Assembly: GCA_021784575.1 (NCBI GenBank)
Contig: JAJYHX010000008.1
Coordinates: 24,804 to 88,803 of the forward strand
Length of the DNA stretch: 64,000 bases
Direction of reading: 5' to 3'
Origin: Nitrospirota bacterium
GTDB taxonomy: Bacteria > Nitrospirota > JACRHJ01
The notes beneath the pieces were generated by a model that saw only the letters and a program-made list of their open reading frames with translations, searched no databases and was not told the DNA's origin. This document shows positions 1 through 64,000 of the stretch, piece after piece. How positions within the stretch are numbered: position 1 is the stretch's first letter; every line of letters begins with the position of its first letter. A program made the translations under genes and the position numbers.

Positions 1-101
1 TTTTCCAAAAAGACCTGCTTGCTCGCCGGAAAGAACAGGTCGTATTTATCCAATACAAGTTCGTTGAATTTAGCAAGCTGTTCCCGAGTAATGGTCGGCA
101 A
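1..101 (-). CDS. CheR-type chemotaxis methyltransferase, N-terminal fragment
   Basis: Only the first ~33 codons are inside the window. The reading frame starts at a TTG one base after the MCP stop codon, with an AGGAG ribosome-binding site five bases upstream. The peptide (PTITREQLAKFNELV, then a YDLFFPASK stretch) resembles the N-terminal helical domain of CheR methyltransferases, where a Tyr-Phe-Pro/Lys pattern follows the first helix. CheR would methylate glutamates on the MCP encoded just upstream. The catalytic SAM domain is outside the window, so the call rests on a short match and on context. Confidence 0.6.
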   Translation of the reverse strand, partial: MPTITREQLAKFNELVLDKYDLFFPASKQVFLE

Positions 102-102
102 C

Positions 103-2610
103 TTAACTCCTCGCCGGCTGGTACGCTATCCCCTGCATTACCTTGTAGGCCTCGCAGTGCATGCAATTCGCAAGTTTCGCCCTCGCATCGCCCTGCTGAA
201 CACCTTTGCACCACGTGCCGCTTATAAGCCAACAGCGTTTTTCCGGGTTTTGATATGCCGGGCATTTCAGTCTGAAATCGGTGGCGCAGTGCATGACGTC
301 CCAGCAATTGACGTTAATATCCTTGGTCTTGAATATGCTTATCGCTCTCTGAAGGGACTCCGCCTGGTACGTCAGGTTTTCGGCGGCGGAACTCATCTGC
401 TTGACTGCGCCCAGATTCTCCCTTGCAATATCCGAGATATTCTCGACCGCTTTTACGACCAATTCGCCTCCGCGTTTCTGTTCGGCGGTTGCATTTGCCA
501 CTATCTGAGTCATGGAATTCATGTTTTCTACAGCTTTTATTATCTGCGCGCTTCCGGCCGCCTGTTCTTTTGTCGCCAAGGACACCTGACCTGTAACACG
601 GTTCATGTCTTCCGCTGCTATCCTTATCTGCTTGCCGCCGTCAGACTGCTCTTTCATCGCTCCCGCAAGCTGCCGGGCGATGGCATTCATATTCTCCACG
701 GACTTTTTTATCTGATCCGAACTGGCCACCTGTTCCTTCACTGCCCCCGTTACTTCATTAGTCGCGGCGTTCATATTCTCGACCGCCTTAAGCACCTGTA
801 CGGCTCCGGATGCCTGCTCGGATGATGCCTTGTTTATCTCCGTCATAAGGCGGTTGGTGGCGCCCACGCTTTCCAATATTCGGGCCAGCGAAGCCCCGGC
901 CTTGTCCGCAAGCTTCTTGCCCTCAAGGGTTTCAGCGACCCCTGCCTCGGCGGTCCTGACAGCCTGCCCGGTTTCTTCCTGAACCTGTTTTATTACCTCT
1001 CCTATCTCTTTCGTGGCCACTACCGACCGCTCGGCCAGCTTGCGCACTTCGTCAGCCACAACGGCGAATCCCCTGCCTGCATCGCCCGCCCTGGCGGCCT
1101 CTATCGCCGCGTTCAGCGCAAGAAGGTTGGTCTGATCCGCTATCTCCTCTATCACTCCAACTATCTTGCCTATCTCTTCCGAGCGTTTGCCTAAACCGCT
1201 CATAACCTCAGAAGTGGCATTCATGGTCCGGGTAATACGATTTATCCCATCCATGGTAAGCTCTACCGCCTCACTTCCGGCCTTTGCAACCTCAGCCGCT
1301 TTCTGTGATATGTCATCCGCCTCGGAAACATTCAGCGCTACCCGCTTAATTGAGGCAGCCATCTCTTCTATAGTTGCCGTGGTCTCGGATACCGTGCTGG
1401 AAAGCTTGGCTGCGTTCTTCCCTACCTGGCCTATAGAGGCGACCATCTGCTCGATGGTGGCCGAGGTCTCTTCCACATACGATGAAAGCCCCTCGGAGTC
1501 TTTCGCAACCTGGTCTATAGAGGCCGTCATCTGCTCAATGGTAGCCGATGTCTCTGACACAGACGATGCCATGGACTGGCTGTTTTTTGCGACCTGCTCT
1601 ATTGAGGCGACCATCTGGTTTATGCTTGCAGAGGTTTCATCTACGTTAGAGGCGAGTTGTTCTGCATTCTGGGCGACACCCTGTATGGATGCGGCCATTT
1701 CCTCCATGCTGGAAGAAGTCTCATCGGCCGCACTTGCCTGGGTTGCCGCACCCTTGTTTATCTGTTGCGCGCCTTTCCCTACCTGGTCCGCCGCTGATGC
1801 GACCTGCGCTGCAGTCTGGTTTGCCGTCTCGACCATCTCACTGAGACCGACTACCATTTTATTAATCGTTTCTCCCAGCGTGCCAAATTCATCCTTTGAA
1901 TGCATCTTGATTCTCTGCGTAAGATCACCTTTGGCTATCATGTCGGCAATCCGTATGTTCTCCTCCAACGGTTTCGTTATGCTCCTGGTTATCAAGACCG
2001 CTATAATCGCGCCGATGAATATTGAGATAATCGTCATTATATACATAACCTTCTCAACTCCGGACAACGACAATGCTATACCGGCCGACGCCGCATCAAG
2101 CTTGTCTATCTGCGTTTTTTTGAGTTCGTCCATGCTTTTGGCAAGAGTAACGGCGGTATTGTCGAAACCTGCCATCTTTTTATTGCCGGCGTCAATACCG
2201 TTGGCAATATAGGTACTGGCCATGTCTTGCCCGGCGTCATAATAACTATTGAAATTAGCCTGCAAATCATCCATTCTTGCAAGCGCAGTTTTGTCGTTCT
2301 CCCTTTTGAATATCTTTCTGAATTTGTTTACGCCCGACTCGAAATGTTTGGCGTATACCTGCGCTTCCTTGAAGCCGCCCGGGTTATGCGTTGCGGAAAC
2401 ATCCGTTAAATACTGATTTACCTGAATTATGTCGTTTGACATTTCATCGGCCAGAATGGCGAATGGCACAGTTTCGTTATTGACCTTCGTTGAATTGTTT
2501 TTGACAGTTGTAAGCGTGGTGTTGGTTATGCCTGCAACTACTGCCAGGATTAACAGTATTGCCCCGAACCCAATTCCGAGCCTCATGCCGATTTTCATTC
2601 TATTTAACAT
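103..2610 (-). CDS. Methyl-accepting chemotaxis protein with C-terminal two-CW cysteine module
   Basis: An 835-residue transmembrane chemoreceptor. A membrane segment at about residues 7-29 is followed by a periplasmic helical sensor domain, a second membrane segment at about 187-207 and a HAMP domain. A long coiled coil carries the diagnostic signalling tip ([15 protein letters not shown]...[15 protein letters not shown]). Residues 296-435 are five consecutive 28-residue repeats (each beginning [DSE]ET[ST]), that is, four heptads each, which lengthen the coiled coil. The C-terminus has a cysteine-rich module with Cys at 769, 775, 783, 793, 801, 816 and 819 (CW..., CPAY, CW, CMHC). It follows cheA and cheW and precedes cheR in one operon. 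The ligand is unknown. Confidence 0.95.
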
Positions 2611-2644
2611 TGCTCCCCTCCCGGCTGTTTACTCAGTTTTTATC

Positions 2645-3247
2645 TCAGACTTTTATGTCCTTCCATATCACGTTTTCAAAATCAAGCAGTATAATAAGCC
2701 GTCCATCAATTTTGCCGACGCCCTTTATATATCCATTTCCAGCGCCTGATATTTCTTCCGGAGGCGGCTCCACCACATCTCCCGGCATCTTGAACACCTG
2801 GAATACCCTGTCAACCAGAAGTCCGAGCGCCTTGCCGCCGCCGGTCGCTTGGTCGCCGACCTCAACTACTATTATCCTTGAATCCTTCGTCACACTGGAA
2901 TCCCCCATGCCAATTCTGACCTTAAGGTCCATCACGGGGATTATGCGGCCCCTAAGGTTTATAACGCCCCTGACGTGCGCAGGGGCGTTTGGAACCCAAG
3001 TCCATCTCCCAGCCCTTATAATCTCCTGAACCCGCACTATTTCCAGTGCATATTCCTCCTGGTCCAGGAAAAAACCCACAAGGTGGAGTATTTCTCCCGT
3101 TGGTTTCATCTGATTACACCTGCCCGTTTCACCATCAGGCTCGTGAGGCGCTTCCGGCGGGATTTCCGACCGCCCCAATATCTCCTCCGCGAGCCCGGAA
3201 GAAGGGAGCTTTATATTACGCTTCTGCTCCGGAAAGCCATCCGTCAT
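2645..3247 (-). CDS. cheW: CheW-like coupling protein
   Basis: A 200-residue adaptor that couples receptors to CheA. The SH3-like CheW fold starts near residue 55 (LVGFFLDQEEYALEIVRVQEI) and includes the conserved segment HVRGVINLRGRIIPVMDL. About 50 extra residues precede the usual start of the family, and part of that N-terminus is probably disordered (Pro/Glu rich). A later start at MKPTGEILHLVGF cannot be excluded. The first codon overlaps the cheA stop by four bases, so the two are translationally coupled. Confidence 0.9.
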   Translation of the reverse strand: MTDGFPEQKRNIKLPSSGLAEEILGRSEIPPEAPHEPDGETGRCNQMKPTGEILHLVGFFLDQEEYALEIVRVQEIIRAGRWTWVPNAPAHVRGVINLRGRIIPVMDLKVRIGMGDSSVTKDSRIIVVEVGDQATGGGKALGLLVDRVFQVFKMPGDVVEPPPEEISGAGNGYIKGVGKIDGRLIILLDFENVIWKDIKV

Positions 3248-4956
3248 CTCATACCTCCCTTAATATCCTGCTTACATGCGGTTTTTTTCACAATGCCTGC
3301 TATGTCAAGTATAAGAACAACCCTTCCGTCCCCAAGAATCGTTGCTCCGGCTATGTTCTCGCCTTCTCCGAGATATTCGTCGAGCGCCTTAATCACTACT
3401 TCCTGCCTGCCCATCAGTCCATCAACCATCAGGGCTGCCAACTTATCGTCTCTCCCTACAACCACCGCGTAGGCGCGCTTGGATGTCACGGCAGTCTCGC
3501 GTCCTGGCTCGCCAGTCCACCCGGATTCCCCCGGATCATCTGATCCGAAAAGCCAGTCGAGCCTGACAAGCGGAAGAACCCTGTCCCTAAGAAAGATTAC
3601 CTCGTCCCCGCTGATGGTCTTTATGTCTTCAGGATTGAGTTTTACGCTCTCTACCACGGAAGAAAGCGGGAGTGCATAAAGCGAACGGCCCGATTTCACC
3701 ATTAGCGCGGAGATTATCGCCAGCGTAAGAGGCAGTTTTATAGTGAACGCTGTGCCCAAGCCGGGCCTGTTATTAACATCGATACTGCCGCCGAGTTTCG
3801 TCACGCCCTTCTTAACCACGTCCAGCCCCACGCCTCTGCCGGATACTTCCGTAACTTTCTTCGCTGTTGAAAATCCGGCCTCAAATATAAGTTCCGTAGC
3901 GTCCTGGTCGCTTAAACCGGATACAAACTCAACCGGGTAGACCTTGGCCGCCTTGGCCCTTACGGCGTTTATATCTATGCCAGCCCCGTCGTCAGCTACT
4001 GTTATGACTATGTGGTTTCCTTCCTGTGCGGCCGAGAGCGTTATCTCTCCTACGCTCGACTTTTTCTTCTGAAGCCTTTCATCCGGCCCTTCTATGCCGT
4101 GATCCACGGCGTTTCGTATGAGGTGTATGAGCGGCTCTCCAATCTCGTCGATAACCGTCTTGTCCAATTCAGTTTCCCCTCCCTGGAAAACAAGGTTTAT
4201 CTCCTTGCCCCTTTCACGGGAGAGATCCCTGACCATCCGCGGGAAGCGCTGAAATACCTGGCGTATCGGCAGCATCCGCACCTTCATTATGGCCTCTTGA
4301 AGCTGGGAGGTTGATTTAAATATTTCCGCCGTCACTTCCGAAAGATTATAAGCCACCGCTTTGTCCAGGTTAAGTTCGCTGAAAATCCTGCTTGTCATTG
4401 CCAGCCTGGTCCTATGGATTATCAGTTCGCCTGCCAGATTGAGCAGATGATCCAAGCGCCCGAAATCGACCTTGAGTATGTTGGATTTATCCGCTATATA
4501 TCTAAAGCTGTCGCTCCTGGATTTGGCTATTGGCGCCGGAGAGCCAACCTCGGCTGCCGAGGTTTCGCCAAGAGCATTTATCTGTTCGGTAAGGTCTATT
4601 TCCGTTTTAGGATTCTCTCTGAGCCGTTCGAGCGCTTCTCTCATGACAGCGACTGCGTCAAACAGCTTCTGGAGTTTTTCGTCGGTTAATCCGGAGCCAT
4701 AGCCATCTTCGAGCAGCTTTTTAAAAATTCCTTCTATATTGTGCACATACTGCTGAAGGGAATCAAAACCCATCATGCCGGAATTCCCTTTAAGGGTATG
4801 CAATGAACCCAACAGGTCTGATATAAGCTCCACGTCAAGACCGCCCTGGCCCAAATATTTCTCCATCTCCATGAGCGAGGAGTCGAGCTTGTCTATGTGC
4901 CCGATGGCGTCTTCAAAAAATTCATTTATAAGGCCGGAAGTATCTAAGTCTTCCAT
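3244..4956 (-). CDS. cheA: Chemotaxis histidine kinase CheA, without a P2 domain
   Basis: A 570-residue cytoplasmic kinase. It opens with an HPt domain whose phospho-accepting His53 lies in SLHTLKGNSGMMGF. A short acidic linker (about 115-150) leads straight to the dimerisation helices (near 160-210), then the HATPase domain (NAVDHGIEGPDER N-box, ADDGAGID G1 box, GRGVGLDVV G2 box) and a C-terminal CheW-like regulatory domain. No room is left for the P2 CheY/CheB-binding domain of enteric CheA. It follows two single-domain receivers, which are the obvious phosphoryl acceptors. Confidence 0.95.
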   Translation of the reverse strand: MEDLDTSGLINEFFEDAIGHIDKLDSSLMEMEKYLGQGGLDVELISDLLGSLHTLKGNSGMMGFDSLQQYVHNIEGIFKKLLEDGYGSGLTDEKLQKLFDAVAVMREALERLRENPKTEIDLTEQINALGETSAAEVGSPAPIAKSRSDSFRYIADKSNILKVDFGRLDHLLNLAGELIIHRTRLAMTSRIFSELNLDKAVAYNLSEVTAEIFKSTSQLQEAIMKVRMLPIRQVFQRFPRMVRDLSRERGKEINLVFQGGETELDKTVIDEIGEPLIHLIRNAVDHGIEGPDERLQKKKSSVGEITLSAAQEGNHIVITVADDGAGIDINAVRAKAAKVYPVEFVSGLSDQDATELIFEAGFSTAKKVTEVSGRGVGLDVVKKGVTKLGGSIDVNNRPGLGTAFTIKLPLTLAIISALMVKSGRSLYALPLSSVVESVKLNPEDIKTISGDEVIFLRDRVLPLVRLDWLFGSDDPGESGWTGEPGRETAVTSKRAYAVVVGRDDKLAALMVDGLMGRQEVVIKALDEYLGEGENIAGATILGDGRVVLILDIAGIVKKTACKQDIKGGMR

Positions 4957-4963
4957 TTCTCTC

Positions 4964-5356
4964 CTATACGGCTACTTTTTGTATTCCCGAGAATATTCTC
5001 TCTATCAGGCTATGCAGTTCCGCCGGCTGAAAAGGCTTTTTAACGTATCCTTTTGCGCCAAGAGACAGTCCGCGCAGGGTGTCCTCCTCCTTGCCTTCGG
5101 TGCTCACGATGATTATGGGCGGGGCCTTGAAGTCCGCTTCTTTGCTTAAGGCCTCCATGAACTGAAGACCGTTCATTACCGGCATGTTTATATCCAGAAG
5201 GATAAGCTCTATGGCTTCTTCCTGGGAAAGCTTATCCAGAGCCTCAATCCCGTTCATGGCCGAGATAAGCTGACAGTCCTTATAGCGCATAAATACCAGC
5301 TTGTACATCTGGTGCAAAAGGCTTGAGTCGTCCACTATCAGGATTTTCTTGAGCAT
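4964..5356 (-). CDS. Single-domain response regulator (CheY-like)
   Basis: A 130-residue stand-alone receiver domain. The acidic pair (ILIVDDSS), the phospho-acceptor Asp in LILLDINMPVMNG, the switch Ser/Thr in IIVSTEGKEED and the Lys in YVKKPFQP are all present. It lies 7 bp upstream of cheA on the same transcript and is the most likely CheY of this system. No output domain is present, so it should act by protein contact. Whether the target is a flagellar motor or a regulatory partner is not visible here. Confidence 0.9.
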   Translation of the reverse strand: MLKKILIVDDSSLLHQMYKLVFMRYKDCQLISAMNGIEALDKLSQEEAIELILLDINMPVMNGLQFMEALSKEADFKAPPIIIVSTEGKEEDTLRGLSLGAKGYVKKPFQPAELHSLIERIFSGIQKVAV

Positions 5357-5370
5357 TTTGTCCCCCCCCC

Positions 5371-5769
5371 CTATTCCACAGAAGCCGGACCCGGCACCGG
5401 AATCCCAAGACGGTTCACCATCATCAGCAGGTGGTCAATATCCACCGGTTTTTCATAATAGTGATATGCTCCCCGCTTGAACGCTTCCTCTTTTATTTCC
5501 GTAGAACCGTATGCGGTCATAATCATCACCGCCGTCACCGGGTTCAGCTCTTTCACGTATCTTAATAACTCCAGGCCTTCAATACCATACATGCCGCTCA
5601 TACGGATATCCGCTATTACCAGATCAAACGAATACCTGGTCAGAGCCTCTTCTGCGGCCTCTATTTTTGAACAGGTTATGACCTCGACCCCATCGGTCCT
5701 CAGGCAATATGACAAGCTCAGGAGAATGGTCGGCTCATCATCGACGATAAGAATCCTTTTCACCATCAT
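5371..5769 (-). CDS. Single-domain response regulator, NtrC-receiver type
   Basis: A 132-residue receiver with the DD pair (ILIVDDEPTILLSL), phospho-acceptor Asp in LVIADIRMSGMYG, Thr in VMIMTAYGS and Lys in YYEKPVD. It resembles NtrC-type receivers more than CheY but has no AAA+ or DNA-binding domain after it. It is the first gene of the chemosensory operon, starting at ATGATG with an AGGAG ribosome-binding site, directly behind a sigma-54 promoter match. It may be a phosphate sink or link between the upstream kinase and CheA; that role is inferred. Confidence 0.88.
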   Translation of the reverse strand: MMVKRILIVDDEPTILLSLSYCLRTDGVEVITCSKIEAAEEALTRYSFDLVIADIRMSGMYGIEGLELLRYVKELNPVTAVMIMTAYGSTEIKEEAFKRGAYHYYEKPVDIDHLLMMVNRLGIPVPGPASVE

Positions 5770-5807
5770 GCGCTCCTAAATAAATATGGATTGTTGCCAT
5801 GAGATAA

Positions 5808-5823
5808 AGCAATAAGAATGCCA
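5808..5823 (-). promoter_or_regulatory. Sigma-54 (-24/-12) promoter of the chemosensory operon
   Basis: Read on the minus strand the site is TGGCATTCTTATTGCT. It keeps the invariant GG at -24 and GC at -12 with the exact spacing of the TGGCACG-N4-TTGCW consensus. It ends about 39 bp upstream of the first start codon (5769). An NtrC-family activator is encoded just upstream. Confidence 0.75.
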
Positions 5824-5829
5824 TCAGAA

Positions 5830-5906
5830 ATAACACAATAATATCAAGGTGTTATCTGGAAATTTATTATAGGAATTTCAGGGTGTGCGAAAATCGTACA
5901 ATACGA
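5830..5906 (-). promoter_or_regulatory. Two inverted repeats upstream of the sigma-54 promoter, possible activator sites
   Basis: ATAACAC (5830-5836) and GTGTTAT (5849-5855) form a perfect 7-bp dyad with a 12-bp spacer. TCGTA-CAA-TACGA (5894-5906) is a perfect 5-bp dyad about 70 bp upstream of the -24 element, a usual distance for an enhancer site. The second dyad is followed on the minus strand by TTTTC and could instead be a weak terminator of the preceding regulator gene. Confidence 0.35.
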
Positions 5907-5919
5907 CTGTATGGTTTTA

Positions 5920-7275
5920 CTACAGGAGGTTGTGTTTTTTCAGCTTGTTTATCAATGTAGAGCGGCTTATACCCAGGAGTCTGGCGGCAAGGCTCTGGTT
6001 TCCATGGGAGAAACCTATTGTCTTTTTTATATGGTCTTTTTCCAATCTGTCGAGCGAACATGGGGCTGACATATAATTTCCCCTCTCCTCCCGCACCATC
6101 TGCTCACTTTTCCCGAGCAACTCATGCGGCAGATGTTCAGGAGTTATGGCTGGGCCAGGCGACAGTATAACGGCACGCTCAATTACGTTCCGCAGCTCTC
6201 TTATGTTGCCGGGCCATCCGTAGGCAAGCAGATAGCTTTCACCCTCTCTGGAAATTTCGGTTATATTCTTTTTGATTGCCGCGCTTTGCGAGAGAAAATA
6301 TCTCGCCAGATCAAGGACGTCATTCTCTCTTGTCCTGAGCGGCGGCATATGCACCGGCATCACGCATAACCTGTAATAGAGATCCTCCCTGAAGTTCTTG
6401 CGGTTTTCCGGGTCGGACAGGTCTTTGTTGGTTGCTGCCATTATCCGGACATCCACCTTTATGTCCCTCGTCCCGCCCACTCGCCTGAAGGTCTTGGTCT
6501 CTATTACCCTGAGAAGCTTCGGCTGAAGATTCATCGACAACTCGGCTATCTCGTCCAGGAATACCGTTCCACCGTCGGCCACTTCCAGAAGCCCCTTTTT
6601 CATTTCTTTCGCGTCGGTATACGCACCCCTTTCGTGTCCGAAGAGCTCCGACTCCAGGAGATGCTCTGACAGCGAGGCGCAATTGATGTCCAAAAAAGGT
6701 TTGTCCTTCCGAACGCTTAGGCTATGAATGCTCCGCGCCGCAAGCTCCTTGCCGGTGCCGGATTCACCGGTAATTATCACCGTAGTATCCGGATTTTCCG
6801 CGAGCATTTCTATTATCAGGAGCACCTTATGGATTTCCCTGGAGTTTCCGACAATGCCTGTATAGGAATTGTCTTGCCTCATTTTCAGTATCAGGTTTTC
6901 CTTCTTGAGTCCTTGGGTTTCCAACGCCCTTTCCACCGCTATCTCCAGGTCGTCGATGTCAACCGGTTTGGTCAGATAATCATAGGCCCCTTTCCGCATG
7001 GCCTGCACGGCATCCGGCAAATTGGCATAACCTGTGAGCATTATTACCATAATGTCTGGTTGCTCGGCCTTTATCATTTCAAGCGCATGAAGCCCGGTTC
7101 CGTCTGGAAGCCTGTTGTCCAGAATGACCAAATCTGGCCTGATCGCCCATGTCAGCTTAAGTCCCTCCGCTATGGTCGCGGCGGAGGATACGTAAAATCC
7201 TTTCCCCGCAAACAGGTATCCCAGGGACTTGCGTATACTCTCTTCATCGTCGATTATCAATACCGAATGTGGCAT
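5920..7275 (-). CDS. Sigma-54-dependent response regulator, NtrC family
   Basis: A 451-residue transcription activator. The receiver domain (1-120, phospho-acceptor Asp in LVILDNRLPDGTG) is followed by an AAA+ ATPase with Walker A GESGTGKE, Walker B GTVFLDEI and the sigma-54 contact loop, here GAYTDA instead of GAFTGA (a variant seen in many functional members). The C-terminal Fis-type helix-turn-helix is GNQSLAARLLGISRSTLINK. Its start abuts the stop codon of the upstream histidine kinase, so the two form a two-component pair. Exact sigma-54 sites lie upstream of both this operon and the chemosensory operon, making self-activation and control of cheA/cheW/mcp likely. Confidence 0.95.
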   Translation of the reverse strand: MPHSVLIIDDEESIRKSLGYLFAGKGFYVSSAATIAEGLKLTWAIRPDLVILDNRLPDGTGLHALEMIKAEQPDIMVIMLTGYANLPDAVQAMRKGAYDYLTKPVDIDDLEIAVERALETQGLKKENLILKMRQDNSYTGIVGNSREIHKVLLIIEMLAENPDTTVIITGESGTGKELAARSIHSLSVRKDKPFLDINCASLSEHLLESELFGHERGAYTDAKEMKKGLLEVADGGTVFLDEIAELSMNLQPKLLRVIETKTFRRVGGTRDIKVDVRIMAATNKDLSDPENRKNFREDLYYRLCVMPVHMPPLRTRENDVLDLARYFLSQSAAIKKNITEISREGESYLLAYGWPGNIRELRNVIERAVILSPGPAITPEHLPHELLGKSEQMVREERGNYMSAPCSLDRLEKDHIKKTIGFSHGNQSLAARLLGISRSTLINKLKKHNLL

Positions 7276-9021
7276 TTAAGTTCTCTCTGTCGTTACCTGA
7301 ATATAGGGTAAGTTTATATGGACACTCGTGCCTTGACCCGATACGCTATTGACCGCAATCGTACCGTCGTGGTCTTCAATTATTTTGCGGCAGATGGCGA
7401 GTCCGATGCCAGTTCCTTTTTCCTTGGTGGTAAAGAACAGGTCAAATACCTTCGGGAGGTCAGGCCCTGGTATGCCCACTCCCTGATCGGATATTGTTAT
7501 CTTTATTGCTCCGTCTGACCGCCTTGCCGAAATCGTTATATTTCCGCCTGCGTGCGAGGCGTCTATCGCGTTCACCAAGAGATTCAAGAATACCTGCTTT
7601 ATCTGGTTGAGGTCGAGCATCGCTATTTCCAGAGCAGAACATTCTTTTACTACGTTAAGTCCCTTTTCCGTAATCGCCATGAAATGAAATTCCAGGACAT
7701 TTTCTATAAGAGAACATATGTCGACAGGCTGCCTTTGAAGCTTCATTGTCCGGTTGTAAAGCAGCATATCCTCTACGAGCCGGTTAAGTCTGTTCGTCTC
7801 CGAGAGCATAGCTTGCACAAGCGGCCCTATTGGATTCTCATTGCTCGTTTCCCTTGCTATTATCTGGGCAACGGAGGTAATACCGAAAAGCGGGTTCCTT
7901 ATCTCATGCGCGACGCCGGCGGCGACCTTCCCGACCGCCGCAAACCGCTCCTTTTCGCGGAGATCGTCCTGGAGCTTTTTTATCTCGCTTAAGTCCCTGA
8001 ACACCACAATGAAACCTTCCGGATTTCCGTCCCTGGAAATAAGATGATTGTTGTTAAAACCTACCGGTACGGCTCCGTTGGGCGTAATGATTTCCACCTC
8101 CTCGCCTATTATTCTCGGTTTTATCTCCAGCATGCCGGCTGTCTCCGGATAAATGAGCGTTATGTCTTTCCCGATTATTGCCTCGCGGTCGCATCCCAAT
8201 ATCTCGGCCCCGGAGATGTTTATCATCTTTACCCTGCCCGTCAGATCAATAACGAGTAGCCCTGCAGCCATATTAAATATAATGCTGTCAAGCAGGTGCT
8301 CATTCCTCTTTATCCTATCCATGTTTATTATGTTGCTCATTAGACTTGCGGCAGAATTGGCAAACAGGTTTAATGAGTTCAAATTATCCTGGGTTATTGG
8401 TTTCTTGCTCACACGGTTATCGGCGCATATCAAGCCAAAATTCTTTCCCGTAGTATTGGTCTTGTATACCGGGCAATTACCGCATATGTCCATTCTTGCA
8501 AGCATGTTATCGCTCCCCCGGAGCATTCGACAACTATTATCTATAACCCAACAGGACAGATGAGGGCTGTTCCTTGCCGGACAATTCTCGTCGTTGCACC
8601 CAAAATGCTCCCAGCAGACGAGTTGGCGATTTTCCGGGTTGTATGTCTCTAACGGCGCGACAGCTACATCCACGTCGCCTCCTCCGACATGGCCCTTTAT
8701 TACGGCACATAGCGGCTTGGAAGTCGTAAAGGCCTCGTTCTTGTCAAACTTAATAGCCTCCAGCCCAGACACCTCCAACGGAGTCGATAGTACTTCGCCT
8801 ACGGTGCTATGACATGCAATAAGCCGGCGGGTGCCGTCTTTACTGTCTATAAGCCAAAGGCATACCTTATCGAAGCCTATGGCCTCGGCTACCGCCCAAA
8901 CTGATACATTAGCCGCCTCCTGCAAGTCGCTTGAAACCCTTACGCGGTTGGAAAACCAGTTAAGAATAAAAAGCTGGTTTAGTTTTTTCTCATATGACCC
9001 ATCTTTTGACTTTGGCTCCAA
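7276..9021 (-). CDS. Cytoplasmic GAF-PAS sensor histidine kinase with two-CW cysteine module
   Basis: A 581-residue kinase with no membrane segment. An N-terminal GAF-like domain (about 15-230) carries a cysteine-rich insert at residues 136-183 (CWEHFGC, CPAR, CW, C, CGNCPVY), the same layout as the C-terminus of the MCP downstream. A PAS domain (about 245-345), a HisKA domain with His372 in AAGVAHEIRNPL and an HATPase domain (NLLVNAIDAS, GVGIPGPDL, GTGIGLAI) follow. The start is a TTG with AGAGG six bases upstream, about 60 bp below a sigma-54 site. The insert suggests redox or metal sensing; that is inference. Confidence 0.92.
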   Translation of the reverse strand: MEPKSKDGSYEKKLNQLFILNWFSNRVRVSSDLQEAANVSVWAVAEAIGFDKVCLWLIDSKDGTRRLIACHSTVGEVLSTPLEVSGLEAIKFDKNEAFTTSKPLCAVIKGHVGGGDVDVAVAPLETYNPENRQLVCWEHFGCNDENCPARNSPHLSCWVIDNSCRMLRGSDNMLARMDICGNCPVYKTNTTGKNFGLICADNRVSKKPITQDNLNSLNLFANSAASLMSNIINMDRIKRNEHLLDSIIFNMAAGLLVIDLTGRVKMINISGAEILGCDREAIIGKDITLIYPETAGMLEIKPRIIGEEVEIITPNGAVPVGFNNNHLISRDGNPEGFIVVFRDLSEIKKLQDDLREKERFAAVGKVAAGVAHEIRNPLFGITSVAQIIARETSNENPIGPLVQAMLSETNRLNRLVEDMLLYNRTMKLQRQPVDICSLIENVLEFHFMAITEKGLNVVKECSALEIAMLDLNQIKQVFLNLLVNAIDASHAGGNITISARRSDGAIKITISDQGVGIPGPDLPKVFDLFFTTKEKGTGIGLAICRKIIEDHDGTIAVNSVSGQGTSVHINLPYIQVTTERT

Positions 9022-9091
9022 ATTCTACCTCTGATGAAAAGTTATAAGCGAAAGAAATAAATTATCAATCAACTTCAATCATAATTAGTGA

Positions 9092-9107
9092 GGCAATAAA
9101 TATGCCA
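9092..9107 (-). promoter_or_regulatory. Sigma-54 promoter of the histidine kinase/NtrC operon
   Basis: On the minus strand the site reads TGGCATATTTATTGCC. It has the GG and GC dinucleotides and the N4 spacing of the -24/-12 consensus. It lies about 70 bp upstream of the TTG start of the kinase and would make the pair autoregulated. Confidence 0.7.
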
Positions 9108-9146
9108 GTTTTATGCAATTCGAGGACAAATAAGCGATGGAGTGGC

Positions 9147-9559
9147 GTGGCCCCCAATTTGTACTACCAGTTGTAAAGTTAGAGTTAAGGGCTCGATTGC
9201 CTCTGGCTCTGGCAGTCTGTACCCCAGCGAGCTGTGCGGCCTGACGGCGTTGTACTGCCTGCGCCAGCCCTCGGTCAGTACCTGCGCCTCAAGCGGCGTG
9301 TAAAATATCCGCGGTTAAGCAGCTCGTCCCTCATCCTGCCATTGAACCAAGGGCGCGTTAGCAAGGAACTGGTCGCGCCACTTGTAATACTGAGTCCGGC
9401 TTATCTTCAAATGTCGGCAACGCTTCGGCCCTTCAGGCCCTCAAGGACGATTGCCGACTTGGCCATTGCGTCAAACTTGCGTCGCTGCATGGCTGGCGGT
9501 CTCCTCTTCTCCAGCCACATATTACTCTCTTAGCTTGACCATTGTCTATAACGGGGTCA
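9147..9559 (-). mobile_element. Decayed IS3-family insertion sequence remnant
   Basis: On the minus strand an ATG at 9518-9520 opens a short OrfA-like piece (KRRPPAMQRRKFDAMAKSAI, then VLEGLKGRSVAD). Stops and frameshifts follow, then the OrfA segment SRTQYYKWRDQFLANA and OrfB pieces RPWFNGRMRDELLN and TPLEAQVLTEGWRRQYNAV, RPHSSLGYR. Those OrfB pieces are the C-terminal signature of IS3-type DDE transposases. Most of OrfB, including the first two catalytic acidic residues, is deleted, so the element is dead. The boundaries are approximate, placed where GGCCCCC-like (left) and GGGGTCA (right) end sequences occur. Confidence 0.75.
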
Positions 9560-9682
9560 GTATGAATGATCTCTATCATTTGCTCCTCAACCAATAACAC
9601 TATCCGATAAACATTGCCTTTGCCGATGTTTCAAATGGCTGGATTTTTAAAATAAAATGTTACGATTTTGCCACGTTAGACT

Positions 9683-9714
9683 AAAAAAGGGTTACGGCTA
9701 ATACCGTAACCCCT
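9683..9714 (-). terminator. Intrinsic terminator of tRNA-Arg
   Basis: A perfect 9-bp stem, GGGTTACGG (9689-9697) with CCGTAACCC (9704-9712), is followed on the minus strand by six T residues. It starts about 10 bp after the tRNA 3' end. Confidence 0.9.
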
Positions 9715-9722
9715 TGATTTTA

Positions 9723-9799
9723 TGGTGCCCCCAGCATGGCTCGAACATGCGACACCAGGTTTAGGAAACCTGTGCTCTATCCTACTGAGCTATGGGGGC
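9723..9799 (-). tRNA. tRNA-Arg (anticodon CCU)
   Basis: Read on the minus strand the gene folds as a complete cloverleaf. The acceptor stem pairs GCCCCCA with TGGGGGC. The D arm contains AGTAGGAT between GCTC and GAGC. The anticodon stem CAGGT/ACCTG encloses loop TTCCTAA with anticodon CCT. The T arm contains TTCGAGC, and an encoded ACCA tail follows. It decodes the rare arginine codon AGG. A strong terminator follows. The neighbouring IS remnant may reflect insertion beside a tRNA. Confidence 0.95.
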
Positions 9800-10352
9800 T
9801 TGAGGCAATCTTTACCAATTTCCTATACAGTGTATCATTTAAATCGGAACCGTCCTACGCGCTGTTTTTATCGGTCATATAGTAACCTTTTTTTATATAA
9901 AGTCAATACCTTTCCATACAACCGAAAGATTTCCCGCCCCATAAATCCGCTGCCGGTTCCTTGCCGCCAGTCATTTCCGCCAAGGCGAATGTCATTCAGA
10001 TTAAAACGGGAATCCAGGTTTTTTCTCTGCCCCATTGCACGAGCCACGGCTACATACATGCTGAAAATGAAAACCGATGAAAGACATGAGTGTGTCCCTA
10101 TTTTGCGGCATATTCAGGGGCGGTTTATGTGGCCGGAGGGAAGGGTTCCGGGGCTTACGGGTAGGGCGCGGACGCGCCTGCTTTCATTATAAAAAGGGCT
10201 TCTTTAGCTTATTAATCAATGAATTACGACTTAACGGGAATTATTGCGGTTTATGTGAATGCGTTTCATAACTATCGGAATATAAAGGACTTTTCCCGGA
10301 CGATTTTGTCGATTTTACAATGTTCCACGTGGAAAACCATCGCCGCAATCGT
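9800..10352. other. Gene-free stretch between tRNA-Arg and the ketosynthase
   Basis: No credible coding sequence is visible on either strand. The part next to the tRNA is AT-rich and should hold its promoter. Near 10005 is a fragment of a dispersed repeat (GGGAATCCAGG). Near 10160 a short GGCGCG/CGCGCC hairpin occurs. The right edge contains the parS-like palindrome annotated separately. Confidence 0.6.
10321..10336. promoter_or_regulatory. parS-like palindrome (candidate ParB/Noc-type binding site)
   Basis: TGTTCCACGTGGAAAA matches the bacterial parS core GTTCCACGTGGAAC except at its last position. It lies 16 bp beyond the stop codon of the ketosynthase gene. It is the only copy seen in the window, and no parA or parB gene is nearby, so a role in chromosome segregation is only suggested. 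Confidence 0.4.
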
Positions 10353-11576
10353 CTATACGCGCCCCAGCACAAGCGCCGCGTTCATGCCGCCGAAGCCAAA
10401 GGCATTGGAAAGAACATAACTTACGCGCGCCTTGCGGCCCATATTCGGGATGTAGTCCAGGTCGCAATCCGGGTCCGGGTCTGTAAGGTTCAGCGTCGGC
10501 GGCAGATATTCGTTATGTATTGCAAGCGCGCAGATTGCCGCCTCTATCGCGCCTGTCGCGCCCAACGGATGGGCGTGGAAGGGCTTCGTGCCGCTGACGG
10601 GCGTCTTGTATGCGCGCTCTCCGAAGACCTTCTTTATAGCGATGGTCTCGTTTCTGTCGTTCATCTTTGTAGAGCTTCCGTGGGCGTTTATATAGCCAAT
10701 CTTATCCGGGCGGATGCCCGCCTGCCGGAGCGCAATTATCACCGCCCTTGCCGCGCATTCGCCGTCCTCGCGGGAGGACGTCATGTGATATGCGTCGTTT
10801 GTCAGGCCGTAGCCAAGGACCTCGGCGTATATCCTTGCGCCGCGCTCCCTGGCATGTTCCATTTCTTCGAGTATCAGCGCCGCGCTCCCCTCGCCCATGA
10901 CAAAGCCGTCCCGCCCGGAATCGAATGGCCGGCAGCTTCCCTCCGGGTTGTCATTACGCGCTGTCATCGCCTTAATCAGCGTGAACGAGCCGAACGTGAG
11001 CGGACTGAGCGGAGCCTCCGCACCGCCTGCAATCAGCGCGTCCGCCCGGCCCGCGCGTATCATCTCGAACGCCTCGCCCACGGCCATTGTGCCCGACGAA
11101 CAGGAGTTGGAATTGGTGATGTTCGGGCCTGTCAGCCCAAGCTCGATTGCGATATGGCAGGACGACGACGCGCCGAAAACGAGCGTTGCGAGGTGTGGAC
11201 TGACGGACCTCAGGCCGTTTTCCCTGAAGATGTCGTGCTGGTTCTCCGCGAAAGCAAGCCCGCCGAGGGCAGAGCCCATGACGATACCCGTTTCCGGATG
11301 TCTGGAGATGTCGAGGCCCGAGTCTTCCGTCGCCATCCTTGCCGCCGCCACGGCGAACGCGGCGAAACGGTCGATGCGTTTCAGATTCTTTCCGCTGACA
11401 TAATCCGATGCGTTGAAATCCCGCACCTCTCCGGCGAACTTCGTCCTGAAGCCCGATGCGTCGAAGGACGTTATTTCGCTTATCCCGGAGCGGTTTGCCA
11501 GGACACCCGCCCAAAGCCCGGAGACGCCGAAGCCTATGGACGTTACCGCGCCGATGCCCGTTATTGCGACACGCAT
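10353..11576 (-). CDS. FabF-like beta-ketoacyl synthase, probably polyketide-type
   Basis: A 407-residue condensing enzyme of the FabF/KS fold, expected to do decarboxylative Claisen condensation on an acyl carrier protein. The catalytic Cys lies in NSNSCSSGTMAVGEAF, the two His in INAHGSSTKMND and in GTKPFHAHPLGATGA (with the conserved Lys), and the C-terminal SNAFGFGGMNAAL loop is intact. I chose the ATG at 11574-11576 because it begins the family's MRVAITGIGAVTS; in-frame codons upstream (NRWIPAMEG) come from a dispersed repeat. It is the last gene of the mdh/methyltransferase/U32/SRPBCC operon. No carrier protein or acyltransferase is nearby. Fatty acid synthesis is the alternative, but fab neighbours are absent. 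Confidence 0.85.
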   Translation of the reverse strand: MRVAITGIGAVTSIGFGVSGLWAGVLANRSGISEITSFDASGFRTKFAGEVRDFNASDYVSGKNLKRIDRFAAFAVAAARMATEDSGLDISRHPETGIVMGSALGGLAFAENQHDIFRENGLRSVSPHLATLVFGASSSCHIAIELGLTGPNITNSNSCSSGTMAVGEAFEMIRAGRADALIAGGAEAPLSPLTFGSFTLIKAMTARNDNPEGSCRPFDSGRDGFVMGEGSAALILEEMEHARERGARIYAEVLGYGLTNDAYHMTSSREDGECAARAVIIALRQAGIRPDKIGYINAHGSSTKMNDRNETIAIKKVFGERAYKTPVSGTKPFHAHPLGATGAIEAAICALAIHNEYLPPTLNLTDPDPDCDLDYIPNMGRKARVSYVLSNAFGFGGMNAALVLGRV

Positions 11577-11659
11577 TTTATCAGACAATCCGGCTCCTTC
11601 CATAGCGGGAATCCAGCGATTTTCATAACGTCCGCCAAGCTGTAATTCCAAGCCCCGGC

Positions 11660-12115
11660 CTACCGGCCCTCGGCTATTTCCTTTATCCTTTTAAGCGTCT
11701 TCGAGGCGATGTTATGGACGAAGAAACGCCCGACGATATATTTCGCCGCAAACTCGCCCAGGACAGACCCCCAGTTCGGATCGAACTCGTGGGTTATCCT
11801 GACGTGCGTTGTCCTGCCATGCTTCGTGGCGTTCTCCCTGATAATCCATTCCACATACATCCCGGTGGTGGGGCCGCCGATATGCCTGAAGATTATCCTG
11901 CCGGTCTCCGGCAGGGATTTCTGGATGGAAATCCAGCTTACCGGTATGCCGTCCCGGCTCGCCGCCATCTCCACGACCCGGTGGTCTCCTTCGTCCTTGA
12001 GGAGGGTTACGCGGCGGTAATGCGGGAGCTTCGCAGGCCAGCTGAGGACATCACAGGCCAGGCGGTAAACTTCTTCCGCCGGGGCGTTTATCGTTATGGT
12101 GTCCTCGGTGAACAT
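11660..12115 (-). CDS. SRPBCC family protein, polyketide cyclase/dehydrase-like
   Basis: A 151-residue START/Bet v1-fold protein. The opening TEDTITINAPAEEVYRLACDVLSWPAKLPHYRRVTLL is typical of the polyketide cyclase/aromatase branch of SRPBCC proteins (helix-grip fold with a hydrophobic pocket). The rest keeps the expected strand pattern and a C-terminal helix (NIASKTLKRIKEIAEG). It sits between a ketosynthase and a U32 Fe-S protein with 18 bp or less to the upstream gene, so folding or aromatising a ketoacyl chain is the natural guess. Other SRPBCC roles, such as lipid binding or CoQ10-like chaperone, are not excluded. Confidence 0.75.
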   Translation of the reverse strand: MFTEDTITINAPAEEVYRLACDVLSWPAKLPHYRRVTLLKDEGDHRVVEMAASRDGIPVSWISIQKSLPETGRIIFRHIGGPTTGMYVEWIIRENATKHGRTTHVRITHEFDPNWGSVLGEFAAKYIVGRFFVHNIASKTLKRIKEIAEGR

Positions 12116-12133
12116 GGAGGAATCTTTTGCCTC

Positions 12134-13378
12134 CTACGAACGCGAAACACGAACACGTCTTCTCATCCACGTCCTTCCGGAATCCATATCCCGGAAGACT
12201 TCTTCGTATTCCTTAAGCATCCTGCTCCTGAAGCCTTCGTCAACGGCTACCGCCCTGCGCCTGTAGGATTCGCAGTGCCCGCACTCAAGGCAGTCCGAGG
12301 CTCGGCAGTCTTTATCTCTGAAGCCGGCCAGGAAACCGTCCAGCTTCCCGTTGTCGATATATACCGGCTCGCCCTCCTGCGCTCCCAGAAGCCCGCGATT
12401 AACGGCCAGCCTTCTGATCCTCATAAGACCGGCAAGTCTTACGCTCCCCGGCCTTAGAAAATATTTCCAGAAATGCGCGGCATCCTTCAGCCCGCCGGGC
12501 CGTTTCTCCTTATAGCCGTAAGGCTGTATCAGGTCCAGGAGATTGCCGTCGAAGCCGCCTTCCCCGTACGCCCTTATTCGCCTTAGCATGGCAGCCGCCG
12601 GGGCGCCGCGTTCGAGTATCTTGAAATTATTATAACCGAGAATTTGATATTGTCCCAGGTCTTCGGGACGGATAAACTCCGAGCGCAGGTAGTTCACCGG
12701 TTCCACAAGCTTCATGTAAGAGCAGCGCAGGGCGCACCAGTCTATCAGAAAACCGCCGCTTCCGTGCCCTTTTTGAGAGGCGTGGGAGAGGTTCACCATG
12801 TGCTGGCCGGAGAGCGGGCAGAACATAAGGCAGTTGGAGTTCGCTATAAGCTGAAGCTCGATTTTAACCGCCTTTCTTATCGCGGCGAGCAGGCTGAAGT
12901 TCCTGTTTACGGATATGGACTCAAGCGTTATGCAGTCCGCGCCCATATCCTCCCAGAACTTCGCCTTGGAAACGCAGTCCACGCGCGCATAGACCCCTAC
13001 CCGCACCTTCAGGGCCGGGTTATGTTTCTTTATTATCGGCAGGATGGAAGGCAGGGCAATCGTTACGCTCCCGGCGCCGACGGATTCGACAAAATCAATT
13101 GCCGCGCGCAGGGCCTTCTGGCCCTTCCGTGTATATTCCGTGTTGTCCATGCAGGCGGGGTTCAGGAGGTAATTGAAACCAATCCCCTTTTTCCCTGCCG
13201 CTTCGATATATTCCTTGAGCTTCCGGGCGGAAAGCGGAGAGAGCATGAAAGAGGCCCTGCCGCCGCCGACGGGGTCGGATGGGAGTTTGCCGAAAAGCTC
13301 CGTCACGGCCGACCCTGAAAGCCCGTCCAGGAAGCCGTCCTCGAAGCACGCGGCGACGGAAAGTTTTATATTCGGCAT
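12134..13378 (-). CDS. U32-family Fe-S protein with two cysteine clusters
   Basis: A 414-residue protein with the TIM-barrel-like core of peptidase U32 proteins (VRVGVYARVDCVSKAKFWEDMGAD, IELQLIANSNCL). Cys183, 187, 215 and 219 (NCLMFC ... WCALRC) form one likely [4Fe-4S] site, as in the UbiU/UbiV/RlhA/TrhP group. A second set, Cys358, 363, 366 and 369 (C-x4-C-x2-C-x2-C), lies near the C-terminus. Family members catalyse oxygen-independent hydroxylations (ubiquinone, tRNA, rRNA) rather than proteolysis. Placed between a methyltransferase and a cyclase, it may hydroxylate the pathway's product anaerobically; this is inference. No close homologue is recognised with certainty. Confidence 0.75.
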   Translation of the reverse strand: MPNIKLSVAACFEDGFLDGLSGSAVTELFGKLPSDPVGGGRASFMLSPLSARKLKEYIEAAGKKGIGFNYLLNPACMDNTEYTRKGQKALRAAIDFVESVGAGSVTIALPSILPIIKKHNPALKVRVGVYARVDCVSKAKFWEDMGADCITLESISVNRNFSLLAAIRKAVKIELQLIANSNCLMFCPLSGQHMVNLSHASQKGHGSGGFLIDWCALRCSYMKLVEPVNYLRSEFIRPEDLGQYQILGYNNFKILERGAPAAAMLRRIRAYGEGGFDGNLLDLIQPYGYKEKRPGGLKDAAHFWKYFLRPGSVRLAGLMRIRRLAVNRGLLGAQEGEPVYIDNGKLDGFLAGFRDKDCRASDCLECGHCESYRRRAVAVDEGFRSRMLKEYEEVFRDMDSGRTWMRRRVRVSRS

Positions 13379-13427
13379 GGAAGTTAAAAATACCCCAAGA
13401 AAAGCCGGACAGTTTCGCTTTCTTTCG

Positions 13428-13459
13428 GTTACTTTTCTTTATCGCGAAAGAAAAGTAAC
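13428..13459. repeat. Perfect 13-bp inverted repeat overlapping the methyltransferase stop codon
   Basis: GTTACTTTTCTTT (13428-13440) and AAAGAAAAGTAAC (13447-13459) are separated by ATCGCG. The left arm contains the stop codon of the methyltransferase, so the hairpin spans the end of that gene and the gap before the U32 gene. It could act as a processing or attenuation hairpin inside the operon. No T-run follows it. Confidence 0.7.
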
Positions 13460-14310
13460 GACATCCTCCAGAAACGCCGCCGCCTCATCCTGAAATCCTC
13501 GATTCCCGCATCCTCAGCGAGTCTTCTCATCTCGGATGGCGTAAAGGCTTTAAGGACGGAGAGAGGCCCGTCGCAGCGGGTATACCTGTTGGCCGTGAAA
13601 AGCCTGGTCAATAGCCATATCAGCGCCCAGGGGATGATGTTCCTGCGCAAGTCGCCAATAATTATCGCGAACTTCGAGACGCGGGCCATCTCGGCCATGA
13701 ATTTCACGGCGTCGCCGCGGCTCAGGTGGTGCAGCACAAGGGAACAATGGACAATGTCGAAGCTTCCATCCGGGAAAGGGAGCCTCAGGCCATCGGCCAG
13801 AACATATGATATTTCAGAATTTCCTTGAGGCCGGTCTACCGGTTGAAGCCGGGCTGCCGGTTCGCGGTTCCAGGCACGCCCCGCCGAAAGCGCGGCAAGG
13901 TTTAAGTCCGCAGCCACGGAAAACACCGCATAGCCTTTATCTTCCGCATACCCGGCCATGGCGGCGGTAATGTCCGCAGAGCCTGCGGCGACGTCGAGTA
14001 TCTTAAGGCGCCGGGCCTCTTTTTCGTCACTCTCCCCTCGCCCGCCGGGCGAGGGGACGGGGATGGCGGCTTCCATGCGCCCCAGCGCAAGCGCAAGCTC
14101 CTTCAGCGCCGAGCCGACTCCCCCCAGCCACAGGTTCACGCGCCTGATGTCCATCAGGCTTCCCTGAAGCGCCCGGCTGTCCTGTTCGTCCGGCGGCAGG
14201 TCGAGAAGCTCACGCTTCAAACACCTGCGGGGAACGAGGGCCGGGAACCAGCCCCGAGGTTTATTGTCCGGAGCCGAATCCTGGCCGGGGCGCCCGCGCG
14301 GAACGGACAT
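13429..14310 (-). CDS. Class I SAM-dependent methyltransferase, PKS-associated type
   Basis: A 293-residue enzyme. An N-terminal helical segment (RELLDLPPDEQDSRALQGSL, then DIRRVNLWLGG) resembles methyltransferases found beside type III PKS genes. SAM motif I is ILDVAAGSADI, motif II is near YVLADGLRLPFPDGSFD, and the post-motif VHCSLVLHHL follows. Residues about 84-95 (PVPSPGGRGESD) are encoded by an in-frame palindromic repeat placed between the N-terminal segment and motif I. The start codon overlaps the mdh stop (ATGA). The likely role is O- or C-methylation of the product of the downstream ketosynthase set. Confidence 0.8.
   Translation of the reverse strand: MSVPRGRPGQDSAPDNKPRGWFPALVPRRCLKRELLDLPPDEQDSRALQGSLMDIRRVNLWLGGVGSALKELALALGRMEAAIPVPSPGGRGESDEKEARRLKILDVAAGSADITAAMAGYAEDKGYAVFSVAADLNLAALSAGRAWNREPAARLQPVDRPQGNSEISYVLADGLRLPFPDGSFDIVHCSLVLHHLSRGDAVKFMAEMARVSKFAIIIGDLRRNIIPWALIWLLTRLFTANRYTRCDGPLSVLKAFTPSEMRRLAEDAGIEDFRMRRRRFWRMSLLFFRDKEK
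14030..14064. repeat. Palindromic repeat (family B) inside the methyltransferase gene
   Basis: CCCCTCGCCCGCCGGGCGAGGGG is the palindromic core of the same C/G-rich repeat family that occurs near 18972, 34124 and 39947. It keeps the reading frame and encodes a Pro/Gly-rich stretch. Confidence 0.6.
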
Positions 14311-15242
14311 CAGAAGCCCGTGGCTTCCTGTCCCTTCTTTACCGCCTCGACAGACTTCTCGAACGCCTCCCGCTCCCCGCCCGCAAGCGTGACTTGCAGG
14401 ATCTCCTCGACGCCGTCCTGGCCAAGGATAACGGGCACGCCGGTAAAGACGCCGGAGACCTTGTATTCGCCTTCAAGGAGCGCCGAGCATGGCAGTATGC
14501 GTTTCTGGTCGAGCAGGATGGACTGGGCCATGACCGCGGCGGCCGCGGCAGGCGCATAGAAGGCGCTGCCGGTCTTGAGCATGGAAACAATCTCCGCGCC
14601 GCCGTTACGGGTCCTCTCCACGACGGAGTCTATCGAGTCCTTGTCCATGAGTTCCGTAATGGGTATGCCTGCAACAGTGGTGTAGCGCGGAAGCGGGAGC
14701 ATCTGGTCTCCGTGGCCGCCCAGGACGAATGCCTGGATGCTGTCGGCGGAGATGCCGAGTTCGATGGATATGAACGTGCGGAACCTCGCCGCATCGAGTA
14801 CTCCGCCCATGCCTATGACGCGCTCCTTTGAAAAACCGCTGACCTTCCACGCGACATACGCCATAACGTCCATCGGGTTCGTCACGACTATTATCTTCGC
14901 GTCGGGAGAGAGCGGCGCAGCGGCCTTTGTAACCTCGGAGACAATCTTCACGTTTGCGGAGAGCAGGTCGTCCCGGCTCATCCCGGGCTTCCTGGCCATC
15001 CCGGCGGTGATGATTATGAGGTCGGAACCCGCGGTCTCCTCGTAGGTGTTGGTCCCGACTATGTCCCCGCTTATGCCCATTACCGGCGCGGACTGCAAGA
15101 GGTCGAGCCCCTTTCCCTGGGGCACGCCCTCCACCGCGTCCACGAGCGCCACATCGCCCAGACGCATCTCCAGTATCCTCTGGGCCACGGTGGCGCCGAC
15201 ATTGCCCGCGCCGATTACCGTTATTTTATTCCTTTTCTGCAA
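14310..15242 (-). CDS. mdh: Malate dehydrogenase (NAD-dependent, LDH-like)
   Basis: A 310-residue cytoplasmic oxidoreductase interconverting malate and oxaloacetate. The Rossmann motif is [15 protein letters not shown]. Substrate-binding Arg residues occur in [13 protein letters not shown], which marks malate rather than lactate specificity. The catalytic His is in [12 protein letters not shown]. The length is standard for the LDH-like MDH family. It lies 17 bp after the CorC-like gene and overlaps the methyltransferase start, so it shares a transcript with the polyketide-like genes. That linkage may be incidental. Confidence 0.95.
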
Positions 15243-15259
15243 AGCCGCCTCCTTTTTTT

Positions 15260-16537
15260 CTACGGTTTCGTGATTTTTACTCTCCCTATTTTCCTCTCGT
15301 CCATCTCGAGCACTTCAAACTTAAGCTCCTTGTATTTCAATATCTCGCCGGGACGCGGCATCCTCCCGAAAAGCCCGAATACGAACCCGCCGATTGTGTT
15401 GAAATCTCCCGACTGGATATTTATGCCCGTCTCCCGGCTTACCTCGTCGAGGTCAGCCGAGCCGGAGACTACGAAATTCTTTTCATCTACAATCTGCACC
15501 TCGCTCTCCTCCCTGTCGAACTCGTCCTGTATGGAGCCGACAATCTCCTCGAGGAGGTCTTCGAGCGTTATAAGCCCGGCGGTTCCGCCGTACTCGTCTA
15601 TGACGATGACCATCTGTATCTTCTGGTCCTGCATCTCCGTAAGGAGCTCGCGGACGCGCTTTGTCTCCGGGATGAAATATGCCGGCCTGACCATCCTCTT
15701 TATTGTATCATTTTCGTCGAGCTCGCCCCTCGACATGGCGATGACGAGGTCCTTGACATATAGCACGCCCTGGATCTCGTCCACGGACTCCAGGACGACG
15801 GGATAGCGGGAGTGCCCGTGCTCCGCCACGAGCGAAAGCGCCTCGGAGACCCTTGCCCCGTTCTCGATGGAGATTATCTCCGTCCTGGGGCGCATGGCTT
15901 CCACGGCAAGCGTATCCCCGAACTCGAATACCTTGTGCAGCATCGCCTTCTCCTGCACGTCGAGCGCGCCCTCTTCCTGGCCTATGGATATTATGGCCTT
16001 TATCTCGTCCTCGGTGACGAACGGGGTCTTCTCCGTGTCTCCGCCGAAGAACCTTATGACCGCGCCCGTAACGCCGGTGAAGACCCGGACTATCGGGTGC
16101 ATCATGGATATGATGAACTCCATCGGCCTTGCGACAATAAGCGCAACCTTCGAGGCGTTGGACGCGGCGAACGTCTTCGGCGCAATCTCTCCGAACATGA
16201 CGATGAAGACGGTCATGACCGCCGAGGCGGCAAGCGTGACGAACCGGTATTTGGGGAAAAGCGAGATGGCCAGCTCGGTGCCGAGAGACGAGGCCAGAAT
16301 TATGAAGAAGTTCTCCGTCAGGAGTATCGTTCCGAAGAGCCTGCCGTGCTCCTCCCTTATCCTCTGGACGGACTTGGCGTTTTCGTCTCCCTTTTCGACC
16401 ATGCTCCTTATCCTCAGGCGGCTTACGGATATGAGCGCGGCCTCGGAACTGGAGAAAAACGCCACGAAAAGCACGCATAAAAGGATAATTATTATGCTGA
16501 CGGAGGGGTCCGGAGCGGGCATTGCGAACGATTCCAT
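15260..16537 (-). CDS. CNNM/CorC-type membrane protein (DUF21, CBS pair, CorC_HlyC)
   Basis: A 425-residue inner-membrane protein. DUF21 transmembrane helices ([21 protein letters not shown], with further helices at about 60-150) lead to an acidic linker ([16 protein letters not shown]), two CBS domains ([10 protein letters not shown]..., [23 protein letters not shown]) and a CorC_HlyC domain at the C-terminus. Family members are implicated in Mg2+/Co2+ efflux or homeostasis and are often misnamed hemolysins. I chose the ATG at 16535-16537 (MESFAMPAP), which has GAGAGG upstream; the longer frame reads back through the leader hairpin. It heads the operon that continues into mdh and the ketosynthase. 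Confidence 0.88.
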
Positions 16538-16554
16538 TTGTCCTCTCGGGTATC

Positions 16555-16616
16555 CAAAAAACATGGGGGCGCAAGATATTACGCCCCCATCCCCTTGCAC
16601 TGTATTTAGGATTATA
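16555..16616 (-). promoter_or_regulatory. Leader of the CorC/mdh/ketosynthase operon: -10 box plus terminator-like hairpin
   Basis: On the minus strand TATAAT (16616-16611) lies about 75 bp upstream of the CorC-like start; the -35 is weak. The short leader then contains a perfect 9-bp hairpin, ATGGGGGCG (16563-16571) with CGCCCCCAT (16582-16590), followed by TTTTTT. That is an intrinsic terminator located in front of the first gene, suggesting attenuation. Confidence 0.55.
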
Positions 16617-16707
16617 TCATAACGATATAATTTTTTTAATAAAAAAAACCCTCGCCACACGGATTCCGGGCCTTTTTCATTTACATTAAAATTTTTATTT
16701 AAAAATA

Positions 16708-16736
16708 TTGACAAAATATTAAATTTACTGTATTAA
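16708..16736 (+). promoter_or_regulatory. Sigma-70 promoter of the H-NOX-like gene
   Basis: TTGACA (16708-16713) and TATTAA (16731-16736) are separated by exactly 17 bp. The predicted start site is about 30 bp upstream of the ATG, which has GAGAGGGG six bases before it. Confidence 0.85.
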
Positions 16737-16774
16737 CAAAGATAAAGCCATCCACAAAACGAGAGGGGTTGCCT

Positions 16775-17356
16775 ATGAAAGAGCTGCTTGGAGGGATGCT
16801 GAACGGGATGAAGGATGTTCTGGCTGCAAGGGCGGGCGAGGGATCTATGGAAAAAATTTTGCTGTATTCAGGCATAGCCGAAATTTCATCGGCGAGTTCA
16901 TCCGAAACTGCGCCCAAGGCGATTCTCTGCATGCTGGAAAACCTCTGCAGGACGCTGAACATTCCACTGGAAGAGACTGCGGAGGTCTACGGCGAACGCT
17001 GGTTCAAACATTACATACCAAAGATAACGCCATATCTCGGAACGGACATAAACGACTCGCGGTCGTTTCTCCTCAAGTTAAACGAGATACATTCTTCCAT
17101 GTCCGCTCCCGACGGCGGCAGCCCGTTTTTCTGTTACGACTGGAAGGACAGGGACACGCTGATTATGAGCTTCAGCGGCCTCGAAGAATGGGAGAGCCTG
17201 CCGGCTTATTTGTTCAAGGGGATGATTAGCGGCGTGGCGAAATTCTACGGCGAAGACGTGAGGCTCTTTACCGGCCCGTCAAACACGTTCATCATAATCT
17301 TCCCTGAATCCGAGATCAGAAGAAGGAAAATCCGACGAGCAGGAAGCTCGAATTGA
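16775..17356 (+). CDS. H-NOX (heme NO-binding)-like protein lacking the YxSxR motif
   Basis: A 193-residue soluble protein, one of only two plus-strand genes. It aligns by pattern with H-NOX domains: LCMLENLCRTLNIPLEETAE, YGERWFKHYIPKI, then FLLKLNEIHSSM with His106 at the place of the proximal heme ligand, and the C-terminal YLFKGMISGVAKFYGEDV helix. The heme-propionate motif YxSxR, expected near 131-135, is replaced by MSFSGLEEW. Heme binding is therefore uncertain. H-NOX proteins usually signal NO or redox state to kinases or cyclases; no such partner is adjacent. The ATG at 16775 is preferred over a TTG two codons earlier because of ribosome-binding-site spacing. Confidence 0.7.
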   Translation: MKELLGGMLNGMKDVLAARAGEGSMEKILLYSGIAEISSASSSETAPKAILCMLENLCRTLNIPLEETAEVYGERWFKHYIPKITPYLGTDINDSRSFLLKLNEIHSSMSAPDGGSPFFCYDWKDRDTLIMSFSGLEEWESLPAYLFKGMISGVAKFYGEDVRLFTGPSNTFIIIFPESEIRRRKIRRAGSSN

Positions 17357-17900
17357 TGCTCCGGTTCGGGTCTTTTATGTGGGCGTTGGAGATGTGCCGG
17401 TAGCGGTACTGGATGTTTACGGCGTGTTTTTCGTCTATGAAATACTGCACGCCGAAACCGGTCTGGATTATGAAATTGAAATCCGACCCCTGGACGTTAT
17501 GGCCGATTGGCTCGTAGATGGCCCCAAAGCCGAAGGTGGAATAGGGAGACCACCGGCTGTGAAGCGCGGTGAAGTTGTATTTAAAGCCCGCAAACGAAAG
17601 CCCCGCCTCCACCTTGCCGTTCGGATGCGTTATAACGCCGACAACAGGCTCCGCCTGATACTGGACGAGGCCCCGGAAAAAAGACGCGCCAAGCTCCTTT
17701 TTTGTCAGGAGAATGGAAATAGACGGCATGAAGACCGCGTGCTCTATGCAGGGCTGAACGGAGTGATGATCCATCGCCCATCCATACCCGGTGAGAAAGC
17801 CAATCTCATACGGGCTGTTTTCGATGATGTTCGCGGAATCCAAATCCGCAGCGAAGGCGGGAGAGGAAAAAAACAGGAATATTGTCAACATGACTGTCAT
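17316..17900 (-). CDS. PagL-like lipid A 3-O-deacylase (outer-membrane beta-barrel)
   Basis: About 194 residues, beginning with a signal peptide (MTVMLTIFLFFSSPAFA-ADL). The mature part is a run of short amphipathic strands ending in Phe, as outer-membrane barrels do. The catalytic His-x-Ser-Asn motif of PagL/acyloxyacyl hydrolases is present near the C-terminus (YRYRHISNAHI). The start codon lies inside a palindromic repeat; the open frame continues upstream through it as RRWIPAFAG, so the true start is either the ATG at 17898-17900 or the one at 17889-17891. The 3' end overlaps the convergent H-NOX-like gene by 41 bp. Removal of an R-3-hydroxyacyl chain from lipid A is the expected role. 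Confidence 0.75.
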   Translation of the reverse strand: MTVMLTIFLFFSSPAFAADLDSANIIENSPYEIGFLTGYGWAMDHHSVQPCIEHAVFMPSISILLTKKELGASFFRGLVQYQAEPVVGVITHPNGKVEAGLSFAGFKYNFTALHSRWSPYSTFGFGAIYEPIGHNVQGSDFNFIIQTGFGVQYFIDEKHAVNIQYRYRHISNAHIKDPNRSINSSFLLVGFSFF

Positions 17901-17964
17901 TCCCGCGAAAGCGGGAATCCAGCGCCTTTTAAAGTCTCCGGGCCCCAGCTTTCGCGGGGGTGAC
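17896..17964. repeat. Paired palindromic repeat (family C, REP-like)
   Basis: GTCATTCCCGCGAAAGCGGG (start of 17896-17922) is a near-perfect palindrome. A second related arm (CAGCTTTCGCGGGGGTGAC, up to 17964) lies in inverted orientation 20 bp away. The pair covers the start of the PagL-like gene. Another copy is at 19047-19073, and fragments occur near 10005 and 11600. Confidence 0.8.
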
Positions 17965-17987
17965 AAACCGATTCTATAAGGCATTAT

Positions 17988-18923
17988 TTACACCCCCAGC
18001 TTCTTCCTGAAGTAATCGAGCGTCCTGGCCAGTCCCTCCTCAAGACCAACCTTCGGCTCCCAGCCGAGCAGGCCCTTCGCTTTCGTTATGTCGGGCTGGC
18101 GGACCTTCGGGTCGTCTTCCGGAAGCGGCTTGAAAACAATCCTGCTCTTCGAGCCTGTAATCTTTACAATCGCCTCCGCCATCTGTAGCACGCTCATCTC
18201 GGCCGGGTTCCCGATATTTACCGGCGTGTCCACGCCGGATAACAGAAGCCTCGTTATGCCGTCCACCTCGTCCGATACGAAACAGAAGCTCCTGGTCTGG
18301 GAGCCGTCGCCGTAGACGGTTATGTCCTCGTTTTTCAGGGCCTGGCACATGAAGTTCGGCACCGCGCGCCCGTCCCGTATGCGCATACGCGGCCCGTAGG
18401 TATTGAATATCCGCACAATGCGGGTCTTTACTCCGTGGTAGCGGTGATACGCCATCGTCATGGCCTCGGAGAAGCGCTTGGCCTCGTCGTACACTCCCCT
18501 GGGGCCGATGGGGTTCACGTTGCCCCAGTAGTCCTCCGTCTGCGGGTGGATTAAAGGGTCTCCGTATACCTCGGACGTCGAGGCCAGAAGGAACACGGCC
18601 TTCTTTTCCTTCGCAAGCCCAAGCGCCTTGTGAGTCCCCAGCGAGCCGACTTTCATGGTCTGGATGGGAAGCTCAAGGTAGTCTATCGGCGAGGCCGGAG
18701 ACGCGAAATGCAGGATATAGTCCAGCGGGCCGTCCACGAAAAGGTAGTTGGTCACGTCGTATTTTATGAACGTGAACTTATCGCTTTTTATGTGCGAGAT
18801 ATTGGCGACGTCTCCGGTGATGAGATTGTCAACGCATATTACCTCGTGCCCGTCCGCCAGGAACCTGTCTGCCAGGTGCGAGCCTATGAAACCCGCCCCT
18901 CCGGTAATGAGTATCCTTGCCAA
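17988..18923 (-). CDS. UDP-glucuronate decarboxylase (UDP-xylose synthase)
   Basis: A 311-residue extended short-chain dehydrogenase. The NAD motif is [18 protein letters not shown]. The catalytic Tyr-Lys is in [13 protein letters not shown], with STSEVYGDP before it. The substrate loop is [21 protein letters not shown], which is characteristic of UXS enzymes making UDP-xylose from UDP-glucuronate. The gene for UDP-glucose dehydrogenase, which makes its substrate, is immediately upstream. Together they supply pentose for LPS or exopolysaccharide. Conversion to a 4-keto-pentose, as in ArnA, is less likely given the size and lack of a formyltransferase domain. Confidence 0.9.
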
Positions 18924-18971
18924 AATAAACCTCCTTTAAATCGTTACTTTCTTTTCGGGTGGGAATAACAT

Positions 18972-19073
18972 CAACCCTCACCACCCTATCCCCTCTCTCC
19001 TCGACCCATAGGTAATGGATGCCCCGGGGCGAGGGTGGAAAGATTGTCGTTCCCGCAAAAGCGGGAACCCGGT
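18972..19073. repeat. Tandem family B and family C palindromic repeats
   Basis: The gap between the UXS and ugd genes holds a C/G-rich block (CCCTCACCACCC..., CCCCTCTCTCC..., GGGGCGAGGGTGG) and then GTCGTTCCCGCAAAAGCGGG with its inverted arm. Nothing else is seen in this gap. Confidence 0.7.
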
Positions 19074-19077
19074 GACT

Positions 19078-20382
19078 TTAATGCCTTCCCACGCAGGCGT
19101 ATCTGAAGCCTTCCGCCCTCATCTTGTCCGGTTCGTATACGTTCCTCAAATCGATTATAATGGGGTTCTTCATGCTGTGCCTGAGCTTCTGAAGGTCCAT
19201 TATCCTGAACTGGTTCCATTCCGTCATTATCACAAGGGCGTCCGCGCCATCCGCACAGGAATAAGGGCCGTCGCAATATGTTATGTCCGGCAGGAGTTTC
19301 TTCGCCTCGCTTGTCGCGACGGGGTCGTGCGCGCGTATGACGGCGCCTTCCTTCTGGAGCGCCCGGATTATGGGCACTGACGGCGCGTCACGCATGTCGT
19401 CGGTATTCGGCTTGAACGAAAGCCCCAGGACGGCTATGACCTTTCCCGCGACACTGCCGCCCATTACTCCGCGTATCTTGTCGGTCATCTTCGCGCGCTG
19501 GTCGTGGTTCACATCGAGCACGGCCTTTACAATCCTGAAGTCGTAGTCGTGCTCTTTCGCTATCTGCACAATGGCCTGCGTGTCCTTCGGGAAACACGAG
19601 CCGCCGAAACCGGGGCCGGGGTGCAGAAACTTCGAGCCGATGCGGTTGTCAAGCCCCATGCCTACGGCGACCTTGTGCACGTCCGCGCGCACAAGCTCAC
19701 AGATATTCGCAATCTCGTTTATAAAAGAAATCTTGACGGCGAGGAAGGCGTTGGAGGCGTATTTTATCATCTCCGCAGTGGCGACGTTCGTCAGGACGAA
19801 CGGCGTCTCTATCAGATACAGCGGACTGTAAAGGTCTTTCATAATCGCCATGGCCTGGTCGGAATCGGCGCCGATCACCACCCTGTTCGGATGCATGAAG
19901 TCCTCTATGGCCGAGCCTTCGCGCAGAAACTCCGGGTTCGATACTATATCGAAATCGATCTTCTCCCTCTGGCTTTTGCTGATGATGGCGCGCAGCCTCT
20001 CGCCCGTCCCCACGGGCACGGTGCTCTTTGTGACGACGACCTTGTAGCCGTTCATGTTCAATGCTATGCTCTGCGCCACCTCTTCCACGTAGGAGAGGTC
20101 TGCGGAGCCGTCTTCCCTGGGCGGAGTGCCGACGGCGATAAAGACCACCAGCGCCTTCTGCACGGCTTCGGCGAGGTCGGAGGTGAAGGATATGCGCCCG
20201 CCCTTCATGTTCTTCTTCAACACCTCCTCAAGCCCCGGCTCGTATATCGGTATTATCCCCTGTTTCAGGTCTGATATTTTCTTTTCGTCATTATCGACGC
20301 AGGTAACCTTCAGACCGAATTCGGCAAAACACGCGCCCGTGACAAGCCCAACGTAGCCGGAACCAACGACGCAGATATTCAT
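19078..20382 (-). CDS. ugd: UDP-glucose 6-dehydrogenase
   Basis: A 434-residue NAD-dependent enzyme that oxidises UDP-glucose to UDP-glucuronate. The N-terminal Rossmann motif is ICVVGSGYVGLVTGACFAEFG. The catalytic Cys lies in FGGSCFPKDTQA. The C-terminal NAD/UDP-binding domain begins near VIAVLGLSFKPNTDDMRDAPS. I chose the ATG at 20380-20382 (MNICVVG), which has AAGGAGG nine bases upstream. It feeds the adjacent UXS gene. Confidence 0.95.
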   Translation of the reverse strand: MNICVVGSGYVGLVTGACFAEFGLKVTCVDNDEKKISDLKQGIIPIYEPGLEEVLKKNMKGGRISFTSDLAEAVQKALVVFIAVGTPPREDGSADLSYVEEVAQSIALNMNGYKVVVTKSTVPVGTGERLRAIISKSQREKIDFDIVSNPEFLREGSAIEDFMHPNRVVIGADSDQAMAIMKDLYSPLYLIETPFVLTNVATAEMIKYASNAFLAVKISFINEIANICELVRADVHKVAVGMGLDNRIGSKFLHPGPGFGGSCFPKDTQAIVQIAKEHDYDFRIVKAVLDVNHDQRAKMTDKIRGVMGGSVAGKVIAVLGLSFKPNTDDMRDAPSVPIIRALQKEGAVIRAHDPVATSEAKKLLPDITYCDGPYSCADGADALVIMTEWNQFRIMDLQKLRHSMKNPIIIDLRNVYEPDKMRAEGFRYACVGRH

Positions 20383-20409
20383 ATAACAGAACCTCCTTAA
20401 AATGATTGC

Positions 20410-20482
20410 CATTCTGAGCCAAGCGAAGAATCCACAGTCCTCATTAAAAATAGATTCTTCGGCTGACGCCTCAGAATGACAG
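20410..20482. repeat. Dispersed repeat (family E) between ugd and rmlD
   Basis: CATTCTGAGCCAAGCGAAGA at the left and GACGCCTCAGAATGACAGG at the right are inverted arms of an element also seen near 40130, 40216 and 45022. It occupies almost the whole intergenic gap. Confidence 0.7.
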
Positions 20483-20487
20483 GCGAA

Positions 20488-21399
20488 TCATTTCCTGTGG
20501 TTCAAATAATCCCTCAGGGACTCTTCCCAGCCGCGCATCCTGTGGCCGGTGGTACTTCCGTATTTTCCCTTCGAGAGCACCGAATAAGCCGGACGGAGCG
20601 CGGGCCGCCCAAGCTCTTCGGTGGTAATCGGTTTTACGTTTATGCCGGCGGCGCCGGAGAGCCTAAGGATTTCCCTCGCATAATCAAACCACGAACAGTA
20701 TCCTTCGTTCGCGGCATGGAATGTGCCTGAGGCGTCCGCCTCGACAAGCCTTGCGAGCGCATCGGCCAAGTCCACGGTGTATGTCGGGCTTCCCACCTGG
20801 TCTGAGACGACGGACAGCTCGTCCTTCTTTCCGACCTGCGCGAGTATCGCCTCGACAAAGTTCGGGCCGTTCTTTCCGAAGAGCCATGATGTCCGGACAA
20901 TCAGCGCTCCGGGCAGAACGTTCAGGACTTCGACCTCCCCTTTAAGCTTCGATTTCCCGTATACGTTAAGCGGCCCCGTCACGTCCGTCTCGACGTAAGG
21001 TTCCGTTTTTTCCCCGTCGTAGACATAGTCCGTGCTGACGCAGAGCATCTTAGCCATCGCGCCCCACGCCCCTTTTGCGACATTCCTGGCGCCGTCGGCG
21101 TTCAAGCGGAACGCCTTGTCCGGCTCTTTTTCGCAGCCGTCCACGTTCGTGTACGCGGCGCAGTGTATCACCCAGTCCGGCTTCAGTTCCGCGGTCAGTT
21201 CGCGGATCGCTACCTCGTCCAGGATGTCGCAGGCGCGGAAAGAAATTTTGTTTGAGTCAACGGGCGCAATAAATTGCGCCCCTACGTGCGATTCGAGCCT
21301 CTGCGGCAGGTCGAGGCCGACGACCTCGTGCGCTCCCGAGAGCCGCGCCATGAGGTCCGTCCCGAGCATCCCCGCCGCGCCGGTAACCGCAATCTTCAC
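20488..21399 (-). CDS. rmlD: dTDP-4-dehydrorhamnose reductase, with an in-frame repeat insertion
   Basis: About 303 residues. RmlD reduces dTDP-4-keto-rhamnose to dTDP-L-rhamnose. Rossmann motif [18 protein letters not shown], catalytic YGKSKLKGE and [10 protein letters not shown] are present. The start is a GTG that overlaps the rmlB stop (GTGA). Residues about 33-57 ([20 protein letters not shown]...) are absent from ordinary RmlD proteins, where GLDLP is soon followed by the DI(T/L)D segment; the extra part contains a family A palindromic repeat. The insert sits at a surface turn after beta-strand 2, so the enzyme is probably still active. Confidence 0.9.
21261..21286. repeat. Family A palindromic repeat inside rmlD
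   Basis: GGGCGCAATAAATTGCGCCC (21262-21281) is a perfect hairpin-forming palindrome. Copies lie in intergenic DNA at 39910, 40076, 40281 and 48042. Here it is translated in frame as [10 protein letters not shown]. Confidence 0.85.
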
Positions 21400-22382
21400 A
21401 GGGACGCTCCCTTTCCCACGAGGCGGCGCCACTCCCGATTCTCTTGATACCACTTTATGGTATCCCTGATGCCGTCCTCGAAGGAGACCTCCGGCCTCCA
21501 GCCGAGCTCGCGCTGTATTTTCGAGGAATCTATCGCATAGCGCCTGTCGTGGCCGAGGCGGTCGGTGACATAGTTTATCAGGCTTTCCGGCCTGCCGAGC
21601 TCTCCAAGTATAAGTCTCGTTATCTCTATATTCCTTCTCTCGTTGTTCCCGCCGATGTTGTATACCTCGCCGGGCGCGCCCTTTCGCATCACAATATCCA
21701 CGGCCTTGCAGTGGTCGGAGACGTGAAGCCAGTCCCGGACGTTCAGGCCGTCTCCGTAAAGCGGGACAGGCCTGCCGGCCAGCGCGTTATTGATGAAGAG
21801 CGGTATAAGCTTCTCCGGGAACTGGTAAGGCCCGTAGTTGTTCGAGCAGCGCGTTACGACGACCGGCAGGCCGAAGGTGTGCCGGCAAGCCAGCGCCAGC
21901 ATGTCCGCCCCGGCCTTCGAGGCGGAATACGGGCTGTTCGGGGAAAGCGGCGTCTCTTCCGTGAAATACCCTTCCGTCCCAAGCGAGCCGTAGACCTCGT
22001 CGGTGGAAATATGGACGAATATTTCAGGCTTCAGTTTCATCGCGGCGTCGAGCAGAACCTGCGTGCCGACAACATTCGTCATCGCAAAGACTGAGGGATT
22101 CTCTATGCTCCTGTCCACATGGGATTCGGCGGCGAAATGGACAACGGCGTCCGCGCCGTCCATGGCCTCCGATACGGCGCGCGGATCGCATATGTTTCCT
22201 TTTATGAATCTGTAGCGCGGGTTCTTCTCGATGTCCCTGAGGTTCTCAAGGCTGCCGGCATACGTGAGCGCGTCGAAGTTGACGACCTCGGCATCGGGAC
22301 GGTTGTTTATTATGTGGCGGATAAAGTTGGAGCCGATGAACCCGCACCCGCCCGTCACCATTATTTTCCGGGGCGTCCTCAT
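21396..22382 (-). CDS. rmlB: dTDP-glucose 4,6-dehydratase
   Basis: A 328-residue extended short-chain dehydrogenase converting dTDP-glucose to dTDP-4-keto-6-deoxyglucose. NAD motif [17 protein letters not shown], catalytic [20 protein letters not shown] and the [20 protein letters not shown] segment are diagnostic. It follows rmlC with no gap (start 22382, rmlC stop 22383) and overlaps rmlD, so the dTDP-rhamnose set is one transcript (A-C-B-D order). Confidence 0.95.
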
Positions 22383-22838
22383 CTACCCGTCCTTCCTCGC
22401 CCAGTCGTAAGGGATGTCGCTTCCGTGCGCAGGTTTCCTGAACTCGTCCGGCTCCTTTGGATTGTACGGTTCGGTGGAACAGTTCATCACCATCGCCTCC
22501 GTGTCGCTTATGCACTTGAAACCGTGCCAGACGAACGGCGGTATCTGGAGCAGTATCTGGTTATGCTCCCCCAGGAAGAACTCGTTTACCTCGCCCATCG
22601 TCGGAGAGCCTTCGCGGTCGTCGTAGAGGACGACCTTCATCATGCCCTTCACGCAGCAGAAGTTGTCCGTCTGCTTCTTGTGGTAATGCCACGCCTTCGT
22701 CACTCCGGGCCAGGCGGTGGTAACGTATACCTGGCCGAACTTGATGAACTCCGGGTCGTCCGCGCGCAGGACTTCCATAAGCCGTCCGCGCTCGTCAGGT
22801 ATCATGCGGAGCTTTTTCACCTTTACGCCGTCGATCAT
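22383..22838 (-). CDS. RmlC-like cupin, dTDP-4-dehydrorhamnose 3,5-epimerase family (short form)
   Basis: A 151-residue double-stranded beta-helix protein. The core WPGVTKAWHYHKKQTDNFCCVKG supplies the metal-free cupin His residues, and IPPFVWHGFKCIS is the second cupin motif. It is about 30 residues shorter than classical RmlC (about 185) and its GLHYQ motif is replaced by AWHYH, so it belongs to the short RmlC-like branch. Its position between rmlA and rmlB argues that it performs the epimerisation step here; a sugar isomerase activity (FdtA-like) is the alternative. Confidence 0.8.
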   Translation of the reverse strand: MIDGVKVKKLRMIPDERGRLMEVLRADDPEFIKFGQVYVTTAWPGVTKAWHYHKKQTDNFCCVKGMMKVVLYDDREGSPTMGEVNEFFLGEHNQILLQIPPFVWHGFKCISDTEAMVMNCSTEPYNPKEPDEFRKPAHGSDIPYDWARKDG

Positions 22839-22862
22839 TTTTATTCTCCAATTTTTGCCAAT

Positions 22863-22959
22863 TTCCCCCCTCTTAAGATAAGATGGGGTTAGGGGGAGTT
22901 ATGATAATTTATAGTAACGCCCCCTCGGTCCTCCTCTTAACCCAAGAGGGGGATGAAGG
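22863..22959. repeat. Long inverted dispersed repeat (family D)
   Basis: CCCCCCTCTTAAGATAAGAT on the left and CTTAACCCAAGAGGGGGATG on the right are imperfect inverted arms. Related copies are at 40161-40209 and 48090-48150. It fills the gap between rmlC and rmlA. Confidence 0.7.
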
Positions 22960-22962
22960 AAT

Positions 22963-24027
22963 TTACAGCAGCCCTACCTTGCTGTTGTCTCCCAGCATGA
23001 ACCTGTACGCCGTGGGCTTGATAGGGGACTTCCCGACCTCGACATTGCGTCCGACGAGGCTGTCCTCGATTCTCCTGTCCACCTCGTTTATTATGCTCCC
23101 TTCGAGGACGATGCTGTGCTCTATCTCGGAGGAGAGCACCTGGACGTTTTTGTCGATGGAGGTGAACGGCCCTATGAACGAATTGATTACCCGCGCGTTA
23201 CTGCCGATTATGGCCGGGCCGCGCACGACGCTGTTTATGACCTCCGCTCCGCTCTCGACTACGACCTTGAACTCCACCGTGGACAACGAATCTACGTGCC
23301 CGTAAATGCAGGTGGCAAGGCTGTCCAGCACCATCCTGTTCGCTTCGAGCATGTCCTCCAGCTTCCCCGTGTCTTTCCACCAGCCGTTCACCATGTGCGG
23401 ATGCACGGTATAACCCTGGTCGATGAGATACTGTATCGCGTCCGTTATCTCAAGCTCGCCCCTGGCCGAGGGTTTTATGCGCTTTGCGGCCTTGATGATA
23501 TTCTGGTCGAACATATAAACACCGACCAGCGCGAGGTCGCTCTTCGGCTCGGAAGGCTTCTCGATTAGCCTCACGACCTTGCCGTCCTTAAGCTCCGCGA
23601 CGCCGAACTGCCTGGGGTTAGCCACCTTCGCCAGGAGTATCTGGGCGTTCGGCCTGTCCCGCATGAACTCTTTGGCGAGCTCTTTTATGCCGCCAAGGAT
23701 GAGGTTGTCCCCCAGGTACATCACGAAAGGGTCGTCCTTTAGGAAATCCTCGGCCACAAGCACGGCATGGGCAAGGCCCAGCGGCTCCGGCTGCCCGATA
23801 TACGTAACCTTTACGCCGAAACCGGAGCCGTTGCCGACAGCCGCCATGACCTCTTCTTTCGTGTCGCCCACGACTATGCCGATGTCCGTGATGCCGGCGT
23901 CGCGTATGGCCTCGATGCCGTAGAAGAGCACGGGCTTGTTCGCCACCGGCACAAGCTGTTTCGCGCTGGTGTAGGTTATAGGGCGAAGCCTCGTGCCCTT
24001 GCCGCCGGAAAGTATCAGCCCCTTCAT
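22963..24027 (-). CDS. rmlA: Glucose-1-phosphate thymidylyltransferase, long form
   Basis: A 354-residue nucleotidyltransferase making dTDP-glucose. The signature GLILSGGKGTRLRPITYTSAKQLVPVANKP opens the protein; the metal/substrate loop FVMYLGDNLILGG follows. After about residue 240 a hexapeptide left-handed beta-helix extension appears (VVRGPAIIGSNARVINSFIG...), as in the long archaeal/actinobacterial RmlA type rather than the 290-residue enteric form. It starts the dTDP-rhamnose operon just after lptD. Confidence 0.9.
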   Translation of the reverse strand: MKGLILSGGKGTRLRPITYTSAKQLVPVANKPVLFYGIEAIRDAGITDIGIVVGDTKEEVMAAVGNGSGFGVKVTYIGQPEPLGLAHAVLVAEDFLKDDPFVMYLGDNLILGGIKELAKEFMRDRPNAQILLAKVANPRQFGVAELKDGKVVRLIEKPSEPKSDLALVGVYMFDQNIIKAAKRIKPSARGELEITDAIQYLIDQGYTVHPHMVNGWWKDTGKLEDMLEANRMVLDSLATCIYGHVDSLSTVEFKVVVESGAEVINSVVRGPAIIGSNARVINSFIGPFTSIDKNVQVLSSEIEHSIVLEGSIINEVDRRIEDSLVGRNVEVGKSPIKPTAYRFMLGDNSKVGLL

Positions 24028-24048
24028 AAGCGCTCCTTTGAGCTTTGT

Positions 24049-26322
24049 TTAAAACTTTACGTTCCCGATGCCTTTGAGGTTCAGCATGACCATGTACTGC
24101 TTCCGCAAAGGACTGTTGAAGTAGTTGAATGTTATTCCCCAGCACTGCGAACTGTAGCCCGCCGAACCGTCCGTCTCGCGGAGATTGCGGGTGTGCCAGT
24201 CGTACCATATCTTGGCCGAGAAGTTCCAGTGAGTCCCAAGTTTTATCCCGCCGTCCAGCGTCAGGAAGTTGACCGTGCTCTCTTCATCCGCCTGGTTCAG
24301 CAGAAAATCGGTGGCGAAGTTGGTGCTGGGGGTGAAGAAATCGAAATACGACGGGGACATGAAGGTCTGCTCTGCGTCGAGCGAATATCTCTGGCCTATC
24401 CCTGCGTGCCAGGACCCGTCCTGGGCATTGTACCCGAGACTGGTATCAACGGAGCGTATGCTCCCATGGTAAATGTCGTAGCGGAAGTCGTTGTCCAGCG
24501 TGATGCGCGACGACGAGCTGTAGTTTACTTCGCCGTAAAGGCTTGAGAAACTGCGTCTCTTCGTTCCTATGAAGGTGTCGGCGTAGAAGTCGTAGAACTG
24601 GCTGAGCTTGACGGTCAGGTAGTCCACCCTCGGCTCCGGAGTCCCGTCCCTGTATTTCAGAACGAAACGGTTCGTGAGCGAATACGCGATCATGTTGCGC
24701 CTCGGAGGCAGTGTCTTGACTACATTGCCGGGAATGGAAGGCATTACATATTCGCTGTCGAGGGTGTCAACGCCGTCGAAATCCGGGAAATTTATACCTC
24801 CCTGGCTGGCGACGTAATTATACGCGATGGCCGGGACGAGCGTGTGCCGGACACCTTCAAACGGGCCGCTATTGAAAAGATAGAGCTTGTACAGGTCTGT
24901 CTGAGCCTTTATCCCCGCCCCGAACAGCCCGCGCTCCTCGTCGCTCTTGTCCACCAGAACGCTGCTGCCGGTATTGGGATCGAACTTCGCGGTTTCGTGA
25001 TTGTTGTCCAGGCTGTACACCGTCTCGCGGTATCCGGTCTTCGGCTCGAAATTTATTCCGGCCAGGTTGAAGTCGTACGAGAGTCTTGGGAAGATGTCGA
25101 ACCTGCCGCCGGAGACGCCCTTTGTCTTGTAGAAGTCGTTAGCGGAGGAATCGAGACTTACGTAAAGCGGCTGGTTTAGAAGCTGTTTCCTGACGACGTC
25201 AAGACCGGCCTCCGGCAGGCGCTGGACTATCGCGTCGTTGTTCTGCGTAGGGTCGAGCCCTTCGGTGTACTGCCCGAAGAAATACCCCCTGCCCCAGTTC
25301 TGGAGGTCGTCGAGCCAGACGTTTGAATCCAGCGTCCTCTGCGTCCTCTCGCGGGCGGCGTTGGTCAGGTCCCTGAAGAACTGTTTGTCGCTCAAGTTTA
25401 TGCCGGCCATGCCGGAGAGGTCCGGCGTAAAGAGTTCCCGATAATTCAGCGAGACGTTATACCTGTTAGAATGAACAATGCGGTCTCTCATGTAGTATCC
25501 GTAAAGCCGAAGCAAGGTGTCCTTGCTGCGCGCGTAGCGGATTTCGTCCGCCACGCCGAGGCCCCTGAGGCTCCTGTAATCGAGCGTGAGCGTGCTGTCG
25601 AAGTTGCCGACGGGCGCCCAGTAATAGCTCTCGACTATTCTCACCCCGTCCTCCGTGTTGTATCCTCCCGACGGTATCATAAACCCGCTCGTGCGGGGCT
25701 TCAGCATCGGGAGCCAGACATACGGCATGTAGAGCACGGGAACGCCCTTGATATAAAAGACCGCTCCCCTTGCGAAGATGTCCCTGTCCATCCGGACGTC
25801 GAGCGACGTCGCGTGCATATACCAGAACGGGCTTCTCGCGTCGCAGGTTGTGAATTTCCCGTCCTTTATCACATACTCCTGCTCGCCCACCTTCTCCAGA
25901 GGGTTCCCGCCTATATGGTAGTCGCCTTTCTTTACGAGGATGTTCCCCTTCTCTATTACGCCAAGCTTCGTGTTGAAGTTTACTTTTATAACATCCGCGA
26001 AGATAATATTATCCGACGAGACAAGATACGCCTTGCCCCTGGCCTCGGCTTCACCGGTTTTCTCGTTTAAGACGGCTTTCTGCGATGTCAGGGTATATCC
26101 CTTTTGCGTAATCTTCACGTGCCCTTCGGCAAAATATGTGTCGGTTTTACGGTCGTAGCGGAGGCTGTCGGCCTGAATCGTAACCGGCTCTTTGGCATCG
26201 GCTATGGATTTTATCGTCCCGCCGATATTGTCGGCGCCCGCGGCAAGGGCATACGAAACGGAAAAGACCGGCGCAAACGCCATTATTATCGCTGCCGCAA
26301 GAGCGCATACAAGAGGTCTCAT
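24049..26322 (-). CDS. lptD: LPS-assembly outer-membrane protein LptD
   Basis: A 757-residue outer-membrane protein. After an N-terminal signal segment (VCALAAAIIMAFAPVFSVSYALAA) comes an OstA/LptA-like jellyroll (VTIQADSLRYDRKTDTYFAEGHVKI...), then a large beta-barrel ending in Phe (GIGNVKF). LptD inserts LPS into the outer leaflet with LptE, so the cell has LPS. It overlaps folC by four bases. The length is within the family range. Confidence 0.9.
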   Translation of the reverse strand: MRPLVCALAAAIIMAFAPVFSVSYALAAGADNIGGTIKSIADAKEPVTIQADSLRYDRKTDTYFAEGHVKITQKGYTLTSQKAVLNEKTGEAEARGKAYLVSSDNIIFADVIKVNFNTKLGVIEKGNILVKKGDYHIGGNPLEKVGEQEYVIKDGKFTTCDARSPFWYMHATSLDVRMDRDIFARGAVFYIKGVPVLYMPYVWLPMLKPRTSGFMIPSGGYNTEDGVRIVESYYWAPVGNFDSTLTLDYRSLRGLGVADEIRYARSKDTLLRLYGYYMRDRIVHSNRYNVSLNYRELFTPDLSGMAGINLSDKQFFRDLTNAARERTQRTLDSNVWLDDLQNWGRGYFFGQYTEGLDPTQNNDAIVQRLPEAGLDVVRKQLLNQPLYVSLDSSANDFYKTKGVSGGRFDIFPRLSYDFNLAGINFEPKTGYRETVYSLDNNHETAKFDPNTGSSVLVDKSDEERGLFGAGIKAQTDLYKLYLFNSGPFEGVRHTLVPAIAYNYVASQGGINFPDFDGVDTLDSEYVMPSIPGNVVKTLPPRRNMIAYSLTNRFVLKYRDGTPEPRVDYLTVKLSQFYDFYADTFIGTKRRSFSSLYGEVNYSSSSRITLDNDFRYDIYHGSIRSVDTSLGYNAQDGSWHAGIGQRYSLDAEQTFMSPSYFDFFTPSTNFATDFLLNQADEESTVNFLTLDGGIKLGTHWNFSAKIWYDWHTRNLRETDGSAGYSSQCWGITFNYFNSPLRKQYMVMLNLKGIGNVKF

Positions 26323-27635
26323 GCCTTAAGGAATTGCTCCCTCTTAGACAGCCATGCCTTCGCCTCTCCAACGACATACAGCGAGCCGGTTACCAGCACC
26401 ATGTCGTCGGGCCCGGCCAGGGAGAGCGCCTTTAGAAGCGCGCCCGGCACGTCGGCGCAGACCATTGTCTCGCCCTTGCCGCCGCCGAGACTGCGTGACA
26501 GTTCATCGGCGGGAACGGCGCGGCTGTAGTCGGCCTGCGTGAATATCACGCTGTCCGCCAGGGGCATAAGATACGCCGCCATGTCCCGGAAGTCCTTGTC
26601 CGCCAGGACTCCAAGGACAAGCAGGAGCCGCGCGTAGTGTCCCGCGTAATATTTTTTTACCGCCTCCGCGAGTATTTTCGCCGAAGCCGCATTGTGCGCA
26701 CCGTCCAGCACGACAAGCGGCCTTTGAGAGACGGTTTCCAGCCTCCCCTCCCACCTGGCGGATGCAAGACCTTTTCTTACCGCCTTTTCGGGGACGTTCA
26801 TTCCGGACACGGACAACGCGCAAACGGCGGCTGCGGCATTGCTCAGTTGGTGCTCTCCCGCGAGCGGGACGTGAAGACCTTTCATCTCGCCGCCCGGCCC
26901 CCAGTAATCGAACTCCTGGATAAATATCCCGTCTTCACGGCGATGACCAAGGGAGCGATAACCGTAATCCGCGCCCATAACATATGCCGGCGCATCATTT
27001 TCGCGGCATACGCCCATGATGCAGTCCAGCGCCTCCGGCTTCTTCTCGGACGTGACAAGCGGCACGCCCGGCTTTATAATCCCGGCCTTCTCGCGCGCAA
27101 TCGCCTCTATGGTGTCTCCCAGATATTCCCTGTGCTCCATCTCCACGTTGGTTATCACGCAGCACTGCGGCGTTATCACGTTTGTCGAATCGAGCCTGCC
27201 GCCCATCCCGACTTCCAGCGCCACCGCTTCCGCATCCTTCTCCCTGAAATAATCCAGGGCCATCGCGGTGGTGAACTCGAAGAAAGTCGGTTTCATGTCG
27301 GGGGCGCGCGCATCCAGCAGCCGTCTTAACCTGTCCGCAAGCCTTGCGACATCATCCCTGGATATTTCATCCCCGTCCACCGTCATCCTTTCGGTGAAAC
27401 TCACAAGATGCGGGGACGTATAGAGGCCCGTCCTGTATCCGGCCGCTCTCAGGACGGACGCCGAAAGCGCGGACACCGAGCCCTTGCCGTTCGTCCCGGT
27501 CACGTGCAGGAACCTGACTCCCCGCTCCGGATGCCCCAGTATTTCGAGGAGCCGGAATGTGTTCTCAAGGCCCAGCTTCGTCCCGAACTTCTGGAGGCCG
27601 AAAAGGAAATCCACCGTCTGGCCGAAGTCCGTCAC
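26319..27635 (-). CDS. folC: Bifunctional dihydrofolate/folylpolyglutamate synthase
   Basis: A 438-residue Mur-ligase-like enzyme adding glutamate to dihydropteroate and folates. ATP loop VTGTNGKGSVSAL, metal/substrate segment GLYTSPHLVSFTERM and the C-terminal domain VVLDGAHNAASAKIL are clear. Stop and start codons overlap with accD upstream and lptD downstream, so the three are co-transcribed. This accD-folC pairing is common in Gram-negatives. Polyglutamated folate is the cofactor of the Wood-Ljungdahl methyl branch encoded elsewhere in the window. Confidence 0.95.
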   Translation of the reverse strand: MTDFGQTVDFLFGLQKFGTKLGLENTFRLLEILGHPERGVRFLHVTGTNGKGSVSALSASVLRAAGYRTGLYTSPHLVSFTERMTVDGDEISRDDVARLADRLRRLLDARAPDMKPTFFEFTTAMALDYFREKDAEAVALEVGMGGRLDSTNVITPQCCVITNVEMEHREYLGDTIEAIAREKAGIIKPGVPLVTSEKKPEALDCIMGVCRENDAPAYVMGADYGYRSLGHRREDGIFIQEFDYWGPGGEMKGLHVPLAGEHQLSNAAAAVCALSVSGMNVPEKAVRKGLASARWEGRLETVSQRPLVVLDGAHNAASAKILAEAVKKYYAGHYARLLLVLGVLADKDFRDMAAYLMPLADSVIFTQADYSRAVPADELSRSLGGGKGETMVCADVPGALLKALSLAGPDDMVLVTGSLYVVGEAKAWLSKREQFLKA

Positions 27636-28486
27636 TTCGCGTTTCCACGGAAGAACGCAAGGATATTCACCAGCGTCTCCTTGAGGCGTTTCCTGTCGAT
27701 AATCATGTCAACCTGTCCGTGTTCGAGCTGGAACTCCGCGCGCTGGAAGCCCTCCGGGAGCTGTTTCTTTATCGTCTGTTCGATTACCCTCGGCCCGGCG
27801 AAACCTATAAGCGACCTGGGTTCGGCGATTATGATGTCCCCAAGGCTCGAAAAGCTGGCCGACACGCCGCCGAAAGTCGGGTCCGTAAGGACGGATATGA
27901 ACGGAATTCCCTTTTCCCCCAGCCTCGCCACGGCGGCCGATGTCTTCGCCATCTGCATAAGGGACACCAGGCCCTCCTGCATCCTGGCCCCGCCTGACGA
28001 CGAGAAAGTAATGAACGGCATGTCCTTCTCGAGGGAGTTCTCCGCCGCCAGGGCTATCTTCTCGCCGACGACCGAACCCATGCTCCCGCCCATGAACCCG
28101 AAGTCGAGCACCGCCAGTGTGACGGAATAGCCGCCTATTCTCGCCTCGCCCGCGATTATGGCGTCCTTAAGGCCGGTCGCGTCCTGGTAACTCTTCAGCT
28201 TGTCCCTGTAGCGCACGGTGTCCCTGAAATCCAGGAAGTCCTTCGGCGCCATGCCGGGGGACATCTCCGTAAAGCTGCCTTCGTCGGCTATGAGGTCAAG
28301 ACGCTCCTTAGCCGTAATCCTGAAGTGATAGTCGCACTTCGGGCAGACCTTGAGGTTCTTGTCTATCTCTTTTTTATAGACAATCTCCTTGCAGTTGTCG
28401 CACTTTACCCACAGGCCCTCCGGGATCTTGACCTTCTTTTCCGGCTGCTGGGCCTTCGGGGCCTTTACTTTCTTGAACCAGGCCAA
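27632..28486 (-). CDS. accD: Acetyl-CoA carboxylase carboxyltransferase subunit beta
   Basis: A 284-residue subunit that transfers carboxyl from biotin to acetyl-CoA with AccA. The N-terminal zinc ribbon (CDNCKEIVYKKEIDKNLKVC, then PKC) has its four Cys. The carboxyltransferase core shows FMGGSMGSVVGEKI and SSSGGARMQEGLVSLMQM, with the oxyanion-hole Gly-Gly motifs. The reading frame overlaps folC and abuts the nitrilase-like gene upstream. Confidence 0.95.
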   Translation of the reverse strand: MAWFKKVKAPKAQQPEKKVKIPEGLWVKCDNCKEIVYKKEIDKNLKVCPKCDYHFRITAKERLDLIADEGSFTEMSPGMAPKDFLDFRDTVRYRDKLKSYQDATGLKDAIIAGEARIGGYSVTLAVLDFGFMGGSMGSVVGEKIALAAENSLEKDMPFITFSSSGGARMQEGLVSLMQMAKTSAAVARLGEKGIPFISVLTDPTFGGVSASFSSLGDIIIAEPRSLIGFAGPRVIEQTIKKQLPEGFQRAEFQLEHGQVDMIIDRKRLKETLVNILAFFRGNAK

Positions 28487-29314
28487 TTAATTAAACTCCC
28501 CCAGGAGGTCTCCGTATGTCTCCGGGCGCCTGTCGCCCAGGAAATTCCAGAGCTCGCGCGCCTCGGATACGGTGTCCGTGTCTATCTCCGCCATGACAAC
28601 CGCGTCGCTTTTCCCGGTAGGCTCGATGACAATCTCGCCGAACGGGTTCGCAAGAAAGCTCTTGCCGTAAAACCTCTGGCGCTCCAAGCCGCCCACGCGG
28701 TTCACGCGGAAGACGTATATCCCGTTCGCAATCGCCGCGGACGTTACCATCCGCTCCCATTTCGACGCGGAGGCGAACGCCGCGGCCGTGGGGGCCAGGA
28801 CGACATCCGCGCCCTTAAGCGCCAGCGCCCTGAAGCCCTCCGGAAAGAAGACGTCCCAGCACAATTGGACGCCGATTTTTCCGCATGACGTGTCGAATAC
28901 GGGAAAACCGGTGTCTCCCGGCTGGAAATAAAACTTCTCGCGCCAGAGGGGTATGTCCGGGACATGCGCCTTCCTGTATTTCCCGGCGACGCTCCCGTCG
29001 GCGTCGATTATAAAGGCGGTGTTATAATATTTTCCGCCGGAGGATTTCTCGAAAACGGGGCAGACGAATACCGCGCCGCTCTCCTGCGCAAGCTCTTTCA
29101 TCTTCGATATTGTCTCGCCGTCCTCGCCTTCCGCGAGAGAAAACGCGCCCTCGTCCTGGTTCGCCGGGAACCACGGCAGGTGGAAGAGCTGCTGGAACAC
29201 GATAAGTTTCGCCCCGTTCTCAAGGGCGTAGCGCGCCATCTCGGAAGCCTTCTTCAGGTTCCTCTCGACACTCTCCTGGCAGGACATCTGTATGCCTGCA
29301 ATCTTATAACGCAT
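28487..29314 (-). CDS. Nitrilase-superfamily protein with catalytic Glu replaced by Gln
   Basis: A 275-residue carbon-nitrogen hydrolase fold resembling N-carbamoylputrescine amidases. The catalytic Lys115 (YRKAHVPD) and Cys152 (GVQLCWDVFFPEG) are in place. The general-base Glu, normally in (L/F)QELF, is Gln42 here (VFQQLFHLPWFP; codons CAG CAG at 29194-29189). With E to Q, amidase activity should be strongly reduced or altered, so the protein may act on an activated substrate, or as a binding or acyl-transfer protein. It is directly upstream of accD with no gap. The substrate is unknown. Confidence 0.8.
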   Translation of the reverse strand: MRYKIAGIQMSCQESVERNLKKASEMARYALENGAKLIVFQQLFHLPWFPANQDEGAFSLAEGEDGETISKMKELAQESGAVFVCPVFEKSSGGKYYNTAFIIDADGSVAGKYRKAHVPDIPLWREKFYFQPGDTGFPVFDTSCGKIGVQLCWDVFFPEGFRALALKGADVVLAPTAAAFASASKWERMVTSAAIANGIYVFRVNRVGGLERQRFYGKSFLANPFGEIVIEPTGKSDAVVMAEIDTDTVSEARELWNFLGDRRPETYGDLLGEFN

Positions 29315-29383
29315 GAGACCTCACGGGCAGCATAATCGGGAATGACAGGCTTTTTTCTACGTGAACACGAATCACTATCAACG

Positions 29384-32029
<2,646 letters not shown>

Positions 32030-32089
32030 TTTTTTATCTCTCCGGAGTCCGGATTTGTCGTGTGGTTCGGGTTTTAAATCAAATATCGA

Positions 32090-32118
32090 ATTATACTATA
32101 AAAACGGGCAATGTCCAA
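32090..32118 (-). promoter_or_regulatory. Sigma-70 promoter of secA
   Basis: On the minus strand TTGGAC (32118-32113) and TATAAT (32095-32090) are separated by 17 bp. The predicted leader is about 55 nt. Confidence 0.75.
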
Positions 32119-32154
32119 AGGTTATTTGAAGCCGTATGCGCCATCCCTCGGAAT

Positions 32155-32200
32155 AACAAAACCCCGGCTGGTCGCCCCGCCGGGGTTTTTTCTTTTTCTT
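32155..32200. terminator. Intrinsic terminator after the cold-shock gene (bidirectional form)
   Basis: ACCCCGGC (32161-32168) pairs with GCCGGGGT (32179-32186). Runs of T lie on the plus side and a short T run on the minus side. It lies just downstream of the minus-strand cold-shock gene. Confidence 0.8.
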
Positions 32201-32211
32201 AAAGACCGCCC

Positions 32212-32412
32212 TTAGAGCTTGACCACGTTCTTCGCCTGGAGGCCCTTGTCTCCCTGGGTTATCTCGAACTCGACATCCTGGCCCTCGTTAAGCGTCTTGA
32301 ACCCTTCCTCCTGTATCTGCGAAAAATGCACGAAGACATCCTCGCCGTTGTCCTGCTCGATGAACCCGTAGCCCTTTGAGGCGTTAAACCATTTTACCTT
32401 TCCAGTCGCCAT
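32212..32412 (-). CDS. Cold-shock domain protein (CspA family)
   Basis: A 66-residue single cold-shock domain. RNP1-like KGYGFIEQ and RNP2-like DVFVHFSQI are both present, and the start [10 protein letters not shown] is the family's usual one. That places the start at 32412, with AAAGGGG upstream, rather than six codons earlier. The protein is an RNA/ssDNA-binding chaperone in the cytoplasm. It is a single-gene unit with its own terminator. Confidence 0.95.
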
Positions 32413-32477
32413 TCTTAAGACCCCTTTCAATGATGCCTTTTACATATCCGGAGAGCCCGACGCTCCCCCGCTTCAAG

Positions 32478-33434
32478 CTATATATATTTCATCGGGTTTA
32501 CCGGGACTCCGTTGACCAGCACCTCGTAATGGAGGTGCGGGCCGGTGGAATGCCCGGTATTCCCGATTGCGCCTATCACATCGCCTCTTTTGACGCGCTG
32601 GCCGTCCTGCACGCCTATCCTGGAGAGGTGGCAATACATCGTCGCCATGCCGTAGCCGTGCTCTATCTTCACATAATTCCCGTAGCTCGACGAAAAGCCC
32701 GCGGCGGACACCGTGCCGTCAGCGGTGGCGTGGACCGGGGTCCCGATGTCGTTTGCTATGTCAAGCCCGCAATGGAACTCCGTCGTGCCGTAAATGGGGG
32801 AGTTGCGGTATCCGAACCTGGAGGTTATGAATCCCCTCACGGGCCAGATGCTCGGAGTGCAGGCCATGATGGAGTTCCTCTGCTCGAAATAGACCATCAG
32901 CTTCTTTATCCTGGCCTCTTCGGACGAGGCGTCGGATTTTAGGCTGTCGAGCTCCCGGGATACCTGGGCGGCGGCTTCGCCTTCGGGCTTCCTGCCGAAT
33001 TCCCGGAGGCTTACCGCGCCGATCTCGGACGACCCGCCCGTCCCTTTCACGCCGAAACTCTTTCCGGCGACATTGCCGGCGACTGAGCTTAAGCGGTCGG
33101 AAAGCTCCTTTATTTTCGCCATCCGGCTCTTCATGTCAACGACGGAGACCGCCATCTTCATGAGCTGGGCGTGCTGGGACGAGGCCTCCCGCCGGAGATA
33201 GTCGAGCTCTATTACCTTTCCGGCCATACTCAGGTATTCCCCGAACATGCCGGTGGAAAGCATGACGGCGGCGACCGCGGCAATAAGGGAGTTCCTGAGC
33301 AGGGATTTGGATATGCTGAACTTTCGGACTTTGGAGTTCGGTCCGGGCAGGATTACGACGGTGAAGTACTCTTTCTTCCGAGTGCTTGCCGCCTGCTTGT
33401 AAAGATTATACCTTTCCTTCAGCCTTTGTAGCAG
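32478..33434 (-). CDS. M23-family peptidoglycan endopeptidase, membrane-anchored, non-AUG start
   Basis: About 318 residues. The C-terminal LytM domain has zinc ligands in TEFHCGLDIAN (H-x3-D) and GPHLHYEVLVNG (H-x-H), and the GNTGHSTG loop. A coiled coil (about 80-180) precedes it, and a transmembrane helix (SLLRNSLIAAVAAVMLSTGMFG) lies near the N-terminus. The first ATG (33263) falls inside that helix, while the frame stays open upstream until a TAA near 33484. The best start is a CTG at 33432-33434, six bases after GAAAGGGGGG; no ATG, GTG or TTG is available in the extension. It cleaves peptidoglycan cross-links. Confidence 0.75.
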   Translation of the reverse strand: MLQRLKERYNLYKQAASTRKKEYFTVVILPGPNSKVRKFSISKSLLRNSLIAAVAAVMLSTGMFGEYLSMAGKVIELDYLRREASSQHAQLMKMAVSVVDMKSRMAKIKELSDRLSSVAGNVAGKSFGVKGTGGSSEIGAVSLREFGRKPEGEAAAQVSRELDSLKSDASSEEARIKKLMVYFEQRNSIMACTPSIWPVRGFITSRFGYRNSPIYGTTEFHCGLDIANDIGTPVHATADGTVSAAGFSSSYGNYVKIEHGYGMATMYCHLSRIGVQDGQRVKRGDVIGAIGNTGHSTGPHLHYEVLVNGVPVNPMKYI

Positions 33435-33491
33435 AAAGATCCCCCCTTTCGTAAAACTCGACGTTTTTCTACCACAAGGGGATTAGCCCTG

Positions 33492-34934
33492 TCAAGGATT
33501 TTCTGCCTTTGCAAGAACGCAGATTCGACACGCCCCGGACCTTTTTGCGCATCGCTCCTTCGCCAGGCGTACGATAAGGGCGTGATATTCATTGTATAAT
33601 TTCACGTCCCCGGGCAGGGAATCCATAAAGAATTTCTGCACTTCGTGATATTCGGAGTCCGGCGGGAAAAAGCCGTGCCGGGAGAAAATCCGCTTCGTGT
33701 ACGCGTCCACGACGAATACCGGCATCTCAAGGGCATAGAGCATTATGGAGTCCGCCGTCTCCGGGCCGATGCCGGTCACCGAGAGGAGTTCACGCCGGAT
33801 TTGCGCCACATCGCCCTTGCGCATTTTCCCGGTTTTCCCGCCGTAACTCTCCATGAAATATTTAACGAACGACTTTAGCCTTTTCGCCTTGATGTTGAAG
33901 TAGCCGGACGGCTTTATAAGCTCCGCGAGCCGTCCCTCGGGCATGGCGTCGATCGCCTCCGGGGAGAGCGAATCGGAGCGCTTTAAATTGCTTATCGCCT
34001 TCTCGACATTCGTCCAGCTCGTGTTCTGCGTGAGTATCGCCCCCACCATAACCTCGAACGGCGTCTCTCCCGGCCACCAGCTCTGCGGGCCGTAATGCTC
34101 GAGGAGGGAATTGTAAATTTTGATAAGTTCCCCTCTCCCCATCCCCTCTCCCGCAAGGGGCGAGGGGTTTCGCTTCTCTATGATGTTATTTACCTTTTTA
34201 CCCTCACCACCCGTGGGGGAGGGTGGCGCAAAGCGCCGGGAGAGGGCTGGCTTGGGGTTTTCTTTCCTTATTTTGTTCACAAGTATATGCGCCCTCCTTG
34301 CCGGTTCCGGGAGGCGGTACTTCGCGCAGCATCCAAGGACGATTTCGCAGGCCCTGTCCAGGCTTGTCATGTGGCCCACGGAAACAAAAACGGGCTTCAC
34401 CTTCTCCTTCGTCCTGAGCGCGCGCCCGACCTCGATGTTTTTATAGACGAGCGGAGATGTCGAGCCGCGCATCCTTGCCGGTTCCCTGAACTCGCCCACG
34501 AGAACGGACTTTGCGCAGCCTATCGACGGTATGCCCGTCAGGACGCCTATGTGGGACGCTATCCCGAAGCCGCGCGGATGCGCGACCCCGTGGCCGTCAA
34601 CCAGGATAACATCGGGCCTGTTCTTCAGCTTGCCGAGCGCCTTGATTACAATCGGCCCCTCGCGGAAGGACAAAAGACCAGGGATATACGGGAACGGCGC
34701 CTTCCCGGAGGCGCGGGCTTCCTCGATTGTCTCCAACTCCGGGAACTTCAGGACCACCACGGCGGCGTGGAAATTATCGCTCCCCTTATCGTAAGATACA
34801 TCCGCCCCGGCGACAAGATGGACGGGGCCTGTTTTGTCTTCGAGCACAAGCCGCGGCTTCAGCCGTTCCTGTATGCGGACGGCCTCTTTGTAGTTTCTCG
34901 GCCTGCGGGGGTGTTTCAAGACGGGTTCAACCAA
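33492..34934 (-). CDS. Fusion of endonuclease V and an HhH-GPD DNA glycosylase (COG2231/MagIII-like)
   Basis: A 480-residue open frame. Residues 10-225 are endonuclease V (nfi type, deoxyinosine-specific): GADVSYDKG, PYIPGLLSFREGP and VILVDGHGVAHPRGFG carry the catalytic acids. Residues 270-475 are an HhH-GPD glycosylase: hairpin VTGIGPETADSIMLYAL and catalytic Asp410 in PVFVVDAYTKRI; the EndoIII Lys is replaced by Glu, as expected for a monofunctional enzyme of the MagIII/COG2231 group. The C-terminal Fe-S motif has three Cys (462, 469, 472) but no fourth. Residues 227-268 are translated palindromic repeats. Two separate proteins, the second from Met265, are possible. Confidence 0.8.
   Translation of the reverse strand: MVEPVLKHPRRPRNYKEAVRIQERLKPRLVLEDKTGPVHLVAGADVSYDKGSDNFHAAVVVLKFPELETIEEARASGKAPFPYIPGLLSFREGPIVIKALGKLKNRPDVILVDGHGVAHPRGFGIASHIGVLTGIPSIGCAKSVLVGEFREPARMRGSTSPLVYKNIEVGRALRTKEKVKPVFVSVGHMTSLDRACEIVLGCCAKYRLPEPARRAHILVNKIRKENPKPALSRRFAPPSPTGGEGKKVNNIIEKRNPSPLAGEGMGRGELIKIYNSLLEHYGPQSWWPGETPFEVMVGAILTQNTSWTNVEKAISNLKRSDSLSPEAIDAMPEGRLAELIKPSGYFNIKAKRLKSFVKYFMESYGGKTGKMRKGDVAQIRRELLSVTGIGPETADSIMLYALEMPVFVVDAYTKRIFSRHGFFPPDSEYHEVQKFFMDSLPGDVKLYNEYHALIVRLAKERCAKRSGACRICVLAKAENP
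34124..34256. repeat. Family B palindromic repeats forming the EndoV/glycosylase linker
   Basis: Two C/G-rich repeat units, CCCCTCTCCCGCAAGGGGCG (at 34140) and CCCTCACCACCCGTGGGGGA (at 34201) with GCGCCGGGAGAGGG, lie between the two enzyme domains and encode RFAPPSPTGGEG and NPSPLAGEGMGRGE. The same family occurs in intergenic DNA at 18972 and 39947. Confidence 0.8.
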
Positions 34935-35250
34935 GGCGGGTGTTTTCCGCTATCCACTGGAGGTATGGCTTAAAGCCTTCGGATATTTCAAGCGCGATAA
35001 TCTCCGGCACCTCGTAGGGGTGCATGGAGCGGACTCTTTTTTCAAGCTGCGGGAATCTCCCGGACGCGGTCTTGATTACGAGAAGGCACTCCCGCTCGTC
35101 GCAGATATCTCCCTTCCACCTGTAAATGGAGCGTATGCCCCTCACGATATTCGCGCAGGCCGCAAGCCGCTCCTCCACGAGCGTCCGGCCAATCATGGCC
35201 GCGGAGTCTTCGTCCGGCGCGGTAACAAGCGCAACGATTTCCTCAGTCAT
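34927..35250 (-). CDS. cutA: Divalent-cation tolerance protein CutA
   Basis: A 107-residue trimeric ferredoxin-like-fold protein. The family landmarks EERLAACANIVRGIRSIYRW and HPYEVPEIIALEISEG are intact. Family members bind copper and have been linked to metal tolerance; the exact role is unsettled. It overlaps the neighbouring genes by 8 bp on both sides, showing tight co-transcription with the pheT-side operon. Confidence 0.92.
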   Translation of the reverse strand: MTEEIVALVTAPDEDSAAMIGRTLVEERLAACANIVRGIRSIYRWKGDICDERECLLVIKTASGRFPQLEKRVRSMHPYEVPEIIALEISEGFKPYLQWIAENTRLG

Positions 35251-35809
35251 CGCATTTGAGGCCCGTAAAGCTCAGATCTTTCCCGCACGCCGGTTTTCCC
35301 CCCTTTTCGTTCAGATATGGGGACAGTTCATTCTTTAATATCTCTTTTATAAAATTCGGGGTGTCGTCCGGCTGACGCAAGGCAGTCGGCGGGCTCATTT
35401 TTTTTATATTCATGGCGTCCGCCTCTTCCTCGGCAAGGCATATCACCCACCAGGAAAATTCCTCCGCCGAGCCGTAGAACATATGTCTCTCTTCGTTATT
35501 AAGCCCGGTAAGGAGTTTCCTGTAGTATTTACCGGATATGCAGTTGAGCCTCTCGGCGCCGGCGAGCCTGAACATCCCCGGGAAAAGCCCCGGGTGATGC
35601 CCGATGCCTTCGGCGAACTTCTTCCTGTTCTGCAAAATATATTTCCCGAGGGCGGCGCGTATATCCGCCTCGTGGTCGAGCCTTCCGATTACGTAGGCCG
35701 AATATTCCCGCATGAAAAGCGGATGCCCTATCGTCCCGCCCTGTGCTCTGGACACCGCCGGGAAAAACAAGACCGACAGGACGAAAAGAATGCCGGTAAT
35801 CTTTTTCAT
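35243..35809 (-). CDS. Exported protein of unknown function
   Basis: A 188-residue protein with a signal peptide (KITGILFVLSVLFFPAVSRA-QGG). The mature part is mostly helical, with several aromatic and His residues (HPLFMREYSAYVIGRLDHEA, GIGHHPGLFPGMFRLAGAE) and three Cys. No family is recognised. It lies directly after pheT (2 bp) and overlaps cutA, so it is expressed with that operon. A periplasmic location is inferred from the signal. Confidence 0.75.
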   Translation of the reverse strand: MKKITGILFVLSVLFFPAVSRAQGGTIGHPLFMREYSAYVIGRLDHEADIRAALGKYILQNRKKFAEGIGHHPGLFPGMFRLAGAERLNCISGKYYRKLLTGLNNEERHMFYGSAEEFSWWVICLAEEEADAMNIKKMSPPTALRQPDDTPNFIKEILKNELSPYLNEKGGKPACGKDLSFTGLKCDD

Positions 35810-35811
35810 GG

Positions 35812-38220
35812 CTATTGTTCCCTTATCTCCGCGCCAAGGCGTTCCTTAAGGACGTCCATTATTTTTTTATGCGCGAGGTTCGCTTCCTCGTCCGTAAGCG
35901 TCTTCTCGAAAGAGCGGTAGGTGACGGTATACGCCAGGCTTTTTTTGCCTTCGGGTATCGGCGCGCCCTCGTAGTAATCGAAAAGCTTCACGTCCTCGAC
36001 AAGGCCAAGCTTGAGCGACTCCATGGCCTTCAGGACGGAGAGCGACGTGACATCCGCCGGGACGATGACGGCGATGTCCCGTTCGACAGCGGGATACCTG
36101 GGAAGTGCCTTGTAAGACGGCAATGCAGAGGCGGCCTCGATTATCGACCGGAAGTCTATCTCGAACACGCATACCTCCGCCGGTATGTCCCATCTCTCGG
36201 CAATGTCCGGGTGAACCTGGCCTATGTAACCCGCCGGGCTTCCGCCGACAAGCAGCCTCGCCGCCTTGCCCGGATGCAGAAACGGCGCGTCCTCCTCTGC
36301 GGCGAATACCGCGTTTGCAACCCTCAGGGCGTCGAGCATCTGCTCCACCGCGCCCTTCATGTCGTAGAAATCCGCTTTCCTGCCGCCCGTTTCCCAGGGC
36401 GATGCGGCCCGTGCGCCGCACGCCAGCCCGCCGATTTTAAGCGGCTCGTTCGGGAGCCCCGGCCCGGCATGAATGAAGACGCGCGAAAGCTCGAAAACCT
36501 TCATGTCCCTGACGCCGCGGCTCAAGTTCAGTGAAAGATTGCCGAAAAGGCTCGGCAGAAGCGTCGTGCGCATGACGGACTGCCCGGCGGAGAGCGGGTT
36601 CTGCAAGGTTACGGTCTTCCTCCTGAAGTCGTTTTCCGAAAGACCCAGCCTGTCGAAATCTCCAGGGTCCATAAAGCTATAGTTTACCACTTCGTGGAAA
36701 CCGCAGTCCTGCATCGCATCTCTTGCCCGCATAGAGGCCGCAAGCACGGTGTCCGGCTCCCGCGCCGCCGCGGCGCGCGCGGGCATGGAGCTTCTTATCT
36801 TGCCGTATCCGTAAACCCTCGCCGCCTCCTCGACAAAGTCTATCTCGCGGGTCAAATCCGGCCTGAACGCCGGAGCCTGGAGGAGAAACGAATCCTCCGT
36901 CTCCTCGTGTATCTTTATCCGGAGCCGCTTCATAATGTCTGCTATCTCGTCTTTTTCGAGGCCGGCCCCAAGGATTTCGTTCACCCTCGCCACGCGGAGC
37001 GTCACCACCGGCATCTTCAGGGGGTTCGGATATTCGTCGATCCTTCCCGCCGCTATCTCGCCGCCCGCAAGCCCGGCAATCATGGACGCCGCCCTGTCGA
37101 GGGCCGTTATGACGCCTTCCGGGTCCGCGCCCCTCTCGAAACGATGAGACGCCTCCGTGTGCAGGCCGAGCTTCCGGGAGGTCTTCCGGACGCAGGACGG
37201 GTTGAAATAAGCCGATTCGAGGAATACGTCCGTCGTCTGGTCCGTGACCTCGGAGTTCTGTCCTCCCATCACCCCGGCAAGGGCCACGGGCCTGTCTGCG
37301 TCGCAGATAAGGAGCATGTCCTTTGAGAGCGTCCTCTCTACGCCGTCGAGCGTCGTGAAGACCTCGCCCTCCACGGCCCGGCGGACGATTATCTCCCGGC
37401 CCGCGAGGAACCGGCAGTCGAACGCGTGGAGCGGCTGCCCCATCTCCATCATCACGTAGTTCGTCGCGTCCACGACGTTATTTATGCTGCGCACCCCGAC
37501 TGCCTGAAGCCGCCTCCGCATCCACGCCGGGGACGGCCCGGCCTTCACACCAGTAACAAGCCTCCCGGCATAGCGCGGGCAAAGCTCCGGGTCTTCAATC
37601 GTAACCTTCATCCGTCCGGCTATGTTCGCGCCATGCTCGGCCAGCTTGAACTTCGGCTGCCTGAGCGCCGAGCGCGTCAGGGCCGCGGCCTCGCGCGCGA
37701 TGCCGAGCGCGCAGAGACAGTCCGGGCGGTTGGGCGTCACATTTATCTCCATCGCCCAGTCGTCAAGTCCGACGGCCTTGACTATGTCCCCGCCAACGGG
37801 CGCATCCTCCGGGAGTATCATAAGCCCGGACGACTCCTTCGCAAGCCCAAGCTCCTTCTCGGAGCACAGCATCCCGAAAGACAGGACTCCCCGAAGCTTC
37901 GCCTTCTCTATCTTCATGCCGCCCGGCAGTTCCGCCCCGGGCAAAGCCAGGGGGACTCTGTCCCCGGCGTGTAGATTCTTCGCGCCGCAGATGACCGGCA
38001 GGACTTCACTGCCGTTGTCAACCTCGCAGAGCGTAAGCCTGTCGGCGTTCGGGTGTGGGTTTATCGACACAATCCTGCCCACGACAACGCCGCTTATGCC
38101 CTCGCCCAGGTATTCCAGGCCCTCGACCTCAAGCCCGGCCATAGTCAGCCTGTCCGAGACCTGCCGAACAGTCAGGTCCGTCTCCACGTATTCCTTCAGC
38201 CAGTTAAAGCTTGTGCGCAA
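35812..38220 (-). CDS. pheT: Phenylalanyl-tRNA synthetase beta subunit
   Basis: An 802-residue subunit of the alpha2-beta2 synthetase. The N-terminal tRNA-binding EMAP-like domain (VVVGRIVSINPHPNADRLTLC) is followed by B3/B4 editing domains, B5, the catalytic-like domain and a C-terminal ferredoxin-fold anticodon-binding domain (YPAVERDIAVIVPADV...YRSFEKTLTDEEANLAH). Full length for the family. It is separated from pheS by a gene for a small membrane protein. Confidence 0.97.
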   Translation of the reverse strand: MRTSFNWLKEYVETDLTVRQVSDRLTMAGLEVEGLEYLGEGISGVVVGRIVSINPHPNADRLTLCEVDNGSEVLPVICGAKNLHAGDRVPLALPGAELPGGMKIEKAKLRGVLSFGMLCSEKELGLAKESSGLMILPEDAPVGGDIVKAVGLDDWAMEINVTPNRPDCLCALGIAREAAALTRSALRQPKFKLAEHGANIAGRMKVTIEDPELCPRYAGRLVTGVKAGPSPAWMRRRLQAVGVRSINNVVDATNYVMMEMGQPLHAFDCRFLAGREIIVRRAVEGEVFTTLDGVERTLSKDMLLICDADRPVALAGVMGGQNSEVTDQTTDVFLESAYFNPSCVRKTSRKLGLHTEASHRFERGADPEGVITALDRAASMIAGLAGGEIAAGRIDEYPNPLKMPVVTLRVARVNEILGAGLEKDEIADIMKRLRIKIHEETEDSFLLQAPAFRPDLTREIDFVEEAARVYGYGKIRSSMPARAAAAREPDTVLAASMRARDAMQDCGFHEVVNYSFMDPGDFDRLGLSENDFRRKTVTLQNPLSAGQSVMRTTLLPSLFGNLSLNLSRGVRDMKVFELSRVFIHAGPGLPNEPLKIGGLACGARAASPWETGGRKADFYDMKGAVEQMLDALRVANAVFAAEEDAPFLHPGKAARLLVGGSPAGYIGQVHPDIAERWDIPAEVCVFEIDFRSIIEAASALPSYKALPRYPAVERDIAVIVPADVTSLSVLKAMESLKLGLVEDVKLFDYYEGAPIPEGKKSLAYTVTYRSFEKTLTDEEANLAHKKIMDVLKERLGAEIREQ

Positions 38221-38236
38221 TTTCGGTTTGTCCTTG

Positions 38237-38695
38237 TCAGTATGCCTTTATGGATTTCTCTTTAAGAAAAGCTTCCATGTCTTTCCTTACCCTGTCCGGG
38301 AAACCTATCATGTCCATAGGCACGACGCCCGTCTTCGGCCCTTTTGGCGTCGCGTAATCCACAAGGAAGAATTCCCTTTTCTTCCCTTTTTTGCCGGGAA
38401 GCGCCCTGAACCCGGCCCTGGCCGCCTTTTCCCACGGGCATCTGTCTCTCTTCCAGGGGTTTACGCCGTAGACCATGAAACCCTTTTCATCCCATTCGAA
38501 TACCGGGAACTTCCAGAAGCGGTAGACCGCTGCGATGACAATTATGTTCAGAAGATACAGCAGCGCAAGAGGCGCGAATGTCAAAGGACCCTGGAACCTC
38601 TTCAGCAGATACCCCAGGACGACATCCGCCCCGATGCAATAAAGGATAACCTCGTTCATCCTCTTCTGCGAGAGGAACATCCGCCCCGCGCGCAT
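38237..38695 (-). CDS. Small two-helix membrane protein between pheS and pheT
   Basis: A 152-residue protein not recognised. Two adjacent hydrophobic segments (VILYCIGADVVLGYLL at about 15-30 and FAPLALLYLLNIIVIAAVY at about 40-58) form a hairpin, followed by a cytoplasmic-looking basic domain (VYGVNPWKRDRCPWEKAARA...). Its layout resembles PH-like or photosynthesis-assembly-like membrane proteins of about 150 residues, but no motif confirms that. Its start overlaps the pheS stop (ATGA) and it ends 16 bp before pheT, so it is translated with both synthetase subunits. Confidence 0.7.
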   Translation of the reverse strand: MRAGRMFLSQKRMNEVILYCIGADVVLGYLLKRFQGPLTFAPLALLYLLNIIVIAAVYRFWKFPVFEWDEKGFMVYGVNPWKRDRCPWEKAARAGFRALPGKKGKKREFFLVDYATPKGPKTGVVPMDMIGFPDRVRKDMEAFLKEKSIKAY

Positions 38696-39786
38696 CAGAA
38701 CTGCCCGAGGAAGCGCATGTCGTTCTCGTAGAAGAGGCGTATGTCGTCGATGCCGTATTTCAGCATCGTTATGCGCTCCATGCCGAGCCCGAAGGCAAAA
38801 CCGGTAAACTCCTCCGGGTCGTATCCGACGGCCCGGAAGACCTCCGGGTCAACCATTCCGCAGCCCAGTATCTCGAGCCAGCCGGTGCTCTTGCACACGC
38901 GGCAGCCATTGCCTCCGCATATCACGCACCGGATGTCAACCTCGGCGGAAGGCTCCGTGAACGGGAAGAAGCTCGGCCTGAAGCGGGTTGCCGTGCCGGC
39001 GCCGAACATCTTCGAGATGAACGTCTCCAGGACGCCCTTCAGGTGTGAGAAGTTTATGCCCCTGTCCACCATAAGCCCTTCGACCTGGTGGAACATCGGC
39101 GTATGGGAGACGTCCGCGTCGCAGCGATAGACCTTCCCCGGCGCGATTATCTGCACCGGCGGGCGGCGGGACTTCATCGTCCGCACCTGCACCGGCGAGG
39201 TGTGCGTGCGGAGCACAACATCGTCGGACACGTAGAACGTGTCCTGCATGTCGCGCGCGGGGTGGTCTTTGGGCATGTTCAGCGTCTCGAAGTTATAGTA
39301 ATCGAGCTCCACCTCCGGCCCCTCGGCGACGGAGAAACCCATCTCCAGGAATATCTCCACCACCTCCCGCGTGACGGTCGTGACGGGATGCGGCCTGCCC
39401 ACGCCCGGCCTCCTGCCCGGCATCGTAACGTCGATCCTCTGCGAGGCGAGCGCCTGCGCGCGTTCGGCGGCGGCAAGCTCCTCACCCCTGGCCTTAAGAG
39501 CGGCCTCATAGCGGCCGGCAATTTCGTTTAAAAGACGTCCGGCTTCTTTTCTGTCTTCCGGCGCCTCCTGCGGGATTTTCTTCCGGAGGATGGAGATTAT
39601 CCCCTTCTTGCCGAAAAGCTCCAGCTCTATGGCCTTCAGGTCGTCCGTGGTTTGCGCGAATTTAATAATGGCCTCTTCCGCGCCAAGCTCATCCGAGATT
39701 CGGGGTATAAGCTCCGCAAGCCTCCCCGCGCCCTCAAGGCCCGCCTTGATGTCCCTTGCCTTCTTTAAAAACCGCGTGAGCGGCAT
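38695..39786 (-). CDS. pheS: Phenylalanyl-tRNA synthetase alpha subunit
   Basis: A 363-residue class II synthetase subunit. An N-terminal coiled coil for tRNA binding is followed by motif 2 (PGKVYRCDADVSHTPMFHQVEG) and motif 3 (GLGMERITMLKYGIDDIRLFYENDMRFL). RFRPSFFPFTEPSAEVDI and a CxxC-type insert (CVICGGNGCRVC) are present. It is the first gene of the operon continuing through pheT, cutA and the repair fusion. Confidence 0.97.
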   Translation of the reverse strand: MPLTRFLKKARDIKAGLEGAGRLAELIPRISDELGAEEAIIKFAQTTDDLKAIELELFGKKGIISILRKKIPQEAPEDRKEAGRLLNEIAGRYEAALKARGEELAAAERAQALASQRIDVTMPGRRPGVGRPHPVTTVTREVVEIFLEMGFSVAEGPEVELDYYNFETLNMPKDHPARDMQDTFYVSDDVVLRTHTSPVQVRTMKSRRPPVQIIAPGKVYRCDADVSHTPMFHQVEGLMVDRGINFSHLKGVLETFISKMFGAGTATRFRPSFFPFTEPSAEVDIRCVICGGNGCRVCKSTGWLEILGCGMVDPEVFRAVGYDPEEFTGFAFGLGMERITMLKYGIDDIRLFYENDMRFLGQF

Positions 39787-40565
39787 ATGGCTCCTGTTTC
39801 AGTTTGCAGTTTAAATAAGGGATTATATAGCAACGTCGCCCGATTTTCAATAACGAATCAGGCAAAACCGGAGTTCCGCCAGGCTGGTGCGCCTGTCCGT
39901 ATTGTCTATGGGCGCGAGTTCACTTGCGCCCGGCCTTCAGCCCTCTCCCACCGTCAGGAGCCGGTTCCCCCTCCCCCAGTGGCTGGGGAGGGTAAGAGCT
40001 TTTCACCCCTCTACCTTTCATGGGAGAGGGTGGCCGAAGGCCGGGAGAGGGTTCGCCGTCGACCTGCTCATCGTAGGGGCGCAACTTGTTGCGCCCGGCA
40101 TTGGCCCGTCATTCCCGTCCCTGTGCCTGTCATTCTGAGCAACGCGAAGAAGCTACAGTTGTCATAACGCCCCCTCGTTCCCCATCTTATCTTAAGAGGG
40201 GGATGAAGGTAAGCTGTCATTCTAAGCACCGCGAATAATCCACCTTTCGCATGACATCCCAGCGCCCCCTGCTCATCGTAGGGGCGCAATTCATTGCGCC
40301 CGGCTTTACTCATAAAACGACTCGAACACCCGTGAGCAATCCTCATCGGTAGGCGAAGTTCATTGTCAGCGGTTATTCCGGATTAGTTGTGCAACCAGTT
40401 GATTATTAAAATAAAAATGAGGAAATTTAGTATTTTCCCGGCGGTATCGAAAGCGGCTCGAAAACGGGCCGTTTTCGGGCAATTTCAGGCCAAAAAGTGG
40501 GTGCGGGGAAGGGATGATTTGACGGTGTTTTTACTCGCATAAATAACGGGTTATATTATCCGGCG
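39787..40565. repeat. Gene-free block of dispersed palindromic repeats
   Basis: No coding sequence is supported. From left to right there are family A (39910-39931), a long family B pair (39947-40053), family A (40076-40096), family E (40130-40160), family D (40161-40209), family E (40216-40254) and family A (40281-40301). The remaining 40310-40565 contains a compact hairpin CGAAAACG-GGC-CGTTTTCG near 40455-40475 and an AT-rich tail after the cytochrome gene. The pheS promoter should lie near 39800-39850, but no clear consensus is visible. Confidence 0.8.
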
Positions 40566-42266
40566 TCAGTCGAACCCGCCCTTGTGCGTGTGGCATTTCA
40601 TGCAGTCTTTACCTTTATATTTCAAATGGTTGCCGCTTAAGGGATGACAGGCGTCGCATAGCCCGGAGCCGCTTCCGGCAAAGACGCGCCCATCGAAGGA
40701 GACCCTCTTCACGCCGGAGGGCGTCCGGACATTATACCTGATGTCAAGGGCGTTTTTCGCACCATGAATCCTGTGGCAAATCAAGCAGTTAAGCCCCTGG
40801 TGCGTGTTCTCGGAGTGGCAGTCGTAGCAAAGCGCGTTGTCCCTCGTGGATACCCGGAGATACGGCTCCGTAAGTGTCACATAGACCGAATATCTCTTTG
40901 AAACCGGCTGGTTAAAGATTATCACACCGTCGGCGGCGTCGTATGAATACCTTGAAGCCGGGACCTGCCAGCGCCGCATCTCATGCACCGTCTTGGGCAT
41001 ATTGGCAATGTTATCAACAACATACACCTTGGGCTCCATGTATCCCATGCCGCTCCAGCCGCCCTTGTAAAGCCACCAGTTCACACCGTCGTCCGAGGAC
41101 GCGGGCTCCCAGGTCCTACCGTAATCGCCCGGTTTTTCCATTACGTTATGGCATGTTACGCATTCTATCCGTCCGCCGGGAAGGTGCGCGGACATCATGT
41201 CGCTCCACAGGCCTTCCGGGTCCGTGCCAAACGACGGGATCTTTGTGCCCCCGGCCCCGGCCTTTGTGCCCGTATGACCATCGCCGGCGGGCACGACGAA
41301 TGCGTTCGCCATCCCGGAGCGGTTGTGGCAAAGCGAGCAAAACGCCGGTTTTTGCAGGAAATCCGGCTCCGGCAGGAGGTATTTCGGCATGTGGCAGACC
41401 TTGCAATCCCCGTTCATGTATCCGTCGTAATCTGAGTGCGGCAGGTAGGGCCTTCCCTTATCCTTGGGGAATACCATTAGCGTAACCTCGACACGGTCTC
41501 CCTTTATGCCGGGCAAAAGCGGCTTTATCGAGACCGTAGAGTCGTAGAACCCCACGGATTTACAAGGGATTATTCCAATCTTCAAAAGCCCCGGAGCGGT
41601 CCCGGAAGGCGGGGACAATATAAGCCACTTCTCGTCGGATTTCGCCTTCCAGACGACCTTCGCGCCGTCTTTGCCGCCCAGGACGTTTACCGTCACGCCG
41701 GCCATCCCCGGCGCCGGCCATCCCTGCTGATACTTGAAGTTCACCGTCTGCCTGTCCACCTTCACGCCGACAGCCCCGGCGCGCTCTTCGGCAATGGCCT
41801 TGATTTCCGGCTCGGTTGCGGCGGGCGCGGCAGGCGCATGGGCGGCCTGATTTTCCCCCTGCGGCGTGGGCGGATTAGCCAAGGTTTTCTGATGGATTAT
41901 GGGCGCTGGATTTTTTGAAACCGGCTTCGGCGCGGCTGCGTTTTTTTGCTGTTCCGGGGCCGGCTTCGACGTCCCTGCGGGCGGCGTTTGCTTATGTCCC
42001 GCGCCCGCGGCAGGGCGTCCGGGGCCATTATGCGCGCCGGTCGGGACCGCATGGCCGTTCACAGGCTGCGGGGCGGCCTGGTTTCCCCCGCCGGGCGCGC
42101 CGCCGGTGCCCGCATCCTTTTCGACGCTTGCAGGCTGGACGTAGATGAGCTCTTCCGTATACTTCGGGAGCTTCGGCTGCGGGAAGGGTTTCGGCATGAG
42201 GAATGCCATGACGAGCAGCATGGCGTGGATTGCGACGGAGATGGAAAAGAACTCCGCGCGGCTCAT
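40566..42266 (-). CDS. TonB-like anchor + BACON domain + heptaheme c-type cytochrome
   Basis: A 566-residue protein. An N-terminal membrane anchor (FFSISVAIHAMLLVMAFLMPK) with a TonB-like EL(I)YVQP segment leads into a Pro/Ala/Gly-rich spacer (about 50-155). Residues 167-266 form a BACON-like beta-sandwich (VDRQTVNFKYQQG, SDEKWLILSPPSGTAPG). Seven CXXCH heme-attachment motifs follow at Cys288, 310, 369, 480, 494, 537 and 555, with extra His for bis-His ligation. An electron-transfer role spanning inner membrane and periplasm is likely. Its start overlaps the HAD gene (ATGA). Confidence 0.85.
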   Translation of the reverse strand: MSRAEFFSISVAIHAMLLVMAFLMPKPFPQPKLPKYTEELIYVQPASVEKDAGTGGAPGGGNQAAPQPVNGHAVPTGAHNGPGRPAAGAGHKQTPPAGTSKPAPEQQKNAAAPKPVSKNPAPIIHQKTLANPPTPQGENQAAHAPAAPAATEPEIKAIAEERAGAVGVKVDRQTVNFKYQQGWPAPGMAGVTVNVLGGKDGAKVVWKAKSDEKWLILSPPSGTAPGLLKIGIIPCKSVGFYDSTVSIKPLLPGIKGDRVEVTLMVFPKDKGRPYLPHSDYDGYMNGDCKVCHMPKYLLPEPDFLQKPAFCSLCHNRSGMANAFVVPAGDGHTGTKAGAGGTKIPSFGTDPEGLWSDMMSAHLPGGRIECVTCHNVMEKPGDYGRTWEPASSDDGVNWWLYKGGWSGMGYMEPKVYVVDNIANMPKTVHEMRRWQVPASRYSYDAADGVIIFNQPVSKRYSVYVTLTEPYLRVSTRDNALCYDCHSENTHQGLNCLICHRIHGAKNALDIRYNVRTPSGVKRVSFDGRVFAGSGSGLCDACHPLSGNHLKYKGKDCMKCHTHKGGFD

Positions 42267-42832
42267 TTCGTTTTAACGCCTCTTGTAGCACAGGGGGGAA
42301 AACAGAACCTGTCTATGTCTTCCCATGTGAACACGCGCTCTATGCTGTCGTGTCTCACGTGCCGGTTCCACGGCGCGTCGTAGAGCAGGACATAGCTCCC
42401 GCTCTCGGCAATCTCGCAGGCGAAGTTGTCCTGGTCTTCTATGAAAAGGTCGTAAGGAATCCCGTTAACTTTGCTCTCCGGCGTGAAGTGCAGCTCGTGG
42501 AACGGCACATGGTTCTTATTGAGCCATTCCCTCGTATAGCCCTCCACGCTCTGCGGGCGGCTCGTTACGAGCACCACCCTGTGCCTTTCCATAAGCCGCC
42601 GAAGAGTATCCCTTGAGCCGTCTATCACCGGGACACTCAGGAAGATGCTCCCATCCTTGAACCGGTCGATAACGTAGTCCAGGTCGTCCTTTGTCAGCCC
42701 CGGCATCTTCTCAAGGGCGTAATGCCTGAAGTCCTCGCGCACGAGGCTTATGCCCCGGTCTGCCTCCAAAACGCGCCGGACTTCTCTTTCCGTATCCGCG
42801 ATTACGTTGTCTATGTCAACGCCGACAATCAT
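42263..42832 (-). CDS. HAD-superfamily 5'-nucleotidase-like phosphatase
   Basis: A 189-residue cytosolic protein of the 5'(3')-deoxyribonucleotidase (NT5C) type. Motif I is VGVDIDNVIADTE, where the usual DxD is DID, motif II is VVLVTSRP and motif III is the acidic DLFIEDQDNF. It overlaps both neighbours by four bases, EamA upstream and the cytochrome downstream. A nucleotide or small phosphate-ester substrate is plausible; the link to electron transport is unclear. Confidence 0.8.
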   Translation of the reverse strand: MIVGVDIDNVIADTEREVRRVLEADRGISLVREDFRHYALEKMPGLTKDDLDYVIDRFKDGSIFLSVPVIDGSRDTLRRLMERHRVVLVTSRPQSVEGYTREWLNKNHVPFHELHFTPESKVNGIPYDLFIEDQDNFACEIAESGSYVLLYDAPWNRHVRHDSIERVFTWEDIDRFCFPPCATRGVKTK

Positions 42833-43707
42833 AAAACCCCTCCGGTCTTCCTCACACCCTTGCTGCCCCGGTAGATGACGCTTACGCCGGAGGCGATAAT
42901 CAATGCCCCGCCGGCAAGCGCGGCGGGATAAGGGACTTCGCCGAGAAATATGAACGCCAGCGTTATCCCCATCACCGGCTCAAGGTATCCGAGCGCCCCC
43001 GCCTCCTGCGCCGTTACGGAGCGGATCCCCTTGAGATACGACACGTTCGCAAGCGTGGAGTGAAAGAGCGACGTCAGGGCTATGACGGACAATTGAGCAA
43101 CATTCGGGGTCTTGAAATTCAGCCACGGTATAAAGGCTCCAACAAGGGCTATGGTCAGGACCGCCTGCACACCCGAGAGCTTCAGGGGGTGGTTCCTGGG
43201 GCTTAAGGCCCGCGAATAAAGTATTACCCCGGCATACGCAAGTCCGGAGAGAGCGCCCGACGCCGCGCCTATTATACCCCGGCCATCGGAAAAATCCAAC
43301 CCCCCCGCGAATATAAAAACCAGCCCCGCCGCCGCGGCCGCAAGCGCGGCCAGCGTATCCCTGCCCACACTGTCCTTCACCGTAAGCGGGGCCAGGACGG
43401 CGACCAATACAGGCGCGATATAGTGGGTCATAAGCGCCGCCGCGACAGTCGTCGCCTTGAGCGCGTAGACGAACGACAGGAGGTTTACAAGGCCGAAAAG
43501 ACCGAGCAGGAGCGAAGGGACAATGTCCGGCATGAGCCTCGCTCCCTCGCGCCTGCCGCGCGCCGCCAGCCACACGCCCTGGAAAATTGCCGCAAACACG
43601 GCGTTGAAGAATATAATCTCCGCGGCGGGAAGCCCAAGCCATCTGACCGTAATACCCCAGGTGCTCCAGACGAGAAACGCCCCGGTTATTAACAGATAGC
43701 CCTTCAA
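42829..43707 (-). CDS. EamA/DMT-family transporter
   Basis: A 292-residue inner-membrane protein with ten hydrophobic segments arranged as two EamA repeats (first opening LLITGAFLVWSTWGITVRWLG, second around GIIGAASGALSGLAYAGVIL). The end of each repeat has the usual Gly/Pro-rich helix (YLEPVMGITLAFIFLGE). Substrate, likely a metabolite or amino acid, cannot be told. It is the first gene of the operon with the HAD protein and the cytochrome and is divergent from the small plus-strand gene. Confidence 0.88.
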   Translation of the reverse strand: MKGYLLITGAFLVWSTWGITVRWLGLPAAEIIFFNAVFAAIFQGVWLAARGRREGARLMPDIVPSLLLGLFGLVNLLSFVYALKATTVAAALMTHYIAPVLVAVLAPLTVKDSVGRDTLAALAAAAAGLVFIFAGGLDFSDGRGIIGAASGALSGLAYAGVILYSRALSPRNHPLKLSGVQAVLTIALVGAFIPWLNFKTPNVAQLSVIALTSLFHSTLANVSYLKGIRSVTAQEAGALGYLEPVMGITLAFIFLGEVPYPAALAGGALIIASGVSVIYRGSKGVRKTGGVL

Positions 43708-43727
43708 GCCACGCCGCCGTATTTTCG

Positions 43728-43736
43728 TGTTATACT
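43728..43736 (+). promoter_or_regulatory. Extended -10 promoter of the small secreted protein gene
   Basis: TGTTATACT is a TGn-extended -10 element 44 bp before the GTG start; no good -35 is seen. GGAGGA precedes the start by six bases. Confidence 0.55.
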
Positions 43737-43779
43737 ATAAATAGCAAGCATTATCACTACGAATAATGGAGGAAGCAAC

Positions 43780-44097
43780 GTGAAAAGGTTGTTGATTTTT
43801 ATAGGCGCCGGGCTGCTCGTAATGGCAATGGCAAGTGTGGCTTTAGCATCGAGCGGAAACGGCTGGTCTTCCGGTTCGCTCGACCCCATGGGCCATGCGT
43901 GGATTAAAATTACGCCCCCGTCCCATTCGGAAACCGCACCGGTTGCGCCCAATGTCGTATACCTGGATTCCAACCGCCTCTGGGCGGCGCAGAACCCGTG
44001 GCCGGTGGCAAGAGAGGGCGTTTTGGCCCAAAAGACGCCGACGGGGAAATTCATCTGCTTCGATTCCGCAAAACTCTCCTGCGCCGTATCGGATTAG
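43780..44097 (+). CDS. Small secreted protein of unknown function
   Basis: A 105-residue protein with a GTG start behind GGAGGA. The N-terminus is a signal peptide (KRLLIFIGAGLLVMAMASVALA-SSG). The mature 80 residues contain a Gly/Ser/Trp-rich opening (SSGNGWSSGSLDPMGHAWIK), a Pro-rich centre and two Cys near the end (FICFDSAKLSCAVSD) that could form a disulfide. No family is recognised. It is a monocistronic gene with its own promoter and terminator. Confidence 0.75.
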   Translation: MKRLLIFIGAGLLVMAMASVALASSGNGWSSGSLDPMGHAWIKITPPSHSETAPVAPNVVYLDSNRLWAAQNPWPVAREGVLAQKTPTGKFICFDSAKLSCAVSD

Positions 44098-44120
44098 CGG
44101 GTCCATCTTAAAAACACTTT

Positions 44121-44149
44121 GGCGCGGTCATCACTGGCCGCGCCTTTTT
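44121..44149 (+). terminator. Intrinsic terminator of the small secreted protein gene
   Basis: GGCGCGG (44121-44127) pairs with CCGCGCC (44138-44144), followed by TTTTT. It directly abuts the stop codon of the convergent PilZ gene. Confidence 0.9.
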
Positions 44150-44150
44150 G

Positions 44151-44843
44151 TCAGCCTTTCCTTGCAGGCCCGGCCATTTTCTTTACGGCCTCGGAGAGTT
44201 TGATAGGCGAGGTCATCATCTTTACAAGAAAGGCATTCGCGCCCATGGCTATCGCTTTTTCTATCTCCGCCTTTTCTCCGCGCGCGGACAGCACCATGAC
44301 CGGTATATCCCTGTATCGCTCGTCGGCCTTAAGGAACGAGAGCACCTTGAAGCCGTCCATACCCTCCATGTAGAGGTCGAGCACGATGAGGTCGGGCGTG
44401 GATTCCTGAATCACCTTCAGCGCCTCTATGCCGTTGGAAGCCTCCATGACGGCAAAACCGTCCAGGACAAGCTTGCTCTTGTTCATCCTGCGGCTGGTCT
44501 CGTTGTCCTCCACAACCAGGACGGTTGTGCTTGTCTTCTCGCCGCTTCCGGCTATGTAATCCGTCACGGCCTTCCTGGCGAACGGCGAGAGGTTAAGGAA
44601 CTTAAGCCCCATCCCGATGGACTCCTGGCATGTCATTACCTGGGCCATAAGATCGAGGTCGGTTGCCGCGAGGCGGAAACTTATCCTGATGATGTCCCCT
44701 GTTGCGAATTTTCTGCCGGTATGGACATACATCCCGCCTTCGCTGATGTCTATGCCCTTGACGAGAATCAAGCCGTTGATAAGGACATTGTCCGCGTAAG
44801 GGACCCTTTTGAATACCCGTTTCATCTGCATCATGTCATTCAT
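44151..44843 (-). CDS. PilZ domain fused to a response-regulator receiver
   Basis: About 230 residues. The N-terminal PilZ domain (1-105) shows the c-di-GMP signature as RVFKR ... DISEGGMYV (RxxxR and D/NxSxxG). A receiver follows (VLVVEDNETSRRMNKSKLVL) with phospho-acceptor Asp in LIVLDLYMEGMDG, Thr/Ser region VMVLSARGE and Lys in FLVKMMTSP. PilZ ahead of REC is the less usual order. The protein could integrate c-di-GMP and phosphorylation. I chose MNDMMQMKRVFKR as the start; an ATG seven codons earlier is possible. Confidence 0.85.
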   Translation of the reverse strand: MNDMMQMKRVFKRVPYADNVLINGLILVKGIDISEGGMYVHTGRKFATGDIIRISFRLAATDLDLMAQVMTCQESIGMGLKFLNLSPFARKAVTDYIAGSGEKTSTTVLVVEDNETSRRMNKSKLVLDGFAVMEASNGIEALKVIQESTPDLIVLDLYMEGMDGFKVLSFLKADERYRDIPVMVLSARGEKAEIEKAIAMGANAFLVKMMTSPIKLSEAVKKMAGPARKG

Positions 44844-45021
44844 CGGTCTCGGCCAGGCCCCCATTCTGATGCAAGTATTCGTTCATCATGCCCCCGGAAA
44901 ACCCGTGTTTCGCGTCCGTGGAAAATTCGCGCTTCATGTTCGTGCAGCCCGTAAGCCTGAGCCCGTAATTCTTGGCGTCAACAGAAGAATCCACGGCAGG
45001 TTTTGAATTTCTGAAAATCAA

Positions 45022-45053
45022 ACGTGGATTCTTCGCTTCACCCGGAATGACAA
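45022..45053. repeat. Family E dispersed repeat
   Basis: CGTGGATTCTTCGCTTCACC followed by CGGAATGACA is the inverse of the copies near 20410 and 40130. Apart from it the 44865-45121 gap shows only a possible 33-codon frame overlapping the PilZ start. Confidence 0.6.
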
Positions 45054-45121
45054 TCAGTGTCGCGAACACGTGTTTTAGATTATCAGAAACGCAAACAATT
45101 TGGAAGAATTATCATTAGCGG

Positions 45122-45733
45122 TTATTCCAATCCGCCGGATATGAGAAGCGTCGTCATGGCCGTCTTGGATTCCACATCCATCTTCTTGAATATGTTCCTT
45201 AAGTGTACCTTTACGGTGTTCCTGCTTATGCCAAGGCTCTCGGATATGTCCGCGTTGGAGGAGCCTTCCGAGACGATGATTTTTATTATCTCCGTCTCTT
45301 TCTTGGTAAGGCCGTAGCCCTTGGCAATTTTATTGTAATCCAGCTTCTTTATGAGTTTCTCTTCGGACTGCTTTTGGAGGGCGCGGTCGATTGCCGTCTT
45401 GAGCTCGTCGAACCCGAAAGGCTTCAGCAGATAATCGAAGGCGCCTTTCCTTAGGGCCCCGATTGCGGAATCGAGCGAGGCGTGGCCGGTGATTACTATG
45501 CACTTCGCCTCCTGGCAGTAATCCTGGAGGTATTTCATAATCCCGAACCCGTTGCCGCCGGCCAGAAAAAGGTCCGTGATTATCAGGTTGAATTTCTCGC
45601 CTTTCAGATTGGCCAGTGCGCCTTCCTCGTCCCGGGCCTCGAACACCTCGAAGCCGTTCTTCTTCAGGAACATCGAAAGGCCGGCTCGCAGAATCTCCTC
45701 GTCTTCTACAATCAGGACCCTGCATTTTGCCAT
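45122..45733 (-). CDS. NarL/LuxR-type response regulator
   Basis: A 203-residue DNA-binding regulator. The receiver has the acidic VEDEE, phospho-acceptor Asp in LIITDLFLAGGNG, Thr in CIVITGHAS and Lys in YLLKPFG. The C-terminal LuxR helix-turn-helix is GLTKKETEIIKIIVSEGSSN, then ISRNTVKVHLRNIFKKM. The receiver looks NtrC/FixJ-like, so FixJ-type is also fair. It follows the MoaD/ThiS-like gene by one base. The cognate kinase is not in the window. Confidence 0.92.
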   Translation of the reverse strand: MAKCRVLIVEDEEILRAGLSMFLKKNGFEVFEARDEEGALANLKGEKFNLIITDLFLAGGNGFGIMKYLQDYCQEAKCIVITGHASLDSAIGALRKGAFDYLLKPFGFDELKTAIDRALQKQSEEKLIKKLDYNKIAKGYGLTKKETEIIKIIVSEGSSNADISESLGISRNTVKVHLRNIFKKMDVESKTAMTTLLISGGLE

Positions 45734-45734
45734 A

Positions 45735-45977
45735 TCATCCCCCTGCTATGGGCGGAAATACACTGACTACGTCTCCATTTAAAAGCTCTCTCTCCGGGGC
45801 CGCATATCTGCCGTTCACAAGGACTACAAGTGTCGAGCATCCCCCAATATTCACCTTCTCCAGCAGTTCGCGGCAGGTGGCTCCGTCGCTCAAGTCGAAT
45901 ACCGAAACGCCGCCGGCACTGTCCTTTTCGGGCAGGCGCCGACGCATGGAGGCCAGAAGCCGAAGTTCTACCTGCAT
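45735..45977 (-). CDS. MoaD/ThiS-type sulfur-carrier protein
   Basis: An 80-residue ubiquitin-like protein ending in Gly-Gly (VVSVFPPIAGG), the hallmark of MoaD/ThiS carriers that are adenylated and thiocarboxylated for molybdopterin, tungstopterin or thiazole synthesis. FDLSDGATCRELLEKV and LVNGRYAAPERELLNGDVV fit the fold. The start at MQVELRL has GAGAGGG upstream. No moaE, moeB or thi gene is near; instead it is paired with a response regulator. Tungsten or molybdenum enzymes are common in acetyl-CoA-pathway anaerobes. Confidence 0.85.
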   Translation of the reverse strand: MQVELRLLASMRRRLPEKDSAGGVSVFDLSDGATCRELLEKVNIGGCSTLVVLVNGRYAAPERELLNGDVVSVFPPIAGG

Positions 45978-46020
45978 TATCCCTCTCTCTTCTAACTCCA
46001 AAGGGTTACTGCATTTTTAG

Positions 46021-46036
46021 TGCAATTTGCCTGCCA
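46021..46036 (-). promoter_or_regulatory. Sigma-54 promoter of the MoaD/response-regulator pair
   Basis: On the minus strand TGGCAGGCAAATTGCA matches TGGCACG-N4-TTGCA, with all four invariant bases and the right spacing. It lies about 45 bp upstream of the MoaD/ThiS start. The rest of 46002-46290 is AT-rich without another gene. Confidence 0.7.
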
Positions 46037-46248
46037 TATCAGCAATTATCTTTGTTTGATTGGTTATTTCCCCTCCATGCACACCCATAGCAAACCCATT
46101 ACAAACTAACCTATTAACTACAAATATAATTTATCTGTATCTTCCTCCTTGTTGCTTCGTTTTCGCGCACAATAATTGAGCAGTAACGCTCTGAATTTTA
46201 ATAAATAAGTTATTCTATTCCAACATATAATTTAACTATACCAAATAA

Positions 46249-46275
46249 AAAAGGGAGGCTGTTCGCCTCCCTTTT
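46249..46275 (-). terminator. Intrinsic terminator of the Wood-Ljungdahl operon after fhs
   Basis: GGGAGGC (46253-46259) pairs with GCCTCCC (46265-46271) around TGTTC, with a T-run on the minus strand. It starts about 20 bp after the fhs stop codon. Confidence 0.9.
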
Positions 46276-46294
46276 AAAATTACCGCTTCAGGTC

Positions 46295-48004
46295 TCAGAA
46301 AAGTCCCAGTATCTTCCCGTCCTTGTCCAGGTCAACCCTCTCTCCGGCGGGAGAAGACGGAAGACCGGGCATCGTCCTCATGTCTCCGCAGAGCGGATAG
46401 AGGAATCCGGCACCCACTGAGGCACGGATGTCCCTGACCGGGAAGGTATAGCCCGACGGGACGTTTTTCATGGCCGGGTCGTGCGAGATGGAGAGATGCG
46501 TCTTCGCCATGCATATGGGGAGCTTGTCGAAGCCGAGGTCGGTATAGAGCTTTATCTTCTTCTCCGCCGCCGGGGCATAGGAGACGTCTTTCGCGTTGTA
46601 TATCTTCGTCGCGATGGTCTCTATCTTCTCTTTTATGGACACATTGAGCGGGTAGAGGAACTTGAACTTGCCCGGCCTGTCGCAGGCCCGGACAACGGCC
46701 TCTGCGAGCGCCGCGGAGCCCTTGCCCCCGTCCGCCCAGTGCGTGCTTACGACGGCGTCCTCCGCCCCGGACTCGACGGCGAGCTTGCGGCAGAGGTCTA
46801 TCTCTTTCTTCGTGTCCGTGGCGAAGGCGTTCACGGCCACGACAACCGGCACGCCGAAATTCTTCATGTTCTCTATCTGCTTCGCCAGGTTTTTGCAACC
46901 TTCGCGCAGCCAGCCGAGGTTCTCGCTCACCAGCTCCTTCGGGAGCGGCTTGCCGGCGACGACCTTCGCCGTGCCGCCGTGCATCTTGAGCGCGCGGATG
47001 GTGGCGACTATGACGACGCAGGACGGGGTGATGCCGGAGTAGCGGCACTTGATGTCCATGAACTTCTCCGCGCCCATGTCCGCGCCGAAACCGGACTCCG
47101 TAACGACATAGTCCGCGAGCTTCACGCCTATCTGGTCGGCGATTATGGAGCTGTTCCCGTGCGCGATGTTCGCAAACGGCCCGCAGTGGACGAAGGCGGG
47201 CGTGTTCTCGAGCGTCTGCACAAGCGTCGGCTTGATGGCGTCCTTCAGGAGCACGGCCATCGCGCCCGCGCACTTCAAGTCCTCGGCTGTAACGGCCTTG
47301 CCGTCCTTTGTCGTGCCTATGACGATGCGGGAGAGCCTCTGCCGGAGGTCCTTCAGGCTTGTCGTAAGGGCCATTATCGCCATGACCTCGGAGGCGACGG
47401 TTATGTCGAAGCCGCTTTCCCTGGGATAGCCGTTAAGCTTCCCGCCAAGGCCTACGACAATCTCTCTGATGCTTCTGTCGGAGATGTCCATGACGCGCCT
47501 CCAGGTTATGGAGTGCGGGTCTATGCCGAGCTTGTTGCCGTGATAGAGGTGGTTCTCGATGAAGGCCGAGAGGAGGTTATGCGCCGCGCCGATGGCGTGG
47601 ATGTCGCCCGTGAAGTGCAGGTTGAAGTCCTCCATCGGGACGACCTGCGCGTAGCCGCCGCCAGCCGCGCCGCCCTTGATGCCGAAGACCGGCCCAAGGC
47701 TCGGCTGGCGGATATTCAGGAGCGTTTTTTTGCCTATCAGGTTCATGCCCATCGCCAGGCCGACGGAGGTCGTGGTCTTGCCTTCGCCGAGCGGGGTCGG
47801 CGTAATGGCCGTCACGTCTATCAGCTTGCCGCTCTTCTTGCCTTTCAGCCTGTCAAGGACACCGAGGTCCACCTTGGCCTTGTACTTCCCGTAATATTCG
47901 AGTTCGTCTTCCTTCAGCCCCAGCCTCCCGGCTATCTGGCTTATCGGCAACATCTTTGCCGCCTGGGCTATTTCGATGTCGCTGCCCACCTTCTTCTTTG
48001 CCAT
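46295..48004 (-). CDS. fhs: Formate-tetrahydrofolate ligase
   Basis: A 569-residue ATP-dependent enzyme that activates formate to 10-formyl-THF, the second step of the methyl branch. The P-loop PTPLGEGKTTTSVGLAMGMN and the segment FGIKGGAAGGGYAQVVPMED are diagnostic, as is NLHFTGDIHAIGAAHNLL. Length matches the family. It is the last gene of the acs transcription unit, separated from acsA by 204 bp of palindromic repeats, and followed by a strong terminator. Confidence 0.98.
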   Translation of the reverse strand: MAKKKVGSDIEIAQAAKMLPISQIAGRLGLKEDELEYYGKYKAKVDLGVLDRLKGKKSGKLIDVTAITPTPLGEGKTTTSVGLAMGMNLIGKKTLLNIRQPSLGPVFGIKGGAAGGGYAQVVPMEDFNLHFTGDIHAIGAAHNLLSAFIENHLYHGNKLGIDPHSITWRRVMDISDRSIREIVVGLGGKLNGYPRESGFDITVASEVMAIMALTTSLKDLRQRLSRIVIGTTKDGKAVTAEDLKCAGAMAVLLKDAIKPTLVQTLENTPAFVHCGPFANIAHGNSSIIADQIGVKLADYVVTESGFGADMGAEKFMDIKCRYSGITPSCVVIVATIRALKMHGGTAKVVAGKPLPKELVSENLGWLREGCKNLAKQIENMKNFGVPVVVAVNAFATDTKKEIDLCRKLAVESGAEDAVVSTHWADGGKGSAALAEAVVRACDRPGKFKFLYPLNVSIKEKIETIATKIYNAKDVSYAPAAEKKIKLYTDLGFDKLPICMAKTHLSISHDPAMKNVPSGYTFPVRDIRASVGAGFLYPLCGDMRTMPGLPSSPAGERVDLDKDGKILGLF

Positions 48005-48041
48005 TTAATATGCCCCCTTTCGGTTAAACGACCAGGAATGC

Positions 48042-48150
48042 GGGCGCAATAAATTGCGCCCCCGCAAAAACCTTCACCCAATGACAATCTCATAACTCCC
48101 CCTGCTTCGCTTCCCCCTCTTATTTTAAGAGGGGGACTGAGGGGAAGTTA
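48042..48150. repeat. Family A and family D repeats between acsA and fhs
   Basis: GGGCGCAATAAATTGCGCCC (48042-48061) is identical to the palindrome inside rmlD. It is followed by a family D inverted pair, CTTCCCCCTCTTATTTTAAG and AGGGGGACTGAGGGG. The structures may act as RNA-processing hairpins that separate fhs from the acs messages. Confidence 0.8.
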
Positions 48151-48208
48151 CTACGGTCTTCGTAGCGCCGTAAAGAAACGGGACGGCCTTTTCGACCGCC
48201 CCATATAT

Positions 48209-50200
48209 TTACACCCCGCCGACGCCCTTGTGGGCCTCCAGTTTGCGGCGGTCGGCCATTGACATAAGCACCTTCTCCACGCCGAACTTGCCCTTCTCGT
48301 ATTTCCGAAGCTTCAGGGCCTCACGCTTCTTGTCTATATGCGCGAGCGTCGCCGCGAGCATCTCTTCCTTGCCGGGGATGAATTCGAGCTTCCCGCCGAC
48401 CTTCTTCTCCCAACCCTCGCTCATGATCTTCTGGACTGTGGGCGAGGCCGCAATCGGCGACTCGACTCCGAAGATTACATACAGGCCGGACGCGACGGCG
48501 TAGAACGCTATCGCAAGCGCCTTCTCGCTCATCCACTCCGGCGCGATGCCGACGACCGGTATGTCGGAGATGTCGTCTCCGAGACCACCTTCCTGAGCGA
48601 CGGCGGTGAGGACTGTCAGGATGCGGGAGTTATCCACGCAGGAGCCCATGTGGAGCACCGGCGGGATGCCTATCGCCTCGCAGACCTCACGGAGTCCCGG
48701 CCCGGCAAGCTCCATCGTCTCCGGACGGAGAAGCCCGGACTTCGCGGAGGCGTGCGCGCCGCAGCCAGTCTGCACGACCAGCACGTCGTTTGCGATAAGC
48801 TCGCGCACGAGGTAGTCGTGCAGGCTGTCCTGGTCCACGCGCGGGTTGTTGCAGCCGACTATGCCGGCAAGGCCGCGTATGCGTCCGGCGATGATGGCGT
48901 CGTTAAGCGGCCTGAATGAGCCTCTGTAACGCCCGCCCTGCATGTATTTTATGTACTCGTGCGAAAACCCGGCGACCATCGTCTTGCCGTAATCGGGTAT
49001 GCGGGTGTCCTTCCTGTTGGGGAAGTTGTCGCAGGCGAGCGCCACAATCTTCTTGGCCACGTCGAGCGCGTGAAGCTCGTCGAACTCGATATGCGTAGCA
49101 TTCGGAATCCTGCCCTTCGGCGAGGTCGTCACTAGCTTCGTGTGGAAGCCCTTCACAACGTCCGCTATGGCGGGCATGATGCACTGCACGTCCACGACCA
49201 TCGCCTCGACGGCGCCGGTTAGCACGCCCAGTTCCTGGTTTAAGAATCCGCCCGCGGATTTAATTCCGTGGCGCAAGAGTATCTCGTTACTGGTGCAGCA
49301 CATGCCGACAAGGTTTATCCCTTCCGCGCCCTTAGACTTTGCGTAGTCAATCATCTCCGGCATCTCGGAGGCGACGACAATCATCTCGGAGAGTGTCGGC
49401 TCGTGCCCGTGCACGACGATATTGACGTGCTTCTTCTGGAACGCGCCCAAGGTGTCCTGGCTCTTGATGGGCTTCGGCGTGCCGAAGAGAATGTCGGAGA
49501 AGTCCGTGCCTATGCGCGAGCCGCTCCAGCCGTCGGCAAGCGAAGTCCTGAGCGCCGAATCGAGTATGTCTTCAGGGTCGGTATCCACGCCCATCGTCGT
49601 CCTGTGCATGAGTTCGCAGACCTCGCGGTCAACGCCCCTGGGGACAAGCCCATGCTCGCGCCAGAGATCCTGGCGCTTCTTCGTGGCGGTGCGTATGAAC
49701 GACACCTCGCCCTTCTGCTGGCCGAAGTCCCGAAGCACGAACTCCGCCACTTCCCTGGCGACCTCGTTCTTCGTCTTGCCGGAGGTCTCGATGCCGAAAT
49801 TATTCGCAACAGCCAGGAGCTTCTCCACGTCCTTTATCCGGTAGTCCTTCGTGTGCCCTTCCGCCGCCGCGAGAAGCGTGTTGGCCACGTCCCTCGCGTG
49901 GTCGGAATGCGCCGCCGTCCCGCCGGCCACCATGCGGGCGATGTTCCTGGCCGTAACCGTGGCGAGGCTTGCGCCGCACACGCCCTTGAGGGCGTCTTCG
50001 CCGTCCTTGCTCTTCAGGCGGCACGGGCCCATCGCGCATATCTTGCAACACGCGCCCTCGGCGCCTATCGGGCAGGGCTTGAGGCTGTCAGACCTCGAAA
50101 AGGCCGTCGGTATGCTGCATTCCTCGGCATATCTTAAAAGGTCCGCCGCGCAAGGGTCGATACTCGACGCCTTCCTCTTTTCCTTTTTTTCTTCGCTCAT
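48209..50200 (-). CDS. acsA: Carbon monoxide dehydrogenase catalytic subunit (CODH of the CODH/ACS complex)
   Basis: A 663-residue Ni-Fe enzyme interconverting CO2 and CO. N-terminal Cys for the D and B clusters lie in CPIGAEGACCKICAMGPC and GVCG. The C-cluster ligands are seen in VHGHEPTLSE, VGMCCTSNE, VVDVQCIMP, IVGCNNPRV, VQTGCGAHASA and HMGSCVDNSR. Length and adjacency to acsB mark it as the CODH partner of acetyl-CoA synthase rather than a stand-alone CooS. It makes the CO that AcsB joins to the methyl group. Confidence 0.97.
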   Translation of the reverse strand: MSEEKKEKRKASSIDPCAADLLRYAEECSIPTAFSRSDSLKPCPIGAEGACCKICAMGPCRLKSKDGEDALKGVCGASLATVTARNIARMVAGGTAAHSDHARDVANTLLAAAEGHTKDYRIKDVEKLLAVANNFGIETSGKTKNEVAREVAEFVLRDFGQQKGEVSFIRTATKKRQDLWREHGLVPRGVDREVCELMHRTTMGVDTDPEDILDSALRTSLADGWSGSRIGTDFSDILFGTPKPIKSQDTLGAFQKKHVNIVVHGHEPTLSEMIVVASEMPEMIDYAKSKGAEGINLVGMCCTSNEILLRHGIKSAGGFLNQELGVLTGAVEAMVVDVQCIMPAIADVVKGFHTKLVTTSPKGRIPNATHIEFDELHALDVAKKIVALACDNFPNRKDTRIPDYGKTMVAGFSHEYIKYMQGGRYRGSFRPLNDAIIAGRIRGLAGIVGCNNPRVDQDSLHDYLVRELIANDVLVVQTGCGAHASAKSGLLRPETMELAGPGLREVCEAIGIPPVLHMGSCVDNSRILTVLTAVAQEGGLGDDISDIPVVGIAPEWMSEKALAIAFYAVASGLYVIFGVESPIAASPTVQKIMSEGWEKKVGGKLEFIPGKEEMLAATLAHIDKKREALKLRKYEKGKFGVEKVLMSMADRRKLEAHKGVGGV

Positions 50201-50212
50201 AAGTATTACCTC

Positions 50213-52435
50213 CTACAGAATTGAATCCATCGTAAGCGCCGGGTGGCCCTTCTCGCTCAGGAACTCCAGCATCTTCTCGCTGTCTTCGGCTATCGTCTCG
50301 TCGCATATCATGTCGATGAAGCCGGGCACGCCTTCTTCCTCGGAACGCCGGACGAGGTCTTCCCTGAGCGCTTCCTTGAGGGATTTCGGCATCCAGACTA
50401 TCCTCTTGAACCCTCCGTCCGCCTTCAGGAACTTCCGCGACGTAATGAAGTATTTTCCTATGCCGCCGAAGCCCGGCGCCTGCACGCCGCCGCCGACCGT
50501 GCCCGCGAGAGTCGAGAACTTCATGCCCACGGGCGTCATGCCGGTGTAGCCCCGGTTCACGACCATAAACCCGTTGGCCTCCGGCACGAGGGCCACGATA
50601 CACTCGAAACAGCCGCACGAGGTCATCGGCGCGTCCATGATGGAGTATGCCGAGAACCCTTCCAGCGTCTGGTGCGAGTTCTGGAAGACATACGAATCCA
50701 CGCCCTTCCAGCGTCCCTTGACGTCGTCCGTGCAATCGCCCTTCGCCACGGGCTGGTTCGGGCCTGTCGGGTCTATCTCGTAGGCGGCCCTGGCGTCGAG
50801 CCAGTTATACGCCCCGCACAGTCCAAGGCGCTCCGGGGAGATGACGCAGACGTGGTTCGGCGCGAAGGACTGGCAGAGCAGGCACGAATAGAAGGTGTCC
50901 ACTGACTCGTCGTTGAGGCTCGCCACCCTCTCGTTCCTGGCCTTGTATACCGCCCTCGCCTGCTCCTGCAATTCCCTTACCTTGTCGTCGTCGAGATATA
51001 GCTTCACCTGCACCTTGTCAACTATGGCGGGGAACTTGTTCTTCACCATCACGTATACGATGTCTCCCAGGTGCTTGATGCGGAAGCCGTCGCCGAACGC
51101 CTGCTGGGAAATCCTCATCCAGTTCACGTCCCTCTGGCCCATGTGCCAGACGCCCTGGGCGCAGTTGACGTAGTCGTGGAGTTTTCTCTCTATTACCGGC
51201 TCAAAGTCCGGGTTCATCTTCCTGCCGGCGACGTGGATGACCAGGCCCATCGGGAGACGGACGGTATTTCCCGGCGCGGCTGACTCTATCTTTGCCAGCG
51301 TCTCGGGCGAGGCTATAACCTCTATCTTGCCGTCCTCGATCTCGGAGAGCTCCTTCGTCGATACCCACTCGAAAGACGCCGTCTTCTGGCCGCCGAACTC
51401 GAATACCGTGTCTTCCTTCCTGATTCGCTCGCCCTCGAACGCCGGGCCGTACGCGACTGGGACGGGGACCTTCGTTATGGTAATCTTGAGTCCCCTGGTC
51501 TCGATGCAGGTGTCCACAATCTTCTTGTGGTCCGTCTGGCTGACGACGTGCTCGTAGGTGCATACGCCGGTCGGGCGGATCTCCGGGACTTCCGTGTCGC
51601 ATATGGCCGGGAAGCCGTAGGTTATCGCGCCCGCGCCCGTGGACCATATCAGGTCGCTCATCGGCCCCAGTACCATTGCGAACGCGAAGATACGGTCTTT
51701 GTTGTATTTCAGGACGGAAAGCGCGTCGCCGCCTTTCTTGCCGCCGAAGGTGAGCGCGCCCCTGCACGCCCAGTCGCCCGCGTATAGCGCATGGTATGTC
51801 TCGGGGCCGAGGGCCACGAGCCTCGCGTCCCAGCCCAAATCCACGCCCTTCCTCAGGAGCTGTTTCGTGACGCTGTCGCCGTCCACGTTTCCGCAAAGAA
51901 ACGTCAGGATGTTCCTCTGCTGGAGGTCGCGGCATATCTCCACGGCAATCTCGTCCGTCGGAGCCTTGCCGATTATGACGGCAAAACCCGGCATGGAGCC
52001 ATCGACAAGCTGTATGCCGAGGTCTCTCAGAATGGTGTCTGATATGAATCCGTTGTACGTGAAGTCGCTCCCGTCTATTTTCTCGACGACCGGCTCAAGC
52101 CCCAGGACGTAGCGGCTCGCCAGCAGTATCTCTTCGGCGAAGAGCGTCGCCTGGCCGGCGTCGAGGGTCTCGCCAAGATACGGCAGGTATTCCTCTTTGG
52201 CCGGCTCGGCGGAGAGCATCCCCCTGGCATAGTCCAGCGCGTCCTTCATCTGGCCAAGGGTCTCCACCTTCATCCCCGTCATGCCGAATATGTGCGGAAG
52301 ATAAAACGCGGTGTCCGGGAACTCGAACCTGTAGTCGTCTCCCTTCGCCGCTATAGCCTTGTTGAGCGCCTCCGCCGCCTCGGCGGCTATCTTGTGGGAG
52401 CCGCGTATGGCCGCTGCTGCAATGTGTCTCGACAT
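50213..52435 (-). CDS. acsB: Acetyl-CoA synthase catalytic subunit (ACS)
   Basis: A 740-residue enzyme that condenses methyl, CO and CoA to acetyl-CoA. It has the full bacterial length, including the N-terminal CODH-contacting domain absent from archaeal CdhC. A-cluster Cys are visible in FYSCLLCQSFAPNHVC, RLGLCGAYNW and SCGCFECIV (the Cys-Gly-Cys that binds the distal nickel). It lies 12 bp before acsA. The downstream partner supplies CO and the CFeSP (acsC, acsD) supplies the methyl group. Confidence 0.97.
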   Translation of the reverse strand: MSRHIAAAAIRGSHKIAAEAAEALNKAIAAKGDDYRFEFPDTAFYLPHIFGMTGMKVETLGQMKDALDYARGMLSAEPAKEEYLPYLGETLDAGQATLFAEEILLASRYVLGLEPVVEKIDGSDFTYNGFISDTILRDLGIQLVDGSMPGFAVIIGKAPTDEIAVEICRDLQQRNILTFLCGNVDGDSVTKQLLRKGVDLGWDARLVALGPETYHALYAGDWACRGALTFGGKKGGDALSVLKYNKDRIFAFAMVLGPMSDLIWSTGAGAITYGFPAICDTEVPEIRPTGVCTYEHVVSQTDHKKIVDTCIETRGLKITITKVPVPVAYGPAFEGERIRKEDTVFEFGGQKTASFEWVSTKELSEIEDGKIEVIASPETLAKIESAAPGNTVRLPMGLVIHVAGRKMNPDFEPVIERKLHDYVNCAQGVWHMGQRDVNWMRISQQAFGDGFRIKHLGDIVYVMVKNKFPAIVDKVQVKLYLDDDKVRELQEQARAVYKARNERVASLNDESVDTFYSCLLCQSFAPNHVCVISPERLGLCGAYNWLDARAAYEIDPTGPNQPVAKGDCTDDVKGRWKGVDSYVFQNSHQTLEGFSAYSIMDAPMTSCGCFECIVALVPEANGFMVVNRGYTGMTPVGMKFSTLAGTVGGGVQAPGFGGIGKYFITSRKFLKADGGFKRIVWMPKSLKEALREDLVRRSEEEGVPGFIDMICDETIAEDSEKMLEFLSEKGHPALTMDSIL

Positions 52436-52457
52436 AAATACAAACCTCCTTGCCCGC

Positions 52458-53801
52458 TTACGCGGCAGCAGTCTTGTTTTTCAGAAATGCCGGGAGCGCG
52501 TTCGCCTCTCTCGGCCCGACGGTTATTTTCCAGCCCGGCAGCTTGTCTTCGAGCGCGCCCGAAAGAACGGCCACGTAGCCGGGTATGATAAGCTCCTTGT
52601 GGGAGATCTTGCTCTCAACTCCCGATTCCTGGATATACTGCGCAATCTTCGCGGCGGTGAACTTGCCGGCGGCCCACGCCGTAAGGACGGACAACCCCTC
52701 CGTCTCCATGACGGCAAGCCAGGACGGGACCTTCGAGTTCTCGACCTCGCCCAGGACGATGAAGTATGTAAGCGAGAAGTTCGTGGTGACAAGAAGCGGC
52801 GCGTTCTCCTTCGCGTCTCCCACCTTGTATACGTTCTGGCTCACCTGCATCGGGACCTGCGGGTCGGTGTAGAGGTTCTGACGAAGCGCGATAAGCCCAA
52901 GCGTCTTCCAGCTTGAGATGTCCGAGAGGACGACGATGGAGGCGTACTTTGCAATCGCCACGGCTGCCTGAGCCTGCTCGACAAACGGGTTGGAATTAAC
53001 CGCAAAGGATATTATCGGGAAACCCAGCGGCTTGAACCCCTTCTTCAGCGACGCGCGGCGGATCTGGGTGTACTGCTCTATCATGTCCTTGGGCTTCCTG
53101 GCGCCGCTGTCCAGGACTATGTCCTTGAACCCGCCTGCCGTAATCTTCTCCGTCAGGGCCAGCAGGGCGTCCAGGCCTAATGCGCGGACGACGAGCGACG
53201 CGCCGCTTGCCTTTGCAAGGGCGACCATCTCGTCCGCGTTGTCCGCCGTCGCCCCGTCAATGAGCGGCTTCCTGCCGGAGAGGGCCGGGAGCGCCGCTTC
53301 AAGCGCGGCCTTATTGGAGCTTTTAAGTATAACACCCGCGTTGGGGGCGGCAGAAACCGCTTTCTTTACCGCGTCCGCGAACTTGCCCGCATCGCCGGAA
53401 GCGTTTTCCACGGCTATCAGCTCGACCCTGAGCCTCTGGCCGACGCGCTCTATCTCCGAGTCCGCGACGGCCTTCGCCTTCGCCTCTACGTCCGCATCCG
53501 TGTCCTTTATCAGCAGGGCAAACCCGCAGGGGTTTACGAATTTCTTCTCGTGCCTGAAGAGCACCGTCTCCTCGCCTACCTTTAGCGCCTTGTCCCCCGC
53601 GCCGATGGTGATGCCTTTTATCGGCGGCTCGGACGCCGCGCCGAGGAACGCCTTCGCCTCTTCCGATGCGTCCGGGCACGCGTCGAGCGTGGCCTGCTTC
53701 GCCGCGAGTTTCATCGCAAACGCGAGGCAGGTGGGATGGCCGCATTTCTTGCAGTTGGTCTTCGGCAGGTGCTTGAAAATCTCTACGCCGGACAGAGCCA
53801 T
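52458..53801 (-). CDS. acsC: Corrinoid iron-sulfur protein large subunit
   Basis: A 447-residue gamma subunit of CFeSP. The N-terminal [4Fe-4S] motif C-x2-C-x4-C-x16-C is at NCKKCGHPTCLAFAM...LDAC, followed by a TIM-barrel domain and a C-terminal corrinoid-binding domain (LIIPGYVAVLSGALEDKLPG). CFeSP carries the methyl group as methyl-cobalamin from AcsE to AcsB. It is 22 bp from acsB and 25 bp from acsD. Confidence 0.95.
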   Translation of the reverse strand: MALSGVEIFKHLPKTNCKKCGHPTCLAFAMKLAAKQATLDACPDASEEAKAFLGAASEPPIKGITIGAGDKALKVGEETVLFRHEKKFVNPCGFALLIKDTDADVEAKAKAVADSEIERVGQRLRVELIAVENASGDAGKFADAVKKAVSAAPNAGVILKSSNKAALEAALPALSGRKPLIDGATADNADEMVALAKASGASLVVRALGLDALLALTEKITAGGFKDIVLDSGARKPKDMIEQYTQIRRASLKKGFKPLGFPIISFAVNSNPFVEQAQAAVAIAKYASIVVLSDISSWKTLGLIALRQNLYTDPQVPMQVSQNVYKVGDAKENAPLLVTTNFSLTYFIVLGEVENSKVPSWLAVMETEGLSVLTAWAAGKFTAAKIAQYIQESGVESKISHKELIIPGYVAVLSGALEDKLPGWKITVGPREANALPAFLKNKTAAA

Positions 53802-53826
53802 GTTATACAGTCTCCTTTCCCTTATG

Positions 53827-54768
53827 TTAAACGAGTTCGTCTATCATTTTTCGCACCGTCTCCACGGCCTTCGGATGACGCATGATGAGCAGGTCGGAGC
53901 CGGCCATCAGGAACCCCGTCGCGGTCGTGGCCTCCCATCCTATGCCCCTGTCGGCTACCGGCCCCCACGAGGGCTGGTCGGCCTCCGGCGCCATCGTCTC
54001 CTTCACCTTCCAAACGTACATGCCCACGTCGTTGACCATCGGCGGGGACATGGTCTGGTCGTTCTGGAAGAGCGCGGCGGAGCGTATCCTCTCCATGACG
54101 GAGTATGTATACTCTATGCCGTAGCCCAGCGCGGAGGACATAGGGTCGGTTACGATTTTGTCCTTGTCGAAGCCCATCTGGGTGATGAGTATGTTGAGCT
54201 GTTTTGCGAGGTTCACGTCCAGGTCGCTCATGGCTATGAGCTTGTGTCCGGAAGCCATCGCGGACGCGACCACGGTCTTGTAGTTCGCCTCCTGCGCCTT
54301 CCCGATGAGGCAGTTCCTGCCTGATGCCGCGTCGCACGCGCTTTTCAATACCTGCGCGTCCTTCTCGGCGTTGTTGCTCCCGAGTATTATGAGCGGCGCG
54401 TCGATGGCCGCAAGCACGTCCTTCACGGTCTTCGCGGCGTCTTCGGCGGAGCGGTTTTGCCTGTCAGGGTGCGTGCCGATAAGCCGGAGGGCTATCATCT
54501 GCGCGCCGAGCTCGTCCTGGCAATATTTCGCCCACTTCACCGGGTCTGCGCTTACATCCCTGTATACGTCCTGGAGCGTCTGCGGCCAGTCATCCGGCGG
54601 CACATCCTGTATCTCGTATGCGATGGCCGGCCTGTTGGGCACGGGACCCTCGAAGGCCAGGAACGGCAGCGCGGCCTCCCCGCCTATCTTTACCGCCCTC
54701 GGCCCGGTCCCTATCTCGACTTCGCAGACCTTGCCGTTATACGTTTCCTTTGGAACGACGAAAGCCAT
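53827..54768 (-). CDS. acsD: Corrinoid iron-sulfur protein small subunit
   Basis: A 313-residue TIM-barrel beta subunit of CFeSP. VCEVEIGTGPRAVKIGGEAALPFLAFEG and YSVMERIRSAALFQNDQTMSPPMVNDVG are characteristic. It pairs with AcsC to hold the corrinoid. Length matches the family. It sits between acsE and acsC in the order expected for bacterial operons. Confidence 0.95.
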   Translation of the reverse strand: MAFVVPKETYNGKVCEVEIGTGPRAVKIGGEAALPFLAFEGPVPNRPAIAYEIQDVPPDDWPQTLQDVYRDVSADPVKWAKYCQDELGAQMIALRLIGTHPDRQNRSAEDAAKTVKDVLAAIDAPLIILGSNNAEKDAQVLKSACDAASGRNCLIGKAQEANYKTVVASAMASGHKLIAMSDLDVNLAKQLNILITQMGFDKDKIVTDPMSSALGYGIEYTYSVMERIRSAALFQNDQTMSPPMVNDVGMYVWKVKETMAPEADQPSWGPVADRGIGWEATTATGFLMAGSDLLIMRHPKAVETVRKMIDELV

Positions 54769-54779
54769 GAATTCCTCCT

Positions 54780-55571
54780 TTACATTTCCAGATACGAGTG
54801 AGCGTAAAGCGTCTTGCCCATCAGGATGTCAACGGTTTTTATCACCTCTATCATCTCTCTTTCGAGCGGGTCGATAATCGCGGAGTCAAGCCCCTCGTAC
54901 ATTAGAAGCGCCGTATACACGCGGTTTAAGAGCGGGCGGAGAGTCTTCGGCGCGCCGTTGGATATGTTGGAAAGTCCGACAACGGTCTTCATCGCCGGGT
55001 CGTTAAGTTCCTTGAACATCCTTATCGCGCGGATGGATTCGAGGCTCTTCTCCTGTGAGAACGGCACGGGCATGATGAGCGGGTCGAGATATATGTCTTC
55101 CATCGGGACGCCGCACTCCACGGCCTTGCCCATAATCTCGGCGGCGATGGCGCACCGGTCTTCCGCCAGGGCGGGTATGCCCTGTTTGTTTAGCGTGAGG
55201 CCGATGATGAGCGAGCCGTATTTCCCGGCAAGCGGCATCATCATGTTTAACCTCTCCTCCTCGCCGGAGGCGGAGTTTATCATGGCGCGGCCCCAGGAGT
55301 TGTCGTGGGCCTTGAGGCCCGCTTCCATCGCCACGGGGTTTGTCGTGTCCAGGCATAACGGCACGTGCGCCGCCTCCTGCACCGTCTTGACAATCCAGTC
55401 CATGAGCTCGTCGCCCCTGTCTTCGGCTGGCCCTATGTTTATGTCGAGCATCCCGGCGCCGTTCTTCACCTGGTTTATCGCCATCTCCTGAATCGGGCCT
55501 TTGTCCCTGTCCTGCATGGCCTGCCGCTGGGCCTTGGTTATAACGTTGATCCTCTCTCCGATAATCAGCAT
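54780..55571 (-). CDS. acsE: Methyl-THF:corrinoid/iron-sulfur protein methyltransferase
   Basis: A 263-residue pterin-binding TIM barrel that moves the methyl group from 5-methyl-THF to CFeSP. The start MLIIGERINVITKAQRQAMQ and the pterin-binding GAGMLDINIGPAEDRGDELM, CLDTTNPVAMEAGL and INSASGEEERLN segments match AcsE/MeTr. The length is standard. It links the folate branch to the carbonyl branch of the pathway. Confidence 0.96.
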   Translation of the reverse strand: MLIIGERINVITKAQRQAMQDRDKGPIQEMAINQVKNGAGMLDINIGPAEDRGDELMDWIVKTVQEAAHVPLCLDTTNPVAMEAGLKAHDNSWGRAMINSASGEEERLNMMMPLAGKYGSLIIGLTLNKQGIPALAEDRCAIAAEIMGKAVECGVPMEDIYLDPLIMPVPFSQEKSLESIRAIRMFKELNDPAMKTVVGLSNISNGAPKTLRPLLNRVYTALLMYEGLDSAIIDPLEREMIEVIKTVDILMGKTLYAHSYLEM

Positions 55572-55644
55572 ATCCCTCCCTGTCTCCTTTCGTACGGTTA
55601 AAGTTATATTGGCAAAATATAATCTACACGGTCTTTATTCTTGT

Positions 55645-56538
55645 TCAATCCAATATCTTTAAAAGCATGTCCGCGTCTTCTTCTTTCAAAGAACCCTTAC
55701 GAAGTCCCACGCTCACGGTATGCCTGCCGAGGGCCTTGTACAGTGGCAGCATCTCCGGCAGGTATTTCGTCAGCGCCTCGATGTGCCCGGAAACCGTCTC
55801 CACGTCGCCCCTCGCAATCGGCCCCGTAAGGGCGTCCGGCACGCCGACGCGCTCGACGTTGTTCACCGTGCCCCGGATGAGCGGCATGACGGCCTTTACC
55901 GCCTCCTCCCGCTTCATACCCAGCGCCTCGTAAATCATCACGGCAAAATCCAGAACCGCGACGAGGTAGTTGGAGGCCACCGCGGCCCCGGCGTGATAGA
56001 GGGCCTTCTTCTCGCCCGGTATCATAACCAGCAGGCCGCCAAGGGCTTCGACGATTTCCTTCCCGTCGGGTATAGCCCCGGCATCGCCCTCGATACTGAA
56101 ATACGAGCCGGGCAGGTTCTTTACCGCCTGCTCTGAGGACGCAAGGCTCTGTATCGGGTGTATCGAGAGCGCCTGCGCGCCCGCCTCCCTTGCCGGTTCG
56201 AGAACGTTCGAGCCGAGCGCGCCGCTCATGTGAATCGCCAGCGAGCCCTTGCCGAATCCCTTCCCGCGCGCTATCCTTTCGCAGGTCTCCCTTATCGCCT
56301 TGTCCGGCGTCGTGATGAAGACCCAGTCCGCGCCGGACGCGCCCTTGGCAGGGTCAACCCCCGGCTCGCCCGCGCCTATGAACACCGCCGCCTTTTCGGC
56401 CCTTTCGATGCTCCTCGATACAACGCCGCGGATTTCGTATCCCCGCTCGCGGAGCATCCTGCCGACCGCCTGACCGACCACGCCCGCGCCTATGATTGAA
56501 ATTACCTTAGCCATATTGCAACGATTCGCCGCTATCAC
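55645..56538 (-). CDS. Rossmann-fold/DUF2520 protein
   Basis: About 297 residues. The N-terminal NADP-binding motif is VISIIGAGVVGQAVGRMLRERG, and the C-terminal helical DUF2520 domain resembles those of ketopantoate reductase-like and 6-phosphogluconate dehydrogenase-like proteins (YHAGAAVASNYLVAVLDFAV). The start is either a GTG overlapping the cooC stop (GTGA) or the ATG eight codons later. DUF2520 proteins often sit near pantothenate genes; panB is three genes upstream in the same operon. A ketopantoate-reductase-type role is possible but unproven. Confidence 0.8.
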   Translation of the reverse strand: MIAANRCNMAKVISIIGAGVVGQAVGRMLRERGYEIRGVVSRSIERAEKAAVFIGAGEPGVDPAKGASGADWVFITTPDKAIRETCERIARGKGFGKGSLAIHMSGALGSNVLEPAREAGAQALSIHPIQSLASSEQAVKNLPGSYFSIEGDAGAIPDGKEIVEALGGLLVMIPGEKKALYHAGAAVASNYLVAVLDFAVMIYEALGMKREEAVKAVMPLIRGTVNNVERVGVPDALTGPIARGDVETVSGHIEALTKYLPEMLPLYKALGRHTVSVGLRKGSLKEEDADMLLKILD

Positions 56539-57299
56539 GGTATTTCCAGCCCGTCGAGAATCCTGTAGAGCGCGCTCACCGCCTTCGATTCCTCCGGCAA
56601 TTGCGCAAGCGGCCTTCCCTGCATGTCATAGCTCGTTACAAGCTCGTCCGCCGGGACAACTCCGGCCAGGTAAAGCCCCTGTCTTTCGACGGCCCCCGCA
56701 AGCTCTTCCGGAAGGCTGCTCCCGTTTACCCGGTTTACAATGAGCGCGCGCCTGCCCACCTTAAGCCCCAGTTCGTCCACAATCCCGTTCACGCGTCCGG
56801 CGGTGAGTATCCCGCGCGCGGAAGGGTCCGAGACAATGAGCAGCAGGTCCGTATCCTGCGTCGTCCTGCGCGAAAGGTGCTCCAGGCCCGCCTCGTTGTC
56901 CGTAATTATATACGGGTAGCTGTCCATCAGGTGGTCGGTATACTTCTGGATGGCGTTGTTTGCCGCGCAGTAGCAGCCGGGGCCTTCCGGACGGCCCATC
57001 ACGAGCAGGTCGAATCCCTTCGACTCTATCATCGCCTGCTGGACGCGCATGTCGAGGTATTCATAAAGCGACATGCCGTGCGGGCGGGAATCCGCGGTGT
57101 CGGCGGCCTCCTCGCGCACATGTCCGATGGTTTCGCCGCACGTAACGCCAAGCACCTCGTTTAAGTTCGAGTTGGCGTCCGCGTCAACCGCGAGCACCGG
57201 GCCTTTTCTTTTCTCTGTCAAATAACGGATAATCAGGCCGGTAAGGGTCGTTTTCCCCGTGCCGCCCTTCCCGGCGACGGCTATTGTAAATGCTGGCAT
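56535..57299 (-). CDS. cooC: CooC/AcsF-type nickel-insertion ATPase
   Basis: A 254-residue MinD-like P-loop ATPase. The deviant Walker A is IAVAGKGGTGKTTLTGL, and the dimer-interface Cys-x-Cys that binds Ni/Zn lies in GPGCYCAANNAI. ITDNEAGLEHLSR is the switch region. It matures CODH and possibly the ACS A cluster. Located between thyX and the DUF2520 gene at the upstream end of the acs set. A paralogue is encoded at 61609-62391. Confidence 0.93.
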   Translation of the reverse strand: MPAFTIAVAGKGGTGKTTLTGLIIRYLTEKRKGPVLAVDADANSNLNEVLGVTCGETIGHVREEAADTADSRPHGMSLYEYLDMRVQQAMIESKGFDLLVMGRPEGPGCYCAANNAIQKYTDHLMDSYPYIITDNEAGLEHLSRRTTQDTDLLLIVSDPSARGILTAGRVNGIVDELGLKVGRRALIVNRVNGSSLPEELAGAVERQGLYLAGVVPADELVTSYDMQGRPLAQLPEESKAVSALYRILDGLEIP

Positions 57300-57342
57300 T
57301 AAACCTCAAAAGACCGTGATTCGTGTTCGTGTTCCGTGTTCG

Positions 57343-58062
57343 TTATTTAAATTTTTTTCTTACCTCTGCGGCCTTCCCGCAGCTCATCTTACCTTCGGGG
57401 CATTTCCCCTTAAGACAGCCGGGGCCCGCGCCGCTGAACAATACCGGGGCGGCCTTCCTGGCCTCGCGGAGCATCAGGGCCGCCATCTCGCGTATCTCCC
57501 ACTGCGCGCGGTTGCAGCAGCGCACGCGGAAGAAGTGCAGAAGCTCCCTGGCGTTCATCGTCACGACAATTTTCGTCTCGGCGGCGTTCGGCAGAAGGAA
57601 CCTTGCGTCCTGCGACGCGTTTTCTCCCGTAATCCCCTGCTCCCCGAGGCCGCTTATCATCTCGTCGTAAGCCTTTTGCGCCTGTTTCATATATTTGTGG
57701 AACGCGGCGGTCAGCTTCCTGTCGTTCTTTATCGTCGGCGGGATGACGTAATCGAACTCCGTCTCCCGGACGTATCTCTGGGACTGCTGGGAATACGACG
57801 CGACCCTGTGCCGCACAAGCTGATGAGAGCACGCCCGCGAGATGCCCTCTATCCCGAACGTGAAAGAGACGTGCTCGATGGGCGACATGTGGCCGACGGA
57901 GACCAGCTTCTCCACGAACGCCTTCTGGTCCTTCGCCAGTATCTTGCCCCTAAGGCCCTCCACGTCGGACGGGCTGTAGCAGAGCTTCGCGGCCATCGCC
58001 ACAACGTTCTCCGGGTTCGGAGTATGCTCAAGCAGTACGACTTTCAATTTTGCCTCAGGCAT
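57343..58062 (-). CDS. thyX: FAD-dependent thymidylate synthase
   Basis: A 239-residue enzyme making dTMP from dUMP with methylene-THF and NADPH, without producing dihydrofolate. The ThyX signature RHRVASYSQQSQRY (RHRxxSxxxxSxR) is complete, with the FAD segment NARELLHFFRVRCCNRAQWEIR. Placement in the folate/acs operon fits its use of methylene-THF. No thyA is in the window. Confidence 0.96.
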   Translation of the reverse strand: MPEAKLKVVLLEHTPNPENVVAMAAKLCYSPSDVEGLRGKILAKDQKAFVEKLVSVGHMSPIEHVSFTFGIEGISRACSHQLVRHRVASYSQQSQRYVRETEFDYVIPPTIKNDRKLTAAFHKYMKQAQKAYDEMISGLGEQGITGENASQDARFLLPNAAETKIVVTMNARELLHFFRVRCCNRAQWEIREMAALMLREARKAAPVLFSGAGPGCLKGKCPEGKMSCGKAAEVRKKFK

Positions 58063-58072
58063 ATAAACCTCT

Positions 58073-58867
58073 TTAATGGAAACTCTGTTCGTCGGACGGG
58101 AACTCGCCCGACTCGACTTCCTCTTTATATTTTTTTATGGCCCCTATCGCCGTCTCTTTTATGTTCGCGTAGCGTTTCACGAACTTCGGCGTGAAACGGT
58201 CGAACATCCCGAGCATGTCGTGCATCACGAGCACCTGGCCGTCGCAGTCCGGCCCGGCCCCGATGCCTATCGTGGGGATGGAGATAGACTCCGTTATCTT
58301 CTTTGCCGCCTGCCTCGGTATGCCCTCCAGCACCACGGAGAACGCGCCCGCCTCCTCAACCGCCTTCGCGTCGGAGAGGAGCTTCTCCGCCTGGGCGCCG
58401 TCCTTTCCCTGCACCTTGAACCCGCCCATCCTGTGGACGGACTGCGGCGTAAGCCCGATATGCGCCATGACCGGTATGTCGTAACGGGAAAGCGCGGATA
58501 TAAGCCCCGCGACGGACGAGCCGCCCTCGAGCTTCACGGCGGCCGCTCCGGCCTTCAAGAAATCGCCGGCGTTCCTTATCCCATCCTCCACGGAGACCTG
58601 GTAGCTCATAAAGGGCATGTCGCCGACGACCATCGCGTTCTTCGCGGCGCGCGCGACCATCCCCGTGTGGTAGAGCATCTCCTCCATCGTAACGGGCAGC
58701 GTGTTTGCCCAGCCCTGAACGACGACGCCCAGGGAGTCTCCGACAAGGATTATGTCCATCCCGGCCTCGTCCGCCATCTGCGCGAAGGGGAAGTCGTAGG
58801 CCGTGAGCATCGTAATTTTCCTGCCCTCGGCCTTTTTCTTGTAGAGTTCAGGTATTGTCATCGCCAT
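58073..58867 (-). CDS. panB: 3-methyl-2-oxobutanoate hydroxymethyltransferase
   Basis: A 264-residue TIM-barrel enzyme that adds a methylene-THF-derived hydroxymethyl group to ketoisovalerate for pantothenate and thus Co[35 protein letters not shown] and VKLEGG are family motifs. I start at [12 protein letters not shown] (58867), with GGGGA upstream; the frame is open further but the extra peptide is Arg-rich and unlike PanB. CoA is the acceptor in the ACS reaction, so the placement is fitting. Confidence 0.94.
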
Positions 58868-58896
58868 GTTTTCCCCGTATTTGGAGAGGGTGCGCG

Positions 58897-59787
58897 TTAC
58901 GCTATCCCCGCCCTCTTCAATATCTCCGGCACCTTGTTTTCCAGTCCTATAGCCATGACGTGCGCGCCGTCGGCTATTCCCTGCTCTTTTATTGTGCGCA
59001 CCTGCTCGGCGGCGATGTCCATGCCGCACTCCAGCGCGCCTTCCTTCCCGGCGGCTTTGAGCCTGTCGATAAGCTCCTGCGGGACGGTTATGCCAGGCAC
59101 GAACTTGTTCAGGAAGTTCGCCATGCCCGCGTTCTTGAGGAGCAGTATCCCGGCCAGCACCTTAACCTTGTGCTTCCGCGCCCTGTCCATGAACCTCCTG
59201 AAGTTGTCCATGTCGTATATGGCCTGGGTCTGGAAGAAGTTCGCGCCGGCCTTTACCTTCTTTTCGAACTTCAGCATCTGCGGCTCCAGGGGATTGGCCT
59301 CAGGGGTGACTACCGCGCCCTGGTAGAGGTTCGTCGCGCCCTTCATCTCGTTGCCCGCGAGGTCGTGCCCGCCGTTCAGGGCCGCGACGGTCTGGAGGAG
59401 CTGGACTGACTCGAGGTCGTATACTGGCTTCGCCGTCTTGTGATCTCCGGCAGAGACGTGGTCGCCCGTCATGCAGAGCACGTTCCTTATCCCCAGGATG
59501 TGCGCGCCCATGAGGTCGGACTGTATCGCCAGGCGGTTCCTGTCCCGGCACGTAAGCTGGAATATCGGGTCGTGCCCCATCTCGGAAAGCAGCCTGCAAA
59601 CGGGCAGCGAGCCTATGCGCACCACCGCGCTCTGGTTGTCCGTCACGTTTATCGCGTTTATCTTGCCGAGCAGGTGTTTTGCGTGCTCCAGCATCTCGGC
59701 AATGTCCGTGCCCTTGGGCGGGCCGCACTCCGCCGTTATGGTAAATTCTCCCGCCTCCAACGCCTCCTTCAGTTTTTTCATGGACAC
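58897..59787 (-). CDS. metF: Methylenetetrahydrofolate reductase (MetF-like)
   Basis: A 296-residue TIM-barrel flavoprotein that reduces methylene-THF to methyl-THF, the last methyl-branch step before Acs[53 protein letters not shown] and the FFQTQAIYD segment match the family. It is preceded by a MetV-like gene with a 1-bp gap, so a MetVF complex is likely, in which MetV supplies the electron route. No hdrA or nuo-like partner is nearby. Confidence 0.94.
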
Positions 59788-59788
59788 G

Positions 59789-60454
59789 TTATTTCTCCTC
59801 CTTCTTTTTCTCTATTACGAAGACCTTCGGGGACATTTTCTTTGAATAATCCTTCGGCGGAATAATCTGCCTCATCTTTTCAAGCTCGCCCGTGCGCTCC
59901 ATGCGCGCGTAGATCTTCGCCCATGCGCATTCGATGTCGGGGCTGACCTCGCAGAAGCCGTTGTTCGTGCCGCCGCACGGGCCGTTAAGGATGCCCTTGG
60001 GGCAGGTGGTGACGGGGCAGATACCGCCGGTCTTGTCGATTATGCACTCCCCGCACATCGAGCAGCGCTCGTCGAAATGCTGGAAGCGGGTCATGTTCCC
60101 GAGGAACGCCGTGTCGTTGGCCGGATACACCTTCTTGTCCTTGAACACCTCGACCATCGACTGCGTCCCGGCGCCGCAGGACATCACGAGAATTGCGTCC
60201 GCGGCGTCCACCTCATCCTTGTTCGCCTTGAGCTCCACCTTCGTGCCCAGCACCTGGCACCCGGTCTTTGCGACAAACGTCCCGGTAACCTTCTTGCCGA
60301 TGCCCTCAAGAGACTCCTTCATCTCCGCGAGCGCCTCCGGGGAGCCTGTGCCGCAGAGCGACGCGCACTCGCTGCACCCCAGCAGGAAGACGCTCTTCAC
60401 GCCCTCCAGCATGTTTATAACGTCCTGTCTTTCCTTCGCCTTCGATACGATCAT
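59789..60454 (-). CDS. metV: MetV-like protein (methylene-THF reductase C-terminal family, Fe-S/Zn)
   Basis: A 221-residue protein. N-terminal Cys in VFLLGCSECASLCGTGS, and a Cys-rich C-terminal domain (RCSMCGECIIDKTGGICPVT, then CPKGILNGPCGGTNNGFCEV) that can hold metal clusters, define the MTHFR_C/MetV family. The ATG at 60452-60454 (MIVSKAKERQ) has AAGGGGGT upstream; the 44 earlier in-frame codons look non-coding. MetV binds MetF and passes electrons to its flavin. Confidence 0.9.
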   Translation of the reverse strand: MIVSKAKERQDVINMLEGVKSVFLLGCSECASLCGTGSPEALAEMKESLEGIGKKVTGTFVAKTGCQVLGTKVELKANKDEVDAADAILVMSCGAGTQSMVEVFKDKKVYPANDTAFLGNMTRFQHFDERCSMCGECIIDKTGGICPVTTCPKGILNGPCGGTNNGFCEVSPDIECAWAKIYARMERTGELEKMRQIIPPKDYSKKMSPKVFVIEKKKEEK

Positions 60455-60465
60455 TTCATACCCCC

Positions 60466-61023
60466 TTATTTCTTTATCAGCTCCAGCATCTCCTGCCTTG
60501 TCGAGGCCTTTGAGCGGAATATGCCCCGCACCGCCGACGTCACCGTGCGCGAGCCCGGTTTCTTCACGCCGCGCATGGACATGCACAAATGCTCGCAGTC
60601 TATGACGACCATCGCGCCCTTCGGGCCCAGGCTGTCCATTATGAGGTCGGCAAGCTGGGCCGTGAGCCGCTCCTGCACCTGCGGCCTCTTCGCAAGTATC
60701 TCAAGCGCCTCCGCAAGCTTGCTTAAGCCCACAATCTTGCCCTCCGACGGCACGTAGGCTATGTGCGCCTTGCCGAAGAAGGGTGTCAGGTGATGCTCGC
60801 ACACCGAGAAGAACGGTATGTCTTTTATGAGCACCATCTCGTCGTGGGACTCGCCGAGTATGGGCGTCAAAAGTCCGTCCGTGGACGCGGAAAGCCCGGC
60901 GAATATCTCCTCGTAGAACTTCGCCACGCGCTTCGGCGTCTCCTTTATGCCGGGACGCTCCGGGTCTTCGCCGACGCCTTCGAGGATAAGCCGCACACCC
61001 TTTTCTATCTTTTTCAGGTCCAT
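60466..61023 (-). CDS. folE: GTP cyclohydrolase I
   Basis: A 185-residue enzyme for the first step of folate synthesis. Motifs [22 protein letters not shown] with its zinc Cys/His ligands, and [19 protein letters not shown], are complete; the second zinc Cys is in [11 protein letters not shown]. Length matches the FolE family. Located in the folate part of the acs operon, 7 bp after the cyclo-ligase gene. Confidence 0.97.
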
Positions 61024-61030
61024 TCGCGTC

Positions 61031-61612
61031 CTACGCCCCTATTACCCTCGTCTCTGTTATTATCATGTCCACCTTCCTGTCGTGCGAAAGGCTCGGCACC
61101 TCGTCCACCATCTGCTCCTCGAACGCAAGGGCGACAAGCCTTATGCCGGATCTCAGCTTCATGGCGAGCCTGTCGTAATAGCCGCCGCCGTAGCCGAGCC
61201 TGTTCCCTTTTTCGTCGAAGCCGACTCCCGGCATAACCACCAGGTCCGGCTCTTCCGGGGAGGCCTCGCGCGTCCTCTTCTCCACCGGCTCGTAGATGTT
61301 CATATAACCGGCCTCGAGGTCGGCGGAGAGGTCTTTTATCTCGAAGAGCCGAAGTTCTCGGCGGCGGCGGTCCACCTTCGGCGCCAACACCTTTTTCCCG
61401 TGAGAGACGGCCTGCTCAATCATCCTGCGGGTCGAGACCTCGCTCCTGAAGCTCACGTAAAAAAGAACCGTCCCCGCGGCCCTGTATTCCGGGAGGGCGA
61501 AAAGGGCCCCGGCTATGGAAGCGCTCCGGCTGCGCCTGTCCTCCTGCGGGAGCGCGTCGCGCCTTGCCAGTATCTCGCGCCGAAGCTTTGCCTTGATGTC
61601 GTCCTCGTTCAT
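61031..61612 (-). CDS. 5-formyltetrahydrofolate cyclo-ligase
   Basis: A 193-residue MTHFS/YgfA-type enzyme returning 5-formyl-THF to the pool as methenyl-THF with [20 protein letters not shown] at the N-terminus and the phosphate loop [21 protein letters not shown] are family marks. The start ATG overlaps the stop of the CooC-like gene upstream (ATGA), which fixes it at 61612. Fits one-carbon flow in this operon. Confidence 0.95.
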
Positions 61613-62391
61613 GCAGCCTGCGCCCGCATGGTAAGCCTTTCCTTTATCGCCCTGATCTCCGCCGCAAGCGCCGGGCAATTCCCGTAGACGTCCCGGCCAT
61701 TCAGGTCCGCGTCGATTACGTCCGGGGCGTAGCTCATGAAGCCGACGACTTCCATCCCCGGCAGGCTTGCGGAAATAAACTCCCTGTCCGCCTCCGTCCG
61801 GATTTTGTTCCCGACGACATACACCCGCCTCACGCCCAGGTCGTCCGCAAGGGACTTCACCTGCCTCGCCGTCTGGACGCTCCTGCCGCCAGGCTCCACG
61901 ACGACAATGAATGCGTCCACGGAACCGGACGTCCCGCGCGTAAGGTGTTCTATGCCCGCCTCCATGTCGAGGATTACGACATCGTCGCGCCTGAGTATCA
62001 GATGCCGCACGAGGCTTTTTAAGAGCGCGTTTTCCGGGCAGTAGCAGCCCGTGCCGCCGGTCTTGTATTTCCCCATCACCAGCAGCCTTATCCCGTCATG
62101 CAGGTATGAGAACCGCTCCGGGATGTCGTCCACCTTCGGGTTCAGCTTGAATACGGAACCGGGCGCGCCCGGCTTCGCCCCGGTGCGCTCCTCTATCAGG
62201 TCGCCCATCTCGGCGATGGGCCGGATCCTGTCGATTTCCTCGCCGGAAATGCCCAGGGACTGCGCAAGGTTCGCGTCCGGGTCCGCATCCACGGCGAGCA
62301 CGCGGCTCCCGTCCTCGGAGAAGGCCCTGGCGAGCGCGCTTGCGAGGGTGGTCTTGCCCACGCCTCCTTTGCCTGTTACCGCTATCTTCAT
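61609..62391 (-). CDS. Second CooC-like nickel-insertion ATPase
   Basis: A 260-residue MinD-like ATPase, first gene of the Wood-Ljungdahl operon. Walker A is IAVTGKGGVGKTTLASALAR, and the Cys-x-Cys motif is in GGTGCYCPENALL. VILDMEAGIEHLTRG is the switch region. It is a divergent paralogue of the cooC at 56535, with longer middle segment (EERTGAKPGAPGSVFKLNPK). One may serve CODH and the other ACS; no data separate them here. Confidence 0.92.
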   Translation of the reverse strand: MKIAVTGKGGVGKTTLASALARAFSEDGSRVLAVDADPDANLAQSLGISGEEIDRIRPIAEMGDLIEERTGAKPGAPGSVFKLNPKVDDIPERFSYLHDGIRLLVMGKYKTGGTGCYCPENALLKSLVRHLILRRDDVVILDMEAGIEHLTRGTSGSVDAFIVVVEPGGRSVQTARQVKSLADDLGVRRVYVVGNKIRTEADREFISASLPGMEVVGFMSYAPDVIDADLNGRDVYGNCPALAAEIRAIKERLTMRAQAA

Positions 62392-62519
62392 TCGGCTTAC
62401 CCCGCTATGAAAACTAAAATCAAAACTTTAGCTTGAATAATATTAAACTTTTTTATAGATTAACTCATTTTATTTATAACTCGTGTTAAGCTGTTTATTT
62501 TAAACGGAAAGTTTACTAT

Positions 62520-62547
62520 ATTATACAGGAATTAGCAATAAATGCAA
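62520..62547 (-). promoter_or_regulatory. Sigma-70 promoter of the Wood-Ljungdahl operon
   Basis: On the minus strand TTGCAT (62547-62542) and TATAAT (62525-62520) are separated by 16 bp. The leader of about 120 nt before 62391 is AT-rich and shows no recognisable riboswitch. The remainder of 62548-62716 contains a palindrome annotated separately and otherwise nothing recognisable. Confidence 0.7.
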
Positions 62548-62591
62548 TCCAATTAGGATTAATTTTTAATAAATACGAAAGTTCTGGTAAA

Positions 62592-62606
62592 GCTTAATGA
62601 TTAAGC
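62592..62606. promoter_or_regulatory. Perfect 15-bp palindrome, candidate IclR-type operator
   Basis: GCTTAAT-G-ATTAAGC lies 45 bp upstream of the -35 of the Wood-Ljungdahl promoter and just after the IclR gene. A half-site (TTAAGC) recurs at 62486-62491 downstream of the -10. IclR-family operators are typically palindromes of this size. Confidence 0.4.
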
Positions 62607-62716
62607 ACTGGTGGCGCTTCAAGGCATGTCAAGGCGGAAATACCAATACGCTATGCTCCCGGCGCGGAAACCGAGCCTGGGGGCGTTGCCGCACGATGAA
62701 ATTGTCAAAGGCTTTC

Positions 62717-63526
62717 TTAGGACAAGTTAACGCCGTTATGCCCGAGCCTGCGCGAAATGTCCTGAGCCGCGGTCTTGAGAAGAGGCAGAAGCTCCGCCTC
62801 CATCCTTTTTCTGGTCATGCGGCAGCCCGGCCCGGAGATGCAGATACCGGCCACGGCCCTCCCGGTGTAGTCCATAACCGGGACGCCTATGCACATGACC
62901 TCTTCCTCGTATTCCTCTATGTCCAGCGCGTAGCCCTTTTTGGCTACTTCTTTCAAGTGTTCCAGAAGCTCATCCCTGTCGCTGATGGTGTTCGGCGTAA
63001 ACTTTTCGAGCTTCGGCGACGAGAATATGCGGTCGAGCTCTTCTTTTCTCAGGTATGCAAGCTGCGCCTTCCCCACCGCCGTGCAATACGCAGGGAGGAG
63101 ATTCCCGACCCTGTTCGCCACCCGCACAGACTGGCTTGTCTCGGAGATGTCGAGATACACCACCCTGTCGCACCGGAGCACGGCCAGGTACGCCGATTCG
63201 TTGCACGTCCGGGCCAGCTCATCGATTACGGGCCTGGCCTGCTTCAGAAGCCCCGTCTGGGACAGGAAGCACTGGCCCATCTCGAAGGTGCGTATGCCCA
63301 GGCTGTAGTTGCCGGTAAGCTTGTTCTGCTCTATGTATCCGCGCGTTTCCAGCGTCGCCAGGAGCCGGAAGACGTTGTTTTTGTGTAGCTTCAGCCTTTC
63401 GGCAAGCTCGGTTACGCCAAGGTCGTCCTCGGAGGCGCCCCTGAATGCCTCCAGTATGTCGAGAGCGTGGATAACGGACTGTATTGTGTAGTCATGTTTA
63501 TCCCGTTTAATCTTGCCGTTTGACAT
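62717..63526 (-). CDS. IclR-family transcriptional regulator
   Basis: A 269-residue DNA-binding protein. The N-terminal winged helix (QSVIHALDILEAFRGASEDD, then ELAERLKLHKNNVFRLLATLETRGYIE) and the C-terminal effector domain (SAYLAVLRCDRVVYLDI, GVPVMDYTGRAVAGICISGP) match IclR. I place the start at MSNGKIKRD (63526), nine bases after an AGGTG. It is upstream of the Wood-Ljungdahl operon on the same strand, with its own promoter, and is its most likely local regulator. The effector is unknown. Confidence 0.93.
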   Translation of the reverse strand: MSNGKIKRDKHDYTIQSVIHALDILEAFRGASEDDLGVTELAERLKLHKNNVFRLLATLETRGYIEQNKLTGNYSLGIRTFEMGQCFLSQTGLLKQARPVIDELARTCNESAYLAVLRCDRVVYLDISETSQSVRVANRVGNLLPAYCTAVGKAQLAYLRKEELDRIFSSPKLEKFTPNTISDRDELLEHLKEVAKKGYALDIEEYEEEVMCIGVPVMDYTGRAVAGICISGPGCRMTRKRMEAELLPLLKTAAQDISRRLGHNGVNLS

Positions 63527-63580
63527 CTTAAAATACACCTGCCGGGAAAATTTGCGATTCTGCGATGCTTATTTCATGCC

Positions 63581-63609
63581 ATTTTAAAACAGGGTTTTAT
63601 TTCTGTCAA
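63581..63609 (-). promoter_or_regulatory. Sigma-70 promoter of the IclR gene
   Basis: On the minus strand TTGACA (63609-63604) and TAAAAT (63586-63581) are separated by 17 bp, immediately after the terminator of the preceding gene. Confidence 0.85.
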
Positions 63610-63613
63610 GCAC

Positions 63614-63650
63614 AAAAAAACGCGGGCCTTCGTTTTCAAAGGCCCGCGTC
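63614..63650 (-). terminator. Intrinsic terminator of the surface-protein gene
   Basis: ACGCGGGCCTT (63620-63630) pairs with AAGGCCCGCGT (63639-63649), followed on the minus strand by seven T residues. Confidence 0.92.
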
Positions 63651-63673
63651 GGTATTTAGCGTTGCGCCCCTAC

Positions 63674-64000
63674 TTACGGGAGCGTCGGCGTAAGCGTGTC
63701 CGTCGGCGTGGTGCTGTTTGCCGTCCCAAAGTCAGTCGTCCATGAGCCGGCGTCTATGACGTTTCCGCTCCCGGTTACGGACACAGTGTCCCCTGCCGCC
63801 GTGCCCAGGTTGTGGTCGTACATGTCGAAGTCATAATAGCCGCTCCCGTATAGGTCGTTGCCGGTCGCGGTGTTGCCGCTCATTTCGAGCGATGCCGGGC
63901 CGCCGCCGTTGTTTAACAGATAGGCGTACAGACCGTCGTAGTAGTTATTGCCGGCGGTGTTGGAATCCATCGTGAGCGACGCGGCGCCCCCGGTGCCGCC
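63674..64000 (-). CDS. C-terminal part of a repetitive beta-helix-like surface protein (partial)
   Basis: The reading frame runs off the right edge; 108 codons are visible. The peptide is rich in Asn, Gly, Thr and Ser with spaced NT(A)GN motifs (NTAGNNYYDGLYAYLLNNGG, SGNTATGNDLYGSGYYDFDM), the pattern of right-handed parallel beta-helix or polymorphic outer-membrane repeats. It ends in a Thr/Pro tail (TTPTDTLTPTLP) with no obvious anchor. Export and adhesion or polysaccharide binding are guesses. The terminator after it is strong. Confidence 0.6.
   Translation of the reverse strand, partial: GGTGGAASLTMDSNTAGNNYYDGLYAYLLNNGGGPASLEMSGNTATGNDLYGSGYYDFDMYDHNLGTAAGDTVSVTGSGNVIDAGSWTTDFGTANSTTPTDTLTPTLP

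Follow-up and report, generated by a model that had tools for sequence, protein, structure and literature searches.

Flavin hydroxylases require O2, and a phenolic-lipid or polyketide-quinone operon that carries one should therefore depend on oxygen. Polyketide quinones nevertheless serve in low oxygen. In the published account, a type III PKS, a methyltransferase and a hydroxylase together yield benzoquinones that act as low-oxygen electron carriers in Mycobacterium, a role also suggested for the benzoquinones of Streptomyces (PMC9927152). The related hidABC operon consists of genes for a methyltransferase, an oxidoreductase and a type III PKS; the planctomycete type III PKSs tested made alkylresorcinols, and what the planctomycete FAD enzyme does is treated in that source as unproven (PMC10896814). 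Ubiquinone synthesis also has an O2-independent form, in which UbiU and UbiV, whose substrate is a quinone, take the place of flavin monooxygenases; the four-Cys motif reported for U32 families is CX6CX15CX3/4C (PMC6747719).

The window, that is the whole 64-kb stretch (64,000 nucleotides) of Nitrospirota DNA analysed here, contains a cassette of four genes for a methyltransferase (MT), a U32-family protein, an SRPBCC protein and a ketosynthase (KS), which form one close-set run on the (-) strand downstream of mdh (Table 1). The mdh and MT genes overlap by 1 base, and the following gaps, in the order of transcription, are 50 bp (MT-U32), 18 bp (U32-SRPBCC) and 8 bp (SRPBCC-KS), the last counted from the first TTG of the KS frame. 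The more likely KS start is a later TTG or ATG (residues 22-26, near 11576-11588) that lies behind GGAAGGAG. The ORF map and domain scan find neither a second KS nor an ACP in the run, and the cassette has no AT or chain-length factor. The mdh gene probably brings the promoter and has no part in the pathway itself. The sequence-only reading had described a tight operon behind mdh, comprising an intact KS, a polyketide-cyclase-like SRPBCC protein, a U32 protein with two tetra-Cys clusters and a PKS-type methyltransferase, and lacking an ACP, an AT and a chain-length factor; this description holds.

Table 1. Positions of the cassette genes and of their predicted functional sites in the window.
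Feature	Position	Strand	Evidence
mdh (malate dehydrogenase), at the head of the run	14310..15242	(-)	TIGR01763 429 bits, cut-off 352
MT, SAM-dependent methyltransferase, type III PKS/MT/FAD-locus family	13429..14310	(-)	Pfam Methyltransf_11 48.4 bits; MT tree
U32-family protein, predicted [Fe-S] O2-independent hydroxylase	12134..13378	(-)	
U32 core Cys set C183-x3-C187-x27-C215-x3-C219, predicted Fe-S site	12722..12832	(-)	invariant 39/39; coordinates from residue numbers
U32 C-terminal Cys set C358-x4-C363-x2-C366-x2-C369, predicted second Fe-S site	12272..12307	(-)	invariant 39/39; coordinates from residue numbers
SRPBCC protein, aromatase/cyclase-like	11660..12115	(-)	
KS, FabF-type, Cys-His-His intact	10353..11651	(-)	TIGR03150 520.5 bits; motifs; own clade
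KS active-site Cys codon, C184, TGT	11100..11102	(-)	read from sequence; motif position

Our preferred reading, to which we give a probability of about one half on sequence comparison, is that the cassette is a variant of the phenolic-lipid/polyketide-quinone operon, in which the U32 protein would replace the FAD oxidoreductase, and the KS with the SRPBCC protein would replace the type III PKS. The cassette and the hid (hierridins, alkylresorcinols) and srs operons share the order methyltransferase, oxidising enzyme, ring builder in one small operon, and the cassette MT belongs to a family of planctomycete and Nitrospirota loci whose gene content (type III PKS, MT, FAD oxidoreductase) is that of known phenolic-lipid operons. 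They differ in that the type III PKS and the FAD oxidoreductase are absent from the window, where the KS plus SRPBCC and the U32 protein occupy those places; for this reason the product is proposed to be a hydroxylated, methylated alkyl-phenol or quinone made without O2.

The MT carries the domains Methyltransf_11/25 and Ubie_methyltran (41.6 bits), and its best NCBIfam match is PRK06202 (105.9 bits, below the cut-off of 243). Its family was surveyed in 246 Planctomycetota and 395 Nitrospirota genomes, with matches of <70 residues and <60 bits dropped, and 26 other loci were obtained (23 Planctomycetota, 3 Nitrospirota). These consist of 18 loci with a type III PKS and an FAD gene, three with a FabF-type KS and an FAD gene, one with an FAD gene only and four with neither, so that an FAD-oxidoreductase-like neighbour is present in 22 of the 26. 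In one of the 18, L124, the genes are divided between the two strands; the contig of L101 ends within its FAD gene, and two of the loci counted as having neither (L109 and L122) lie near contig ends. Pfam FAD_binding_3 is found in five of the six FAD-like proteins checked, the stretch of L110 giving no match. In the tree the window MT is a member of the cassette MT family, which is set apart from the outgroup with a support of 100/100, and it groups with the MT of a type III PKS-FAD locus, L123 (96/90); an 11-member clade of weak support (91/71) unites it with MTs of the KS-MT-FAD loci L110, L116 and L117. The outgroup was made up of MT-like matches without a PKS or FAD neighbour (G161, G224 and G328), which are excluded from the 26 loci.

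The order MT-oxidoreductase-PKS occurs in eight of these 26 loci, all eight with an FAD gene, and the window has the same order with the U32 gene in the oxidoreductase place. In the loci read, the two enzymes were not found together: none of the 29 MT-locus stretches contains a U32 match at E 1e-3 (zero for the 26 MT-family loci), and five FAD references have no match at E 1e-3 in the window, in the sister-species loci L009 and L041, or in L011, a planctomycete type III PKS operon with the order U32-MT-type III PKS. Likewise, three type III PKS references give no tblastn match in the window (E 1e-3), whose KS is FabF-type. The U32 side of the exchange comprises one planctomycete locus (L011, with an MT only 25% identical to that of the window) and one Nitrospirota genus.

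The SRPBCC protein scores 46.5 bits with Polyketide_cyc and 39.8 bits with Polyketide_cyc2, and its nearest relatives of solved structure, in both sequence and fold, are the polyketide aromatase/cyclases ZhuI, TcmN, WhiE (ORFVI) and BexL. It differs from these type II PKS enzymes in having neither a chain-length factor nor an ACP beside it, and in one relative (P0204) it is naturally fused to a KS as a single protein. The position of TcmN R69, an important active-site Arg of the aromatase, is Gln in 32 of 40 family members and Leu in 8, which counts against the preferred reading; a TcmN R69A structure is among the solved structures listed. A type II PKS consists of KS alpha, chain-length factor and ACP, whereas the cassette has one KS and no ACP; such a set is found elsewhere in the genome.

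The KS contains both ketoacyl-synt domains (N and C in the Pfam scan), with the catalytic residues C184 in NSCSSG, H324 in NAHGSST and H361 in HAHPLGA. It is homologous to FabF over its full length, with Cys-His-His and Lys intact, and exceeds the cut-off of the FabF equivalog model TIGR03150 (493.75 bits). However, its motifs NSNSCSSG and KPFHAHPLGA differ from the TACATG/TACTSG and KSMTGHLLGA of FabF, and it lies outside the fab operon, in which the same genome has another FabF (L023, 675 bits). The tree places the KS in a 20-member clade of its own (support 100/99), separate from E. coli FabF and from the genome's fab-operon FabF. The sequence-only reading would have been put in doubt by a KS grouping firmly inside housekeeping FabF; the KS does not group there in this way, although the AU test does not reject a joint clade of the two (p 0.179). 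The separate clade and the SRPBCC-KS fusion weaken the view that a plain housekeeping FabF is the whole story.

The FabF-like score is also compatible with a KS devoted to a specialised chain, fatty-acyl or ladderane-like, of an unusual membrane lipid, with the SRPBCC protein as a lipid-handling partner and the U32 and MT proteins modifying the lipid rather than a ring. In the sister genus, the KS relative of G005 has no MT, U32 or SRPBCC gene alongside and overlaps a B12-radical SAM gene (TIGR04072 ‘lipid biosynthesis’, 339 bits, below the cut-off of 360), and the genome from which the window comes has a comparable gene (329 bits) in its C2 cluster, both of which favour a lipid product. The cassette and flanking genes scanned include no B12-radical SAM gene, however, and the aromatase/cyclase kinship of the SRPBCC protein and the residence of the MT family in type III PKS/FAD loci argue against such a product, which we regard as rather unlikely.

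The match to the U32 domain PF01136 is borderline, with 21.8 bits for the protein, where the cut-off is 22.4, and 23.7 bits, above it, in the genome-level search; a profile of related proteins hits MK0906, a U32 protein of solved structure (E 1.6e-12). Both four-Cys sets, together with C76, are conserved in 39 of 39 aligned sequences. An invariant four-Cys core is shared with UbiU-UbiV, TrhP and RlhA, as is membership of the U32 family, and the protein occupies the position held in related operons by a flavin enzyme. By contrast, its core spacing CX3CX27CX3C matches neither the reported U32 motif nor the UbiU/UbiV variants, it has an additional C-terminal four-Cys set, and it is encoded by a single gene rather than a pair. 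Its substrate would be a polyketide, another difference from these described U32 proteins.

The subfamily is spread far beyond the cassette, with 1225 U32 proteins at E 1e-3 against 63 SRPBCC relatives, and relatives with 60-65% identity occur in Geobacter, Geomonas and Holophagales. This raises the alternative that the U32 protein is an independent RNA- or cofactor-hydroxylating protein, whose place between MT and SRPBCC is accidental and has been kept in few lineages. No cassette-type gene lies beside the U32 gene in the three stretches of one Nitrospirota genus (L033-L035) or in any of eight further planctomycete stretches (L055-L062), where tblastn located the U32 gene in all eight and the ORF caller missed it in four; one of them, L061, has a U32 protein 69% identical to that of L011. 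Genome G544 has a lone U32 gene and, elsewhere, a KS-MT-FAD cassette, and other relatives lie beside other pathways (between TrpE and TrpG in L060, by a radical SAM gene in L055, by MqnE in L019/L040). Against an accidental placement stand the constant gene order in three species, the U32-MT-type III PKS operon of L011 and the second U32 gene of the window's genome, which belongs to a type II PKS cluster with a KS pair, an ACP and an SRPBCC gene. Two of the three U32-domain genes of this genome lie within ~6 kb of a KS, with a rough chance expectation of ~0.002 (six KS matches in four places). Contig sizes bear on the same point indirectly and in further lineages: among the matches listed, the longest contig is of exactly the same size for a KS-family protein and a U32 protein in 10 of 43 cases (the window's KS among them; expected 0.27), five of these pairings involving U32 proteins of only 62-65% identity, and for a KS-family protein and an SRPBCC protein in six of 43 (expected 0.17). 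On balance, we consider an accidental placement unlikely.

A distant U32 protein (35% identity) adjoins MqnE in another Nitrospirota genome, and this, with the Ubie_methyltran match of the MT and the quinone substrate reported for UbiU/V (PMC6747719), would suit the tailoring of menaquinone or another host quinone by a UbiE-like MT, a lipid-binding SRPBCC protein and a UbiU-like U32 protein, the KS being an extra FabF. Such a role appears improbable, since the SRPBCC-KS fusion links SRPBCC to KS, the MT groups with those of type III PKS/FAD loci, and the flanking genes scanned include no quinone gene.

Within the genus, mdh and the four cassette genes have an identical order in two other species (L009 and L010/L041), which indicates an arrangement beyond chance and overturns the possibility, entertained by the sequence-only reading, that the genes are not conserved as neighbours in any other genome. 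Identity to the window is 88% (L009) and 83% (L010/L041) for the U32 protein, 69-71% for the MT in the two sister species and 95-96% for mdh, which adjoins the cassette in L009 and L010. Counting against the preferred reading, the cassette is missing in two of the five genomes of the genus: G003 and G004, which are incomplete, have no KS, MT, SRPBCC or close U32 gene. Among 385 Nitrospirota genomes the SRPBCC family occurs in 3, each of them from this genus, and it is not found in the planctomycete KS-MT-FAD loci. Searches of plasmids (no match) and viral contigs (one 25% fragment) yielded no neighbourhoods.

If the cassette is a polyketide variant of the hid/srs type, the KS would first extend a host acyl-ACP with malonyl units, with FabD and the ACP encoded in the fatty-acid operon as proposed partners, since ACP, AT and chain-length factor are all missing from the cassette. 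The SRPBCC protein would then fold and aromatise the poly-beta-keto chain next to the KS, an adjacency observed in the SRPBCC-KS fusion. The U32 protein may hydroxylate the ring through its predicted [4Fe-4S] cluster and might take the oxygen from prephenate, by analogy with TrhP and RlhA, which depend on prephenate, and with UbiU/V, which work without O2; finally, the MT would methylate the ring or a hydroxyl. The sequence-only scheme of building, folding, hydroxylating and methylating a ketide gains from the aromatase kinship, the SRPBCC-KS fusion and the exchange of FAD for U32, and is weakened by the many U32 relatives without a cassette gene.

Were this so, the swap of flavin enzyme for U32 would repeat, in secondary metabolism, the ubiquinone exchange of UbiI/H/F and UbiU/V, and would provide a small single-chain system for studying O2-independent hydroxylation by U32 proteins. 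The pairing of this MT family with U32 also offers a search rule for aromatic metabolites that have so far gone unseen in anoxic environments.

A further and more tentative possibility, again drawn from sequence and in our view rather unlikely, is that the cassette encodes a route to a polyketide quinone that needs no O2: the single-chain U32 Fe-S protein would hydroxylate the aromatic ring made by the KS-aromatase pair, and the quinone would serve in respiratory electron transport where oxygen is scarce. Two features would then be new to our knowledge, namely a U32 hydroxylase acting on something other than ubiquinone or RNA and a way to the hid/srs class through a KS and an aromatase; the published papers searched gave no account of either. 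The flavin enzyme of the sister cassettes is probably oxygen-using. The simple division of U32 in anaerobes and FAD in aerobes is not supported, as the heme-copper oxidase family (PF00115) does not separate the two types. Among 29 chosen genomes it has matches in 26 and exceeds the cut-off in 25, including the U32-type genomes G001, G002 and G395, and is without a match in three FAD-type genomes (G221, G359 and G408). The window's own genome gives no more than 31 bits, which is under the cut-off. Full-length heme-copper oxidase genes are present in sister species that have the cassette, so a strictly anaerobic setting is not supported.

Behind mdh, the methyltransferase (MT), U32, SRPBCC and FabF-type ketosynthase (KS) genes form a tight cassette, with gaps of -1, 50, 18 and 8 bases at mdh-MT, MT-U32, U32-SRPBCC and SRPBCC-KS. 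The genome (Nitrospirota, 2.1 Mb, 97% completeness) carries the window as part of its contig 10. A 441-residue open frame lies antisense to the KS gene (window 10320-11645, plus strand) and is probably a mechanical consequence of codon usage.

Features of the cassette and its flank
Feature	Window position	Strand	Order
mdh	14310-15242	minus	first in transcription order
Methyltransferase (MT)	13429-14310	minus	second in transcription order
U32 protein	12134-13378	minus	third in transcription order
SRPBCC protein	11660-12115	minus	fourth in transcription order
FabF-type ketosynthase (KS)	10353-11651	minus	fifth in transcription order
tRNA-Arg gene	9723-9799		comes after KS

The sequence-only reading took the four genes as one unit, and their neighbourhood is indeed conserved: all four and mdh, in unchanged order, occur in two other species of the genus (L009 and L010/L041). 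Identities to the window are, respectively, 88 and 83% (U32), 91 and 83% (SRPBCC), 89 and 88% (KS), 71 and 69% (MT), and 96 and 95% (MDH). Searches of two further genus genomes (88% and 87% complete) returned no KS, MT, SRPBCC or close U32. The KS of the sister-genus genome G005 (71%) adjoins a B12-radical SAM gene, with no MT, U32 or SRPBCC there; at L067 (G005:C10, 7295-10137), a window-KS relative overlaps a “lipid biosynthesis” B12-radical SAM gene (TIGR04072, 339 bits, cut-off 360). In the protein collection, 43 KS proteins, the window's own counted, reach about 69% or more, the next ones being at 62% or less. Ten of these 43 share the exact size of their longest contig with a listed U32 (0.27 expected) and six with a listed SRPBCC (0.17 expected; both expectations computed with jittered lengths). 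Half of the ten KS-U32 pairs have a U32 at 78% or more, that is, in the genus or near it. The other five reach KS 71-75% with U32 62-65%, which indirectly suggests that the cassette is also present in more distant lineages.

In trees, the window KS groups with 19 relatives in a single clade (support 100/100 and 100/99), outside which E. coli FabF and the genome's own FabF group together (100/97), but a tree uniting the family with FabF is not rejected (p-AU 0.179). The window KS passes the FabF equivalog model (520 bits, cut-off 494); the genome's own FabF scores 675 bits and neighbours ACP, short-chain reductase and acyltransferase domains. The active-site motifs of the window family are NSNSCSSG and KPFHAHPLGA, where FabF has TACATG or TACTSG and KSMTGHLLGA. 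One KS relative (P0204) carries SRPBCC and KS domains on a single 576-residue chain, which argues that the two proteins work jointly.

MT-family matches number 9 among 395 Nitrospirota and 24 among 246 Planctomycetota genomes. Twenty-six loci with wide flanks were compared, excluding three window-genus loci, the planctomycete locus L011 and three Nitrospirota loci lacking a PKS/FAD neighbour. Type III PKS and a FAD enzyme accompany the MT in 18/26, FabF-type KS and FAD in three (L110, L116, L117), and FAD alone in one; four have neither PKS/KS nor FAD. The U32 and window-type SRPBCC families gave zero matches at E 1e-3 in 29 MT-locus stretches. L011 combines U32, MT and type III PKS, and the FAD enzyme of the MT loci was found neither there nor in the window cassette. 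Because FAD loci have either PKS type, L011 has U32 with type III PKS and the window U32 with KS, one MT family pairs with all four combinations; on the U32 side the cases are few, a single planctomycete locus plus a single genus of Nitrospirota. In the MT tree, the window MT nests among the MTs of these loci. L061, which carries the closest relative of the L011 U32 (69%), shows no MT/PKS-type neighbours on its contig end.

By gene content, rather than by HidA or SrsB sequence comparison, the MT loci resemble known operons. Cyanobacterial hidABC and 58 planctomycete operons have this content, the PKSs tested from the latter yielding alkylresorcinols (PMC10896814, PMC8086630). Similar operons lead to quinones carrying electrons in low oxygen in Mycobacterium, a role suggested for those of Streptomyces (PMC9927152). 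We read the cassette product as a putative hydroxylated, methylated alkyl-phenol or quinone: U32 would stand in for the flavin enzyme of related operons, KS and aromatase for the type III PKS, and host acyl-ACP would supply the chain. The U32 subfamily is widespread and frequently lacks cassette genes alongside, so its presence is no proof of a polyketide substrate.

Genes for formate-THF ligase, CO dehydrogenase and the acetyl-CoA synthase beta subunit (Wood-Ljungdahl pathway) lie at window 46295-52435; CODH/ACS are oxygen-sensitive enzymes. A heme-copper oxidase search of the window's own genome gave nothing above cut-off, yet the sister species that carry the cassette have matches above it, so that an anaerobic or low-oxygen role is plausible but unproven.

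Related genes occur in other settings. A second cluster of the window genome (L021, G000:C2:197000-216500, 823-17390), retained in G001 (L036), holds a U32 39% identical to that of the window, a KS pair, ACP, SRPBCC, PF04199 cyclase, FMN reductase, PanE, aldehyde ferredoxin oxidoreductase, two FAD enzymes, PadR and a B12-radical SAM protein (TIGR04072, 329 bits, cut-off 360); it appears to be a larger oxygen-independent pathway of the type II PKS or ladderane-like kind. The third KS pair (L022, G000:C9, 10297-17777), its KS match interrupted by one in-frame TGA, is accompanied by a flavin amine-oxidase-like enzyme, a 4HBT thioesterase and two B12-radical SAM proteins. TrpE and TrpG, which are chorismate-using enzymes, flank a planctomycete U32 (47%; L060, 1-3262); TrhP-type U32 proteins require prephenate. 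Another planctomycete U32 (50%; L055, 6376-9111) directly follows a radical SAM/SPASM gene (TIGR04053, 479 bits against a cut-off of 395) that also matches heme b synthase AhbD, under that model's cut-off. A distant U32 (35%; L019/L040, G011:C102) adjoins the aminofutalosine synthase MqnE (above the TIGR03700 cut-off) and what we read as an MqnA-like gene, itself with zero NCBIfam matches at 1e-20. At L039 (G157:C44, 1297-8617), a 2000-residue protein that by eye looks like a non-ribosomal peptide synthetase directly adjoins a distant U32 (30%). Finally, in two Bacilli/Tenericutes MAGs (L012/L013), a U32 (34%) sits mid-run in a small gene group, the same in both, whose neighbours appear by eye kinase-like and aminotransferase-like.
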